From Laburnicola sp. R22_1 (lineage: Eukaryota > Ascomycota > Dothideomycetes > Pleosporales > Didymosphaeriaceae), in contig JACONQ010000001.1 in NCBI GenBank assembly GCA_014281115.1, positions 186,001-250,000 on the forward strand: a stretch of DNA of 64,000 bases, in the 5' to 3' direction. The position numbers and the translations under genes are program-made. Each line of letters starts with the position of its first letter. Within the stretch, counting starts at the first letter, position 1. This document shows, in pieces, positions 1-64,000 of this stretch. A model generated the notes under the pieces. That model worked only from the letters and a program-made list of their open reading frames with translations, was not told the DNA's origin and ran no database searches.

Positions 1-869
1 GCGCCTCAGGTCCGCAACCTCCAGCCACAACTGGGAGCGCTCGCCTGAGCAAGTCAGCCGGGCGGGGCTGAGCACATCGAGAGCCCCCGTGCACAGCCTT
101 GGGAGGCCGCCCTCGCAACCTATACTCGGCCATCATAATACCTAGCAAGAGATAGGTGTGGCAATCGGATTGTCTCTAAAGCGGCAGGCTCGACGTAAAC
201 AGCATAGCTAAAATATCACGGTTTGCTTAGAAATCATGGTAAGGTGCAGTCTATGTGAGATGGTACTTCGAGTTGCCACCGCTAGCAGGGAGGATGGCCG
301 AACCGCACCGGCCAGGACCTTGCGCGAAGGGGATTGATTTTGTTCTGGTGCGAATGAAGGAGGTTGAAATTGACACCAGATATCGCCACTTCTAACCGAG
401 GCGCAAAGAGATCCAGAGTTGACCAAGATCGGATGGAACTGGAACCGGGCACTCGGAACCGAACTACTAGAACCAAAAAATACTCACTAACGCTAAGCAG
501 ATATAACACGTGCACAAGGCCAAGAAGGCGACCAGGGAACTATTGTACGTCATAGTGATCTTGCAGCCAATGGCGTCGTGAACGTAGACGCGAGTGCTCG
601 ACCCAACGACTGGCTCGCAACAAAATACTATTCGCAATACGAAGACAATCTAAGAGATCGCATTGCAGAGTTAGATGCAACTGCTAGCTTGCAGTCAGAC
701 AGCTCGCCCTTCAAGGATCAACCTAATCGTGGCGCGAAGGATGTCTATTGCAAGAGCGACACATAGTCTCAAATCACGATCCAGAGTATGTGAATGTATG
801 GAAAAGAGCAATTCGAAGCGCTAGTGTATTTCACAATAAGTCTCAATACAAAGTGCTACCAATGCAACC
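1..869. other. Intergenic DNA, no gene supported
   Basis: No reading frame here has a recognisable domain or a convincing length. The only structured element is a copy of a dispersed GC-rich repeat (272-340), listed separately. Confidence 0.5.
272..340 (-). repeat. Copy 1 of a dispersed GC-rich repeat (core GGTCGGCCACCTCCCTGCTAGC-like)
   Basis: Read on the minus strand this segment has GCGCAAGG, then GGCC, then a TCGGCCA-CCTCCCTGCTAGC core and GGTGGC. The same order of blocks recurs near 7341, 10706, 15022 and 55109. No coding potential is visible. It is probably a relic or terminal part of a transposon family. Confidence 0.6.
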
Positions 870-2606
870 TCACCCACCGCCCGCTTCAGCGTCGCTAACC
901 CCCAAAAACCCATCCCACCACTTGCGGAAGTCCCCATCGACCCAATCCCTCAGCACCTTTAAGCTCTTGACCAGCCGATATGCCTGCACCGTATTCGCCG
1001 TGTTTCCCAAGGGAACCGAATGAAAGATCTGAATATTCGATACCGGTTTGCGAATGTCCGAATTCGATGGGTGGGGGGCGTTTGAGGGCATGACCCGGGC
1101 GAAGAAGAGCGACCACGCTTCGGATTGAATGTCGATGAGCGGAAATACAGTCTGTGAGAGGATATCAGAGGGATCCGGGACCATCACGACGGTGGGAGAC
1201 GGGGTCGGTTCCTGCGTCTGTGGCTGCTCCGCTCGCGACATCCTGCCACCTCTCCCACGGCTTTTCCGTCGACCTCGTGTGACCATCTCCGATTCCAGTC
1301 GGCCAGGGCGTGCCTCTGCTGCCGGCTTCTTCACCCCAAGCGGATCAAGCTGCCCCACGAGTGCCTCGAGCCGTGCCACCTGCGCCGCCACCCACACGCC
1401 CAGTTGTACCTTCGCCTCCTCCACGGTCCGACTCTCGGTCTTGGTTTCGATCGATACAGCGATAGGTCGAGCGCGCAGACCCTCGTAGCCGACGTGGTTG
1501 ATGGAATCGGTCGACATGCCGATGAGGGATGATATAATGTCGCGTGCGGGACAGGAGGGCTCGAGGTGAATGGCGTAATCGACGATCTTGCCAGTTGTGA
1601 GGTTGTTCGAATGCGTGGGGCGATATTCCGGTGTGATTCTGGCTGCAGTTCTGGATGGTGTCACTCTGGTTAGCGAAGCTCTTTGAGTGTCCTAAGTCGT
1701 GGACGGGCGGAAGAGTACTTACACGCTTCGGAACCCAACACTCGTCTCATCGTTTCCCAACGCCAGCTCCAGCACCTTGGTGTGCACGCGATTGTTCCAC
1801 TCGGTCTCATGGTCCCGGTTCACCGAACATCGGTGCGACAGCGAAATGATGTCCTGTATGGTCCGCAGCTCCCACAACAGCTCGTCCACTGGCCTTTCGT
1901 CCGACGTGTCGAACTGGTGCTGCTTCACCTTGCCCATGTCCGCCTCTGCCAGCCGTTGTTTGAGTTTCGCAGGCACCACAGGCCCGTCGCCCACGTCCTC
2001 CAGCTTCTCCAAGAGCGCAAGCCCGTTTCCACCGAGCTGCTCCCGTTTCGAAGCGGTCGTGTTCGCCAAGTGTGTGTATATGACTCCATTTCCCACGTTC
2101 CATAAAGAAGTAATCTTCTTGGGGCTGGCCGAGCGGTTGGAAGATTGCGACTGTGTGTGCGATCGTGTAGGCGAGCGGGCCTGGAGGTCGTCGTCGTCTT
2201 CGATGGGCTCGTTGGAAAGGGCCTCTTTGTATGAGAGATTAGGGATAGGGTATGCGCTGCGTGCGAAGCGGTCCGGGCGAGGCGTCGCATCGTCGATATC
2301 GTCGGGCGAATACGCGTCGTCGGGAAATTGGCGTTGATTTTTCGACGGCGAGGGCGTGCGCATGCGCTTCTTGTCAATGCTCTGTTTCGGGCGCGACGTA
2401 TTGCTCTTGCGGGAAGGCATGAACATGTTCTGGTCGTTCGCCGCCATCTCGCCCAGCACAACACGGCGTATCTTCTTTGGCGGGCGCGGGCTCTTGCGAC
2501 TGTCGGGCTGCCGTCGCTTGCAAGTGCGCAAGGGAGAGGGATATGGTCGAGTGCGGGCGCGAGGTTCAAGTTCGCGGATCCAGGCGGCGACTGAGATGGG
2601 ATGCAT
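870..2606 (-). CDS. PD-(D/E)XK nuclease-like fungal protein, two exons
   Basis: CDS is 2606-1723 joined to 1665-870, giving 559 aa. The 57-bp intron (1722-1666) has a GTAAGT donor and joins in phase 2. An open frame extends further upstream, but the ATG at 2606 (MHPISVAAWIRELE) fits the usual start of this family. The first ~200 residues are basic, Ser/Pro-rich and probably disordered. The C-terminal half carries the conserved block: an acidic residue in KIVDYAIHLEP (about residue 324), then RPIAVSIETK (E about 368, K about 370), which is the ExK half of the nuclease signature, then VQLGVWVAAQ. This matches the widespread fungal PD-(D/E)XK nuclease-like domain family from memory; its substrate is unknown. 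A nuclear role is only inferred from the basic N-terminus. Family assignment fairly sure, activity unproven. Confidence 0.75.
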
Positions 2607-2883
2607 TGAGGGTGGGGAGAAGTGGAGAGAGACAGGATGGTTCGACCTCGAGTCGATGTTGTTGTGGTGGTCCGGGCTTCGATTGGCTCGGCGGGGCAAC
2701 CATCGATTGGTGGCAAGCGCCAAACCCCCAGCACCGCCAAATCCCCAGCACCACGCACGCCGCACCTTCGCAACCCAGTAATGCCTCGAACTCCAGAGCC
2801 GCATGCGAAACCTCGAACGAAATATAACAAAGACAACCTATCGAATTGCAGAGCGTGTGGGCAGAAGCCGGGGCGGAAATCTG

Positions 2884-4623
2884 TTAAGAGGGTTTGCAGA
2901 CGCTCTCAAAGGACGACCCCTTAGTGATTCTTCTCAAGATTAGCTGGTTTAGCTTGACTGAGGCCTCTTCCCAGCTGGGATTTCGAGACGCCGCAGTACC
3001 CAGCATTTTGCAATACTTCCAGCCCATAGAGGCCCATTCGTAATGTTTCACCGTCTCGATGCCCCAGTACCCGCTCGCTTTAGTGAGAGGAGCGAGGCAT
3101 TCTTTCTTCAGACCTGCACCAGAATCAGCTAATGATTTATCATCTTAACTTCTCATTTCTAGCGCTTCCTAAAAATTTACCACTTTGTATGCCCTCCCTT
3201 TGCGTCTATCACCGCCTGACAACGTTCATTCATGTCCCCAATATATCTAGTTACATCAGACACGTCTATCGCCATCCACTCTTTTTCTATACATTGCCTT
3301 AGCTCTGCAAGGGTACGCGGGGACCTCTTGGCCACTCTCTGTTTCAGCAGCCGCCACACATTCTCAATCGGGTTCAGGTCAGGAGAATTAGCAGGCCAGC
3401 ACATCTTGTCTATACCACGCATGTCATGGAGCTGCTTGGTAAGCTTGGCAGTGTGCGGAGAAGCACCGTCTTCCATTAGCACAGCGCGTCTGATGCTATT
3501 TTCTGGATGGAGCACCACCCAGTCCATGAAATGGTATACCCAAGGAAGTACCCTTTCTCTATACACTTTCCCCGTTAGCCTTCCCCACGCCTTCTCCATC
3601 ACCACCATCGGTCCCTTCCCAAATGCTGAGATGCTCCCATGGATCGTCCAAGAAGAGTAGGTCCTCAGCTTCGGAACGCAACAAGATGCGTCATACTTCT
3701 CTCCGGGTCGCCGGGTAACATATACCCTCCCAAAGCCTTCCGTGGTAAAGGTACATTCGTCGGTCCAGACGACTCGAGCCCATTGCTCGGGCTTCCAGCT
3801 TAGGTGCTCGGTCGCCCATGCCAGGCGCACCTGCTTTTGCGCTTCAGTGAGCAGAGGCTTTGCGGTGACCACGCGGCGTCCGTACGATTCCCTCTTGAAC
3901 GCTGCCATTAGAGCTTTCCGACCGGCCTGCACGCCTTCCAGCCGTGCAATCTCCTTGTACGTCATCCGACGGTGAGCTGCGTCAAGTGTGGCACGAGCGA
4001 CCAGGCGTTCCCGGACTTTGTCAGTAATAGCAGGCTTCCTCCCCGCTTGCTTCTGAGGGGCTTCGGCTCCCGATGCAAGCACAGACTGGACGGTGGTTCG
4101 AGGAAGTCGCATGGCGGTAGCGATCGCTTCCACGGACCAGCGTGACAGGCTTGATAGTGTGAAAATGCGACAGCGTTGTTGGTGCGTTAGTCTAGTTCCC
4201 GGCCGGCGAGTACGGTCTCGGTTCCGCTCCGATGCACGCAGCGCGCGATGCTGGCGAGGTCTGCGAACTATGTTAGGCATCCTTGTTCTTTCAGACAAGT
4301 GTTGGCACATTTGCAAGATTGCGCATAGCCTTTTATAGCCATAAAGCGAGTGTTCCCTCACTTTCCATAGCGTCTTCTTCTTCGATGACAAGTTCCTTGC
4401 TAATGCTCTTATAATACTCCAGAATAAGCACAGGGTGTGGTTTCTCCGGAAGATGTGCATCCCTCTCTTCATGTTGTCGCTGTTTGGCTTCTGCCAGCCA
4501 CTTCCGCCACAGATGATTTGGAAGGGAATGGCCACGTGGCACTACACAAGCGAACAGCCTGCGGTATCTCTGTGTAGCCGGGCACGTTCGCGATATCGAT
4601 TGATTGGGAGAGTGATACGCCAT
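2884..4623 (-). CDS. Hypothetical two-exon gene with a Tc1 transposon inside its intron
   Basis: Exon 1 is 4623-4362 and exon 2 is 3113-2884, together 163 aa. Exon 1 (starting MAYHSPNQ) is charged and ends at a GTGAGG donor in phase 1. Exon 2 begins after a GTGCAG acceptor preceded by a branch-like GCTGATT, is in the matching phase, and stays open for 75 codons to TAA. The 1,248-bp intron is far longer than the 47-62 bp introns elsewhere here, and most of it is the Tc1 transposase gene on the same strand. I do not recognise the protein; it has no visible signal peptide or membrane segment. The splice model rests on phase agreement and signals only. The alternative is that the two ORFs are unrelated. 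Confidence 0.45.
3177..4310 (-). CDS. Tc1/mariner-type transposase (DD34E), intact
   Basis: About 377 aa from the ATG at 4310; a second candidate start at 4280 gives 367 aa. A TATAAAAGG box lies about 20-30 bp upstream of 4310. The N-terminal third has helix-turn-helix regions (LTHQQRCRIFTLSSLSRWSVE, then RKPAITDKVRERL). The catalytic triad reads WTDECTF, MEDGASPH and SPDLNPIENVW, with 34 residues between the second D and the E, the Tc1 spacing. No internal stop or frameshift is present, so the enzyme could be functional, cutting at TA dinucleotides. Clear terminal repeats were not found, so element ends are unknown but must lie between 3114 and 4361 if the host-intron model is right. Codon use is unlike the RIP island: it shows no RIP damage. 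Confidence 0.92.
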   Translation of the reverse strand: MCQHLSERTRMPNIVRRPRQHRALRASERNRDRTRRPGTRLTHQQRCRIFTLSSLSRWSVEAIATAMRLPRTTVQSVLASGAEAPQKQAGRKPAITDKVRERLVARATLDAAHRRMTYKEIARLEGVQAGRKALMAAFKRESYGRRVVTAKPLLTEAQKQVRLAWATEHLSWKPEQWARVVWTDECTFTTEGFGRVYVTRRPGEKYDASCCVPKLRTYSSWTIHGSISAFGKGPMVVMEKAWGRLTGKVYRERVLPWVYHFMDWVVLHPENSIRRAVLMEDGASPHTAKLTKQLHDMRGIDKMCWPANSPDLNPIENVWRLLKQRVAKRSPRTLAELRQCIEKEWMAIDVSDVTRYIGDMNERCQAVIDAKGGHTKW

Positions 4624-5884
4624 ATCTGCATTGCGAACGGCCTAGAGCGATGTCGATGCCGGATCGGTCGGTCAGCAGTCACCGCTTAATCCGTGCTACG
4701 CTGTTTAAAACCGCATCCAAGACGTTGCGGGCTCGAGGCCGCGATAAGAGACGGGTTGAGGTTTGAACCTGCCCGCTTAGAAACAAATCACGTTAATAGG
4801 TGGAAGAAGTGGTTATACGGCAACGGTCGGTCCGAAAACGGGACGTGGATGCGGAGCTCCACAGCGGAAACGAAAATGGGCCCGTGGATCCTAAAATCAG
4901 GCTCCAATGAAGTTTCCGCGAGAGCGGCGGCACTATGATCGGCTTGGCGCGGGGATGCGTCAGCAGACTTGGCAGCCGCAACGCGTTGTTGCTGTCAACC
5001 GACGCGCCTAGCATCTAAACCGCGACCAGTCTTCGCGACAACCATCGTGTAACTTCACGATGCGGTACAACACATGGCCATGTCCACATTGCAGACTTCC
5101 ATCAAACAAAAACTAGATATTATACCGCCCTCGAGCTCCGCAAAGCACCCTTCGACGCCGCCGCCGCCGCCGACCGTCGAAAAGCGGTTCTCCCAAGCAC
5201 GACCAGTTCTTATGCTGTTCACAGACATCCGGGCTGAAGGCACGTCAAGCGCGACCGGTAGACAGAATCTCAACTTGTAGAAGGAGGGTGTGGTGAGGTC
5301 GAGCGTTGGCTTGAGCAAGACGAGGCGCTATTGGGATATGTCGAGGACAAGATATGCTGGGTGTGTACGACTGGCAGTGGGCGTTGTGGCTTAAGGGCTG
5401 CTCGATATTTTTGGCATAGATAAATGAAGCCTTTGCTCTGGAACGGCGTAGACTATGACGTTAAAGAGTGCCTGCAGTCAAGTTCAACCTGTGGCCGAGA
5501 TTACGATCGCGCGCTCGGAAACTTCGTTAAACTCGCGGCCCTGGGTCCAGTTTCCGACCCCATTGACGCCTACATAGGTAGCGTCGGAGCCGGTGAAGAA
5601 GAAGCGGACAGGCAGCAATATGGAAACAGGGTGATATGCTATACTATTCCTGCCATTTCCGTCGCTTGTGAATCGTGTGCTTAGCGTCCATGATGGAGCA
5701 CTAGATCTCTACAACACACTTACACTGAAGATAGTTGGGGCACATGCAAACAAAGACAGCTAGAGGAGAGATACGGTGGCTGTCAAGTAACACTTGGCTT
5801 GTTGAAGGAAGGCAGTGAGCCCCTGAGGATTGCCACACCGGGCAGATGGAAGCTGCGTCTCGAGACTACGCATTCCTTAGTCCC
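4624..5884. other. Intergenic DNA, no gene supported
   Basis: A 68-codon plus-strand frame (5074-5280) with a run of prolines is the only somewhat gene-like segment. It has no recognisable domain and I do not call it. Confidence 0.4.
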
Positions 5885-6575
5885 CTACGTCTTTGGTTTA
5901 TTCCCAAGTTTGATCGCCTCGAATGGATCGCTACCGAACTCAGACTCAGCTGAATCCGCTTGCAGCACCCTTGAACTGCTGGTTTTGATTTCATCGTCTT
6001 CCATCGCCGGCGCTACGTTACCGCACACTTCCCTTCTGGTTAATACTAAGAAGTAATTGAGGAGCGTCGACTTACATTGCTTGGATACTTTACAGTTGTC
6101 TTTACTTGAACCGGGCTCTGAAGTGTGTTGGTTGATGGTAGTACCAAAGAGCTGGATGGCCCCTCGAAGGCCATCGATAACTGCTTTTCCCTTCGCCTTC
6201 TGAAACGCTTCCCCTCTATTCCTGCAGGCTGTGGCACTACCAAAACCGATAGCCTGGACGGGGTAAGCATCGAATACAAAGACAAGGGACGAGAACAGAC
6301 ATCATGAAAGGTGCCGCCTGTGAGAGTCACCCGTACAATTGCCGAAACTCCCAATGATATCTCTTTTGTGCTGGAGTCTAAATCTACCTGTATTGAGTGT
6401 CAGCAAAACGCTAAGATAATATCCGCAGCAACTTAACACGTACGAATTCAGTTTTAATATCCCGAATCTCACTTGACCAGCCATTAAATCCAAAGAGCTG
6501 GTTGGCCCTATCCACAACCTCCTCAATACCGGTATGAGCCGCTTCACTGCCTTCGGTGTCTGGCGTTACATTCAT
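5885..6575 (-). CDS. Short Rad52-fold (Rad52/Rad22-like) protein, three exons
   Basis: CDS is 6575-6444, 6387-6301 and 6253-5885, 195 aa. Both introns (56 and 47 bp) are phase 0 with GT-AG ends. The joined exons give the Rad52 annealing core in order: DRANQLFGFNGWSSEI (about residues 22-37), SLGVSAIVRVTLTGGTFHD (about 55-73), IGFGSA, then EAFQKAKGKAVIDGLRGAIQLFG (about 87-109). Rad52 proteins anneal single strands and load Rad51. Canonical fungal Rad52 has several hundred residues; this one lacks the conserved N-terminal helix before the ANELFG block and the long Rad51/RPA-binding tail, and ends in a short acidic stretch. The motif equivalent to human LKRALRSFG reads LRGAIQLFG, losing basic residues thought to line the DNA groove. 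It is best read as a short or decaying paralogue. An upstream exon cannot be excluded. Confidence 0.8.
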
Positions 6576-6829
6576 GATTGTTGATACCGGTCAATTGTCA
6601 CTTGGTGCTTCGTGAAGAATATTACTCCAGCGAATATCTTGTGGCGACACCCATCACGCGCGCGGGCATTGCCTTGATGCTGTCAACCAAGGCCAGTCCT
6701 AGTTCACAATAGTCGAGTGAGATTTTGGTTGCATTGGCAGGTGGTTGTTGTTAGCACAACGAATTTGTAGATGTTTTAGGGTCTGTTTTTTGAATTTGTG
6801 GTTGGAAGAGTGAAGTCATCACCGCGCCG

Positions 6830-7100
6830 CGATCCGTGGCGCAGTTAGCGGTTCCGGCCGAACTGCGGGACCACCGGTAAGGGCTGACGCCATGCTAGCT
6901 CGTCGACGCGTGGGATCCACTGCGGGAACCAAGAGACCCTATAAATAGGCACAACGAATAAGTTTGCAGTGGGAGTAAACACAATTCGTCCAGAGCTCAT
7001 GTTAGCTCTGAGCTAGGATATCGCGTGTCTGCGCTCAGTTATATGACCGGTATTACTAAGCGCGTGCTGGTTCAACTCTGGACCAGTTTTTTATTAGGTG
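6830..7100 (+). repeat. Possible LTR-like promoter fragment
   Basis: Compact GC-rich sequence with a strong TATA box (CCTATAAATAGG, about 6938-6949) followed by a non-coding leader and no open frame. This layout resembles the U3/R part of a fungal LTR. No partner LTR or target duplication was found, so the call is tentative. Confidence 0.25.
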
Positions 7101-7340
7101 TTTTATGGCACTTTCAAATCCTTTTTCCAAGTGATTCCAATAAGTACAGGTCGCCATTCGTGCTCCCGCGACAGACCTGCATCGATGGGCGCAAGGGCGT
7201 GATCCCTGAGTCCTTAATCGTAACTTGCATCGTCTTTGATGCTTTCAGTACATCACCACGTTGGTCGTATCTAACATGCTTCCCCCGATCGCTTCAACCG
7301 TACAACCCACTCCGTTACTCTTCCACTGAATTCAAAAACT

Positions 7341-7475
7341 CATCGCCTCCAGGGCAACCCTATGGCCGGAGCGGGTCGGCCAGCCTCCCTGCTAGCTCCC
7401 GCGAGCCTTCACTGGTAGAACGCCATCGTTGCAAGCACATACGAAGGTGAAAGGCTCTGCATATTTGGTGACTTT
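7341..7475 (+). repeat. Copy 2 of the dispersed GC-rich repeat
   Basis: Contains CATCGCCTCC, GGCAACCCTATGGCC, GGGTCGGCCAGCCTCCCTGCTAGC in the same order as the other copies. Shortly after it is a CGTTGCAAGCACATACGAAGG block that in the 15 kb copy lies on the other side of the core, so the two copies are permuted. It abuts the 3' end of the deaminase gene. Confidence 0.6.
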
Positions 7476-7509
7476 CGTCCTTACTAAATATCAAGTCTTC
7501 GTTGGTCAG

Positions 7510-9102
7510 TCATGACCAGGATTCGCTGAGCCGCACACCTGTTTTCTGCACTATGAGTAGATTCAGGCTCATGTCGAATTTATCTGCAGCCTTTGCACAA
7601 AACTCAGCGCAGTTAGCACAGACATAAGGTTGTTCCTTTGCGGGTCGCCAAATAAAGATATCCACGTGGAGCTTCGAAAGAGATGGTGGTTTGCAGCGAT
7701 CTAGTTGTGCTTCCTCCTCCACGTCTCCCATTGCTGTGGTGTGATTCCACAGCATGAAGGCCAAGACCTGCTTCTCTGCATGGCATGCATTGAACGAGCC
7801 AGGTCGTCCCTTTTCGTCCAGGTAGTGCCGCTGCAAATCATGCTCCAATAATTCGGCTAGCTGGAAAACCTTTTCTCTCCAAGTCGGACGGTCAAGCGCA
7901 CCATCACGGGAGCCAAAAGGCCCACTATTGTATCCGCTTACGGCAAACGTATACGGCAATGCTGTGCCCCGGGCCAAACATGCAACTGTCTTCCAGTCGT
8001 TCGACAAGGGTATGTCGAAGGTCTTTCGAAGTATTTCGCTAATAATCTCACTCTGGTCGAAGGCATTTGTTTCGATGAAGCGACGGGCTTGACTCTCTCC
8101 ATGAAGCTTAACGAGCCTTTCCCTCTCTCTCTCTGCGCGCTTCTTCGCTTCTTGGAGCTCACATTGTTCAACTACGTCTCTTAGCGCCGAAATCTCCAGT
8201 TCACGCTTGCGTAGCCGTGTTCTCGTAGCAGGATGATCTGCATAAGCGGGATGTAGCTCCAGCGCTCGGAATTCTTCCTGGTGGCCCAAAGCTTGCCTGG
8301 AAATGTCCAGAAGAGACTCTCCGTCACTAGCCGCGACGTCCGTACTAGCTCCAGCTCTGATCAACCTCCAGGCAATGCGGCCGTACCCGTATTGGATTGC
8401 TCTAATTAAAGCAGTCTCGCCACTGCCATCGTCGGCTTCTAGGGGAGGTTTATGCTTCAGCAACCAGTCAACGACCTCAATATGGCCTTCCTCACACGTG
8501 GCGAGAAGGATAGGCTTATCACCAGGAAAGCCCACTTCACCAATCAGAGCCCGTGGGTTTTCCGATAGGTCCAAGACATCTTGAGCACTTTTAGCGTCAT
8601 TATTAACGCAATGACTGTCGAACAGCAATTTTTCTTGCTGTGGTTCAGGCGATTGGATACTTAAAGTTCCAAATGCCCCGACAAGGTCTTCGTCCCCTTC
8701 ATTCGGTTCCTCAGGTGAGTCGTCCAGCACAAGATATTCTGCGTTCCCACCGACGTGCTCCTCTAGGCTGTCCACTTGAACAACTTCCCACTGAAGATAT
8801 TCGGCATCGTCAATACCCCAACCAATGGTTCTCCAACGGCTTCTCTTGTTATCAATCTCCCACCATAATCCATCCGTAAGTGGGTCGTCTTCAAATGGAA
8901 ATAGCAACCGGTAGTATGAAAGTTCGCGAGGGCGTTGATGGCTCAGAACCGGTACGCAGTGCGCAAGTCTAGAGTTTATTGACCCTGCCTCTGGCATGGT
9001 GTAGCCATGACTGTGAATCTTCTTATTGCAATTGAAGGGGCAACGGACTTCGACGCCATGAGCGTCCCATGCCAACACAAGTGCTGCTTCGAGGTGTGCC
9101 AT
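7510..9102 (-). CDS. Ankyrin-repeat protein with C-terminal nucleic-acid-deaminase-like domain
   Basis: A single-exon 530-aa protein. The N-terminus has a zinc-ribbon-like block (CPFNCNKKIHSHGY, then RLAHC; residues 21-49) common in this fungal family. Ankyrin repeats occupy about 192-265 (PILLATCEEGHIEVVDWLL and ETALIRAIQYGYGRIAWRLI). A charged coiled coil spans about 293-335. The C-terminus carries the deaminase zinc signature: HAE at 441-443 (zinc histidine, catalytic glutamate) and CANC at 495-498. From memory this corresponds to the SsdA-like deaminase domain seen in many fungal ankyrin proteins and related to bacterial polymorphic-toxin deaminases. The substrate in fungi is not known to me. 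All zinc and catalytic residues are present, so it may be active. No secretion signal is seen; the product is probably intracellular. Confidence 0.8.
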   Translation of the reverse strand: MAHLEAALVLAWDAHGVEVRCPFNCNKKIHSHGYTMPEAGSINSRLAHCVPVLSHQRPRELSYYRLLFPFEDDPLTDGLWWEIDNKRSRWRTIGWGIDDAEYLQWEVVQVDSLEEHVGGNAEYLVLDDSPEEPNEGDEDLVGAFGTLSIQSPEPQQEKLLFDSHCVNNDAKSAQDVLDLSENPRALIGEVGFPGDKPILLATCEEGHIEVVDWLLKHKPPLEADDGSGETALIRAIQYGYGRIAWRLIRAGASTDVAASDGESLLDISRQALGHQEEFRALELHPAYADHPATRTRLRKRELEISALRDVVEQCELQEAKKRAERERERLVKLHGESQARRFIETNAFDQSEIISEILRKTFDIPLSNDWKTVACLARGTALPYTFAVSGYNSGPFGSRDGALDRPTWREKVFQLAELLEHDLQRHYLDEKGRPGSFNACHAEKQVLAFMLWNHTTAMGDVEEEAQLDRCKPPSLSKLHVDIFIWRPAKEQPYVCANCAEFCAKAADKFDMSLNLLIVQKTGVRLSESWS

Positions 9103-10950
9103 TTGAGTATGTGAAACGAGGTATCTAGGAGATGGCGAGCGTCCAGCTTCAGTTTATCTGCTGGCTTGCATGCCCCGCACCTTTCTAACTGCTCCACAAC
9201 TGGATGCGGTCACGCCACCAATGGCTGTCGCCACCGTGACTCAGACAGCTCAAATTTTGGGCAAGCAGAAGACATAGATGTCCCTACGATGCTTATTAGG
9301 TGGTTTTAAACTGTGATTGCTGCGAGCAGAAACTGTCAACGTTCAATAAACATCATCTTTTCGAGAAGGGTGTCAAAATTAATTCATCTAGCAGATCCGC
9401 TTTCATTTCGGAGTCGGATTTTATGATATCCCGAACGCTTGGCAAAGACTCCGCACAGCCACGGTCTAACAGTCATAACAAATAAATTACACATGAATCA
9501 GGCACGGCCAAGGCAGTGCGGACTCTGTTCAGATTGTGTCGTCAATGAAGCGTCGATGGGTCGTGTGTCCCTAGGAGCCGTCAGGTCGGCTTTGACCTGA
9601 GGGATCCTCGTCCGTTAACGTTCATCTGTTACATCGTCTTCAGATTCTTCTTCCACCGAGCCAGAAAAGTACGGCGGGGCTGTTGACTGAGTGAAGGATT
9701 GGAACGTCCACTTTTGACGTTGAAGAGTAACGTTAGAAGAAATACAGGAAATGGGCAACTCTGGTTGGCGCTGGAACCAACCACCCTCTTTGGTGTGGCA
9801 TTGTGGCGTTGTTGTACAGCCACATCTCGCTCCAATGCCGTTAGTCGCTGAAAGCGAGATGTGAAAGCAATTGGCAGCGCCAAGTGGGCAGTCGATGGAC
9901 CCGATACTTGAATTTCACGTCTTTAGCTTATTATCTGCCCGTCGTACATGCAGGAGGGGTTGTGACGCACATGCTGCTTCCTTTCTGCGGCTGTGAATAT
10001 CCGGTGAGCACCGACTACTGGCGAGCTGCATGATGCCGTTTTCGTCTCACCGGAAGACGCCATGGCCACGTCAACAATACATGCATGGGCAGCCAGTAGC
10101 TGAAAAGCCGGAAATGGTAAGCGCATCATACGCCACCTTTCATAGTGGCTTCTAGCAACAACATTATCGGGTATTCAAGTGCCGAGGACAGGCAATTTGA
10201 TAGATCGGCGATGCCATACAGATTGAGCGCAGAGATTGAAAGCGGGCACGCTTGCAGTTCTCGTAAATTATTGGTGTGTTTTCAAGCCGTGCTTACGTGT
10301 TCCTTGACAAAGGCGTTTAATGCTGACCTTTGGTTGTGCTGCGCTGGGTGTTCTTCCAGCTCCTGCTGTGGACTCCGATCTCGACTGCACCAACCTGCAC
10401 ATCTCCGTACTAGGCATTGAGAGCAATGCCTGTTTTTAATGCGCTCTTTATCAGCATCAAAAACTATTTACAACACAAACTCGGTACGCCCGGAGAGTTC
10501 AACAGAGGACGGAGGGGTATAATAATCTAGCTAAATGTGGAAAGTGGGGTGGACCCAAAATCGGGCACGGGAGCGGCGAACCCTTATGGCCCGTGCTTAT
10601 CATATCCGTGAGGCTCTCAGGCTCAAATACTTTCCCCAACTTTCAAAACATTTTTGCCCAAAACCTCGCAACTATTTCTCACAGTCCCTTCGGATTCAGC
10701 ACATTACGACAAGGGTATAACCAAAGCGAGTCGGCCACCTCCCTGCTAGCGCCGGCGGAGTGCAAGAACCCTCTGCTCTGCATGATGCAGCTCTAGCCTG
10801 CTCATGTGACTTGGTGGGGCTTGGCCGACTAGGCAACCCTCATTGACAGCAGAGGAATATCGCCTTGACAATAACACCAACCTTATCACGTCATTCAACA
10901 TAACTATCCCAAACACATAAGTTCAAGTGTGTGGACATTATAATATTACC
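9103..10950. other. Intergenic DNA with one repeat copy
   Basis: No supported gene. A 68-codon minus frame (9923-10129) starts with a hydrophobic stretch but has no other support. A copy of the dispersed GC-rich repeat occurs at 10706-10760. The last 100 bp serve as upstream region of the HET-ankyrin gene. Confidence 0.4.
10706..10760 (+). repeat. Copy 3 of the dispersed GC-rich repeat
   Basis: CAAGGGTATAACCAAAGCG followed by AGTCGGCCACCTCCCTGCTAGC-type core and GCCGGCGG. It is closest to the 15,022 copy. Confidence 0.6.
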
Positions 10951-13900
10951 ATGTCCCAGTACCGTTATTCTCCGCTTTCACCAGGACGGGACAGTATTCG
11001 TCTGCTTCGCCTAATGCCACACAAAGACGAGAGGGCTGACATACAATGCGAGCTCTTCGAATACTCTCTACCGAACTCGTGCGAAAGGACTCACCTGTAC
11101 GATGCTCTATCGTATGTATGGGGTAACCCAGGCGAGAAGCTGCCTATCTTTATACACAAACATAGTTTTGATGTTACGGTCAACCTTCACGCGGCGCTTT
11201 CACATCTTCGGAATCACTCTATTGAGCGCATTCTATGGGTAGACGCTATTTGCATCGACCAAGCGAATCAGGAAGAGAAGGGGCACCAGATTCAGTCCAT
11301 GGCGAAAATCTATGGTCAAGCAAACCGTGTAGTCGTTTGGCTTGGAGAGGCGGCAGACGATAGCGATCTAGCACTCGAAGAGATACGCGTTGCTGGGGGC
11401 AAGAAGTCTACGAACTCTTTAGACAGCGAAAAGATCCAGCAAGCAGTTCTTGCGCTGCTCCAACGACCGTGGTTCCGGCGCATCTGGGTATGGGGAACAG
11501 GACACTTGACAACATTCGTACGAATTACTAAAGGCTATCTAGATACTCCAAGAAGTTGCCGCAGCTCGACATGTCCTGATTATGTGTGGATCTAAGAAGA
11601 TTGACGGATACGTCTTCTGCTTAGGTGTTGATTCATTGAAGGATTTCTACGAAGCTCGCCCAGGCTTGCAGGGGTTGATCCATTCAGTAACCTATCTAAT
11701 CAGAGAAGCCATTTTCAGACCTGGCTACTCAATGGGTAGTTCAGGCAGGTCTACTCTGGATATATGTCCACTAGGCGAGTTGATGGACATGTATCACGCC
11801 CATGAGGCTACCGAGCGCCACGATAAGGTGTATGCCTTGCTCGGCATGAACTCTGATGATCTTAGCGAAGCTAACCTGCTGCCTAACTACAGAGATCCAT
11901 GGGAGGAAATCTTGCAGCGACTAGCTAAGTTTCTTCTCAGTGAAAAGATATCTGTGGAGACTTGGTGTGATAAAGAGATTGCAGCAATCAAGAGCAAGGG
12001 CTGCATTCTTGGTAAGGTCTCTTCGGTGCTGAGAGATACTGCTTTGGATGATAGACAGAGTGTGGATGTCATTTTCAAGAACATATCGGGGCAACCGGAA
12101 TATATGGGAATGCAGCGCTGGACTCTCCGACCCTCAGCAAAATCCGTCCGAGATGGAGACCTCATCTGCCTTCTTCAAGGAGCTTCAAAGCCTGCGATCA
12201 TCAGATTATGTAAGAATTATTTTGCTATTATCATGATTGCAGCTACTCCTCTGGAGAACATACGAATGGAGGAAGGATATATCAAGTGGCCAAACCTCTT
12301 GCAATCGGTAAAAGCCTTCACCCGCGATTTTCTACTTTTCTGGGACTGGGAAAATTCCTTAAAGAAGTTCCAAGATCCGGAAGAATATGAAACTTTAATA
12401 CGAACGGACGATTGGGCGTCAGAACATTCAAAGACAGACAGAGAAGGCTATTTAGACAGAGCGACTAGAACATGGAACGTTGCACTAATATTAGGAGACG
12501 TAGGAGAATACAAAGGGGCAGAAGAGAGGGTTCAAGAAGCAATTGAGGGCTATAAGAGAGCGTTTGGAGTAGAGTATCCGTACACCCTAAAAAGTCAATA
12601 CGGTCTGACGCCGCTATCATGGGCCGCAGGGAACGGGTACGATGGTGTAGTACACCTACTACTGGCGAAAAATGGTGTCGACCCGGACCTGAAGGATAGT
12701 CAATACGGTCGGACGCCGCTCTCGTGGGCAGCCGAGGGAGGGCACGAGACCGTGGTCAAGCTACTGCTCGAGACGGGCAAGGTCGAGGTTGACACAAAGG
12801 ACAAGTACCATCGGACGCCGCTCTCGTGGGCAGCCGAGGAAGGGCACGAGGCCGTGGTTAAGCTGCTTCTCAAGACGGGCAAGGTCGAGGTCGACGCAAA
12901 GGATATGTACAGTCGGACGCCGCTCTCGCGGGCAGCCGAGGAAGGGCACGAGGCCGTGGTTAAGCTGCTGCTCAAGACGGGCAAGATCGAGGTCGACACG
13001 AAGGACAGCAACGATCGGACGCCGCTCTCGCGGGCAGCCGAGGAAGGGCACGAGGCCGTGGTTAAGCTGCTGCTCAAGACGGGCAAGATCGAGGTCGACA
13101 CGAAGGACAGCGACAGTCGGACGCCGCTCTCGCGGGCAGCTAAGGAAGGGCACGAGGCCGTGGTCAAGCTGCTGCTCGAGACGGGCAAGGTCGAGGTCGA
13201 CGCGAAGGACAGCGACGGTCGGACGCCGCTCTCGCGGGCAGCTAAGGAAGGGCACGAGGCCGTGATTAAGCTGCTGGTCGAGACGGGCAAGGTCGAGGTC
13301 GACGCGAAGGATACGTACAGTCAGACGCCGCTCTTGCGGGCAGCCAACAAAGGGCACGAGGCTGTGGTTAAGCTGCTGCTTAAGACGGGCAAGGTCGAGG
13401 TCGACGCGAAGGATACGTACAGTCGTACGCCGCTCTTGCGGGCAGCCAACAAAGGGCACGAGGCTGTGGTTAAGCTGCTGCTCGAGACGGGCAAGGTCGA
13501 GGTCGATACAAAGGACAGCGACGGTTGGACGCCGCTCTGGAGGGCAGCCGATAAAGGGCACGAGGCCGTGGTCAAGCTGCTGCTCGAGACGGGCAAGGTC
13601 GAGGTCGATACAAAGGACGGTCAGACGCTGCCCTCGTGGGCAGCCTACCAAGGGCATGAGGCCGTGGTCAAGCTGCTGCTCGAGACGGGCAAGGTCGAGG
13701 TCGATACAAAGGACAGCGAGGGTCAGACGCTGCTCTTGTGGGCAGCCTACAAAGGGCATGAGGCCGTGGTTAAGCTGCTGCTCGAGACGGGCAAGGTCAA
13801 GGTTGACGCGAAGGACAAGTACCGTCGGACGCCGCTCTTGCGGGCAGCCGAGGAAGGGCACGAGGCCGTGGTTAAGCTGCTGCTTGAGACGGGCAAGGTC

Positions 13901-14818
13901 AAGGTCAACGCGAAGGATCTGTACAATCGGACGCCGCTCTTGTGGGCAGCTAATGAAGGGCACGAGGCCGTGGTCAAGCTGCTGCTCGAAACGGGCAAGG
14001 TCAAGGTCGACGCGAAGGACGGGGACGGTCGGACGCCGCTCTGGAGGGCAGCTAATGAAGGGCACGAGGCCGTGGTTAAGCTGCTGCTCGAGACGGGCAA
14101 GGTCGAGGTTGACACGAAGGACAGCAACGGTCGGACGCCGCTCTGGGGGGCAGCCGATAAAGGGCACGAGGCCGTGGTCAAGCTGCTGCTCGAGACGGGC
14201 AAGGTCGAGGTTGACACGAAGGACAGGTACCATTGGACGCTGCTCTCATGGGCAGCTGAGGAAGGGCACGAGGCCGTGGTTAAGCTGCTGCTCAAGACGG
14301 GCAAGGTCGAGGTCGACACGAAGGACAGCAACGATCGGACGCCGCTCTCGCGGGCAGCCGAGGAAGGGCACGAGGCCGTGGTTAAGCTGCTTCTCAAGAC
14401 GGGCAAGGTCGAGGTCGACGCAAAGGATATGTACAGTCGGACGCCGCTCTCGCGGGCAGCCAAGGAAGGGCACGAGGCTGTGGTCAAGCTACTGCTCGAG
14501 ACGGGCAAGGTCGAGGTTGACACAAAGGACAAGTACTATCGGACGCCGCTCTTGTGGGCAGCTAAGGAAGGGCACGAGGCCGTGGTTAAGCTGCTGCTTG
14601 AGACGGGCAAGGTTGAGGTCGACGCAAAGGACAAGTACCATCAGACGCCGCTCTCATGGGCAGCCAAGGAAGGGCACGAGGCCGTGGTCAAGCTGCTGCT
14701 TGAGACGGGCAAGGTTGAGGTCGACGCAAAGGATACGTACCGTCGGACGCCGCTCTCGTGGGCAGCTAAGAAAGGGCACGAGGCCGTGGTCAAGCTGCTG
14801 CAACAAAACACTAAATAG
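10951..14818 (+). CDS. HET-domain protein with TPR-like hinge and 22 near-identical ankyrin repeats
   Basis: CDS is 10951-11487 joined to 11543-14818, 1,270 aa. The 55-bp intron has a TACTAA branch site and joins in phase 0 as RRIW/ILQEVAAARHV, the normal HET continuation. The HET domain spans about 50-200 (YDALSYVWG, RILWVDAICIDQ, ANRVVVWLGEA, RPWFRRIW). A TPR-like motif (ALILGDVGEYKGAEERVQEA) lies near residue 500. From about 531 to the end run 21 full ankyrin units and one partial, mostly 34 residues, of the form RTPLSWAAEEGHEAVVKLLL. HET domains trigger cell death in fungal non-self recognition; ankyrin arrays act as the sensor or binding surface in such proteins. The ATG at 10951 matches the family start MSQY-YSPL. 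No damage is seen. The repeats differ mainly at two or three positions per unit. Confidence 0.9.
12598..14812 (+). repeat. Tandem 102-bp ankyrin-coding repeats
   Basis: About 22 units of 102 bp; one (about 13609-13710) is 3 bp short. Long stretches such as AAGGGCACGAGGCCGTGGT recur almost unchanged at the DNA level, including third positions, which indicates unit exchange rather than protein-level constraint alone. The same regularity creates long spurious antisense frames. Confidence 0.9.
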
Positions 14819-16350
14819 CTGTTTCTTTTATCCCTCTTCCCCACCCACCACCTCGCTGCCCCAATTTCTTATATACTTGGTGATAGAATCTACTCGAGCG
14901 TATATTCACTTAGAAAGCTATTCCTTTAAAATGCTTCTCTAGCTTTCAATTAATTCTACAGTAAATTTATTCTGCTTACAAATTAACTAACGTAGGTAAC
15001 ATACAAGCCGCCATGGTACTTTATGTCGCCACCGCTAGCAGGGAGGTGGCCGACCCGCTTTGGTCATACCCTTGCGCTGGAGGCGACGGTTTGTAGATAT
15101 GGCCAAAGAGAAGAGTGCTGTATGCAGCTCTAGTAGTGTAGAATCTTGCCAAGCATGGCCACCACATCTCTGCTAGTACTCCTCCCTCACAAACATGGAC
15201 GATCTAAATCCTCATGACCATCGGAGGTCGTACTGAAGCGCCTCTCCACGGCCCTAAAGATTGCAGTGCTCATGCAAGGAGCCGCTGGTCGTTTGACCGT
15301 ACGACAGCTGTATCACCAAAGCATGCAGAGCCTTTCCGCCTTCGTATGCGCTTGCAACGACCCACATGCTGAAGCGCAAGCTTCGATTTCCAGGCCCGCT
15401 GCACTCTATTTCAGCTTGTATTCTTCCCATCACATCGTATTCCCCCCAACGAGCCAAGACTAGAGCCCGCTGCAGCTTGGTGTAGGAATCGGCGCGCCGG
15501 TGGACTCGGGAAGCACGGGGGTGTGGAGGGCTTGACCGGGTCGTTCCATCGGTCTGCGGAAGGGACAACGGCGGGTATTAGCACTTAGGGGCGGCGCGAT
15601 GGTAAGTGTCGCTGTACGTTGGACTGCATCTCGAGGTGTGTGGGGATCGCTGTGTCGAGGCTGGTTTCGACGCTGGAAGCACGTTGGCTGACTAAAGAAG
15701 CACCCGGCCTTGCCTTATCACTGCTCCCAATCTTAGTCGGATTTAATAATAATCCGGACGCTTATGTAACTTGCACTGCCACACGCTTTTCGGTAAAATA
15801 CCCGCAGGTGTCTAAGGTAAGATGTGCGGAGTCATCTTGCATTAGCCCAGATCGGTGGTTCGCTTCCGCCAGAAGTACTAATCAACAGGGCGGCGCTGCA
15901 TGAAATCGCGCCCCGCAGCGCGCATAGGGCTAATAGTAGCTTCCTAGTATCAGCGGGAGGTAGCGAGGGTAGGATAAAGCTATTCTACGAAAATTTGGAG
16001 GGAAAAAGGCTCAAGGTTAGCACTATAGATAGGGAAGCATGTTTTGCTACGACACAAGGCGCTGTACAAATCAGGCGCAGAAGCGATAATGCGAACGTAA
16101 TTTTTGGGTAAAGTAGGATATAAACGTTTAGAATTGGCTGCAGCTGATTATTTTCGTAGAATTATGGCAATATTCGTTGTGCGCATGAGCTTTCTAGTTG
16201 CTGAAAGTCAAAGTACCCCTCGTTTGTCTCGCCACACAGTGCGTCTCGCTACGCAGGGATGCACCTTAACCGGTTCTTAAGCTATCAATACATGACCGAT
16301 CCCATACCTCCTTCACTTAAAACGCCATGAATGCTTTTGCGACTGCTCTT
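14819..16350. other. Intergenic DNA with a transposon relic
   Basis: Most of 15022-15770 is a relic that has an inverted homologue at 54410-55175. A 95-codon plus frame (15824-16111) has no recognisable domain. A short GCATCCCTGCGTAGCGAGA-like segment near 16225-16268 (minus) resembles the start of the repeat at 53872. Confidence 0.5.
15022..15770 (-). repeat. Relic element, inverted homologue of 54410-55175
   Basis: On the minus strand the order is a CCGACT...TTGGGAGCAGTG block, TTCCAGCGTCGAAACCAGCC, an ACAGCTGTCGTACGG-CAAACGACCAGCGGCTC block, GAGTACTAGCAGAG, GAGCTGCATACAGCACTC and finally the GC-rich core at 15022-15090. The same blocks occur in the same order on the plus strand at 54410-55175. 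A 104-codon frame survives here (15254-15568, minus) but is broken in the other copy, so an old coding origin is possible but unproven. Confidence 0.75.
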
Positions 16351-19168
16351 TCACAAGGCTTGAATGCCCTTGAAGAACCCATTCTTCATCAACGCGTCGT
16401 TTTCCTGGACCAGCTGCTTCATCCTCTCCACCTGTTGCTTCTTTGTCAAGCCCTCGCTCTCCACCTCTTCTTTCCATTTCAGCAGCATCTGTTTCAGCAG
16501 CCTGCTTCCCTCTTCCACCTCGTCTTTGCTGGCTGGCACGTACCCTTGTTCATGCTTTCCCGAAAAGTCTTCCAGCTCATCTGCTTTCCGCTTGGCCATG
16601 TTGATGACCTTTTGCGGGAAGCGAACAAGCTCGGCGACGTGGATGCCAAAAGACTGATCGCAAACGCCAGGCTCGACCTTGTAGAGGAGCGTGACTTCGC
16701 GCTTCTGCTGCAGGCTGTTACCAGACTCCACCGTGCCTTCGGAGATGTGCGCCACGACGTGCAGGTTCTGTACTTGGGGATACGTGTCGACCAGTGCCGT
16801 CAGCTCGTGAAAGTGCGTTGCGAAGAGTGCAAAGGCGCCAATCTCCTTGACGATGTACTCGGAAATGGCCCATGCCAGACCGAAGCCGTCGTAGGTGCTC
16901 GTGCCACGGCCGAGCTCATCGATGATGATCAGTGATTCCTTTGTTGCAGACTTTAGGATATTGGCTGTCTCCAGCATCTCTGCCATGAACGTCGACACAC
17001 CCTTGATCTGGCTATCGCTCGCACCGACCCTCGCGAGGATGCAGTCAAAGATAGTGAGTTCGGCTTCTGCCGCTGGTACAAAACAGCCAACCTGGGCCAT
17101 GAGTGCAATGACACCGATTTGGCGAATGTAGGTCGATTTGCCGCCCATGTTGGGGCCAGTGATGATGGAGAACTCGCTCGAACCGCGCACAAGGCTGACA
17201 TCGTTTGTGATGAATGAAATGTCGTCTTGCATCTCCAGACATGGGTGGCGGGCTTCCTTCAAGATGGTGTTGCCTGTGCCCCGCGGGTGCATCGTGGGTC
17301 GTGTATACGATGTAGGAGCGTGAACGGAAACGTGTGCGAACGCGACAATGACATCCAAATGGGCAAGGACTGCAGCTAGCTTCTCAACAACTGGGATATA
17401 CGAAGAAGCTACCGACACGACTTCGTTAACCAAACCAGTTTGCGTGCGGTTGTAGGTCTCTGAAAGTTGGTCAAACTCGCGTCGTTTCGCTTGGAGAGAC
17501 GACGTGGTAAAGTAGACACCGTTCTTTTGTGTCGAGCATTCTTGATACTGCTTCTTGTTTCGTATGCAACCAGCTTCGTTGCGAGTCAGTCGGAAACACC
17601 AGCCATGGACACGGTGGTTTTCAAGAAATAGTTTCTTCTCGGTATCCTGGCCGAGGTCGTCGCCTACGCTTATGTGTTCGTCCGTCATTTCGCGTCGGAG
17701 TTTGTCGAGACGCTTACGAATGGTCCCCAGCCCTTCGTCAAACTCGGATTTGATGATGAACTCGTGGTTGTCGAGCGCATCTAGATCAACCGTCGTCTCG
17801 ACCATTTCCTGTAACTTGGCGAACGCGTCGTTGTATTCCCGTAGCTTGTTGGTGTACTCTGCGTCTAGTGGGTCCCTATATTGCTCATCCATGACAGATT
17901 CGAGTGCTTGCAGAAACCCTGGCAGGCGAATCACAACCTGATATGTCCGTACAACATCTTCCAGATTCGCAACCTTGCGCTGAAATTTCTTCGCCAGTCG
18001 GTAGAGATCGGGAATGGAGCGGAGATGTTCTTCCTGCATAGTCTGCCTCAGCTCAGTGTCGTTGACAAAAGCCTCGACAAGCTGTTGTCGTCGGTTAATA
18101 TCAGCGGCATTCATCAGCGGCTGCTTTAACCATTGTGCCAGCAAGCGACTTCCGGTGGGCGTTTTGCAATGGTTCAGCAAGCCGTACAAACTCATCGTCT
18201 TTGCTCCGTCCCTTGGTCCCGGCATAAGATTGAGTGCCTTCAGAGCGGCCGAATCGAGCTTCATGTATTGCGACAGGTCGTGTTGGTATAGCTGATATTG
18301 TCCGAAGTTGGAGGAATCGGACATGACGCCCAAGTACTTTATCAGAGCTGCTGCGGCACCCATGGCAAGCTTCAGATCGGTCTGCGGAAGGGTACTCGTG
18401 GCACGCTCATCTTTTAATAACCGCGGCAAATCCTGCTCAATGTCCTTGGTGCCAAAGTCGGCCGCGCCTCGCAGTGATACCGCGCAACCACAGTTGTCGG
18501 CGATTGTCCGAAGCTTGTTGAGCTCGACATCCTTCTTCGACGTATCGGCCTGTATGAGACATTCCTTCACGCCGAGCTGAATAAGAAGCGATTCGAAATT
18601 CGAATAGAGGTCATTGTCCAAGAATTCCGTCACTCCGAGCTCTCGCACGCTCGCGTCAGCAAAGCAAACGCCTACATTGCGTGCTTCGCCTGCTTTTGCC
18701 GACACTTTGACAGCCAGCATGATGGGGGCATTCTCCACCTGTCCGCCAAGTTCGTCTTCGACATCCTGCAGGTTCCCGGGTGACGCCTGCTTCACGACTT
18801 TCCACGCCATCCTCCCCGAAGATTCCCATATTTCGACACGTTTGCTCAATCGGAAGAGAGCATCGCGGAGGAAGTTGCGAAAAACGGTGACGGTCATGGT
18901 GACGGATTCGAGGCCCGGATCGCGGCCGAGCTTGCGGATGACGGCAGTCGTGCGATACACCTATTCTTGTCAGCACGGCGTCCGAATTGTGCAGCTCTGG
19001 AGCAATAAATCTCACATGATTGGCAATAAATTTGGCATCCTCCCCGTGTGAGCTGTAGTAGTCTCCTCGGTCGAAGATTCGTATCGTGTCGTCCTTTTGT
19101 GGGAGATTGCGAAAGAATTTACAAAAACTAGACTCGTCTTCCTCTTTCAACTCGGGCCGGGATGCCAT
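16351..19168 (-). CDS. MSH2: DNA mismatch repair protein MSH2 (MutS homologue)
   Basis: CDS is 19168-19016 joined to 18960-16351, 920 aa, the normal fungal length. The 55-bp intron (19015-18961) has a GTGAGA donor and a CTGAC branch site and joins ANH/VYRTTAV in phase 0. MSH2 pairs with MSH6 or MSH3 in the nucleus to recognise mismatches and small loops. Visible are the N-terminal mismatch-domain region ([19 protein letters not shown]), the connector ([12 protein letters not shown]), the lever/clamp region, the Walker [10 protein letters not shown] (about 653-661), Walker [17 protein letters not shown] (from about 728) and the ATHFHELT switch. The frame is intact with no RIP-type stops. Its start codon is only about 200 bp from the AT-rich island, so its promoter must be short or embedded in the island edge. 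Confidence 0.98.
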
Positions 19169-20159
19169 GCTGTGGAGAAACTAAAAGTACACTGTGTATG
19201 GGAGGAAGAAGGGAGGAGCGGGAGACGATGATGAGACGAAGGCGGCTGGCCGAAGTGTTTTCCATTAAACGCGAAAACGCGTGACGCGCTTTCACGCTAG
19301 CGCAATCGATAAGCGCACGGGCCGTGCCCCATACTGCGCTCTGGAGGCGCAAATTGCCAGATATACCGTAGACTCATGCGTATAAGGGGTGTTATAACTA
19401 TATTTAGAATCCTAGTTAAACTAATTAATAGAGCTATATCCCCTCCTAGGCAGGAGTATAAACTGCCTCCCCTTATTTAGTTTTTAAGTGGCCCCACTGC
19501 GTTTAATTACTGCGTTTTTCTATTACGTTACTAGCGCCTATGTAATATAACATTACGTAACGTTATATACAAGCGCTAAGCCCTAGAACTAGAGCGCATT
19601 AAAGTTTTTCTAATATTTCCCCCTAGCTTTTAAGATAACTAACCCTATAATAATAATATTCTATATTAGAAAACGTTTTAAGTAAGTATAAGCACCTAGG
19701 GCACCTAAGCGGCTCTAAGCACGCCTACGCACGCCTACGCACTAAATGCGCTTAGAGCGCACTAGTAATACTACTTTTTTTTTTAGTGTACGCATCTATG
19801 CCGCTAGTGCACCTATAGTACCTAGAGTATATAGAGCACCTATAGCACCTATACTATTAAAATAATGCTAATTAATTAGTAAATAAAGCTTTTTAATTAG
19901 CTAGAATTTTTTAAAAAACTTAGTAAGCTGCTTAGTAAACTGCTTAGTAAGCTTTAGAAAAAAGGAATTTTTAAAGTATAAAGTTAAAATCTCTTACTAG
20001 ATAGTAATTACTAGTTAATATAATAGTACTAATTACTAGCGTATTATATAAACTTCTACCTAATTCTAAATTCTAGATTTTATAGGTTTAAAATAGAAAA
20101 AATCTAGTGTTATAATTATTTAAACTTTTTTATTATTATCTTTTTACGCTATTTTTAAT

Positions 20160-20245
20160 TACTAAGCAGGGGGCTTTGCTTTTTTATTATATTATTTAAG
20201 ATAAAAGTCTTTATTATACTACTTCTAGGTAGTTAATTTAATGCC
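20160..20245 (-). repeat. Short island repeat R (copy 1)
   Basis: Reverse complement of a ~100-bp unit: TTAAATTAACTACCTAG, AGGCTTTTATCTTAAATAAT, a GCAGAGCCCC-CTTAGTAATTA block. Other copies lie at 23424, 40895, 42047, 43485 and three tandem at 43603-43950. Confidence 0.65.
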
Positions 20246-20404
20246 ATATATAATTATTTAAAAGAATTAAATTAGGCGAAAATTAGTGGCTTAGCAAAGA
20301 ATACTATTTTATAAAGTTTAAACTTTAATAACTTTTTAACTACTTTATAATTATTATAACTTCTTTAAAAATTTATATAATAATTTATTAGTAACATACT
20401 TTGC

Positions 20405-22254
20405 ACTTTAGTTAATTATTCTATTAAGTTAATTACTTTGTTAAGATTCTACTAAAACGTACTATTAGCAATAGTATAACGCGATACCTTAACTATATAA
20501 TAAACTACTAGTATTAAAAGAAGCGCGTAAATAGCTTATAATCTAGGCTATTAAATAAAATGTAATACTCTCTTAGTAACGCGCTACAGCCCTCTATAAT
20601 GTCTCTTAAAGTACACTTAGTAATTAACGCGCTAAAAAGATATTTAGACATAACTACGCACTTAACAAAATAAGACTTACTATAAGAGAGGAGCAGGTAA
20701 TTGTACAGCATATACTTAATCTAGACGCGTAAGAATTTCCGCCCTAGCTTAATGCTATAAAAGATATGGCTGATTCTTTACTAGCTGCACGCCACTACAA
20801 GCCAGTTGGCTAGAGGTGGCCTTATAACTTTGTTAAGCGCTAGCTAAAGCTTTAAGTTAAGTTTAATTAAAAGTACGACTACAAGAGAGCCCTCTAGGAG
20901 GATCCTAAGGTAATACAAGGCTAGTTCCGGCTTATAGAGAATATAAAGGCTAAGTATAGTATTCTAGATAAGGATACCTATAATTTCGACAAGTCTAGCT
21001 TTATAATAGGTATAATATTAACTAAAGTAGTAGTTATAGGCTCTGAGCGTTAAGGACGGCCAAAGCAGGTGCAGCAGGGTAATAGGGAGTAGACAACAGT
21101 CATCTAAGGCATTAACGCAATAGGGTGGTAGATCCCACCCTTTATTATTTTTGGGGGCAAGCACTACCTCTTCGCCTAGTATAAGGAGAAGGATCTACCT
21201 TATAATTAGGTTATTACAGTCTCTAAGAACGGCTAGACAACAAATAAGCTTAGTCTGCAATGGCTAAAGCACTTTAATAAGTATATAAAGAGGCGTACTA
21301 CTAGTAGAGTACGTTTACTTATTATTAATAGCCATAAAAGTTATAACTTGCTTAAATTCTAGGATTACTATAAAAAGAGTAATATTATTACTCTCTATAT
21401 GCCTCTATATTTGTCGCACCTCTTGCAGCCACTTAACATAGATTGTTTTACGCTGTTAAAGAAGGCGTATAGGCGCTAAGCCAAGAATCTAATACGCAAC
21501 CACATTACGCACATTACTAAAACTAAGTTTCTACCTTACTTTATTACTGCTTTTAAGACTTTAATTACTAAAAGTAATATTAAAGGAGGCTTTCGAGGTG
21601 CTGGCCTAGTGCCCCACAACCTAGAAGTTGTAATATCGCAGCTTAACGTCCGCCTGCGTACGTCTCCACTTTGTACTATTTATAATAGTATATAGAAATT
21701 GCAAACTCTATAAAATAGTATAAAACTTAGGTTGTAATTAACGTTAGTTAAGTAGAGGATTTAAAGGCATATAGATAGTTCCCTAACTTATATAGTTAAG
21801 GCGGTGGAAAAGCTTGTCAAAGGCGCTAAGCTAATAGGGCATTCTTTAGTATTAATAACTAAACGCAATACCAAACTTTAAGCTGCTAATAAGGCCGTCA
21901 CACGACGTAAATTATATAAAAGAAAGCGAGTACAGTGTAAAGAAGTCCTTATAGCTAAAGAGGGCTAGTAGCTAGCCACTCTAAAGAAGTTTAGGGCGCG
22001 CAGTGATAGGCAAAAGGCAAAGAAGAGGATGCGCGCTAATAGAGACGAATCTGCTTAATGGTGCTGTAGACGCTGCGGCAAGCCTGGGCATAATAAAACA
22101 ACTTATAGGCAGCCTGTAGAAGTAGATTCTAAATAGATTAGTCTATTTAGACTATTGAAAATAGTTCGTGTTAACTCTGTACTATTGTGAATAGTACAGA
22201 ACTTAGTGGGGTCTTGGCAAAGTAATCGACTTTATAGAATAATCGACTCGAGTA
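20405..22254 (+). mobile_element. Fot/pogo-type DNA transposon (element 1), RIP-inactivated
   Basis: About 1.85 kb. The right end reads (reverse complement) ACTCGAGTCGATTATTCTAT followed by AAAGTCGATTACTTTGCCAAGAC. The left end is the same sequence with RIP changes (AGTTAATTATTC, AAGTTAATTACTTTGTTAAGAT). Each terminal repeat contains AGTCGATTA twice. A TA follows the right end; the left flank is not a clear TA. The interior is a dead transposase. Confidence 0.75.
20480..22137 (+). pseudogene. Fot/pogo transposase with CCHC tail, many RIP stops
   Basis: A DDE_1-type transposase can be followed on the plus strand through frequent TAA/TAG codons. Recognisable in order are a CENP-B-type HTH part (EEQVIVQHILNLDA, then MADSLLAARHYKPVG at about 20766), the first catalytic region DTYNFDKSSF (about 20980), GRPKQVQQGNRE, PPFIIFGGKHYLFA, the INSH-like second D region (about 21335), QPLNIDCF and RGAGLVPHNLE. 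Near 22065-22105 is a zinc knuckle, C-RRCGKPGHNKTT. The stops fall where Q, R or W codons are expected. The first catalytic motif has K where E follows D in relatives (a GAA/GAG to AAG change). Not functional. Confidence 0.85.
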
Positions 22255-23289
22255 TAAAGTACGTTACTATATTTTTATATAATAGTATTACGTAATATAT
22301 CTAATAACTAGTAAAATAAAGAGTGTTTTATTAATTACTAACTAATTACGTAATAAAAATAGTATTTTTAAATTAAATAATTAAAGACTAGTATTTTCTC
22401 TATAAATCTATTAAATAATTAAAATTATATCTTTACTAGTAAAAGAGTTATAAAGCTTTAAAGAAATTACTTTTTTAGACTATTTATGCATATCTGCGCA
22501 AGTCTGCGCATATCTATGCATCTTTAAGGATTTTTGTGCTAGTAAATTACTTATGCAAAAATGCGTACAAATACGCAAGTCTGCGCACGTCTGCACACGA
22601 TTCGCATAGTTAAGTAGAAAAACTTTTCTAATAAACTTGCTTGTCTATCCGCTGCGTTACTAGATAATTAATACTACCTTATAACCTTTTACTATATTAC
22701 TAGATAATTAACTACTTAGAACCTCTACTCTACTTTGCTACTATAATATACAACAAATTGCGCGCGCGCCTACTCCTAATACTAAATAGCACCCTACTAT
22801 TCTCTACTAATAACTTATTAATCTATTAATCTCTAGTATACTTCTTTAGTATTAGTCTTACTCTATCTATCTTCTATAGAAATTCTATAGTATAAGCGTA
22901 TATCTATATATACCTAATACTTTTACAGCTATTCTATATAGATCTTACTTTAATAATTATACGATAGCTTTTCTAGATTATATAGCCTTATTTTATTCTT
23001 CTAAAGCCTTTTATAATCTTTACTTATTCTTTCTTATTACCTTTAAAAATATATCTAGTAACTCTTATTAATATAGCTAAGTATAAGATAGCTAAACTAG
23101 TAGAGAGTAAGCTATAAGTTAAATTCTATGCGTGTAGTCTCTATATACTTATTAAGATAGTAGGACTCTAATAAACTAGCTAAGGCAATTTATTTACTAT
23201 ACTACTTATATCCTACTACTATATAGTTAGTAATATTAAGTGTTTAACCTTTATAATACCAATTCTAGCTAGCTCTATTATTATTATTA

Positions 23290-23840
23290 TCTTTTTATTA
23301 TATATATATAGACGTGTAACTGCCTGCCTAGTAGTAATAGTATTATTAGAGCGAGGGATAGCTATATATATTATATTATAACCTTAAGGTCTTACGTAAT
23401 AATATACTCTATATATGTGTGGCATTAAATTAACTACCTAGGAGTAGCACGACAAAGGCTTTTATCTTAAATAATATAATAAAAAAGTAGAGTCCCCTGC
23501 TTAGTAATTAAACAAAGCATAAAAAGGTAGTTATAAAAATGCGATACTCTATATATATAAGGATAGATAAATACTTAATCTAGTTACGAATTTTTATTTT
23601 TATACGTAAGCTATAATATATTCTTATCTTTAACTTTAACTTTAGTATTTATAGACTATAGTATACTATAATTAACTACCTTATTAGTATAAGGGGCTAA
23701 TTTGTATGTACTAACAAATAGTCCCTAGTCTAACCTATCTTACTACTTTATCTTTTTAATGCGTTTTTAGTACATCTATAGCTTTTCTTCATAGCGTTAT
23801 ACTATATACTAAAAAGTCTATAATATTTCTCTTTCTAATA
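23290..23840 (-). repeat. Island repeat S (inverted copy of 41150-41720)
   Basis: Reverse complement shares AGAAAGAGAAATATTATAGA, CTTTTTAGTATATAGTATAAC, GGACTATTTGTTAG and CAAGACCTTAAGGT-type blocks in the same order with the 41 kb copy. It is interrupted here by a copy of repeat R. The ends are approximate. Confidence 0.6.
23424..23535 (+). repeat. Short island repeat R (copy 2)
   Basis: Matches repeat R: ATTAAATTAACTACCTAGG, AAGGCTTTTATCTTAAATA, then the TAGAGTCCCCTGCTTAGTAA block. Confidence 0.7.
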
Positions 23841-24054
23841 GAGCTATATCTTCTATTTTTGCCCTATAACTAGTCTAGCCCTTTTTATTAACACCTTAAA
23901 ACGCTTTTTTATGTCTATAATAGACCATTAATAGTAGGAGAAATAACTACTACTATTATTATCTTTTTATTAGAAACCTTTTAGTTATAAAAAAGCTATA
24001 ACTAGTCTAACTATAAGCCCTAATTAGTTTAATATAAATTTTAAATATAGTTAT

Positions 24055-24340
24055 TATTAAATAGACTCTATAGCTAGCTATGTAGACATTAATATCTAAT
24101 ACTCTATATTGGCAAGTGTAGAGAGTGTATAGGATAATTATATAAGAAAAAGAAATAATAGAATAGAATAACTTAGTATTAATTGCTTATCTCTAAAAAG
24201 AGTATAGATAAAAAGAAGAAGATCCTATAATATATAGGCTGTAGTGTATAGGCATTATATAATCCCTATATAATACTATTATGTAATAATATTAAAATCT
24301 TAACCCTCTTAGATGCTCTTGCCTATACAGTATATAGACA
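24055..24340 (-). repeat. 3' LTR of the copia-type element
   Basis: 286 bp, colinear with 40471-40756; differences are mostly C-T or G-A (for example GGCAAGTG against AGTAAGTA). Preceded by the GTTAT target duplication. Confidence 0.85.
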
Positions 24341-25619
24341 CTAGCAACTTTTTATTTTAAGGTTGTTATTAGTAGTTTTCTCTTCCTTCGCACAAACTAT
24401 CTGCTTACTAATATTTACTCTATCTAGTTATTATTTCCCCTATCTATACGTCTTCTACTCTAACTAGTTTTATTACTATTTATTAGAGGCGTAATTAGGC
24501 TTATTAGTAGTAGAGTAGCAGTCTAGCTAGTAGCAGTTAAGGATAAGATTATGTACTTAATAATAAGATTGTAGTAATAATAGATTATTTATATAGATTT
24601 TTTTACTTAGTTTATTTTTATATAATAGGTAGACCTATTTATCTTATCTATTTAGGTAGTAATATTAGGCAATTATACAATATTAAATAAGGGGAAGACA
24701 AACGCTAGTAACGAGTAAAAATTAAAGCTCTAGATAGAAGAGAGAGATATATAAGGTACGCTTTATACGTGTTTTTTCTCTCTAGCTCTTTTTTCTTTTA
24801 TTTTATTAAGCTAATTCTCTATTTTATATAGTGCTAAACTATGCCTTCTATTATATAATATCTTATTTTTATATAGTGCTAGCTTACTATAGATAATAGC
24901 ACTTATACTAGCTAGTAACTAAGTTAGCTTTCTTAGCTTTAATCTTATTATATATAATCTTCTAGATAGAAGAATGTGTATTACTCTTTCTACTAGTTCC
25001 TATATAAACTATATATTCTTCTAGAATATCTCTATTAATATAATTTTCTCTATTTCTTATAGATTTGCTTTTATATAGATGCTAATTTTAAAATAGGCTT
25101 AGGAACTTAATATTACGCATATGCCTTTTTATAATATTAATATTATTCTTTTAGCTAGTATAGACCTATATCTATAGACTACTAAAGTTATTTAGCGTAA
25201 AGAATATTTCTATACGCTATTAGTTTAGTTGCGTAGTTGCCTTAGGGGCACTTTATACGCCTACCGCTATAGTAGTATAACTAGGCCTAGGCCTTTTACT
25301 AAGCGCCATACACTAGTAGGCTTTTAGATAAAATTATATAGTTTTTATATATAGCAAAGCTATAGTACTAGGTGCAATTATTATATAGGATAGGGCTAAG
25401 GTAATAAGGTAGATAATGCTAGATATTGTCTATTAATACTAAAATAAAAAAACCTTTTTCTAAATAAGTATATATTATGTCTCTTCTCTTTCGATACAAA
25501 TAGTGGATAGAATAATGCGTATTTTTAAGTGTTATATATGTATAAAAAGAATTAAATAAATATATTACATAAAAGAATAAGTAAATAATAAGAAAATAGT
25601 TCTATATAAAGGCTAGGAA

Positions 25620-28600
25620 GAGCTTGTGTAGGCTGGCTTAAGGCAATTTACTGATGCTTTAATAGTAATTATTAAGATATTACTAGAGATTAAGGACTTT
25701 AGAGCCTAGTTTAGGGCCTTTTTTATATAGGTATTAGTAGAGTTATCCTTTCTACTAATCTATCTAATCTTAAAGATTTTATAGTGCTTATATAATTTGC
25801 GAAGTAATATAATATTAATTATAAGGCGCTTTTTATTTGTAGTTTCGAGTTATATAAGGTAGTTATAAAGAGACTTTAAATCTATATAGATAACTATAGA
25901 AATTAGTAGTAGACTAAGTATGTATATAATCTTTTAGAGAGTTATACTAATAGTAATAGTATTATTAAAGCCTCCTACTATACTATATAGCTTGCTAGCA
26001 AGAATGCTCCTTATTTATTTTTTATATTTAGTTAAATTCTAGTGTATAATATTTACTAAGATATTAAAGTTATTACTATTATCTATATAATACTTATTAC
26101 CTAGAGCAATTAGAAATTCTAGCTATAAGCTTAGGTCCTTATTATTAGTAAATAAGCTATTAGTAAAGATAAATAGCTTTGCGTAATAGAGATCTAATAG
26201 TATAAAGATAAGACTACGCTTATTATTGTTAATTTACTATTAGATTTGTGTGTTTAGTATCTTAATATCTTTGTGTAAGGGTATTATAGTCTAAGTAGTA
26301 ATAGACAAATTAAATACAGCTTCTAGTTAGTATATAGATATAATATAGGCGCCTTTTACACACTACTTTATATACCTCTAAGTAGTATTCTTATTTTCAA
26401 AATTAATTGTGCAAAGGCCCTTTGCTTAACCTTTCTACATAAGAACTATAGTATTATATATAAGCTAAATTCTTTTACTATTAAACTTAATAGGTTAGTT
26501 CTTAGTAAGAATAGTCTTATCCTTTATATAGAAGGCTACTTTATTTAGCTCTTCTTCTTCTTTTTATATAAAGTTCTTATTAATAATACTAAGAGTATTA
26601 TCTATCTAAAGGCTAGTAATTCTAAAGGTGTGTTCTTCTTTATTAGTAATAAGTAGATATAGGTTATATAACAAAGTCTTTATACTAAGTTTCTTTTTAT
26701 AGTAGTTATAGTAGATCTTAAACTAGTAAAAACCTAATTTAGCTACACTATAGAGTAGTTATGTAATATAGAAGATTATATCTTATAGAAAGTTTATACG
26801 TAGTTTCTTAGGTAGTCTAGTATAAAGCGTGTGGTTTAGTTTATTGGTAGACTAAATATAGGCCTAGATAATATTTTACAGTTTAAAATATATTTTATAT
26901 ATTACTTAAAGGCTTGCCTCTAATATAAGAAGTAGGCGCTAGCTTATCCTTTAGATAGTAAGTAATTAGGTTAGAATTCTATCCTTCTTCTTATTAGAGT
27001 GGCTAGTAAACATAAGGCAAAATTTTTTATATAGTTAAGTAGTCTTGCCCTTAACTTATTATACAAGGCAAAGGTTAAAGATTCAATCTTTATACTTAGA
27101 TAGGTTAACAAAAAGAATTTTAAATATGCTATTAGTAATAAAAGTATCTATCTCTATGCAGTCTAATTCTTTAAAAGGTGCTCTAGGTGTTGTAATTATA
27201 CCTTTTATATAGAGCTTTAGAGATAGTTCCTAATTACTTGTCTCTTTTTAGAAAAAGAATATAGTGTCTTTTCTTAGGCAGCCTTTTCTTCTCTTCTCTA
27301 AAGAATCTCTTTATATAAGAGTAATATTATCTACTTTATATAATAGTAGGAGAGTATAATCTTTATTATAATAGTATAGCTTAATTTATATATAGCAAAA
27401 CTTTACTAGACTATTTTCTAAATTAAGAATTATATCTTTATTCTTAATACCCTTAATCTTATATAGGCCTATCTATCTACCTTTCTCTCTCTAGACTATA
27501 ACCTTAGATTTAAGTAGGAGCTTAAGAACTTTATATACTACTAATAGACTATTATAAGTATATAGCGCATAATTAATATTAGTCTTATTTTTTTATAATA
27601 TCTTTATTACCTTTTATATAGCATTTATATATATAATAATATTAGGTAATAGAAGAAAATCTATACTAATTCTAGGATATGCGCTAAAGAATAGCAGTGT
27701 AGGTATAAGGCTATCTAGGCCTACAGTATTATTAATAGCTTTAATAGCTATCTAGAAAATATCCTCCTTATTTATATAATCTTCTAATTTAGCCTTAAGA
27801 ATATTAAAGACTTTATAGAAAGGTGTGTGCAAATACTCAACCTTTCTTAATACCTAATATACTTCTATAGGCATTTGCCTATAAGTTGTGCTAATAATCT
27901 TTATATAGTTCTTAAACTTATCTAATATAAAGTTTATACCTAGGTTATATACAATATAGTTAGATAGACCTTAGTAGATATTAATCTAGTATCTATAAAG
28001 AAGTTTCTACGCATCTTATACAGATATTAATTATAAAAAAATTGCATCTTAAAATAATATATTTGTATCTATAATATATAGTACGTCTTTAGTTCTAATA
28101 TATATAATATTAATAATAATCTTATAGTTAAAGTAGGTGTTATCCTTAATAGCAAACCTAAAGCAATATAGGGCTTATTTATGCAATTAATAGTAGTAGT
28201 AAAACTTTTAAATTTTATTTAGTATAGTAGCATCTACTTTATAGCTAGTAATAGTACGTATCTTCTAAAGTCCTTCTATATAGAGATGTCTAAATTATTA
28301 ATAAAGGCAATAGAGTTCTTATTTAGTAAAGAAAGACATAGTTTCTTTCTTACTAATATTAAAGAAAGGGTATCCCTATTTATATATAATAGATATAGTT
28401 GTGCTATTCTTTTATATAATAATATTTAGAACATTGTTAAAATAGGCACCTAGCTTATTAGCATTTGCTAGTAATAGCAGAAATAGTGTTAGAGTATCTA
28501 GAATATAGTAGATAACTATTCCTATTAAATTTGTAATTTATATAGTTTCTAGAGATTCTTATAGATTCTAACCTCTAAAGTTAATATTAGTGTTACTAGG

Positions 28601-29612
28601 TGTCTAATTAATCTTTATATAGGAATTCTCTTATATATATGCCTTTAGCTATACTTTACTAATAGTAAAAATTCTTACTATATCTATATCCTATAGTTTA
28701 CCTTAGTATATTATATAGTATTAATCTTTAAGAATAAACTATTTTATATACTTCTCTAGCTCTATTTTATAAATATATTTACTAATTATGCGGTAAAAAT
28801 AGGTAGTAGTAGTTAGGTAGAATACTTAATTATTACTATTCTTATTATCTTTACTCTACTTTTCTTCTTTATACAAAGTAAGTTCCTTATTATTATACTC
28901 TTCTATATCCTAAATATAGGACTAAACAGTTTTATACGAAGACGTTTTATTATTATACTCTTTATAGAAGGTAATATACTATTTTATTGCGTAGGTACGC
29001 TTATTACGCTAATAGTTAGAAGACTAATAACCTTTCTTATAGTATATAAAATACTTCTTTAGTCTTATATAAATATTACTTAATTAGAATTTAAATTGCG
29101 ATAATAATAGTATAAATTATTTGCAAAATTCTTATTTATAAGGGTCTAGTATTTTTCCTTTTATATAGAAAAGTTATATTTGTAATTAGTATAGTATATA
29201 TTAGCCTCTTATAGATACTAATTAGATTAGTAATTAATTATAACTTAGATTAACGTATAGAAATTAGTAAATAGAGCTTTATAGGTAGGCTTAGAGGTAA
29301 ATATAGCCTACTCTAGCTCTAGATATCTATAGTATACTTATATAATAGTAGTATAAAAAGGAATTTTCCTAATAAAGTCTATACCTAATACTCTTTATGT
29401 AAGGGTAAGCTTATTAATTATTACTTCTAGAATTTTGTATAAACTCTTATTAGAGTTCTTATACTAGTATTATATAAAAGTTATTATAGTCTAGTCTATC
29501 TAATACTAGTTATAGTTAATAGTAGTATTAAAGTAACTATTAAGTGCTTTATATAAGCACTTCTATAATTATCTAGAGTATATAGTATAAAGGTAATACT
29601 AAGCTAGCGCAT
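25620..29612 (-). pseudogene. Copia-type gag-pol remnant (zinc knuckle, RT and RNase H parts readable)
   Basis: Read on the minus strand. Near 29060-28985 there is a gag-type CCHC region (K-F--KKG-SSN---NKRTYAIK with RIP changes). Around 26650-26250 the sequence matches the fungal copia reverse-transcriptase segment with EEEELNKVAFYIKDK and VKGAYI. Around 26160-25640 it matches copia RNase H (LASKLYSIVGGF, then SLYNYLI and ALKSLISSN). Stops are dense and RIP-like. The gag start lies to the right of the inserted Fot/pogo element, so the reading frame is split by it. Frame shifts were not mapped. Confidence 0.75.
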
Positions 29613-29708
29613 ATAGTCGCCGCCCACACAGGGTTGCCGCCCACCCCGCCAAAACGCGACACCTGCACAAAACCCGCGATATCTCAGCAACGCTAATTAC
29701 AATTGCCA

Positions 29709-31985
29709 TTAACTACACATAGATTCAAGCACTATAGCGGCTATAGCTATAGCAGCTGTTTCTAAAGTGCTTAATATAGTAAATATACGTGGTTTAGCTA
29801 CTAAAGCCTTAGCTGCGCACATAGCCTCCCTAATACTCTCTACTTTTGTAAAGCGTTAATTCGGGTCTACTTAAACGCGCTTACGCTGACGCTAAGAGGT
29901 AGATATCTCTAGCTGCTGCTTAAGTTGTCTTTTCTCTGCTTCTAGGCCTGCAGCTCTAGCATTTGCAGCTGCTAGAGCCTTACCTGCTTTCTGTAGGAGT
30001 AGCCGGGTCGTACAACCTAGATTCTCGACGCTTTGGACGCTGTGCTGCGCTATATAGAGATCGCGAGGGCCCTAAGGAGTAGAGAGAAAGCTCTAGAGCT
30101 GCTGCTGAGGCTGCTGCTAACAAGTAGGCGTAGTAGGCCTCTAAGAGACCTGCGACGAGCTAAGCACGTGATTAATGTTAAATGGGCAGATGCCAAATGC
30201 CTGCTAGCTAGCTCGAATCACACGCTCTATAAAGCCTTCCTCTCTAGCTTAGTGATAGCAGGTAATAAAGCACTCCTTTTTAACAGGCGCAGCGTTGTTA
30301 AGTAATGCGAGCTCCTTAATCTAACGCCTGTAGCTAGACTTAATCACAAAGAAAGGAGCGAGATCTAGAGGCTATAGGACGTGTAAGGTGTGCGTAGGTA
30401 GATATAGGAGCTATATACAATGCAGCCTACAGAGCTACAGGAAGTCTATATTAATATAGCTGCCGTGACCGTTAAGGATAAGAAGGTGGTACTGGCTATT
30501 ACCTACAGCCGTCTTAGGTATAAATATACACTACTGTGTCCGTGCACTCAACGCCCGGATTCAGTCAACGCCCGCCTTTTACTAGGAAAATTAAAGAAAA
30601 TAAGCAACTCCATAGCTATATAACTCTTTAGCTACTTTTTCTTTTTAAAAGCTTTCTTAATTAAAGTTATAGAGAAAGACTATCTCTATAACTCTAGAAT
30701 TTTGGTTTTCTAATAATAATTAATTTTAAGAAAAAAGCATAAAAGTACTAAAACTTAAGTCTCTAAATTTAAAAATAATTTTTTTAGAAGTAAAGTATGC
30801 TGTTTAGAATATAGTTTATATTAAGACTTTTTTATAAAGGACTACTTAAGAAGATAGATTATCTTTCCTAATTTTTTTATTTAAAAAAATAAAAAGATAA
30901 TATAACTTTCTAGTTAATAGTTTTATTAGAAAGAACTTAATATAAACTATATTCGAAACAGCATACTTTACTTCTAAAAAAATTTATTTTTAAATTTAGA
31001 GACTTAAGTTTTAGTACTTTTATACTTTTTCTTAAAATTAATTATTATTAGAAAACCAAAATTCTAGAGTTATAGAGATAGTCTTTCTCTATAACTTTAA
31101 TTAAGAAAGCTTTTAAAAAGAAAAAGTAGCTAAAGAGTTATATAGCTGTGAAGTTGCTTATTTTCTTTGATTTTCCTAGTAAAAGGCGGGCGTTGACTGA
31201 ATCCGGGCGTTGAGTGCACGGACACAGTATAGCTACTTAACACCTATTGCTTTTAACGTCCATCTATTCTCAGAGGTTATATAGAGCCAGCTAGGCACAG
31301 ATTTGGCTAGGAACTAGGTAGTCTGTAGGCTCTGGCCTTTAAAGATAACTGCGCAGCGTAGTTTCTGCCCTGTCGCTAATACGCACTCGATTATAAAGAC
31401 CTACTCGCAATTCTCTAGAGACTAAATATAAGCCTTCTTCTTCTAACTACTAGAGAGTACTCTAGTGTTTGTACATACTCCTAGAGCCACGCTAGTCTTA
31501 TCTATATTATAGGTATTCTCCGCCTATATATTAAGCCGCTATTAAGTCTGCTTATAGAGCTCTAGGAACGTGCGTAGCTGCTCTAGTGTTGCTGCATTAG
31601 CTCTCTAAGCCTCTAGCTTTCTGCCAACTATAGAGGCAACGCGTGGCTGGCGCCTAAGAAAGTGTAAAAGCTAGAGCTTGCCAACAGGCTGGTTGTCGCC
31701 ATTTATTCGCAGAATTCGATTCGCTATTTCTTGAGCGCGAGCGTGCGAGGGAGGGTAGGCGCGTGCGTCTTCTTCAAGGATCCAGTCTACTAGGAAGTCC
31801 TCCTGCGCAGGAGTTAATCTCTGCTGGTGTTGATGGCAAATCGCGCTGTTTGTTGCGCCACCTAGTTGGCCTTAGAGGGTAGATTGAGGGATGTTATATG
31901 CCTTCGCTACAGCGCGTAGGCTTGGATAAAGGCTAGCGTTGAAATCGCTAATAGCTAATTGTATAGCTTCTTCGCGGGGGTCCAT
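29709..31985 (-). pseudogene. Fot1/pogo transposase, split by a foldback element and RIP stops
   Basis: Start ATG at 31985 (MDPREEAIQLAISDFN). In order: psq-type HTH (LRAVAKAYNIPQSTL), CENP-B HTH (LTPAQEDFLVDWILEEDARAYPP), first catalytic motif YNIDKTSVALG (D then K where E is usual), GQKLRCAVIFKGQSLQTT, then AIGVK where the 694-bp foldback is inserted, then FIPKTAVGNSQYHLLILNGHG (second catalytic position, D to N) and the YLPTHTLHVLPLDLAPF region (third D). The C-terminus has a charged coil rich in A, E and K. Removing the insertion with one TA restores the frame. About a dozen TAG/TAA stops replace W, Q or R codons, as RIP would cause. Two catalytic-region changes (E to K, D to N) are also G-to-A. 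Confidence 0.9.
30534..31227. mobile_element. 694-bp foldback/MITE with ~290-bp near-identical arms, TA duplication
   Basis: Starts CTGTGTCCGTGCACTC and ends with its complement; TA lies on both sides (30532-30533, 31228-31229). The arms (about 30534-30825 and 30935-31227) are almost identical, differing at only a few places such as AAAATTAAAG against AAAATCAAAG. The outer part contains two direct copies of an ACGCCCGG/ACGCCCG motif, then CTTTTACTAGGAAAAT. A similar end occurs at 53791. There is no coding capacity. It is a non-autonomous Tc1/mariner-type element inserted in the Fot/pogo transposase. Confidence 0.9.
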
Positions 31986-32060
31986 ATTAATGAGCGTTGT
32001 GGAGAGATATCGCGTGTTTTGTGCAGGTGTCGCGTTTTGGCGGAGTGGGCGGCGACTATA

Positions 32061-33420
32061 TGTGCTAGCTTATATCGCATAGCTAGTAAGGATATCTAGA
32101 AAGATGTCTAGGTATTACTTCTTAGCAATATCTAGGCGTCTATATAGATTTATAAAGATTCTAGTCTTATTTACTAAAATATTATATAGAGTTCTAATAT
32201 AGTTATTATTCTTATTTTATGCCTTTTAAAACTAAATTATCTTATTAGCTAGAATTCTTTAAGGAGATAGGTTATGCTTAGGCGAAAGCTTATATAGGTT
32301 AGATTATAGTATAGGCTTAGTCTATATAGATTAGTATAGTGCCTATAATTTACGTTTAACTAGTAGTAGTTCTATTCTATATAGTATTTAATAATTATAA
32401 GCAAGTAGGCAGAATAGTAGTTAGGTACTATATATAAAAAGTAGTAGTTTATTTAGTTATTTATACAAATAAGATTATTCTTAGTACTTATATAAAGGTT
32501 CTTTTAAGATATCTATAGGGACCTATAGCTATATAAATGCCTATAGTAGTAGTGACTTACTCTATTTAGGTTTATGCAATAGCCTAACTAGCTTAGATAT
32601 CTTTAAGATTAGCCTTAGTATTTATATATAAAAAGTCAAGTAAGCTAGCAAAGGTAGTAATATATAAGTAATATCTGCATTGTCTTAGACTACTTTATAT
32701 AGTTTACTAGCACTTATAGCTCTAGTATTTATTCTTAGTATAATACTCTTTTTTAGAACTGCAATAAGCGCTCTCCTAAATACACAGTTTAACTTTAAGA
32801 AATAGTGTTTTTTCTATTCTTTAAAGTCTTCCTAGAATAATTCTAAGAAAGCTATTCCTTTTTAGTATAATATATAATAAGTAGCAATAGTATATACTAC
32901 GTATAATTATATTTCTAATAGAGAGGAATTATCTACTAGGTTAATCTTATCCTTTTAGTACTTAGGTCTTATTCTCTTGCGTAGTGTTGCTCTAATATTT
33001 CTATACTTATTGTATAGTCTAGTATATTTAGGCATATTAGTATTATTTTATAAGGTAGAGGTAGTAAAGACAGAGGCTTTATATAAAGCAGTAGTAGGAA
33101 TAGTTATTATATAACTAGTTTGTTTAATAGGTTAGTTATATAGAGGATTGCGCTTTATTAGAGTTTGTTATTATTTAACTATATATTTATATAGTTACTA
33201 GTGGTGTGCTTAGTGTACTATCTTTTCTTAAATTTTATATAGTAGTAATATATACTTACTAACTTAATAAAAGAGTTAATCTGCTATTTTTATAAATAAG
33301 AATAGATTTTATGTATTTTATATAATCGCTTTCTTTATTTTATATAGTAGCAATAGTTACTTACTAATCCTATAAAGGTTTAATCTACTATCCTCTTATA
33401 TATAGAGGATAGGGTATAAT
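32061..33420 (-). other. Upstream part of the copia-type element, RIP-degraded
   Basis: Lies between the Fot/pogo element and the gypsy LTR, so by the nested structure it should be the leader and start of gag of the copia-type element. No convincing protein motif could be read. Confidence 0.45.
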
Positions 33421-33609
33421 TATAAAAGCGCTACTAGGACGCCCAATAGTTAATAAGACAGAATAGGATAATATTAGGAGGTAAGTAGTAATGAGACGAA
33501 TTGCTACCTACTCTTATCCAAAGTGAGGGGGTTTTTATCTAAACTTTCGCTAGGCCCAAAGGAGATATAAGTCCCTATTCGGCCACCTAAGTGACAAGAA
33601 GGCCTTATA
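33421..33609 (-). repeat. 3' LTR of the Ty3/gypsy element
   Basis: 189 bp, colinear with 40189-40377, with mainly transition differences. Preceded by the ATAAT target duplication. Confidence 0.92.
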
Positions 33610-33946
33610 GTATCGCCCTTCTAGGATCAACCTAACCTAGGTTGCCCTAGGAGATTAAAACGTGCGATATCCTATTATCTTTACTTAAAAAGTAAACAAT
33701 TGCTAGTCTTATAACTGTATAGCAATAATTATTGTTGTGTTGGACGCTATTACGCCATTAAGGTGCTCTAGGGCACCTAACTAATTTGGGAGCTAAAGGT
33801 ACTGTTAAGCGAGGCTTAGCACAGTTATTTTGGTTTTCGCCTATCCTTGCACCACCCTTGCTTCTCGCGCCTCTACTAGTCAATTTAGTATATACCATTC
33901 TGCTCTTATTGTCCTAATATATCCTAATGTTCCTTTCTATAGCAAG

Positions 33947-34672
33947 ATGGCCCTTAAGAAGACGCTTGCTATATAGTAGGCAGAGTTAGCTTGTAACTAA
34001 TTCGCTAGTGCTAATTTGTGCATTTGTTACGTTAAACTTATTTATAAGGGGGATCTACTCTACACATACCACTTTCTAGATACTAAACTCGTCCTATTAA
34101 TCTAAATTAATAGTGTTTAGCTATTTAGATATGGTAATTGCTTAATTTAAAATAAACACTACCTTATAGTAATACATGCCTATATTAGGCACTATTATGC
34201 TACTAACTAAGATAATACAGTGCCCTATTAACTTTAACACTAAGCTTAATAGTCTTGTGGCTGCTTAGGCTCTTCTTTATAGTGGTAATTCTAATAAGAA
34301 TAAGAAACGCGTCCGCAAGGCTGCTAAGAGGCTTGTGAACCATATTAAGTGGGTATAGTCGTCCTTATGGCGCTTTCTATTAACTAATTACTTCTTAGCT
34401 TATTTAAGCCCTACGCATAGAATTTCTATGTCTATAATAGTAGCAATATTTATTAATTAACCTATTACTTTACTAAGAAGCGCGCTTATACTAATATAGA
34501 GCGTAAGACTAAGTAATATTACTATAAGAAGGCTATTAACTGCGCAACCTATAAGGGTGGGACCCTAAAGCGAGACAAGGTCTATAATTCTGTCTTTTAT
34601 CCTATTATATTATATACTAACATGGTTATAGAACAAATATAGACTAACGCGTTATTAGGAGTTTTGGAGTAA
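33947..34672 (+). other. Possible extra antisense ORF remnant inside the gypsy element
   Basis: Between pol and the 3' LTR a plus-strand frame begins at ATG 33947 (MALKKTLAI) and remains readable with RIP-type TAG/TAA codons. Near 34490-34670 it continues (AYTNIER-K, KGGTLKRDKVYNSVF) apparently in a shifted frame. No family is recognised. It could be a captured or antisense gene of the element, or chance. Confidence 0.3.
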
Positions 34673-35199
34673 TAGTAAGAGTCCTACTTATAGCCATAGT
34701 TACGGATAGTGCCTTTCTAGCTTCTTAGTAGTGCTTTTGGCCCCTTTAGGGGCCTTAGGCCAATGTGTGTATGTGAGGGGGACCTCTAGGGCCATTGTGC
34801 CTTAGTGTTTTTGAGAGTAACAGCTCCCTATAATATAGAAGTCTATTAGGACTTAAATAGCGCCTTCTGGCGGGCGGCGACGCCCTAAAATATCTTAAAC
34901 CCAGAATCTTAAAATATTCTCTTTTTTTAGCTCTAAGTAAAGTGTAATGTGCTTTTATAGTCCTTTATAGTCCTTTTTAACTAACCTCTAGAGATACTAT
35001 AATCTTTTTAAGTTAATATTGCCTTTGCGATATCTTATACTATTAAATATCTCTGCAATTGTAGTAAAAAACCCTCTATAGAGAAAAATAGGTAAAGGTA
35101 GCAAGTGTACTTCCTATAGTAATTCTCTAACTATATAGTTAATCTAAGTCTAATCTCTTGTCTATAGAAAAAAGAAATTAAAATTCCCTATTAAAATTC

Positions 35200-38100
35200 T
35201 CTAAGAAGGTTCTTTTATCCCCCTTCTGTAGTTGTTTAACCCGAACAAGAGCCTCTTTGCTAGCGTTCTAGAATATTCTTCTTTTTTTAGAATTTTTTAA
35301 TAGTGTTAGCACTTAGATTAGTGCCTAGTCCCTATAAGTTTTCTTCTTCTAAGTAACCTTCCTATTTAATAAGGTATTCCTAGATTCTAACTAATAACTA
35401 CCTACTCTCTAGCACCTTCTCTATATAATATATATTATTGCTAAACGTGCGTAGAGTGTCTATATTTAGATCTGCTTAAGACTTAATAGCTCCCCTTTAT
35501 TTATATGGCTCTAACAATAATATATAGAAGACTAGGTGTATGTTTAATTCTGGAAAGTTAACTCTATAGGCTTCTTTCCCCCATAGGGTACTTAACTATG
35601 CCTAGTCTAATAAACTTCTAATTAAGCTTGCGCTTAGGTTGTGCGGAGTTTAGATGTCTAGTAGATATAAATACTTAATCCGCTAGTTTAAGACTAAGAT
35701 ACTTTCTCTTCTTATTAGCGTACTTTTTCTAGTATATATTCGCTACTACAATCTTTATTTTGTATTAAGCCTACAGTGCAATAACTTTTGCCGCGATTAA
35801 TGTGCTTAATAGCGATTCTCTATCGCTAAGTAGTATTCTGGGCTATTCTAGTATATAAGAATCTGCTCTATAGTATGTGTAAAAAGGAGTTACTCTAGTT
35901 ATTACGTTTACGCTATTATTATACGCAAATTCTGCGATTAGTAACTACTTTGCCTAGTTATTCTATTCTAGGCAGCAAAAGCACTAAAGATACTACTTAA
36001 GTGTCTAATTCTGCCTTTTAGTTTGCCCGTCCGTTTGCGAGTAATAGGCTAATAATAACACCCTTATAGTGTTAAGGTAATAATAAAAAGAGTCCTAATA
36101 GCGAGAGTTTATTATTAGACTTCTATTTAATACAATTGTCTTAGGAGTGCTATATAACCTAATAATATCCTAAATCTAGGCTTCTGCCAAGTCCTTTGTG
36201 TTCTAATCTGTCCTAGTAGGTATATAATAAGCTATCTTTATTAGGCAGTCTACTATTACTAGAATAGCATTATAGACTTAGCTAAGTGTTTGGCTAGGGG
36301 GTAAGTCCATAATAAAATCTAAGGTAAGGTCCTTCTAAGGGCTATTTGGCATGGGCAAAGGATTTAAAAGACTATATAGTTAGTATTAAGGTGTAATAGA
36401 TATTCTGTACTTTAAATAGTCTTAATAGTAGTTCTTAACTTTACGTCGCATTTCTTTCTATTAGAAATGCCTCCTTAACTTCTCTAACATCTTCTTTGCT
36501 CTAAAATGCCTAGCTATAGGGCTATTATAGTATGTCTAGAGAGCCTTCGCCTTCTCTACACTTATTGTAAGCACTTTAATTCTATTCTGCTCTATTACGC
36601 CTTTTTCTAGCGACTCCTCGCCTAACTATTAGGACTAAGGTTCTTCTGGAGCCTTAACTTTATCTTTAATCTTTAAGTCGGATTTAGAGCTAACCTCTAT
36701 TAATAATATTAGCTCTTTCGCAATTGCTCTTCTAGGTTCGCGCCTTCTTAGCCGCCTTTGTTTCTAGGGTGCCGCTTGTTAGGATCTTGTAATCGCACTA
36801 ATTAATCGGGTAGTTAGTTTATTAAAAGTATCCCTACTTAACAATATTTCTAAAGGCTCTATATAAGCCCTATTTTCTTTCTCTACTAGGTATTACGCCT
36901 CGCTTATATAGTTAGGGCGTCTTAATAGTCTATTTACTAGGTTTTCCTTCCCTGGCTAGTAGATAATAATAAAATTATACTCTGTTAGCCTCTTATATAT
37001 CCTAACCTACTAGTAGTTTAATTTCTTCGTGTCTATAAACTATCGTAAGTTATTGTAATCTGTAAGGAAAATAAATAGAATACTTAATAGGTAGTATTGC
37101 TAATATTTAACACTTCTATTAATAGCTAGCAATTTCTTATTATGTGTATTATATTAAAGTTGTGTGCTGTTTAGCTTTTGTAAAAAGAAACTAATCGATT
37201 GCTATTATAGGGTTCTGTTAGATTTGGGCACGTTCTAGCTTAGTATGCTAGATATTGCGCCACCTAAGACATTTACTTTAAGTCTTATCTCTCTATTAGA
37301 CTTAAAGTGCACTAATATAGGCACCACTATAAATGCGGTCTTTAACTCTTTAAAAGCTGCTCTTACCTACGCATCTAGATAAAAGAATTAGCTTTCCTTC
37401 CTTCTTTAAGCTTGTCCGCCCCAGACAGCACTAGACTCCTTCTAAGTAAGTTTAGTGAGGGGTAGAGCCACTCTTAAAAACCCTATAATAAACATCTAGT
37501 AATAATTTATAAAACTAATAAATACCCTAATACCGCGCACTATCTTAGGGAGTGGCCACTCTATAATTATTTTTACATAGTCTTCGTGCACCCTAACTCT
37601 CTTTTAGCTAATAATATAGCCTAGGTACTCTGTCTCTTCCTAATAAAACTCACACTTACTAAGTTTAATATATAGTTTGGCCTTATATAGCCTTGGGAGG
37701 ACTTTTTTATATATTATTTATGTTTCTCTTCTATATTAGAGAAGATAATTATATTGTCCAAATAGACAATACACATTATATTAATTAGTCCTACTAGAAC
37801 TTTATTAATATGCTCTTAGAATTGTGCTAGAGCATTAATTAAACTAAATAGTATTATTAAGTACTTAAAGTATCTGTACTTTGTACGAAAAGCTATCTTC
37901 TATTTATTACCTTCCTTAATTCTTATCCTATAATATACCGCTTAGATATTAAGTTTAGTAAAGAACTTTGCTTTTGCTAATCTTTCTAAGGACTTAGCAA
38001 TTAAGGGTAATATATAACAATTCTTAATAGTAATCTTATTAAGGCTGCAATAATCTACGCATAGCCTTAATATACTATTCTTCTTCTTCGCGAATAGAAT

Positions 38101-40142
38101 TAGTGCTCTAGCTAGTAATCTTAAATATTATATCTAGCCTCTTCGTAAGTAATCTGCAATATACTTGCGCAAGACACTTAGCTTACTCTTAGATAAGTTA
38201 TAGAGGGACTAATAGGGTAGTTATTCTCTAGAGAGAAGATTAATACTTAGGTTAGTTGCGAAGTGTTCTACAAGCACCTCTAATTAATTACTATTCGCTA
38301 TATTAGCGAACTCTTAGTATACCTATAGTATTATACCCTCTACTAAGGTTGTAGATATTCTATTGCCTATATAGCTAATGTAACACGCGTATAATTCCGC
38401 AGTTAAGTCTAACATTGTTAAACTAAACTGTTTCGCGTCTTTAAGGGCCACTGTGGCATAGTTGGGCGCATTCTGCCCTAACTTTCCTTAGAATAACAAT
38501 CGACCTATGCAAAAGTTAAGTTTTGGATTATATATAGCAATCCACAGTAATCCTAAGTATATCTCGTACTTTCTTAGGTCTGCTACTATGAACGGGACCT
38601 AGTAGGTCTCTCTATAATCTCTAGTATCTACTAGATGCACTTTGGCAACTATAGATCTATATATAGTAATATTTGCATTATTTGTCGCCTCTACTATAAA
38701 GTCTAGTAAAGGCGTTACTATTAGATTTTTCTTCTTCGCAAAGTGAGCAGAGATTATATTAAGTTTAGTGCCACTATTAACTAGTGCCTTAACTAAGCCT
38801 AAGTCCCCTACTATAGCCTATACTGTTATCGCAGTTGGCCTCTTTAGGTAAAGTACGTTATAGAGCTTTCTAAGCTACTTATTCTCCTTATACTTAATAA
38901 TTGCGGCTAATAGGATAGAGTCTAATTTTACTAGCCCTTACCTTTTCTCGCAGACTCTAATACGTCCTTAGGATGGAAAGGTAGGTCTAAATTTCTCTCC
39001 TTACAATTAGGGGAGACGTGGTCTTTTTTGCCACAGTTCTAGCAAGTGACTTTTAGATTATCTTTATCCTTTTTCTTCTATATTAAGGTAGACTATTTAT
39101 AGTCCTTACGCTCCTTTTTACTACGTTTGGCCGGCCTAGCTAACTTAGCGAGGGGCGTTATTAACTTAGGCCTCTTTAATAAGTCCTTAGACTTGCCTTT
39201 ACTCTTAGCAGATTACTTTTTCTCTTAGTAAAGGCGATTGGCAATCTTTTCTACCTCTATAAGAGTTTTCCTCTAAGAAGGTAGGTAATGCAAAACTTCT
39301 CTATATAGCTTATTATCTATAGAAGCTATAAATTCAGCTACTCCATAATGCTTATTCTACTCCTTAATTTTATTCTATAAAGAGAGAAGGTGGTTAATTA
39401 AGTCTATTAGAGACTGGCCTACCCTTTGGCTGCAGTTCTTTATCGCCTTAAACGCCGTTTGCTAGCGTTCTAATAGAGTGCCCAGAATATTAAGTATTTG
39501 TTTTATTAATATCTACTAGGTAGGAGCCTATTTAGAATCTGTCTATTATTATTAATTAGAATACAACTCGAATTAACTTTAAAGGTCCTTAGATAGATAC
39601 TATCTACTAAAGGTAACCTTACAATCTTCTATAATAAAGTAAGAAGGTGCTTACAAAAAATAAAACTCGTAATCCCGCTTCTATTAGTTATAATCGCAAT
39701 GATTCTTGCGGTTATAGACGTGTGGTAGGGGTAGTCACAGCAAGATACTTTGTTTAGCGGCTACTAGGGACGATAAGGCCATAGTAGCTACGCGCAGGGT
39801 ACTAGTAAGCTTATTAAGAGCTGCTACGTCGCCAGCTTTATATTATTATTAAATATCCTTAATATATTATATTTCCTATTGTTCCTATTTCTTGTGCGCC
39901 TAGTCCCGTAGTTCTACAAGATAAGCCGCCCTTCTATTAGCTTCTATCGTATTCAGCTCCTCCTAAGGAGCTTGTAAACTCTTAGGACTATTATTAATTT
40001 CTTATTAGGTAGTCTCCCTAAGTTCTTCCACTCGTTCTCCTACCTACCTAATAGTACTAGCTTGCTACTAAGTGTTCCTAGATAGGCTGCCTGGCTCCTG
40101 GCTCGCAGAAGCAAGGCGTCCACTAGGTCCACGTGTTGTCAT
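35200..40142 (-). pseudogene. Ty3/gypsy gag-pol remnant
   Basis: Gag starts at ATG 40142 (MTTRGPSGRLASASQEPG). A CCHC knuckle is readable at about 39052-39010 (C-stop-NCGKKDHVSPNC, the stop replacing a W codon). Reverse transcriptase is recognised near 37800-37735 by GLINIMCIVYLDNIIIFS; the YLDD catalytic motif reads YLDN, a G-to-A change. RNase H and integrase should follow down to about 35200, but their limits were not fixed. RIP-type stops are dense. Such polyproteins copy and integrate the element; this one cannot. Confidence 0.8.
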
Positions 40143-40188
40143 TATAGCGGCAAGAATCCTACCACTGCCTATAAGAGAGTAATTCAAA

Positions 40189-40377
40189 TATAAGGGCGCT
40201 ACTAGGACGCCTAATAGTTAATAAGGCAAAATAGGATAATATTAGGAGGTAAGTAGTGATAAGACGAATCGCTACCCACTCTTATCCAAAGTAAGGGGGT
40301 TTTTATCTAAACCTCTGCTAGGCCCAAAGGAGACATAAGTCCCTATTCGGCCACCTAAGCGATAAGGAGGCCTTATA
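40189..40377 (-). repeat. 5' LTR of the Ty3/gypsy element
   Basis: 189 bp, followed on its right by the ATAAT target duplication. Gag begins 47 bp downstream in the minus direction. Confidence 0.92.
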
Positions 40378-40470
40378 ATAATAAAATAAATTGTATAACT
40401 AATAATAACTTATATAATCTATCTTTACTCTTACTAATTTGTAGTTAAGAGTTAGTTAACTACTAATTAG

Positions 40471-40756
40471 TATTAAATAGACTCTATAGCTAGCTATATA
40501 GACATTAATATCTAATACTCTATATTAGTAAGTATAGAGAGTGTATAGAATAATTATATAAGGAAAAGAAATAATAAAATAAAATAACTTAGTATTAATT
40601 ACTCGTCTCTAGAAAGAGTTTAAATAAAAAGAAGAAGATCCTATAATGCACAGGCTATGGCGCATAGGCATTATAAAATCTCTATATAATACTATTATGC
40701 GACAATATTAAAATCTTAACCTCGTTAGGTGCCCTTGCCTATATAGTGTATAGATA
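40471..40756 (-). repeat. 5' LTR of the copia-type element
   Basis: 286 bp, ending TAGATA where the 24 kb copy has TAGACA; followed by the GTTAT target duplication (40757-40761). Confidence 0.85.
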
Positions 40757-40894
40757 GTTATAATACTTTTTATATATAAAAGTCTATAGTATGAATTGTA
40801 ATAAGAAAATATTTTTAATTATTATACTAAGGTAATAGAGTTAAAAGCCCTTAGTAAAATAGTTAATTAGTAAGTACTAATTATAATAGTATGT

Positions 40895-40990
40895 GCTATT
40901 AAATTAACTACCTAGAAGTAGAGTAATAAAGGCTTTTATTTTAAATAATATAATAAAAAAGTAAAGCTTTTACTTAGTAATTAAAAAGAG
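40895..40990 (+). repeat. Short island repeat R (copy 3)
   Basis: ATTAAATTAACTACCTAGA, AAGGCTTTTATTTTAAATA and a TTACTTAGTAATTAAAAAGAG tail match the other R copies. Confidence 0.7.
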
Positions 40991-41149
40991 TACTAGGAAG
41001 AAAAACTTTATAGACCTTTTAGTATATAATACAACGCTATAAAGAAAAGCTATAGGTATGCTAAAAATATATTAAAAAAATGTAAAGCTTAAAAAGAGTA
41101 TAAAAAAGTAATTATACAAAAAGCGAATAATAGTATTTTAATATTAGAA

Positions 41150-41720
41150 AGAGAAATATTATAGACCTTTTAGTATATAGTATAACACTATAAGGGAAAG
41201 CTATAGATATGCTAAAAACGCATTAAAAAGGTAAACTAGCTTAGAGACAAATAGATTAGGCTAAGGACTATTTATTAGCACGTCCAAATTAGTCCCTCTT
41301 ACTAGAGGTAGTAAATTATAAGATATACTAGGTACTAAAGTAATAATATAATACGCAGTTACCTACGCACATATAATATAAAATCTATAACTAGATATAG
41401 ATTAAGTGTTTATCTATCTACTATATAATATATTTAATAGTTGCGCAAGACCTTAAGGTCTACGCTATATCTATTTCTTATCCTAAAGATACTATTACTA
41501 TTACTACTAGACGTGTAGTATTACGCCCCTACTTAAAAGACGCAAATAACAACGCAGCTAGGTATAATAGCCAAACGCCGCTTAATATTAAAAACTATAT
41601 AGTTTATACTAAAGACCTATATAGTAAGTAAATAGCTACAAAAAATTAGATTGCTATGTTAAGTAGAATATAGATATTAGTGAGTAGGAGCCTAGGATTA
41701 AAGGCGGGATAAGCCTCGTA
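41150..41720 (+). repeat. Island repeat S
   Basis: Begins GAGAAATATTATAGACC and extends through the GGACTATTTATTAG and CAAGACCTTAAGGTC blocks; an inverted copy is at 23290-23840. Partial copies of its first 50 bp occur near 41000, 41965 and, undamaged, at 52496. Confidence 0.6.
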
Positions 41721-42046
41721 ATAGTATTTTAATATATTATAGTAGATATAGCTTTTACTATTTATAATACTAAATTAAAAATTCTTTTAATATATTTTAT
41801 ATATAGTGTTAGCTACTTTACCTTTTCTAATACGTTTTTAGCACACCTATAGCTTTTTCTTATAGCGTTATATACGCTTTTCTATGTATATAATAATAGG
41901 AGAGATATCTGCTATTATTGTAATATTTTATTAGAAACTTCTTAGTCGCAAAAGAAAAACCATAGTATTATACTCTATACCAAAATGTCTGCGATGTTTC
42001 TCTTTCTAATATATATAGTGTTAATTAATCTATTTAAAAATAGAAT

Positions 42047-42125
42047 ATTAAAGACTTTTATCTTAAATAATATAATAAGAAAAGTAGAGTTCTCTACTTA
42101 GTAATTAAAAAGAGTGTAAAAAAAT
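42047..42125 (+). repeat. Short island repeat R (copy 4, partial)
   Basis: Starts at AAGACTTTTATCTTAAATAA and continues to TTAGTAATTAAAAAGAG. The first part of the unit is missing. Confidence 0.6.
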
Positions 42126-42142
42126 AATTATAAAAAAGAAAA

Positions 42143-42433
42143 TGTGCGTACACCGTATAGGCAAGAGCACCTAAGAGGGTTAAGATTTTAATATTATTAT
42201 ATAATAGTATTATATAGAGATTATATAATGCCTATACGCCGTAGCCTATATGCTATATAATCTTCTTCTTTCTATTTGCACCCTTTTTAGAGATAAGTAA
42301 TTAATACTAAGTTAGTTCTATTATATTATTTTCTTTCCTTATATAATTATTCTATACACTCTCTACACTTACTAGTATATAGTATTAGATATTAATATCT
42401 ATACAGCTAGCTATAGAGTATCTATTTAATAGG
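42143..42433. repeat. Third, inverted copy of the copia-type LTR
   Basis: Reads TGTGCGTACACC to CTATTTAATA, the reverse complement of the 24055 and 40471 LTRs. The flanks (GTGCG-type and GGAAA-type) do not match each other or the other copies, so it is a fragment or solo LTR whose duplication is lost. Confidence 0.75.
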
Positions 42434-43484
42434 AAATATATTTTTATATTACTTTATATAATATTAATTAAGTTGGCTTACTAAACACCTTTTTTAATCT
42501 ATTTTTTAAGTTTAAGGTTAAAGTAGATTAAGATAGAAGATTATTATATACTATATATAGCATCTAATTCTAATTAAAGACTAACCTTAAATATCACCTA
42601 ATAATGCAACAATAGTTTAAACTTACTTACACTCTATTTATACCTTATAAGCTTCTAACCTATATAAGATTTACTTATACTATATATAGCACACCTAGCT
42701 TATTGCTACTACTATTATTAGTTATTCTTGCTTATACTACTACACGGTGTACTTGCTTAGATAAGCTAATATAGCTATAATAGCTAGGAGAATTTTGCAA
42801 ATTTATATAATACTCTTATTATACTAAAGATTATAAATAAATATATTATCCTCTACCTTTTACCTTCCTTTTTAGATTCTATTACTAATAAGGACTAATT
42901 TTATCTACTAGGGTAGAAATATAGTCTTTTTAGTTTTTATAAACTAGATAAGCTACTAACCTAGCTAGTATATAAGGATCGCCTTATAGATAGTTAGGTA
43001 TACTAGACTTCTATAGATAATTATCTTATAGAAAGAATAGAACTTTAGTGTTATTACCTTAGTAGTAGCGGCGCAAATCTTTAGCGTATACTTTTTAGCA
43101 ATAGTAGGTACTTTAGAAATAATATTAATACCTAAATAAATAGTAGGGTGTAGAGGTATGCGTAAAGAGATAGTAGAAGATTTATTAAGAATAACCTTAA
43201 TATAGTAATAAAGCAACAAATATATATTTAGTATATATTATTCTTATTCTACTTATAAGTATAGTAGTAGTATATACCTATTAATATATTAACTTATATT
43301 ATTTATAATAATTAGAATAGCAATTTATAACTTAGAATAGTAAAGAAGAAATAGCTTATAGTGTAGCTACACTAAAGTTATATCTTTCCTAAAGTTCTAA
43401 GTAGCCTCTTTATAAAAAATTTGCTTATAGAAGTAGCTTTACGCTAAGACCACTAAGCTCGCTTAGTAGTTTAAACGTGTATTT
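42434..43484. other. AT-rich RIP sequence, unassigned
   Basis: No readable protein or paired repeat was found. A short minus frame of 84 codons (42965-43219) is AT-driven and not credible. Confidence 0.5.
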
Positions 43485-43600
43485 TTGTAACTACCTTTTT
43501 ACACTTTTTTTAATTACTAAGTAGGGGACACTGCTTTTTTTATTATATTATTTAAGATAAAAGCCTTAGTTGTGCTATCTCTAGACAGTTAATTTAACGC
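43485..43600 (-). repeat. Short island repeat R (copy 5, inverted)
   Basis: Reverse complement of R, head-to-head with the tandem R units that follow. Confidence 0.7.
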
Positions 43601-43602
43601 TA

Positions 43603-43950
43603 TATTAATTAAATCTAGCTAGAAGTAAAATAATAAAGGCTTTTATTTTAAATAATATAATAATAAAAAGTAGAGTCTTTTACTTAGTAATTAAAAAGAG
43701 TATATATATTATTAAATTAACTACCTAGGTATAGAATAACAAAGACTTTCATCTTAAATAATATAATAAAAAAAGCAGAGCCTCCTACTTAGTAATTAAA
43801 AAGAGCGTAAAAAGATGTAATCACAAAAAAGAAAAAGAGTATATATATTATTAAATTAACTACCTAGAAGTAGAATAATAAAGGTTTTTATCTTAAATAA
43901 TATAATAAAGAAAGCAGAGCCCCTACTTAGTAATTAGAAAGAGCGTTTTT
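43603..43950 (+). repeat. Three tandem copies of island repeat R
   Basis: Units begin at about 43610, 43714 and 43848, each with TTAAATTAACTACCTAG-A, a TTTTATCTTAAATAATATAA block and CTTAGTAATTA-AAAGAG. They differ chiefly by transitions. Confidence 0.75.
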
Positions 43951-44151
43951 ATTTTCTATAAAGGTGAAGTTAACTATAAATAAAATAATAAATAAAAATA
44001 GAGAACGTTGTATAAGGCTAGGGGAGTTATACTAATTATTAGTGTCTCTAGAATTTTCTTGTGTAACAAATACTATAAGAAATTAAGTGTAGCGTGAGCT
44101 GGATGGATAAGGGACTAGTGCTTATTTGCCATCTAGAGTTCATATCTTTGC

Positions 44152-44532
44152 TTATAGGCACCCACGAACTGAACTCCATACTCTACGTCTGAACACTTGT
44201 TTAAGCCAGTCGTCTCTTAGTATATAACCATACATACGAACAGCGCGCGCTTTGTTTAAAGAGTCGCCACAGCCCTCCGCGCGCCAAACTTCCGTTTGTA
44301 AAGTTTGAGGAGTTTTCCAATATTTGGAAGTTTAAAAAATTGGAACGTACACGACTGTCTTTTTGAGAAGCCAGCTGTAAATGGCTCCGTGGAGTATTCT
44401 GCAAGTTTGGCTGAGGGCTAATTGGTCTTTGTGCGGGGTTATGGCATCATAGCCCCCAAAAAGATGAGCGCAAATAATGCCATGCAGCTCGTGTGATAGA
44501 GCTACTAAGTTTGTGCGGTTGTAATCTGGCAT
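44152..44532 (-). pseudogene. F-box-like protein fragment with one premature stop at the island edge
   Basis: From ATG 44532 the protein reads 66 residues with an F-box-like pattern (LVALSHELHGIICAHLFGG, then LALSQTCRILHGAIYSWL). A TAA follows at 44332-44334, after which the same frame is open for 59 further codons (including YGYILRDDWLKQVFRRRVW) to a second stop at 44152. A single CAA-to-TAA change would explain the first stop and would fit RIP leaking from the adjacent island. F-box proteins recruit substrates to SCF ubiquitin ligases; this copy is short and probably dead. The F-box assignment is tentative. Confidence 0.4.
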
Positions 44533-44999
44533 GAGTACGAGATGATAACTTTGTGGTATAGCATATTATCGTGCGCAGGATGAATATTATATATAAATTT
44601 GTCTACGGGTAGGATGCAAGCACCTTACTACTGTTGATTCATGCCAGCTGGATACCCCGTCAGTAGAGACATCATGGCAGTAAGCTATCGCTCGTCTTCA
44701 TGCAAGTTTAGGCGTGGATTTATTATTGCAGGGTGGCTCTACCATTCATTACAAGCAGGCATGCGATAAGACATTTTCTTGCAACCTCACTCAGGATAAG
44801 TCATAGACATGAGTTCCTATCACTGTATAAGCAGGTGACATCTGGAGTCAGCTTACGCCACGTGATATCCCCAAGAGGATACGCAAAAGCAATCGCGATG
44901 GTGCATGCAACAGACCAGTCTTTGTGCTATGAAAACGAACACCGACAACAAATATTCAAACACTAATTCATCGCTGGATATGACACTTCTTCCTTTCCA

Positions 45000-46160
45000 T
45001 TACCAACCCGGCCCCTGAAGTCTGCCCACACGAGATGAACCAGCATCCAAACTCATCACCAGCACAGGCGGTGACAAAGTCATACATATTGGGCCGCCAT
45101 TAATATGCGCCACCGCAACGAACTTGTCATAGTGCCTTTCTGGAAACAAATCCTCAAAGTGAAGTTCAATCGTCTTCAAGCCGTGCAACCACCATTTCTC
45201 CTCCTTGATCTCCTCCAGCCACTTCAACAAGAAGCGCGACGGATATGCGTTCAGAACAATCACCTCTTCGATTTTTGCGCTCAATGCGCCCACAGGAAGT
45301 GCACGGACAGCTGTGTTGGGACGTTGTATCACGGCCGCATAGGGCAAAACAAGTCGCCTGAGGTTTTGGAACCATGAGATATTGGCGATCGGTACCATAG
45401 TCTTGTACGGAGGTGTGCATGGCAGCGATCCGATACTCCATGTGGTGGGAAGTTCGAGCGTCTCAACGGTGGATGCGATGGACCGCAGTATAAAAGAAGG
45501 ATAATATTTGGCGGATTGGATGGGTAAGTACATGCTGGCTTGCGCTTCTGGTGTATCTTTCGCTGCCCAGTGGGCGGGTCGTATCCAAGTTCGTGTACCG
45601 TCTTTTGGGGAGAGCTTTGGTTCGTTGAAGAGTAAATCGAGCATGGGAAGTTCGTGGAGAAGGCAGTGGGAGAGGTCTAGATGTAGAAGTCGCCCTTGGT
45701 GAGCTAGTAAGAACAACACGACTGCGAGTATAGCACCTGAGATGCCCTCCTTTAAGTCGTACAAAAGCTCGTTCTCATTCTCCTTCAGAATCTCTTGCAG
45801 CACGGCGACCTGGGAGACTACCTCGAGGAGATGGCCGTCCATATCTGTAGGTAAAGGGCCTAGTCTCCCAAAAACCATGATGGCAATGTTGCGGCCAGTT
45901 GTACCTCTTTCCGTGGAGAGTGCTCTGCTCAAGGCCGACTTTAGACCTGCGTCGGAGAGGTTGATCATAAAGCGGCAAGTCCGAGTCGCGAAAATTTCAG
46001 TATGTTCAATGTCGAGACTCTCTTTTTGAATAGCTTCCAGGCTTCCCTCATTCTTTACTTCTTCTTCTACCGATGATTCAGACTCTGGGACAGTTTCTTT
46101 GCAGCTTTCCGTTGGGTGCATCGTGGTCTCGGACAAGAAGCCTACGCCGCAATTGTTCAT
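45000..46160 (-). CDS. Hypothetical leucine-rich protein (F-box/LRR-type fungal family, no F-box seen)
   Basis: A single 386-residue frame. The first ~60 residues are acidic and low-complexity (ESESSVEEEVKNEG). The rest is rich in leucine with short repeated patterns (LLHLDLSHCLLHELPMLDLL, STVETLELPTTW, NLRRLVLPYAA), like the C-terminal part of fungal F-box proteins with degenerate leucine-rich repeats. No F-box, signal peptide or catalytic motif is visible. An alternative start is the methionine at residue 15 (MHPTES). The adjacent pseudogene on the same strand has an F-box-like start, so the two could be pieces of one old gene family, but I cannot prove it. No internal damage. Confidence 0.6.
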   Translation of the reverse strand: MNNCGVGFLSETTMHPTESCKETVPESESSVEEEVKNEGSLEAIQKESLDIEHTEIFATRTCRFMINLSDAGLKSALSRALSTERGTTGRNIAIMVFGRLGPLPTDMDGHLLEVVSQVAVLQEILKENENELLYDLKEGISGAILAVVLFLLAHQGRLLHLDLSHCLLHELPMLDLLFNEPKLSPKDGTRTWIRPAHWAAKDTPEAQASMYLPIQSAKYYPSFILRSIASTVETLELPTTWSIGSLPCTPPYKTMVPIANISWFQNLRRLVLPYAAVIQRPNTAVRALPVGALSAKIEEVIVLNAYPSRFLLKWLEEIKEEKWWLHGLKTIELHFEDLFPERHYDKFVAVAHINGGPICMTLSPPVLVMSLDAGSSRVGRLQGPGW

Positions 46161-48183
46161 ATTGCCAGTTATTGTTGCGTAAAATGGAAGTTGTTAGCAA
46201 CTCTAGAGCATCGATAGAAAAGAAGGCTACAAACCGTAAAAGGTCTTGTATATGATAAAGCGCCCGGATTCACACGTACGCCCATCACACCGCAGCGTTT
46301 GGCTGAACACGCCCCGCGGTCACACATTAGAAATTCAATTCGGCGTGAAGTTCATTTATACTATACCGATTCTTTATTTTTTCAAACAAGTAATAAATAG
46401 AGACAGACGACGTAAATGGTTTCATACAGCTCATGGCTATCACATCAATTTGCCAAGGAAGCTTTTGCAGGATTAATCTATCGAGACTCGAACAAACAGA
46501 AAATAGGCGGGGAAGCTCCTTGGTGCATTCTAAAAGTGCATCAAGTTGAACCCTCAATCTACTGGAGAAGATTTGTCCATTCGAATAGCTCGGATGTCCG
46601 AGCACAGCACGACAAACTGGTCAATTCCACCACCGCTAATTAGAGATGTCGGACATCATTAATCAACGCCTCCCTTATGCCGGCATTTAAGTGAGCCGTT
46701 TTTCTAGGCACATAAATCCATGAGGTCATATTTTGGAGCGAATGAAATGCAGTGCCAGAAATTTCGAGTAGCCGCCCGAACCCAGAAATTGTACAAGATA
46801 TTTATCGGTTAAAAAGAATTTGTATTATACAACCATTTACAGCTACAGGACGATAGCTTGAGTACAGTTAGTTTTGGTTTTGTCTATTCTAGGGTAACAC
46901 ATTGCACTAAAACTGTTGACCTAGTACATGGGACTGTATTTATGAATTTTGATCAAGCAACCATCGCGTCCATGCATAGCATTGCCTCTATTTCAATTCG
47001 AAGGCGACACGTCGGAGAAAGAACTTTTCATTAAATTTTAATACGCTTCCAAAGGAAGGGGACATCAGCCTAATACTTACAATGCCTAAAGCACTTTAGT
47101 GTCGCAGCGACGAGGGGAGGGAGACACGCAGGCCTCCATCTATGATTTTGGAAGCCAGAGCATCGTCCACATGGATCCACATGTTGTCGCTTTGGCCGTA
47201 TCAATTTCCAGCTGCAAAGAACACATGAACTTGAATGCCCAAGTTTTCAAAACCCGGAAGAGTGACCCATGAGAAGCAGAAAGTCTGAATTTGGATAACG
47301 TATTTTTTAAGCTTCATAGCAATCCATCAACGGGTCACCGCGTAATTTATAAGTCCGAAGAGCGATCCATGCACTTGAGGAGGGACAGTTTTGGAGACTT
47401 TGCTCTTGCATGTGGTTGGTAGTGTAAGTATCGCACCGTCAAGCTTTTATAATTCTCGCCAGGACTTTCTTGCACTAATCCCAGAATGGAGCCTAGCAAG
47501 CATTGCGTCGTTCAACCGTATCTCATATTTAGACGGAAGTCAGCAGCATGAGACCATGAAATATGTCATCTATGAACTGAACCGGCCGTCGCCTCCATGT
47601 TGTCTACTAGCAAATATTTCCGAGTCTTGAGATGAGTCGGAAGGCCAAGAACGCAAGTCCATAACCATCTTCCTCTTACAATTTTAACAAAGACAGACTG
47701 AAAGGTAAGGAGACAAGCCTGCCTCTTGTCATCTTTTGGACTTCGTAAACATGCTAGACCAGGACGACAGATCCACGTAGTAATCTCAACAACTTAATTT
47801 TAAATATAGCAAACGGCACTGAGGACGTAGTTCACCATCATTATCACGGCTTTTGACTGTGAATCTAATCAAGCCCGGAACATACCTACTCTGCGGCTAT
47901 GTGACGTTTTCAGACGCTTTGAAAAGAAAGTAGTCAACCACTACAACTTCCACGCCCTCGGCCATTAGTCATACTTTAAACGCGAGCAACCCAGACACAC
48001 ATGGAATCCGTATACACGTGTTTTGAAATCCCTTAAAAAGGCAATACGGTAATAAGACTGAAAGTATATGTCGAACTCGCTAAAGATCTTATATCGTGAG
48101 CAGAAGAAGCCCCGGCAAGGAACACATGTCACCGCACTGGCCATTTTTTAGAGTGTGAGATAATAAAGGCAAGAAACACATTG
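46161..48183. other. Intergenic DNA, no gene supported
   Basis: Moderately AT-rich. A segment near 46258 (GCGCCCGGATTCACACGTACGCCC-like) resembles the repeated CGCCCGGATTC motif of the foldback ends at 30534. Nothing else is recognisable. Confidence 0.4.
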
Positions 48184-48191
48184 CGAATCGC

Positions 48192-51100
48192 CAGAGTTGC
48201 TAACAGTCAGGTAAGTCAGTCTCGCGGGTCTTACCTGGGTTGACCTGTAAGGGGGGGGTCCCTGGAGTTGACCTGATCGAACTGGTGTACGTTGGGGGGC
48301 CAAACTGACCTGGTGATTGGCCTGATTGATGATATTGTATAAAAAAAAGTGGGGCATCTATGGTGTTGACCTTATATATAAGCCTCCGGGGCCCAAGACC
48401 CCAAATGATACCTCTCCTCTAGCACCTGCTCAGAGAGATCTGTACTGTTAGCTAGAGTACGGTTGACGTCCGTAAACCCAGCTTTTATCCAAGATCGTAC
48501 GCACTGAGTTGCGGAGACTAGCTGGGGACCTTGTTTACGCCTTTTGGGTTCCATCATGTCGCCTGTCTCTGAGAAGACTCTCTCACAGTAACAAGAGGAC
48601 GCTGGGATCGATAGCATGTCTATCGCGAGCTTTGACAGGTCCGGGTAGCCGTCTCGCATGCCCAGCCAGTAAGTAATCGGGTCCTGGGCAAGCGGGTGAT
48701 CAATCGGGAGGTAAGGTTCGTCAGTATACCACCGCTCGTACTCATCTGAACAGTTAACAGCTGGGCTGGCGCTGAGGCGTACGGGCTTTGTGAGACCTTC
48801 TGTAAACGCGTCGATATTTGATACCTTTGCTCTCTTGCGCGGGGGAGAGTTGACAGCACCCGTATTCTTGGCCTTGTACGTATCCCAGAGCTCCTTGAAC
48901 TGAGCCTTGCCCTTGGCGAGCCACGTCGGGTTCTCCTCACCCCAGGCGTTGACAAAATAGTGCTTGTAATAAGGGTGGAGAGACGTCGCCGTAAAATAGG
49001 CAGGTGAGTCTTCAAGCTTAGCGTAGTACTTTGCAAGTTTCTTGTGCGCCAGCCGGACGTTGATTATTATATGGTCCTCGGGAGCGTCGTCCTTATCAAA
49101 ATCAACGTCGGCCCACTGGGTCGCCAGAGCTTCAAAGTGATTGAGGAGATACTCAAAGGTCGGGTATACCTCATAGATGGCCCCAAAACGTCCAGAGAAG
49201 CCGCGCCCTTCAAGTCTCTTGGTGGCCTCCTTCAACGGCTGGAGGACATGTACGTACTGGGTAATTACTTGCCAGTCTCCAGAGGTGAGCCCGGAGGACC
49301 TCATCCATTCAGGTACGTCGGCTGGCGTCTCTGTCTGACGCCCTCGACGCGTTGCGTAGTCGGAGCGCGTTTTTGTGATATGCCACTCCATATACGCGTT
49401 GATAGTGGAGTGGAGTATTATAGCCCTCTTAAAGGTGTCGCAAAAGGAGTTCCACCTTGTAACAACGGGCTTGACGGGCTCTAGAAGCTTGACGGGTTTC
49501 CTGTTACCCTCTGCGCGTTCAGACTTAAGAATAGTGCGCTGAAGCTGGTTGAACAAGTCGTACTGCTGGGGAGTACGTATTGAGTGGAGGACGTCGACGA
49601 GCACCCCTAATGGGCCCTTCTGACGCCACTCACGCATGAGCTTCTCCTCCTCCGCCGACTGATTGTCGTCGTTATCAAAAACGTCCTTGTCAACCCCAAA
49701 TATCACCGTCTGACCCGTCAAGTTGAGCGAGTGGGGTGAGCAGCGCAGACAGCGTTCGACCGCGTTGAAATTAAACTCTTGGGCTAGGCAGTTAATAGTA
49801 GTATCGTTATTGGCGGCATTATTAAGAACAAAGTAGCCCACTGAGGACGCGTCAATGCCGAACTTTGTCAGCGTCTGTTTGACAACCTCCGCCATCCTTT
49901 TTCCTGTATGGGCGCCAGCCAGCTGGGGCAGGGCGAGAGGCAGGTCGCAGATCCGTCCTTGGGCGTTAACGTAATGGCAGACAATCCCCATAAAGGCCTT
50001 CTTGCCACCTTTGACAGACCAGCCGTCAAAACTAAAGTGGACCTTGCCCAGCGCGTGAGACAGCTCGCGTTGAACTAACAGCGCCAGGTAATCGTAGAGG
50101 CGCAGTATATACGCCGAGACGCTCTGGTGGTTCTTCCATATCGCCATTTCTGCCTCAGGGTTGGCAACCCGGAGGAGGGCTCGAAAGGTTGGCGATTCAA
50201 ACTCGCTGAGAGGATGGTTGTTCTCGACAAGCCAGCTAACTGCCGCCAGTCGAAAACGCTGTATATTGAAGTTACCCAGCGCGTTCGCAACGTCCTGCGA
50301 CACCTCCATCCCGGCGCCTGTCAACCCACGGAGAGTACGCTGGCCAGCCTCCAGCCCGACAGACTCGCGCCCAGGGCGCGTTATCGCGTGTCCTGTACGG
50401 AGCGTCTCAAGGTGAGACCAAGCTGACGACGTTGAGCTTGTTACGTCGTATATACCCCTACTTGCAAACCCAATACTCCTGTGAACGTGGCAGTACTGAC
50501 AGACAAAGAAAATACGCGTTGGGCACTTGCGCAGAGCTACTCGATAGCCGTAGTTGTATATCAGCGACTTCTTACTCCTCTGCGTCCGCAAAGGCTTCAT
50601 GTACGGCCCCAGACGCGTCCAGTCGATCCCATCAAAGTTATCCTCGTACCCAGCATCGTACTCAGTATCGACAGCCTCGGGGGCTTGGGCGGAGGGCGCA
50701 GTGGGTGCAGTGGGCGCAGTAGGTGCGACAGCAATGGAAATATCTGTATAGGCGTTATGTGACTCCGCCGCCCGATCTCTAAGCTCTACCTCGAAGGACT
50801 GGTTGTCCTGGGTCGACTGGGAATCTTTGGCGACGTTAGACAGAGATTCAGCAGTGAGCGAGGTAGCTGGTGTACTAGGCGCCTCCTGTTGCCCCTGCCG
50901 TCTTTTTGAGCCCCGGCCGCGTCGATTTGAGCTCATCTAACGGGTATACTGATGGATATTGACGAGTATGTGGGTAGGTGCAAGGTCTGGGAGCACCGAC
51001 GGAGATTTCAGGTGTACGGCTGATTACCCGATTAGGAAATAATTGGCAAGCTAAAACACCAAATATTCGCCAAAATATCGATATTTGATGATATTTCCAG

Positions 51101-51291
51101 CTTCAAAAACTACTCCAGGAACCCTCTGCGGGGGCCCAAATCACCAGGTTGGTCAGTTTGATCAATCAGGCTCAAGGCCGGCACCTTATTTGCCTACTAA
51201 TTTGTATAAGCCAATGGTTGACTGATTGAATTGACGCTTGGCAGTAAACCGAGCGGACTAACTGCTACCTGATTGATTGTTAGCAACTCTG
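48192..51291 (-). mobile_element. Complete hAT DNA transposon with 8-bp target duplication
   Basis: 3,100 bp. The left end reads CAGAGTTGCTAACA and the right end is its complement; both inner flanks continue with CAGGTA and related blocks. Directly outside on each side is CGAATCGC (48184-48191 and 51292-51299), an exact 8-bp duplication, the hAT hallmark. The sequence lacks RIP damage and the transposase is open, so it is a candidate for a recently active element. Confidence 0.95.
48372..50936 (-). CDS. hAT-family transposase, intact
   Basis: 854 aa in one frame. The N-terminal ~110 residues are low-complexity (APTAPTAPTAP). A BED-type zinc finger follows (about 115-195; FFVCQYCHVHRS, then AWSHLETLRTGH). 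The RNase-H-like core includes VHFSFDGWSVKGGKKAFMGI (first catalytic D region) and GYFVLNNAANNDTTINCLA, where N replaces the D usual at the second site (DNA-ND-T in relatives). The C-terminal hAT dimerisation segment is complete (YPDLSKLAIDMLSIPASSCYCERVFS, about 745-785). It lies in an element with matching ends. Cut-and-paste mobility is the expected role; the N for D change is worth testing. Confidence 0.93.
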   Translation of the reverse strand: MSSNRRGRGSKRRQGQQEAPSTPATSLTAESLSNVAKDSQSTQDNQSFEVELRDRAAESHNAYTDISIAVAPTAPTAPTAPSAQAPEAVDTEYDAGYEDNFDGIDWTRLGPYMKPLRTQRSKKSLIYNYGYRVALRKCPTRIFFVCQYCHVHRSIGFASRGIYDVTSSTSSAWSHLETLRTGHAITRPGRESVGLEAGQRTLRGLTGAGMEVSQDVANALGNFNIQRFRLAAVSWLVENNHPLSEFESPTFRALLRVANPEAEMAIWKNHQSVSAYILRLYDYLALLVQRELSHALGKVHFSFDGWSVKGGKKAFMGIVCHYVNAQGRICDLPLALPQLAGAHTGKRMAEVVKQTLTKFGIDASSVGYFVLNNAANNDTTINCLAQEFNFNAVERCLRCSPHSLNLTGQTVIFGVDKDVFDNDDNQSAEEEKLMREWRQKGPLGVLVDVLHSIRTPQQYDLFNQLQRTILKSERAEGNRKPVKLLEPVKPVVTRWNSFCDTFKRAIILHSTINAYMEWHITKTRSDYATRRGRQTETPADVPEWMRSSGLTSGDWQVITQYVHVLQPLKEATKRLEGRGFSGRFGAIYEVYPTFEYLLNHFEALATQWADVDFDKDDAPEDHIIINVRLAHKKLAKYYAKLEDSPAYFTATSLHPYYKHYFVNAWGEENPTWLAKGKAQFKELWDTYKAKNTGAVNSPPRKRAKVSNIDAFTEGLTKPVRLSASPAVNCSDEYERWYTDEPYLPIDHPLAQDPITYWLGMRDGYPDLSKLAIDMLSIPASSCYCERVFSETGDMMEPKRRKQGPQLVSATQCVRSWIKAGFTDVNRTLANSTDLSEQVLEERYHLGSWAPEAYI

Positions 51292-51299
51292 CGAATCGC

Positions 51300-52495
51300 A
51301 CAGCTCGTTTTAGAGTCCCAGGCAAGTTTAAAAGGCGGATAAATGAGGGAGTATATTGGTTGTAGAGTTTGCCCATTTATATATCTTTGCAGTGCGTCTG
51401 GATGGGGCTGAGGTGTTATAAACGTTAGAGACAAATAGCTCCGCGGAGTCGTCGTCTGGATTTCGACTTATTTTCAATACATAGAGGTGTAGAGGCGCAC
51501 ACATGTGTCGCAGTATATTATTGTTTAAAAGCTTTAATGTTCACCCAAAACCACCACCAACACAAACCCATGACTACACTCTTATCTATCTCCATACCGT
51601 GTACGTACAGGAACTTGAAAAACGCGCACCCATAACCAGCACTCTATTAATTTTGAAAGTCCCTAAACCAACCGCGTAAACGATACTACCCACTCTATCA
51701 CCACTATTTTTTCTTCCTTTTAATTTTAAACTTCCAAGCAAGCAGACAAACCCACTAACACATGATCAAGTTCTTTCCTAGTTTTTAGACTCACAACCCC
51801 TACCAGCAACACCACCCACACCCGTCGTCCTTTTGCATTATACTTTTTTAAGTCCAGGAGGCCAGAGGTACGGTCATATGGAGGATGTCTTTGACCTTTT
51901 CAGTCGCACAGCCCCCGCCACCAACACCCACCCACGCCCATCAGCCTTTTGCATTGTGTTTTTAAGACCAGGAGGCCAAGGACTAGACACGCGCACCCAG
52001 AAAAGCATTCCCTTGGTGTTTTTAGCGCACAGCGCGCCGCTCCATGTTCGCTTGCAGCCAGATTTTTAAGACTAACAGGCCATTATAACGCTCATCGAAG
52101 CGTTTTAGTAAAGTAAGAGTGGGTACTAGCAGCGTGTGTCTAGGGAAGGAGGTATCTTAGTGGCAGAGGAGAGACTTTATATGCCCCACACCCATCATCT
52201 TTCCGCATGAACGTTTTTAAGACCAGGAGGCCAGGAGGCCAGACACGCGCACACAAACATATGCCCTGGGTGTTTTTAAGTCCACAGCCCACCCCATATT
52301 CGCTCGTACCCAGCTTTTCAATACCACAAAGCCAGAAACGCGCACCCCATCAGCCAATATTTTCACCGTTTTCAGTCCAAAGCCCCATCGTCCGTTCGTA
52401 TAAAGTTTTCAAAGACCAAGGGACCACAGGCGAGCCCCCATGAAAATATTCCCCAAGCTTTTTTAGTCCTCAGCCCCATCATCCTTTCACATTAG
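51300..52495. repeat. Degenerate tandem-like repeats (GTTTTTAAGACCAGGAGGCC units)
   Basis: From about 51540 to 52470 a loose unit recurs: a CATCATCCTTT-GCAT part, TTTTTAAG(A/T)CCAGGAGGCC, an AGACACGCGCACCC part and GGTGTTTTTAG plus CACAGCCC. Clear starts are near 51836, 51949 and 52203. Spacing is irregular and mutations are many. Short open frames here are by-products. 51300-51540 shows nothing recognisable. Confidence 0.5.
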
Positions 52496-52550
52496 GAAGA
52501 GAAATATCGCAGACCTTTTGGTATACGGTACAACGCTGTAAGGGAAAGCT
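52496..52550 (+). repeat. Undamaged copy of the first 50 bp of island repeat S
   Basis: Aligned to 41155-41205 over 50 bp without gaps: nine differences, all C-to-T or G-to-A in the island copy. It gives a direct before/after view of RIP. Confidence 0.8.
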
Positions 52551-52577
52551 GACCCTTTCACATCAGCATCGTTCCCA

Positions 52578-53790
52578 ATAGTCGGTCCGACTGTTAGTTA
52601 CTGTTACTAACAGTCGGATTCCTGGGCAGTCGGTCAGTAAGGGGACCCCCTTCCGTAACTGACTGATGGATGAGGCTGTAGTTACTGCAGTAACTGGCCT
52701 ATACAGAGATTTTACTGGTGTTGAGGCTGGAGGTGAAACCTGCCAAGGGCGCCGGTGATAAGCTGTGGAGATTAGATGCCGGATTCGTCAAATCTCTATA
52801 ATAAACTCAACTTTCTCTATCTCCTAGTCACAGCCTGACACCCATCAATATGAGGTCCTTCTTGACGTCCCAGAATCATACGCCTCGCCACCCGACGTCG
52901 TTGTCGGCCGGCCCCAGTACCCAGGCCGCGGCCACCCACTTTGCGTCGTCCCGCCGTCTTGAGAAGGCAAGGGCGACCTCGCCGACGCCCTCTACGTCCT
53001 CATCTATTGTATCGTCGGGCCCGACGCCCTCAACGCCCAAGGCTCCGGCTGAGTCGCTCTCGAAGGCCTTCCCCCGCAAAGTGGGCCAGAACAACGGCGT
53101 TGAGTTCCTAGTGGACTGGAACAATATACACTACGCCAATAAGCTTCTAGTGGCGTCGCGGGTGGGATATCGGGTACGGGACCTGCGCCAGATCTCTGGA
53201 AAGGCCAAGTCGTTAAATATCTGGCGTTACGGCGCGGACCTGGTCTATATTGACGCTGTTGGCAAGCGCACAAGGCTCTGGCTCTGTAAGACCTGCCACC
53301 TGAAGGGGTTGACGACGGCTTGCAAAGCTGTCAATTCCACTGCGCATATCGCCACCCATCTCCAGAAAGAGCACTCCATTGGCGTTGTAAGTGGCCAGCT
53401 GTTCCTGACAGGGCGCCCAGGGCCCCTGGATCCATGGGCAGCGTCGCGGGCAGCGGGTAGTGCCTTTGGGGGGAGCCATACGCCATGGCAGGAGACGTCG
53501 TTGTTGAGGGCGTATGTGGACTGGGTGATACTGCAAGACGTGAGTTTCAACTCAGCCACCTCGGCTGAAGTCCGGAGTCTTATTGCGTGGAATCGGCTCG
53601 ACCTTCTTGAAGCTCTACCATCATCAACAACCACCCTTTCTAGCTATATAGTAGATGGTTTGAAAGCGCGCAAAGCGAAGGTTCGATTGATACTAAACTC
53701 GGCTGTCAGCAGTGTGGCGTTGAGCGTGGACGTATGGACTTCTCCAAACCACTTTTCATTTCTGGCAGTAGTTGCCCACTTTGTCGGTAA
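52578..53790 (+). mobile_element. 5' part of a second hAT-like transposon, truncated
   Basis: A palindromic region TCCGACTGTTAG...CTAACAGTCGGA at about 52583-52620 probably marks the left end. A TATAATAAA box lies at about 52796. The transposase frame begins at 52850 and is cut at about 53790 by the end of another transposon; no right end was found. Confidence 0.6.
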
Positions 53791-53824
53791 CGTATACGTT
53801 CGCGTAATGCACGGATTCGCGTAA
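52850..53824 (+). pseudogene. hAT-like transposase N-terminal half, truncated by an insertion
   Basis: About 315 genuine residues. The first ~85 are low-complexity (S, T, P, A). A BED-type finger spans about 140-185 (LWLCKTCHLKGL, then AHIATHLQKEH). The start of the catalytic core is present: VSSVALSVDVWTSPNHFSFLAVVAHFVGN, with the first catalytic D in SVDVW. Right after VGN the frame runs into a Tc1-type terminal sequence and stops 11 codons later. The dimerisation domain and the rest of the core are absent. It differs clearly from the intact transposase at 48372 and belongs to another hAT lineage. Cannot be active alone. Confidence 0.88.
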
Positions 53825-53865
53825 TGCACGGCTTTTTACTAGGAAAATCAAGAAAAATAAGAAAG
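53791..53865 (+). repeat. Terminal sequence of a Tc1/mariner-type element, inserted in the hAT gene
   Basis: Contains two direct copies of CGCGTAATGCACGG and then CTTTTTACTAGGAAAATC, the same architecture as the end of the foldback at 30534 (two ACGCCCG motifs then CTTTTACTAGGAAAAT). The matching other end is not present; a further repeat starts at about 53872. Confidence 0.65.
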
Positions 53866-53871
53866 TTTAAA

Positions 53872-54330
53872 GTAATAACGTCCATCCCTGCGTAACGGAA
53901 ACCCCGCCGTGGCGGAACGCCGGCAGCAGTTTCTATCATAACAACACCAAAAACAATCACACGGTTGAGATAATCTCGGCATAAACGCCTACGCATCCTA
54001 GCATCTCATACACTCAGTATCTTTATTGTAGAATTCTGACTGGCTTTGTAATACCACAATTCGCTGCTAAGCTATCTGACTTTACTTCCTCGGACAACCT
54101 CGGACGCACTTTAAGTATCGTGTATCTAGCTAAAACTTCTTCAGTCTATAGAGCGCTGCAGAAAGATCGTAATCCGAGCACAATGCTGTGTTTGATAGGC
54201 TGGTTGCGTTGCGGTGGTGATCTGTTGCTTCATCGAGCAGGACTGCCAAGCAAAGACCTACATCCTCACTGTACAGAAGAGGCCTAGCCGTAATTTAACA
54301 GCATCATTACCAAAGCCAGCAACAGGCAGA
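53872..54330 (+). repeat. Diverged repeat P (copy 1)
   Basis: Starts TAACGTCCATCCCTGCGTAACGG, then CCGTGGCGGAA, GTAATACCACAATTCGCTGCTAA, a CCTCGGACAA block and ends near a TTTAACA. The same blocks in the same order occur at 55325-55775. Related starts are seen near 16225-16268 (minus) and 61620-61666 (minus). Confidence 0.7.
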
Positions 54331-54409
54331 GCTGACTCGTGTTCAGCAGGCCTGCACGGCTCACGTGATAGTCAGCGGCATGCGATGTACCGAACGGCCG
54401 CGCTGGTAG

Positions 54410-55175
54410 CTTCTGCAAGCGCTCGGAATATCGCTAATCCGACTCGGGATTGGGAGCAGTGCCAAGACCCTCGGGGCCACGGCGCTCCTCAGTCCAGCCA
54501 ATGTGTTTCCAGCGTCGAAACCAGCCATTTCGAGACGCGGTCCAACGCACAGCGACGCCCGCTTTGTAACGTAGACACATACCATTACGACGCCCTCGAG
54601 CTCCAGAACCCGCTGTTGTTCTCTCCACTGACCGAACGAAAGACCTAATCAAGCCCACCACGTCCTCATGCTTCTCGAGTCCACCAGCGCCGATTCCTAG
54701 ACCAAGCAGCAGCCGAGCTCTAGTCGGCTTGTTGAAGGGGAATACAATGTGATGGAAAGGATATAAGCTAAGATAGAGCGCGGCGGTTCTGGAAATCGAA
54801 GCCTGCGCTTTAGCAAGTGGGTTCAACCGAGCGCTACTGGCGAAATGCCGTCGTTGCTAGCGCATATGTTTTGGCGATACAGCTGTCGTACGGCCAAACG
54901 ACCAGCGGCTCTTTACATGGGCACTGCAATCTCTAGGGCCGTAAAGAGGTGCTCCAGTTCGACTTTTGAGGGTCGTGAGGAGTTTTGGATTGTTCATGTT
55001 CGTGAGGGATGAGTACTAGCAGAGCTGTAATGGTGGCCATGCTTAGCAAGGCACTACACTATCCAGGAGCTGCATACAGCACTCTTCTCTTCAGCCATAT
55101 CTAGAAAACATCGCCTCCGGCGCAACCCTGTGGCCGGTCCGGGTCGGCCATCCTCCCCGCTAGTTCCCGCTGGCG
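54410..55175 (+). repeat. Relic element, inverted homologue of 15022-15770
   Basis: Same ordered blocks as the 15 kb relic in opposite orientation, including GATACAGCTGTCGTACGG, GAGTACTAGCAGAG and the GC-rich core (55109-55175). It lies between the two copies of repeat P. Confidence 0.75.
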
Positions 55176-55324
55176 TGAGAACGTTACGATAGTACTGCTT
55201 ATTGCAGTACATAGTAGGTATCCAGTGCGATCACGCGGATTATAGAGGCTGCACCACGATGAACACTGAGGGTGCGCTTGTGATGTAGCTCCAAAGCTCT
55301 CTGCAAGAAGAAGGTCCTCTAATG

Positions 55325-55775
55325 TCCCTCCATGCGAGGCGGAAATCCTTGCGTGGCGGAAGCTGGTAGTGCTTCCTATCGTAACAATGTCAACAACAAT
55401 CGAGAGGCGCACATTACCTCGGAATAAAGACCATGATCTCTAAGCTCGGCCTGGACTTCGTGTTTTCTTCCAGGAATTCCTACTCAGCCTGTAATACCAC
55501 AATTCGCTGCTAACATACACGACAGCACCACCTCGGACAAGCCTCGGATCTACCGGAGACTTGATGCATCCTGTTCAGGAATCTGCTAGGCTGTAGACAG
55601 ACACAGTAGAAGTGTATCGCGAGCGAAATCCTACAATATCTAGGCTCGTTGCGCTTCATTGGCGACCTTTTGCTCTATAGAGCGGGGATTGGCAAGCGAT
55701 GGCTCCACATCCTAGCCGTATAGAAAGTCTGGAAGGGGGTTAACTGTATTTTAACAATGCCAATGTTAGTTTCTC
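55325..55775 (+). repeat. Diverged repeat P (copy 2)
   Basis: Direct, diverged copy of 53872-54330 (shared GTAATACCACAATTCGCTGCTAA and CACCTCGGACAA blocks). The pair brackets the relic at 54410-55175. Confidence 0.7.
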
Positions 55776-57198
55776 GTATTGCAGACGTGACTCGAGTTAG
55801 AAAACTCTAGCAGCCAACGTCTCTAGCCACTTCCGCTAGCCACGTTCGCCCTCCTTGCTTTGCTGCACCGCCTCGTCAGGGAGCTTTTGAAGGTCTTTTC
55901 TTCCGCCCAGGAAACTCCCGTCGTGCACACTTCTCAGGTCAAAGTAGCGTTCAAGGCCTAGAAACATATTTATCCTTATTTGGAGGTTCCTCGCCGTATC
56001 TCTTGACCCATGAACAGACATCATCGAGTTGCTCAAAGTCAAGGTACCCTGAAATGTGTCGACATAGAGGGTGTCTTGCTACGCAGCCATGGACAAATGG
56101 AATCGAAGCTGGATTGATACATGTAATCACTACAAAAGTCTAGCTGCAGCATGTGTGAACAGGCGCCGGAGTAGACGACTAAGGATGACATCGCCCCTCG
56201 TGTACATCTTATTGGAGTATGTTCTGGAAGATCTTGACGCTCTATCGATTGTATACGTTCACGGGCCCACTAATTAGATCAAGTCGATCATATTGACGCG
56301 TGGTGCAGCCTTACGATGCCTTTCACGCCACCCTAGGAGGGACTGATCGTTATACTTCAGATACATCTAACGTCCGTCCCTAAGTCGCGCAAAACCCCCC
56401 GTACCGCAAAATATGCGAGGTACTTTGATGTCAAGCAAGCATAAGTCTACGCACACATCAAAATATTCTATGTCTTTCTAAGGAATGTGTACTTTAGCCA
56501 CTTGCGCATATAGCGCAGCCTCCCTACTAATAAATTATATTTGCATAGTTGCCTCCGCGCCTAATAGACAAGGTGCTTTCTTTCGTCGCATAAAGATGTC
56601 TCTCTACTACAGCCGCACTACCTTGTTTGTGCTACTACGATGCGAAGGTACATATCTTATACAAGCGTCAGAACCTTTTAACGATATTGCGCAGTCATAT
56701 TAGCCTTTTGCCTCAATGTGGCGGGGACATTCATGCGTCCTTGCCACGCTAATTAGTACTTCTAATCGAAGCGCGAACTATATCTAGCTAGCGCGAAATG
56801 GCTCTTACAGACTACATAATCACGCCAACGTTATTTACATTTGTCATCTGGAACGGCCAGCTTGTGGCTTATGGGCCCTATAGTTAGCCTAAGTGTCCGC
56901 GCCATAGTGGGCTGTGCAATCAGCCGCAACCCGCCTGCGATGGCCTGTTCTTACCTACTCTAGCCCAAACCCACTGACACGGCAATAGAACTCGCGCACT
57001 CTCGCGCCGCATCGCCATCGGATTTGATCCTTAGGTATAGCTCTACGTCCTCTCTCTTCCTATGCTGGCTAACCTTAGTACCCTAGGACTAAAGTGCTTA
57101 ACAAGCCGCTGCCTCGTCTCTTCGGCTAGGCTGCCGCGTCTGATGCCGACCAAGATCCGTTCCTACCGCTTGCCCCCGTCCAGCTCTTATGCGAAACA
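55776..57198. other. Intergenic DNA upstream of the HET-NACHT-WD40 gene
   Basis: On the minus strand near 56060-55840 a frame reads DFEQLDDVCSWVKRYGEEPP and continues after a one-base shift as ERYFDLRSVHDGSFL, suggesting a short broken gene fragment. No family is recognised. The rest holds nothing I can support. Confidence 0.35.
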
Positions 57199-60100
57199 AT
57201 GCGTCTTGTGCAACGCAGCAACACTGGCGACTTCGTTCTTACTCAGATCAACAACGACTCTATCCCTCCCTATGCGATCCTTTCACACACCTGGGGTGCC
57301 GATACGGAGGAAGTTACCTTCGATGACCTAACGAATAACACTGGCAAGGATAAGCCTGGCTACAAGAAGATCTGGTTCTGTGCAGAGCAAGCTGCGCGCG
57401 ATGGCCTAGACTACTTCTGGATTGACACATGTTGCATCAACAAGGAAATCAAGGCTGAACTCTCGCACGCCATCAACTCGATGTTTCGGTGGTACCGCGA
57501 CGCGACTCGATGCTACGTCTATTTACAAGATGTCCCCAGACCTCCTCTTAACGCTGACAAAGAGCGTAGTCCGTCGCTGTGGGTATCGGACTTTCGCAAT
57601 AGTAAATGGTTTACTCGGGGTTGGACGCTCCAAGAGCTCCTTGCTCCCGCTTCGGTTGAATTCTTTTCCTGGGAAGGCAAGCGACTTGGTGATAAACGTT
57701 CGCTTAGACAGCAAATCCACGAGATCACGGTTATACCCGAATCCGCGCTTCAAGGGGCCCCCTTATCCCAGTTCAGCGTCCATGATCGACTGTCATGGAT
57801 AGAATACCGCGAGACTAAGCGTGCAGAAGACAGAGCGTACTCATTACTGGGTATCTTTGATGTCCATATACCATCTATCTATGGCGAAGGGATAGAGAGT
57901 GCGTTTAGGAGGCTCCAAGAAGAAATTGGCAAGCAGGAGAAATGCATCCAAGATCTATATCTTACCAATCCTCGCAACGACAAGAAGCGCATTGAAGACA
58001 CCAAGGGAGGGCTGTTAGAGGACTCTTACCACTGGATCCTCGAGAACGCCGACTTCCGGCAATGGCGTGACGACAAGAACAGCCGACTGCTCTGGATCAA
58101 GGGCGATCCTGGTAAGGGCAAGACGATGCTGATTTGCGGCATTATCGACGAGTTGAAGAAGTCGGTCGCAAAGACAGACCTCCTATCCTACTTCTTTTGT
58201 CAGGCTACGGACTCGCGAATTAACAGCGCCACCGCGGTGCTGCGAGGTCTGCTATACTTGCTTGTTAAGCAGCAGCCATCACTCGTCTCGCATATTCGGA
58301 AAGAGCACGATCACGCCGGCAAAGCACTCTTCGAGAATGCGAACGCCTGGGTTGCCTTGTCTGAGATCTTTACAAGCATTCTCCAAGACCTAAGCTTGAA
58401 CAGCACGTACTTGATTGTTGACGCGCTTGACGAGTGCGTGACGGACTTGCCAAAACTGCTAGATTTCGTCGCCCAGAAGTCATGCGTGTCTTCTCGTGCC
58501 AAGTGGATCGTCTCTAGCCGCAACTGGTCTAACATCGAGGAGCGCCTAGAGATGGCAGGACAGAAGGTGAGGCTATGCCTTGAGCTAAATGCAGAGTCCG
58601 TAGCTGCAGCTGTTAGCATTTTCATCAAGCATAAGGTGCTACAGCTAGCGCAGCGGAAGAAGTATAACGTCAAAACGCGAGACGCCGTGTTAAGCCATCT
58701 ATCCTTGAACGCGGACGACACCTTCCTCTGGGTGGCTTTGGCCTGTCAAAACCTTGAAGAGACCCCACGATGGAACACGCTTGCGAAGTTGAACGCATTC
58801 CCGCCTGGACTCGACTCTCTCTACGCACGGATGATGCAGCAGATCTGCGCCTCAGACAGCGCTGATCTCTCCCGCCAGATCCTGGCGTTACTAGCGATCG
58901 TATATCGACCCATTACACTTCTAGAGCTTGTCGCTCTTGTGGAGCCGCTCAACGATGTGGCCGACGATCTTGCGTCAGTACGGGAGATAGTAAGCCTGTG
59001 CGGCTCTTTCCTCACGAACCGAGGAGACACTGTCTACTTTGTGCATCAGTCAGCAAAGGACTTTCTATTAGAGAAGGCCGCTAGCGAGATCTTCCCATCT
59101 GGAATCGAGGCCGCCCACTACGCAGTCTTCTCGAGGTCGCTTAAAGTCATGTCGACACTTCAACGAGACATGTACAGCCTCCATGAATTAGGGTACCCTG
59201 CCGAGCTAGTGGAACCGCCAGACCCAGATCCCTTAGCGGCTCTGCGTTACTCGTGCATCTACTGGATTGATCACCTTAGCGATGGGAGTCTTACCTCCGC
59301 TGCGACTTCCCCCGTTGACCTGCGAGACGGTAGCGCCGTCTACGAATTCTTAAAGGAGAAATACCTTTACTGGCTTGAGGCTCTTAGCCTCTGCAAGAGC
59401 CTGTCAGAGGGGATAGTCTCCATAGCAAAACTAAAGCCGTTAGTAGAGGTAATGCTTTACACTGCACTACTATTTCTATGCTATGCATGCTAATACAATT
59501 TAGAGAAGAGAAGATGCAGTTATGTTAAACGAACTTGTTCAAGATGCGCATCGATTTAGTATGGCGCATAAGGGGGCAATAGAGAACAGTCCCTTGCAGG
59601 CATACGCGTCAGCACTTCTATTTAGTCCAGCCAGCAGCCTAGTGAGGGGCTATTTTAAAGAAGAAGAGCCACAGTGGATTACGATAAAGCCAAGTAACGT
59701 TACAGGGGATCAATGGAGTGCGTGCCTGTCGACGCTCGAGGGGCATGGCGATTCGGTCAACTCCGTAGCCTTCTCCCACGACTCCGCACGGCTCGCGTCG
59801 GCGTCGTACGACAAGACGGTCAAGATCTGGGATCCGAGCAGCGGCGCGTGCCTGTCGACGCTCGAGGGGCATGCGATTCGAGGTTCGGCCTTCTCCCACG
59901 ACTCCGCACGGCTCGCGTCGGCGTCGTACGACAAGACGGTCAGCGTCGGCGTCGTACGACAAGACGGTCAAGATCTGGGATCCGAGCAGCGGCGCGTGCC
60001 TGTCGACGCTCGAGGGGCATAGCCATTCGGTCAGGTCCGTAGCCTTCTCCCACGACTCCGCACGGCTCGCGTCGGCGTCGGACGACAAGACGGTCAAGAT

Positions 60101-60818
60101 CTGGGATCCGAGCAGCGGCGCGTGCCTGTCGACGCTTGAGGGGCATAGCGATTGGGTCAACTCCGTAGCCTTCTCCCACGACTCCGCACGGCTCGCGTCG
60201 GCGTCGTACGACAAGACGGTCAAGATCTGGGATCCGAGCAGCGGCGCGTGCCTGTCGACGCTCGAGGGGCATAGCGATTCGGTCAGGTCCGTAGCCTTCT
60301 CCCACGACTCCGCACGGCTCGCGTCGGCGTCGGACGACAAGACGGTCAAGATCTGGGATCCGAGCAGCGGCGCGTGCCTGTCGACGCTCGAGGGGCATAG
60401 CGATTCGGTCAACTCCGTAGCCTTCTCCCACGACTCCGCAAGGCTCGCGTCGGCGTCGGACGACAAGACGGTCAAGATCTGGGATCCGAGCAGCGGCGCC
60501 TGCCTTCAGACGCTCAATGTTGGCTGGACACTCTCCCGCATCTCTTTCGATTATACCGATTCGTGCCTTGACACTGAGAATGGCACCATCAGTCTTAGAA
60601 ATCCATCAGATTCAGTTGTACCCCTGAATAATGCAGAAGTCCAACAACCTCAATATAAAGGCATAGCTTTAAGTTCGGATAGAGTTTGGATTACATATAA
60701 CTCGAAGATGTTCATATGGTTGCCCTCAGAATATCGGCCGTCATGCTCAGCAGTGTTGGACAATACAATTAGCGTTGGGGTTAGATCAGGAAGGGTATGG
60801 TTCGTTAGCACGTCCTAA
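57199..60818 (+). pseudogene. HET-NACHT-WD40 (NLR-like) gene with a 28-bp duplication frameshift
   Basis: Exon 1 is 57199-59448 and exon 2 starts at 59504; the 55-bp intron has a CTAAT branch site and joins in phase 0. The HET domain spans about 25-220 (YAILSHTWG, YFWIDTCCI, RGWTLQELLAP, EDRAYSLLGIF, YGEG). The NACHT NTPase has P-loop GDPGKGKT at 302-309 and Walker B YLIVDALDEC at 404-413. Six WD40 units of 42 residues follow (SVAFSHDSARLASAS-DKTVKIWDPSSG) and a C-terminal tail (MFIWLPSEYRPSCSAV). Such proteins sense a ligand with WD40 repeats and trigger cell death through HET. A 28-bp tandem duplication (59915-59942/59943-59970) shifts the frame in the second repeat, so translation ends at 60022 (about 922 aa) with four repeats and the tail lost. 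A short form may still be made. Confidence 0.88.
59719..60510 (+). repeat. Tandem 126-bp WD40-coding repeats
   Basis: Six near-identical units plus a partial seventh. Unit 2 lacks 6 bp (near 59875) and carries the 28-bp duplication. Other units differ at only a few positions such as TACGAC/GACGAC and GTCAACTCC/GTCAGGTCC. Confidence 0.9.
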
Positions 60819-61499
60819 AGCCTTTAGTATTTCTTTATTTTTTATTATCTTATTTTCTCGATTCCCCTATTTTATAGAGGGGGCCGGGGATTAAGGTGTA
60901 TATATACTTCCCTAAGTTGCACGCCGAAGCTTCGAGCATCCTCTAGATCAAGTCGCAAGCCTTTCATGTAGAATCACGTGCTTGATATTTGCCACCAGAA
61001 ATAGAGCGCAATATACCATCATCCAATCTTATTCCATCGCTCTCTGACGGCGCGATAATATAGCTTAGTAAAAGGACCCTGCTGGCCCAGTCTATGTTGG
61101 CGGTAGTGGTCCAACGAGCGAACAGCTGGCGGCAACGAACACCAGCCCGCCATCCAAAAATAGCCTCTTAGTCGTTAGACATTTGTGGAATAGCGCGAAC
61201 CTTCGCTAGTTAAGCATAGAATAAAATACAATACGGTAATAATTTCCAGCGATACACCACGTAAGCTCGCTAGATCGGCCCGCGAAAATCATGCTTAGGA
61301 CCCCCTCTGCGCGGATAAATCCAGATTGCATTATACTACGGATCGCGTATCTGCAAAGCTCTGCAATACTTCCTTACACTATAGAGCTATCGTTTGGGAC
61401 CCCCGAACTCTAGCATTTATAGATAGCCGTCTTATTGTAGGGATATAAACCAGGTGCGGTTTAAGAGGCCTTAAAAGGGAAGACTAAAAGCATAAGTAA
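60819..61499. other. Intergenic DNA, no gene supported
   Basis: 3' region of the HET-NACHT-WD40 gene, then AT-rich sequence without readable frames or paired repeats. Confidence 0.4.
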
Positions 61500-61666
61500 G
61501 AGCGCTGTAATTTTTTCGCCACTCACCATCAGATTAAGGAGAATTCTTAGAAGAAGAGGATTGCCATTGATACGATTTAATTTACTGTGGGGTGGGGGGT
61601 GGAGATGCTTTTATAGGAAATCTTTTGCGGCACGGGGTGCTTTGCGTTACGCAGGGGGGGACGTTA
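61500..61666 (-). repeat. Possible transposon terminal fragment with TATA box
   Basis: On the minus strand it starts TAACGTCCCCCCCTGCGTAACG, similar to the start of repeat P, then CCCGTGCCGC, a TATAAAAGC box and an ATG about 60 bp later followed by an immediate stop. It looks like the 5' end of a truncated element. Confidence 0.4.
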
Positions 61667-61922
61667 CTGATCATTGCCCACTGTTGCCGAGGGCACGGAA
61701 CAGAGCTGAAAGTGCTACAGAAGTGAGCGAGCGAACAGGAGCGCCGAACAAATCCACCCAAAGCTTTACTGGATCCAAGCATATATCGTACACCAGCAGA
61801 AACGCTATCGCTCTGAATAGCGACCATGTTCTCACCACGAAGCTGTCCCTGAACAAATACTCTTGACTGCTCGCCCTTTCCTTCCGATAACTGCCTAAAA
61901 AAGCCTTATTACGAATGGCGTT

Positions 61923-62830
61923 TCACTTTTTGCATTGCCCGCTTTGGCACTTTTTCCCATTGGTGCACTTTGAATTCCTGTTAGTTTGTATGACAGACAA
62001 GGGCGACAACGCAACATACCGCATCTCCACATTTGGAGCAGTCTGTATCGGTGCCGAGGGCTTTGCACGTCCCATAGCAGTCTACTTTCCCCTGAGGGCA
62101 TTTGCACTGCCCGTCCTGGCATGTTTTGCCTCCAGCACACTATGATATGCATTAGGGTTTTGGATTCTGAAGGCGAGAACATAGCATACCGCATCTCCAC
62201 ATTTGGAGCAGTCTGTATCGGTGCCGAGGGCTTTGCACGTCCCATAGCAGTCTACTTTCCCCTAAGGGCATTTGCACTGCCCGTCCTGGCATGTTTTGCC
62301 TCCAGCACACTATGATATGCATTAGGGTTTTGGATTCTGAAGGCGAGAACATAGCATACCGCATCTCCACATTTGGAGCAGTCTGTATCGGTGCCGAGGA
62401 CTTTACAGGTTCCATAGCAGTCTACTTTCCCCCGAGGGCATTTGCACTGCCTGTCCTGGCATGTCTTTCCACCGGTACACTTTAAGCATCCGAGTGTTAG
62501 TATTTGAAGCTCCTCTCTGGTATCATAAGCTTACATCTACACACACACCACCACATAGTATCTTCTTAGGCTGTTGTGGGGCCGCAGGGCCGCACTCATA
62601 GCAGGGTCCTTCCCCTTTAGCGGCGAGCGATGTGCAGTCCCTTCCAGGGTTGGCGAATTCAGCTGCACACCACTGTGCGCAAACGCTGTTTCCTCCGCCT
62701 TGTGCATCAGGATATGCAAAACTAGAGCAAGCTACATCCAAAGAGGATCAGTGGGAATTCCTGAAATGACTTGCTAAAGCATGGAATACTGACCGAGGAC
62801 GAATAGTGCGAACACACTGAGTCTGGACAT
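61923..62830 (-). CDS. Secreted cysteine-rich repeat protein, six exons, stop codon in the middle repeat exon
   Basis: Exons are 62830-62794, 62731-62535, 62479-62360, 62309-62190, 62139-62020 and 61967-61923 (introns 62, 55, 50, 50 and 52 bp; all GT-AG). Exon 1 plus the start of exon 2 encode a signal peptide, MSRLSVFALFVLACSSFA. Exon 2 gives a Cys-rich domain (VCAQWCAAEFANPGRDC, then PCYECG). Exons 3-5 are 120-bp, phase-0 repeats, each 40 residues with eight cysteines (KTCQDGQCKCP, DCYGTCKALGTDTDCSKCGD). Exon 6 ends the protein. Exon 4 has TAG at 62264-62262 where exon 5 has CAG and exon 3 CGG. Full length would be 212 aa; skipping exon 4 keeps the frame and gives 172 aa. Secretion and disulfide bonding are inferred; the architecture fits small secreted (effector-like) proteins. 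Function unknown. Confidence 0.75.
62020..62479 (-). repeat. Tandem 170-bp exon-intron duplications
   Basis: Three units with 170-bp spacing, each a 120-bp exon; the two 50-bp introns between them appear identical (GTATGCTATGTTCTCGCC...CATAG). The duplication therefore took in exon and intron together and is recent. Confidence 0.9.
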
Positions 62831-63532
62831 GCTGAATCAAGATTTAGTACAAGCTTGCTTTCGATGTGACCAAAGTCAGCATGCGAGAAGCTCTCATTAT
62901 TTATAAACTCGCTATGCACACGTAACGAGGGGAGCGGATATAAGCGCAAAAAGGAAGGCGGGATCCAGAACTATCTTGGAGGTCTTGTCAACAGGCATCC
63001 CTCAGCTCCAGAAAGGCCCTGTGGCACCACATCGTCAGATCTAATTCCTCGGGCGTGGCATTCTTGTTCCTCTGGGCTTATTCTAACGTGTTTGTGTTTA
63101 ATAGGTAGGTTCTTGCCGCTCCTAGCGTGAGCGCTGGACAGTTGAGTGTGCTAGGTTCAAGCCAACGTCAGAGACGTAATCAACAGTATCGAATTTGGTA
63201 GCGAGGCATGGCCTGAGAACCTTCCACACTGCACGATAGACGGAATCAGCCGGATTCATAGGTTCGGGGATCGCTTAACATGAGGCCATCGTGGAGAAGG
63301 ATGCTTTACATGGCGCTGATGCATGGAAATATAGATCGACAATAGTTCGCACATCTGCGACAGGGCTTCAGCTGTAAGCCCGATCCTAGTGTGTAGCTGA
63401 TCTCTAGTTGCAGCTGAAGCTGAAGAGAGGACAGATGACGTTAGTATTTGCAAGACGTTCGTTTAGCCAGCCCCTACGTCCAGTCACGTCCACTTTTCGG
63501 GCCCAGGTTTTTGCACCCCGCGGAATTCATAC
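62831..63532. other. Intergenic DNA, no gene supported
   Basis: Upstream region of the cysteine-rich gene. A 65-codon minus frame (63256-63453) has no recognised domain. Confidence 0.4.
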
Positions 63533-64000
63533 CCCGCACTAGGCTTTGCCATTTGAGCTCTAGCTTACTGTAGCAAGATCTTGGCGCTCGCAGATGAAAG
63601 AAAAGGCCTGAAACGCCACCGCCCTCATCAGCCACAAAGTTGACCAAAACTATATTGCCAAACAGGGCACACGCTACGCAAGCAGGGCACCGATGCCTAC
63701 ATGAACTGATAGCCTAGCAGTAAGTATAAATGCAGACTAGGCTGATCTCATGCATGCTTGCATATCAGTCATGGATTTGGTTAGCGCAGACCGAATGCTT
63801 GCTACAGCCGGGAGGACGGCCGACCCAAAATAACGGAACATCGGCTATGGTTAACGATTTGTGTGCCCTGTTTGGCAATATAGTTTTGGTCAACTTTGTG
63901 GCTGATGAGGGCGGTGGCGTTTCAGGCCTTTTCTTTCATCTGCGAGCGCCAAGATCTTGCTACAGTAAGCTAGAGCTCAAATGGCAAAGCCTAGTGCGGG
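63533..64000. repeat. Apparently perfect 140-bp inverted repeat with 188-bp spacer, cut by the window edge
   Basis: 63533-63672 (CCCGCACTAGGC...GGGCACAC) is repeated exactly as the reverse complement at 63861-64000. The spacer has a weak match to the dispersed GC-rich core near 63799-63830. The arms may continue beyond the window. A foldback transposon or a recent inverted duplication would look like this; an assembly artefact is also possible. Confidence 0.85.

What the first reader, a model, noticed from the sequence alone, without database searches (positions are those of the whole stretch)
5885..6575. Hidden three-exon Rad52-fold gene lacking the usual ends and key basic residues
No single ORF shows it, but splicing at two GT-AG introns (56 and 47 bp, both phase 0) gives an uninterrupted Rad52 annealing core of 195 aa. 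The N-terminal helix and the Rad51/RPA-binding tail of normal Rad52 are absent. The human LKRALRSFG motif is LRGAIQLFG here, which removes basic residues described as DNA-contacting. It could be a diverged short annealing protein, a dominant regulator, or a dying paralogue in a transposon-rich region.
Basis: partly seen in the sequence, partly recalled or inferred. Interest (0 to 1): 0.8.

Follow-up and report, generated by a model that had tools for sequence, protein, structure and literature searches.

The report
Stripped-down Rad52 paralogue in fungus
A filamentous fungus carries, besides its normal DNA-repair gene RAD52, a short three-exon relative that kept the core fold and an acidic tail motif but lost key DNA-gripping residues; it belongs to a small, fast-changing family and is more likely a modifier of Rad52 than a dead copy.

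Summary
On the minus strand, exons 6575-6444, 6387-6301 and 6253-5885 join into a 195-aa protein with a strong Rad52 match. The searches found two more Rad52 loci in this genome: a full-length RAD52 (597 aa) and a second short copy on contig C25. All three share both intron positions. Proteins with the same cut-down layout occur in Pyrenochaeta and Polyplosphaeria, and a less reduced form in Coniosporium. The 11 short proteins form one side of a branch against 18 canonical-type rows (98/94, long branches present). The five most reduced share an invariant EFGSDPFE tail resembling an acidic motif of some canonical fungal Rad52s, so the tail is not wholly absent. R55, a DNA-contact residue, is missing in 11 of 11 short and present in 23 of 23 canonical-type rows. 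Frame, introns and codon pattern argue against a dying gene. Best reading: a Rad59-like accessory paralogue that joins Rad52/RPA and tunes annealing; that step is inferred. Both short copies lie near nuclease-type sequence and share an upstream 18-bp word; a nuclease-annealase module is possible but weakly supported.

The parts
6444..6575 (-). exon 1 of the short Rad52 paralogue (M1 to F44)
   Evidence: Met start at the matching place in P0001, P0006, P0010
6388..6443 (-). intron 1, 56 bp, GT-AG, phase 0
   Evidence: same position in the C25 copy (56 bp) and in canonical RAD52
6301..6387 (-). exon 2 (V45 to D73), 87 nt
6254..6300 (-). intron 2, 47 bp, GT-AG, phase 0
   Evidence: same position in the C25 copy (50 bp) and in canonical RAD52
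5885..6253 (-). exon 3 with stop codon (A74 to T195)
6143..6169 (-). LRGAIQLFG, counterpart of human LKRALRSFG (K152, R153, R156)
5918..5941 (-). EFGSDPFE, acidic tail motif invariant in the five most reduced short proteins; resembles the EDEFGGNLFE / DDEFDGNLFD motif of some canonical rows
6917..6934 (+). 18-bp word CCACTGCGGGAACCAAGA, 342 bp upstream of the ATG; its only other exact copy in the genome is 239 bp upstream of the C25 short copy's ATG
4983..5370 (+). 5' fragment of a multicopy gene (nuclease only by my eye; the intact C13 relative has no Pfam match); a similar segment lies beside the C25 short copy
924..1922 (-). PDDEXK_12 (PF20516) nuclease-like domain, best of 18 hits in the genome; open under several splice choices, e.g. 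a 57-bp intron 1722-1666
3180..4541 (-). transposase-like ORF (DDE_3; Tc1/mariner type by its domains) between the PDDEXK_12 gene and the Rad52 paralogue

Best explanation
It is a genuine intron-bearing gene for a cut-down Rad52 paralogue, one of a small family seen so far in Dothideomycetes. It arose by DNA-level duplication of RAD52 (intron positions kept), lost the N-terminal segment with the R55 loop and the C-terminal region after the acidic motif, and evolves fast. Shown: sequence kinship, gene structure by comparison, loss of residues, conserved tail, predicted core fold (on a homologue). Inferred: the protein has little strand-annealing power alone; it joins or caps assemblies of full-length Rad52 through the core and touches RPA-coated ssDNA through EFGSDPFE, and so tunes (probably dampens or redirects) annealing and Rad51 loading, much as Rad59 modulates Rad52 in yeast.
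For: Pfam Rad52 5.3e-28. C25 short copy and canonical RAD52 with the same two intron positions. Full-length RAD52 present; three Rad52 loci found. Homologues P0001, P0006, P0010 with the truncated layout and six less reduced Coniosporium proteins. 11 short rows one side of a branch (98/94), core five 99/99. EFGSDPFE invariant in 5 of 5. Core pN 0.324 vs pS 0.704 between window and C25 copies; simulated neutral copies stay open in 93, 17 and 3 of 5000 at 20, 30 and 40% divergence. R55 missing in 11 of 11 short rows, present in 23 of 23 canonical-type rows. AlphaFold model of P0001: blocks over residues 31-110 at pLDDT 92-97; the first 28 Foldseek hits are human or yeast RAD52, some chains superposing at 1.4-2.0 A over 73-97 columns. 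Human RAD52 R55A and K152A lose conservative repair in yeast (PMC12869081, passages).
Against: No RNA or protein data; no test of binding to Rad52 or RPA. Long branches in the tree (window 2.05 changes per column; the tool warned that long branches meet). pS near saturation, differences per codon position 0.465/0.465/0.599, and the tail nearly unconstrained (pN 0.537 vs pS 0.718). Whole-model confidence is modest (mean pLDDT 73.3, pTM 0.55); TM-scores by query length are 0.39-0.50 for the 28 and several hits of best E-value have rmsd 4-18 A. The family is known from few genomes. The residue before the conserved AN, matching yeast Rad52 residue 89 (described as needed for Rad59 contact, PMC10606518, passages), is R, S or M in three of the five most reduced members and L in two. 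A regular expression for the acidic motif matched only 5 of 23 canonical-type rows, many of which are partial. That EFGSDPFE binds RPA rests on analogy only.
Confidence: 0.55

Rival explanations
1. Decaying or neutrally drifting RAD52 duplicate in a transposon-rich region, without function.
For: Fast evolution, loss of DNA-contact residues, transposase ORF nearby, weakly constrained tail.
Against: Open frame and kept splice positions at about 51% nucleotide difference from the C25 copy; core pN under half of pS; same truncated form and invariant EFGSDPFE in other genera.
Confidence: 0.15
2. Independent short annealing protein that still binds and anneals ssDNA by itself, e.g. in single-strand annealing between dispersed repeats.
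For: Helix-strand-strand-strand-helix core predicted for P0001; K152 position basic (K/R) in 9 of 11 short proteins.
Against: R55 missing in 11 of 11; K133 position basic in 1 of 11 and K102 position in 3 of 11; the missing N-terminal segment belongs to the ring domain (recalled).
Confidence: 0.2
3. Annealing partner of a selfish PD-(D/E)XK nuclease module (an exonuclease-annealase pair as in phages, here in a fungus).
For: Both short copies lie within 5 kb of a PDDEXK_12 match and of the shared 5' segment; a 21-bp pattern with up to 2 mismatches has 6 sites in the genome (reversed control 0): one at each short-Rad52 locus, three at PDDEXK_12 loci, one elsewhere.
Against: No Rad52 trace by profile search at 21 other loci fetched for nuclease genes or pieces of their 5' part (best 5.5 bits, E = 1.1); gene order and orientation differ between the two loci; in the window the site of that 21-bp pattern is 4859, with 2 mismatches and on the 3' side of the Rad52 gene; the sixth site is beside a fungal protein kinase gene; the C25 nuclease copy looks truncated; neighbours in other species are not visible with these tools.
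Confidence: 0.06

Closest known systems
Rad59 (Saccharomyces cerevisiae Rad52 paralogue)
   Same: a Rad52 paralogue that can anneal ssDNA, binds Rad52 and influences its association with breaks (PMC3496973, passages); that it is short and lacks the Rad51-binding part is recalled
   Different: no Rad59 sequence was compared here; the short fungal family has an acidic motif like that of canonical fungal Rad52 and shares intron positions with the fungus's own RAD52, which points to a separate origin
Canonical RAD52 of the same genome (C5:1809.5k, 597 aa)
   Same: Rad52 core, both intron positions, acidic motif DDEFDGNLFDG
   Different: the short copy lacks the N-terminal segment with R55 and nearly everything after the acidic motif; 26.4% identity over 193 aligned columns
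Rti1, second Rad52-type protein of Schizosaccharomyces (P0130)
   Same: a Rad52-family protein that its source names Rad22-like; that it is a second copy there is recalled
   Different: P0130 (376 aa) keeps the N-terminus, R55 and basic residues at all tested positions
Short Rad52-like proteins of Coniosporium (P0004, P0005, P0007, P0008, P0009, P0011)
   Same: several records per species, R55 missing in 6 of 6, tail like DEFGGNPFDEVDF
   Different: N-terminal part kept in P0004, P0005, P0008 and P0011; K152 kept in 6 of 6, R153 and R156 in 5 of 6; five of six are named DNA repair protein rad52 by the source

Membership tests
Rad52_Rad22 (Pfam PF04098) | score over the curated cut-off | tested here: met
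   98.3 bits vs 20.3
RAD52, full member (TIGR00607) | score over the curated cut-off of 224.8 bits | tested here: not met
   99.2 bits
RAD52, full member | complete N-terminal ring domain with R55 | tested here: not met
   profile starts at 35/153; R55 segment absent; no match to the profile's first 41 positions anywhere in the window's six frames
RAD52, full member | basic residues K102, K133 and K152 of the two DNA-binding sites | tested here: not met
   E, R and R in the window copy: one lost, two exchanged for another basic residue
RAD52, full member | C-terminal Rad51-binding domain | tested here: not met
   the protein ends at residue 195, ten residues after the acidic motif
Rad59-type accessory paralogue | short Rad52-fold protein beside a full RAD52 | tested here: met
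Rad59-type accessory paralogue | orthology to yeast Rad59 | not tested
   no Rad59 sequence was fetched
Rad59-type accessory paralogue | physical interaction with Rad52 | not testable with these tools
   needs co-IP or an in vitro assay
Exonuclease-annealase module | annealase gene consistently next to an exonuclease gene | tested here: inconclusive
   2 of 2 short Rad52 loci near nuclease-type sequence; 0 of 21 other fetched loci of that kind with a Rad52 trace

The most novel reading that the evidence does not exclude
The short Rad52 proteins are the annealing half of a fungal selfish element whose other half is a PD-(D/E)XK nuclease, a eukaryotic counterpart of the phage exonuclease-annealase pair, marked by a shared flanking DNA motif.
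Probability: 0.06. Interest if true: 0.85.

Novelty: new variant of a known kind. Interest (0 to 1): 0.42.

Why it matters
If right, a group of fungi has its own set of stripped Rad52 paralogues that keep the fold and an acidic motif while losing residues that hold ssDNA. That is a natural separation-of-function series for asking which parts of Rad52 serve assembly, RPA contact and annealing, and a candidate modifier of recombination between repeats in transposon-rich fungal genomes. Such genes are easily overlooked: sources name them hypothetical, dsRNA-binding domain-like or simply rad52.

Tried and rejected
Starship cargo: among 88 DUF3435 matches (a lower bound) none is on contig C1 and the nearest on C25 is about 1.5 Mb away. 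Viral origin: no relatives confirmed in viral contigs with P0001 or the five-member alignment, and shared introns point to the host RAD52. Hidden upstream N-terminal exon: no profile match. Terminal inverted repeats: one 20-bp inverted pair 4.5 kb apart in L030, but it encloses a fungal protein kinase gene; I found no such pair framing a Rad52 locus among the motif sites and dropped the idea. Segmental duplication: between the first 16 kb of the window with 9.5 kb to its left and 9.5 kb around the C25 copy, only Rad52, the 5' segment and scattered repeats match. The 18-bp word: 6 sites with up to 2 mismatches (2 of them exact), while the reversed control gave 2.

Literature: the listings of searches, and the passages seen of PMC9779921, show no paper on a second Rad52 in Dothideomycetes; the library is limited to open papers, and only 15 of 20 were listed.

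The chance of both short copies lying near nuclease-type sequence was not tested formally. With about 24 such loci in 63.9 Mb it is of order 1e-5 if placement is uniform (hand estimate), and much larger if both kinds prefer the same accessory regions.

Full report
The minus-strand exons 6575-6444, 6387-6301 and 6253-5885 join at two phase-0 GT-AG introns of 56 and 47 bp and give 195 residues. Pfam Rad52_Rad22 matches with E = 5.3e-28 over profile positions 35-135 of 153. NCBIfam's rad52 model gives 99.2 bits, below its cut-off of 224.8. Ten distinct PDB sequences, all RAD52, match; the aligned stretch of the window protein is residues 18 or 19 to 114.

The genome (G000, 63.9 Mb, 26 contigs; by its genes probably a filamentous ascomycete) shows three Rad52 loci: a full-length RAD52 on C5, a second short copy on C25, and the window copy. 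Joined from its exons, the C5 protein has 597 residues and the C25 protein 215. The C25 introns (56 and 50 bp) and two of the C5 introns lie at the same codon boundaries as those of the window gene; exon 2 is 87 nt in all three (C5 counted by me). Hence the duplication was at DNA level, and the gene model is supported by comparison, though not by RNA.

Relatives. A search with the window protein gave 3 hits, best P0001, 175 aa, of Pyrenochaeta sp. MPI-SDFR-AT-0127; the other two are canonical in layout. A three-member alignment gave 824 hits, of which the best 120 were listed; among the sequences that I fetched, P0006 and P0010 of Polyplosphaeria fusca and six Coniosporium proteins were of the short kind. 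A five-member alignment gave 29 proteins at E <= 1e-20, with the same nine at the top and no further short member recognised by rank or among those fetched. Not every row was read. The three host genera are Dothideomycetes (C. tulheliwenetii by its genus). In a 29-row tree the 11 short proteins are one side of a branch against 18 canonical-type rows (98/94), and the five most reduced are together (99/99); the tool warned of long branches, window 2.05. Several canonical-type rows are partial or metagenomic.

What is kept and lost. In the five most reduced proteins 38 alignment columns are invariant, eight of them the consecutive tail EFGSDPFE. In the canonical-type rows a pattern for the acidic motif matched 5 of 23: own C5 (DDEFDGNLFD), Diplodia and Lasiodiplodia (EDEFGGNLFE), P0002 and P0021; the other 18 did not match, many being too short or partial. 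Yeast work describes a QDDD motif in the middle region as essential for RPA binding (PMC3794917, passages) and an acidic stretch there (PMC10606518, passages); that EFGSDPFE does the same is inference. Human R55 and K152 bind ssDNA in the internal site, K102 and K133 lie in the external site, and R55A and K152A lose conservative repair in yeast (PMC12869081, passages). R55 is the R of GPEYISSR. In one search, R55 is missing or replaced in 11 of 11 short proteins and present in 23 of 23 canonical-type rows. Basic residues (K/R) stand at the K102 position in 3 of 11 vs 22 of 23, K133 in 1 of 11 vs 19 of 23, K152 in 9 of 11 vs 23 of 23, R153 in 6 of 11 vs 23 of 23, R156 in 8 of 11 vs 23 of 23. 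The window protein has E, R, R, G, Q there.

Selection. Between window and C25 copies core pN is 0.324 and pS 0.704; in the tail 0.537 and 0.718. Differences per codon position are 0.465, 0.465 and 0.599 over 187 codons, a mild excess at third positions. With substitutions alone, 93, 17 and 3 of 5000 simulated neutral copies stay open at 20, 30 and 40% divergence. Synonymous change is near saturation, so this is a rough guide; it favours a constrained core and a loose tail.

Structure. AlphaFold on P0001 (39-row alignment) gives helix-strand-strand-strand-helix with block pLDDT 92-97 over residues 31-110 and low-confidence ends; mean 73.3, pTM 0.55. The first 28 Foldseek hits are human or yeast RAD52; some chains superpose at 1.4-2.0 A over 73-97 columns, while several of the best by E-value have rmsd 4-18 A over 102-132 columns, and TM by query length is 0.39-0.50. 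The core fold thus survives in prediction; assembly was not modelled, and the window protein itself was not folded.

Surroundings. A PDDEXK_12 nuclease-like domain lies at 924-1922 (-), open under several splice choices. A transposase-like ORF lies at 3180-4541 (-). A 5' fragment at 4983-5370 matches genes at C13:214.7k and C25:1445k and, more weakly, a segment beside the C25 short copy, where a truncated-looking PDDEXK_12 stretch follows. The intact C13 relative has no Pfam match, so calling it a nuclease is my reading by eye. The word CCACTGCGGGAACCAAGA occurs exactly twice in the genome, 342 and 239 bp upstream of the two short genes; with up to 2 mismatches there are 6 sites, reversed control 2. 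A 21-bp variant has 6 sites, reversed control 0: three at PDDEXK_12 loci, one beside a fungal protein kinase gene, one at each short-Rad52 locus, in the window at 4859. Against this, a profile search found no Rad52 trace at the other 21 loci fetched for PDDEXK_12 or for pieces of the 5' part (L006, L007, L011-L029; best 5.5 bits, E = 1.1); most loci with only the shortest matches, and C10:2024k, were not fetched. The order of parts also differs between the two short-Rad52 loci. The link is suggestive as geography, unproven as biology.

Judgement. A new, fast-evolving, Rad59-like branch of the Rad52 family is the best reading (0.55). A dead copy is unlikely (0.15). An independent annealing protein is possible (0.2). 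The nuclease-annealase module is the boldest reading not excluded (0.06).

Noticed in passing
window 7513-9153 (-): 547-aa ORF with ankyrin repeats and an SsdA_C (single-strand DNA deaminase toxin A, C-terminal) match, E = 5.8e-16, upstream of the Rad52 paralogue.
   Followed up: no
window 10921-14815 (+): HET-domain ORF (10921-11592) followed by an array of about 102-bp repeats (12593-14801) at 82-90% identity by self-comparison.
   Followed up: no
window 16354-18960 (-): 869-aa MutS-family mismatch-repair ORF (Pfam MutS domains I-V) at the edge of an AT-rich block.
   Followed up: partly
window about 19000-44000: AT-rich block, 23-43% GC per kb against about 50% outside, with many diverged repeats; looks like RIP-mutated repeats.
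   Followed up: no
window 57130-60515 (+): HET-NACHT ORF followed by about 126-bp repeats at 84-95% identity.
   Followed up: no
window 63533-63672 and 63861-64000: 140-bp inverted pair, 100% identical, at the window edge.
   Followed up: no
L030 1416-1435 and 5978-5997 (C13:252.4k-257.0k): 20-bp inverted pair of the CCACTGCGGGAACCAA motif 4.5 kb apart, enclosing a fungal protein kinase (PF17667) gene.
   Followed up: partly
L020, L022, L023: Three PDDEXK_12 gene copies about 90% alike, each with a match holding 3-5 in-frame stops, each with the motif in inverted orientation past the domain's end.
   Followed up: partly
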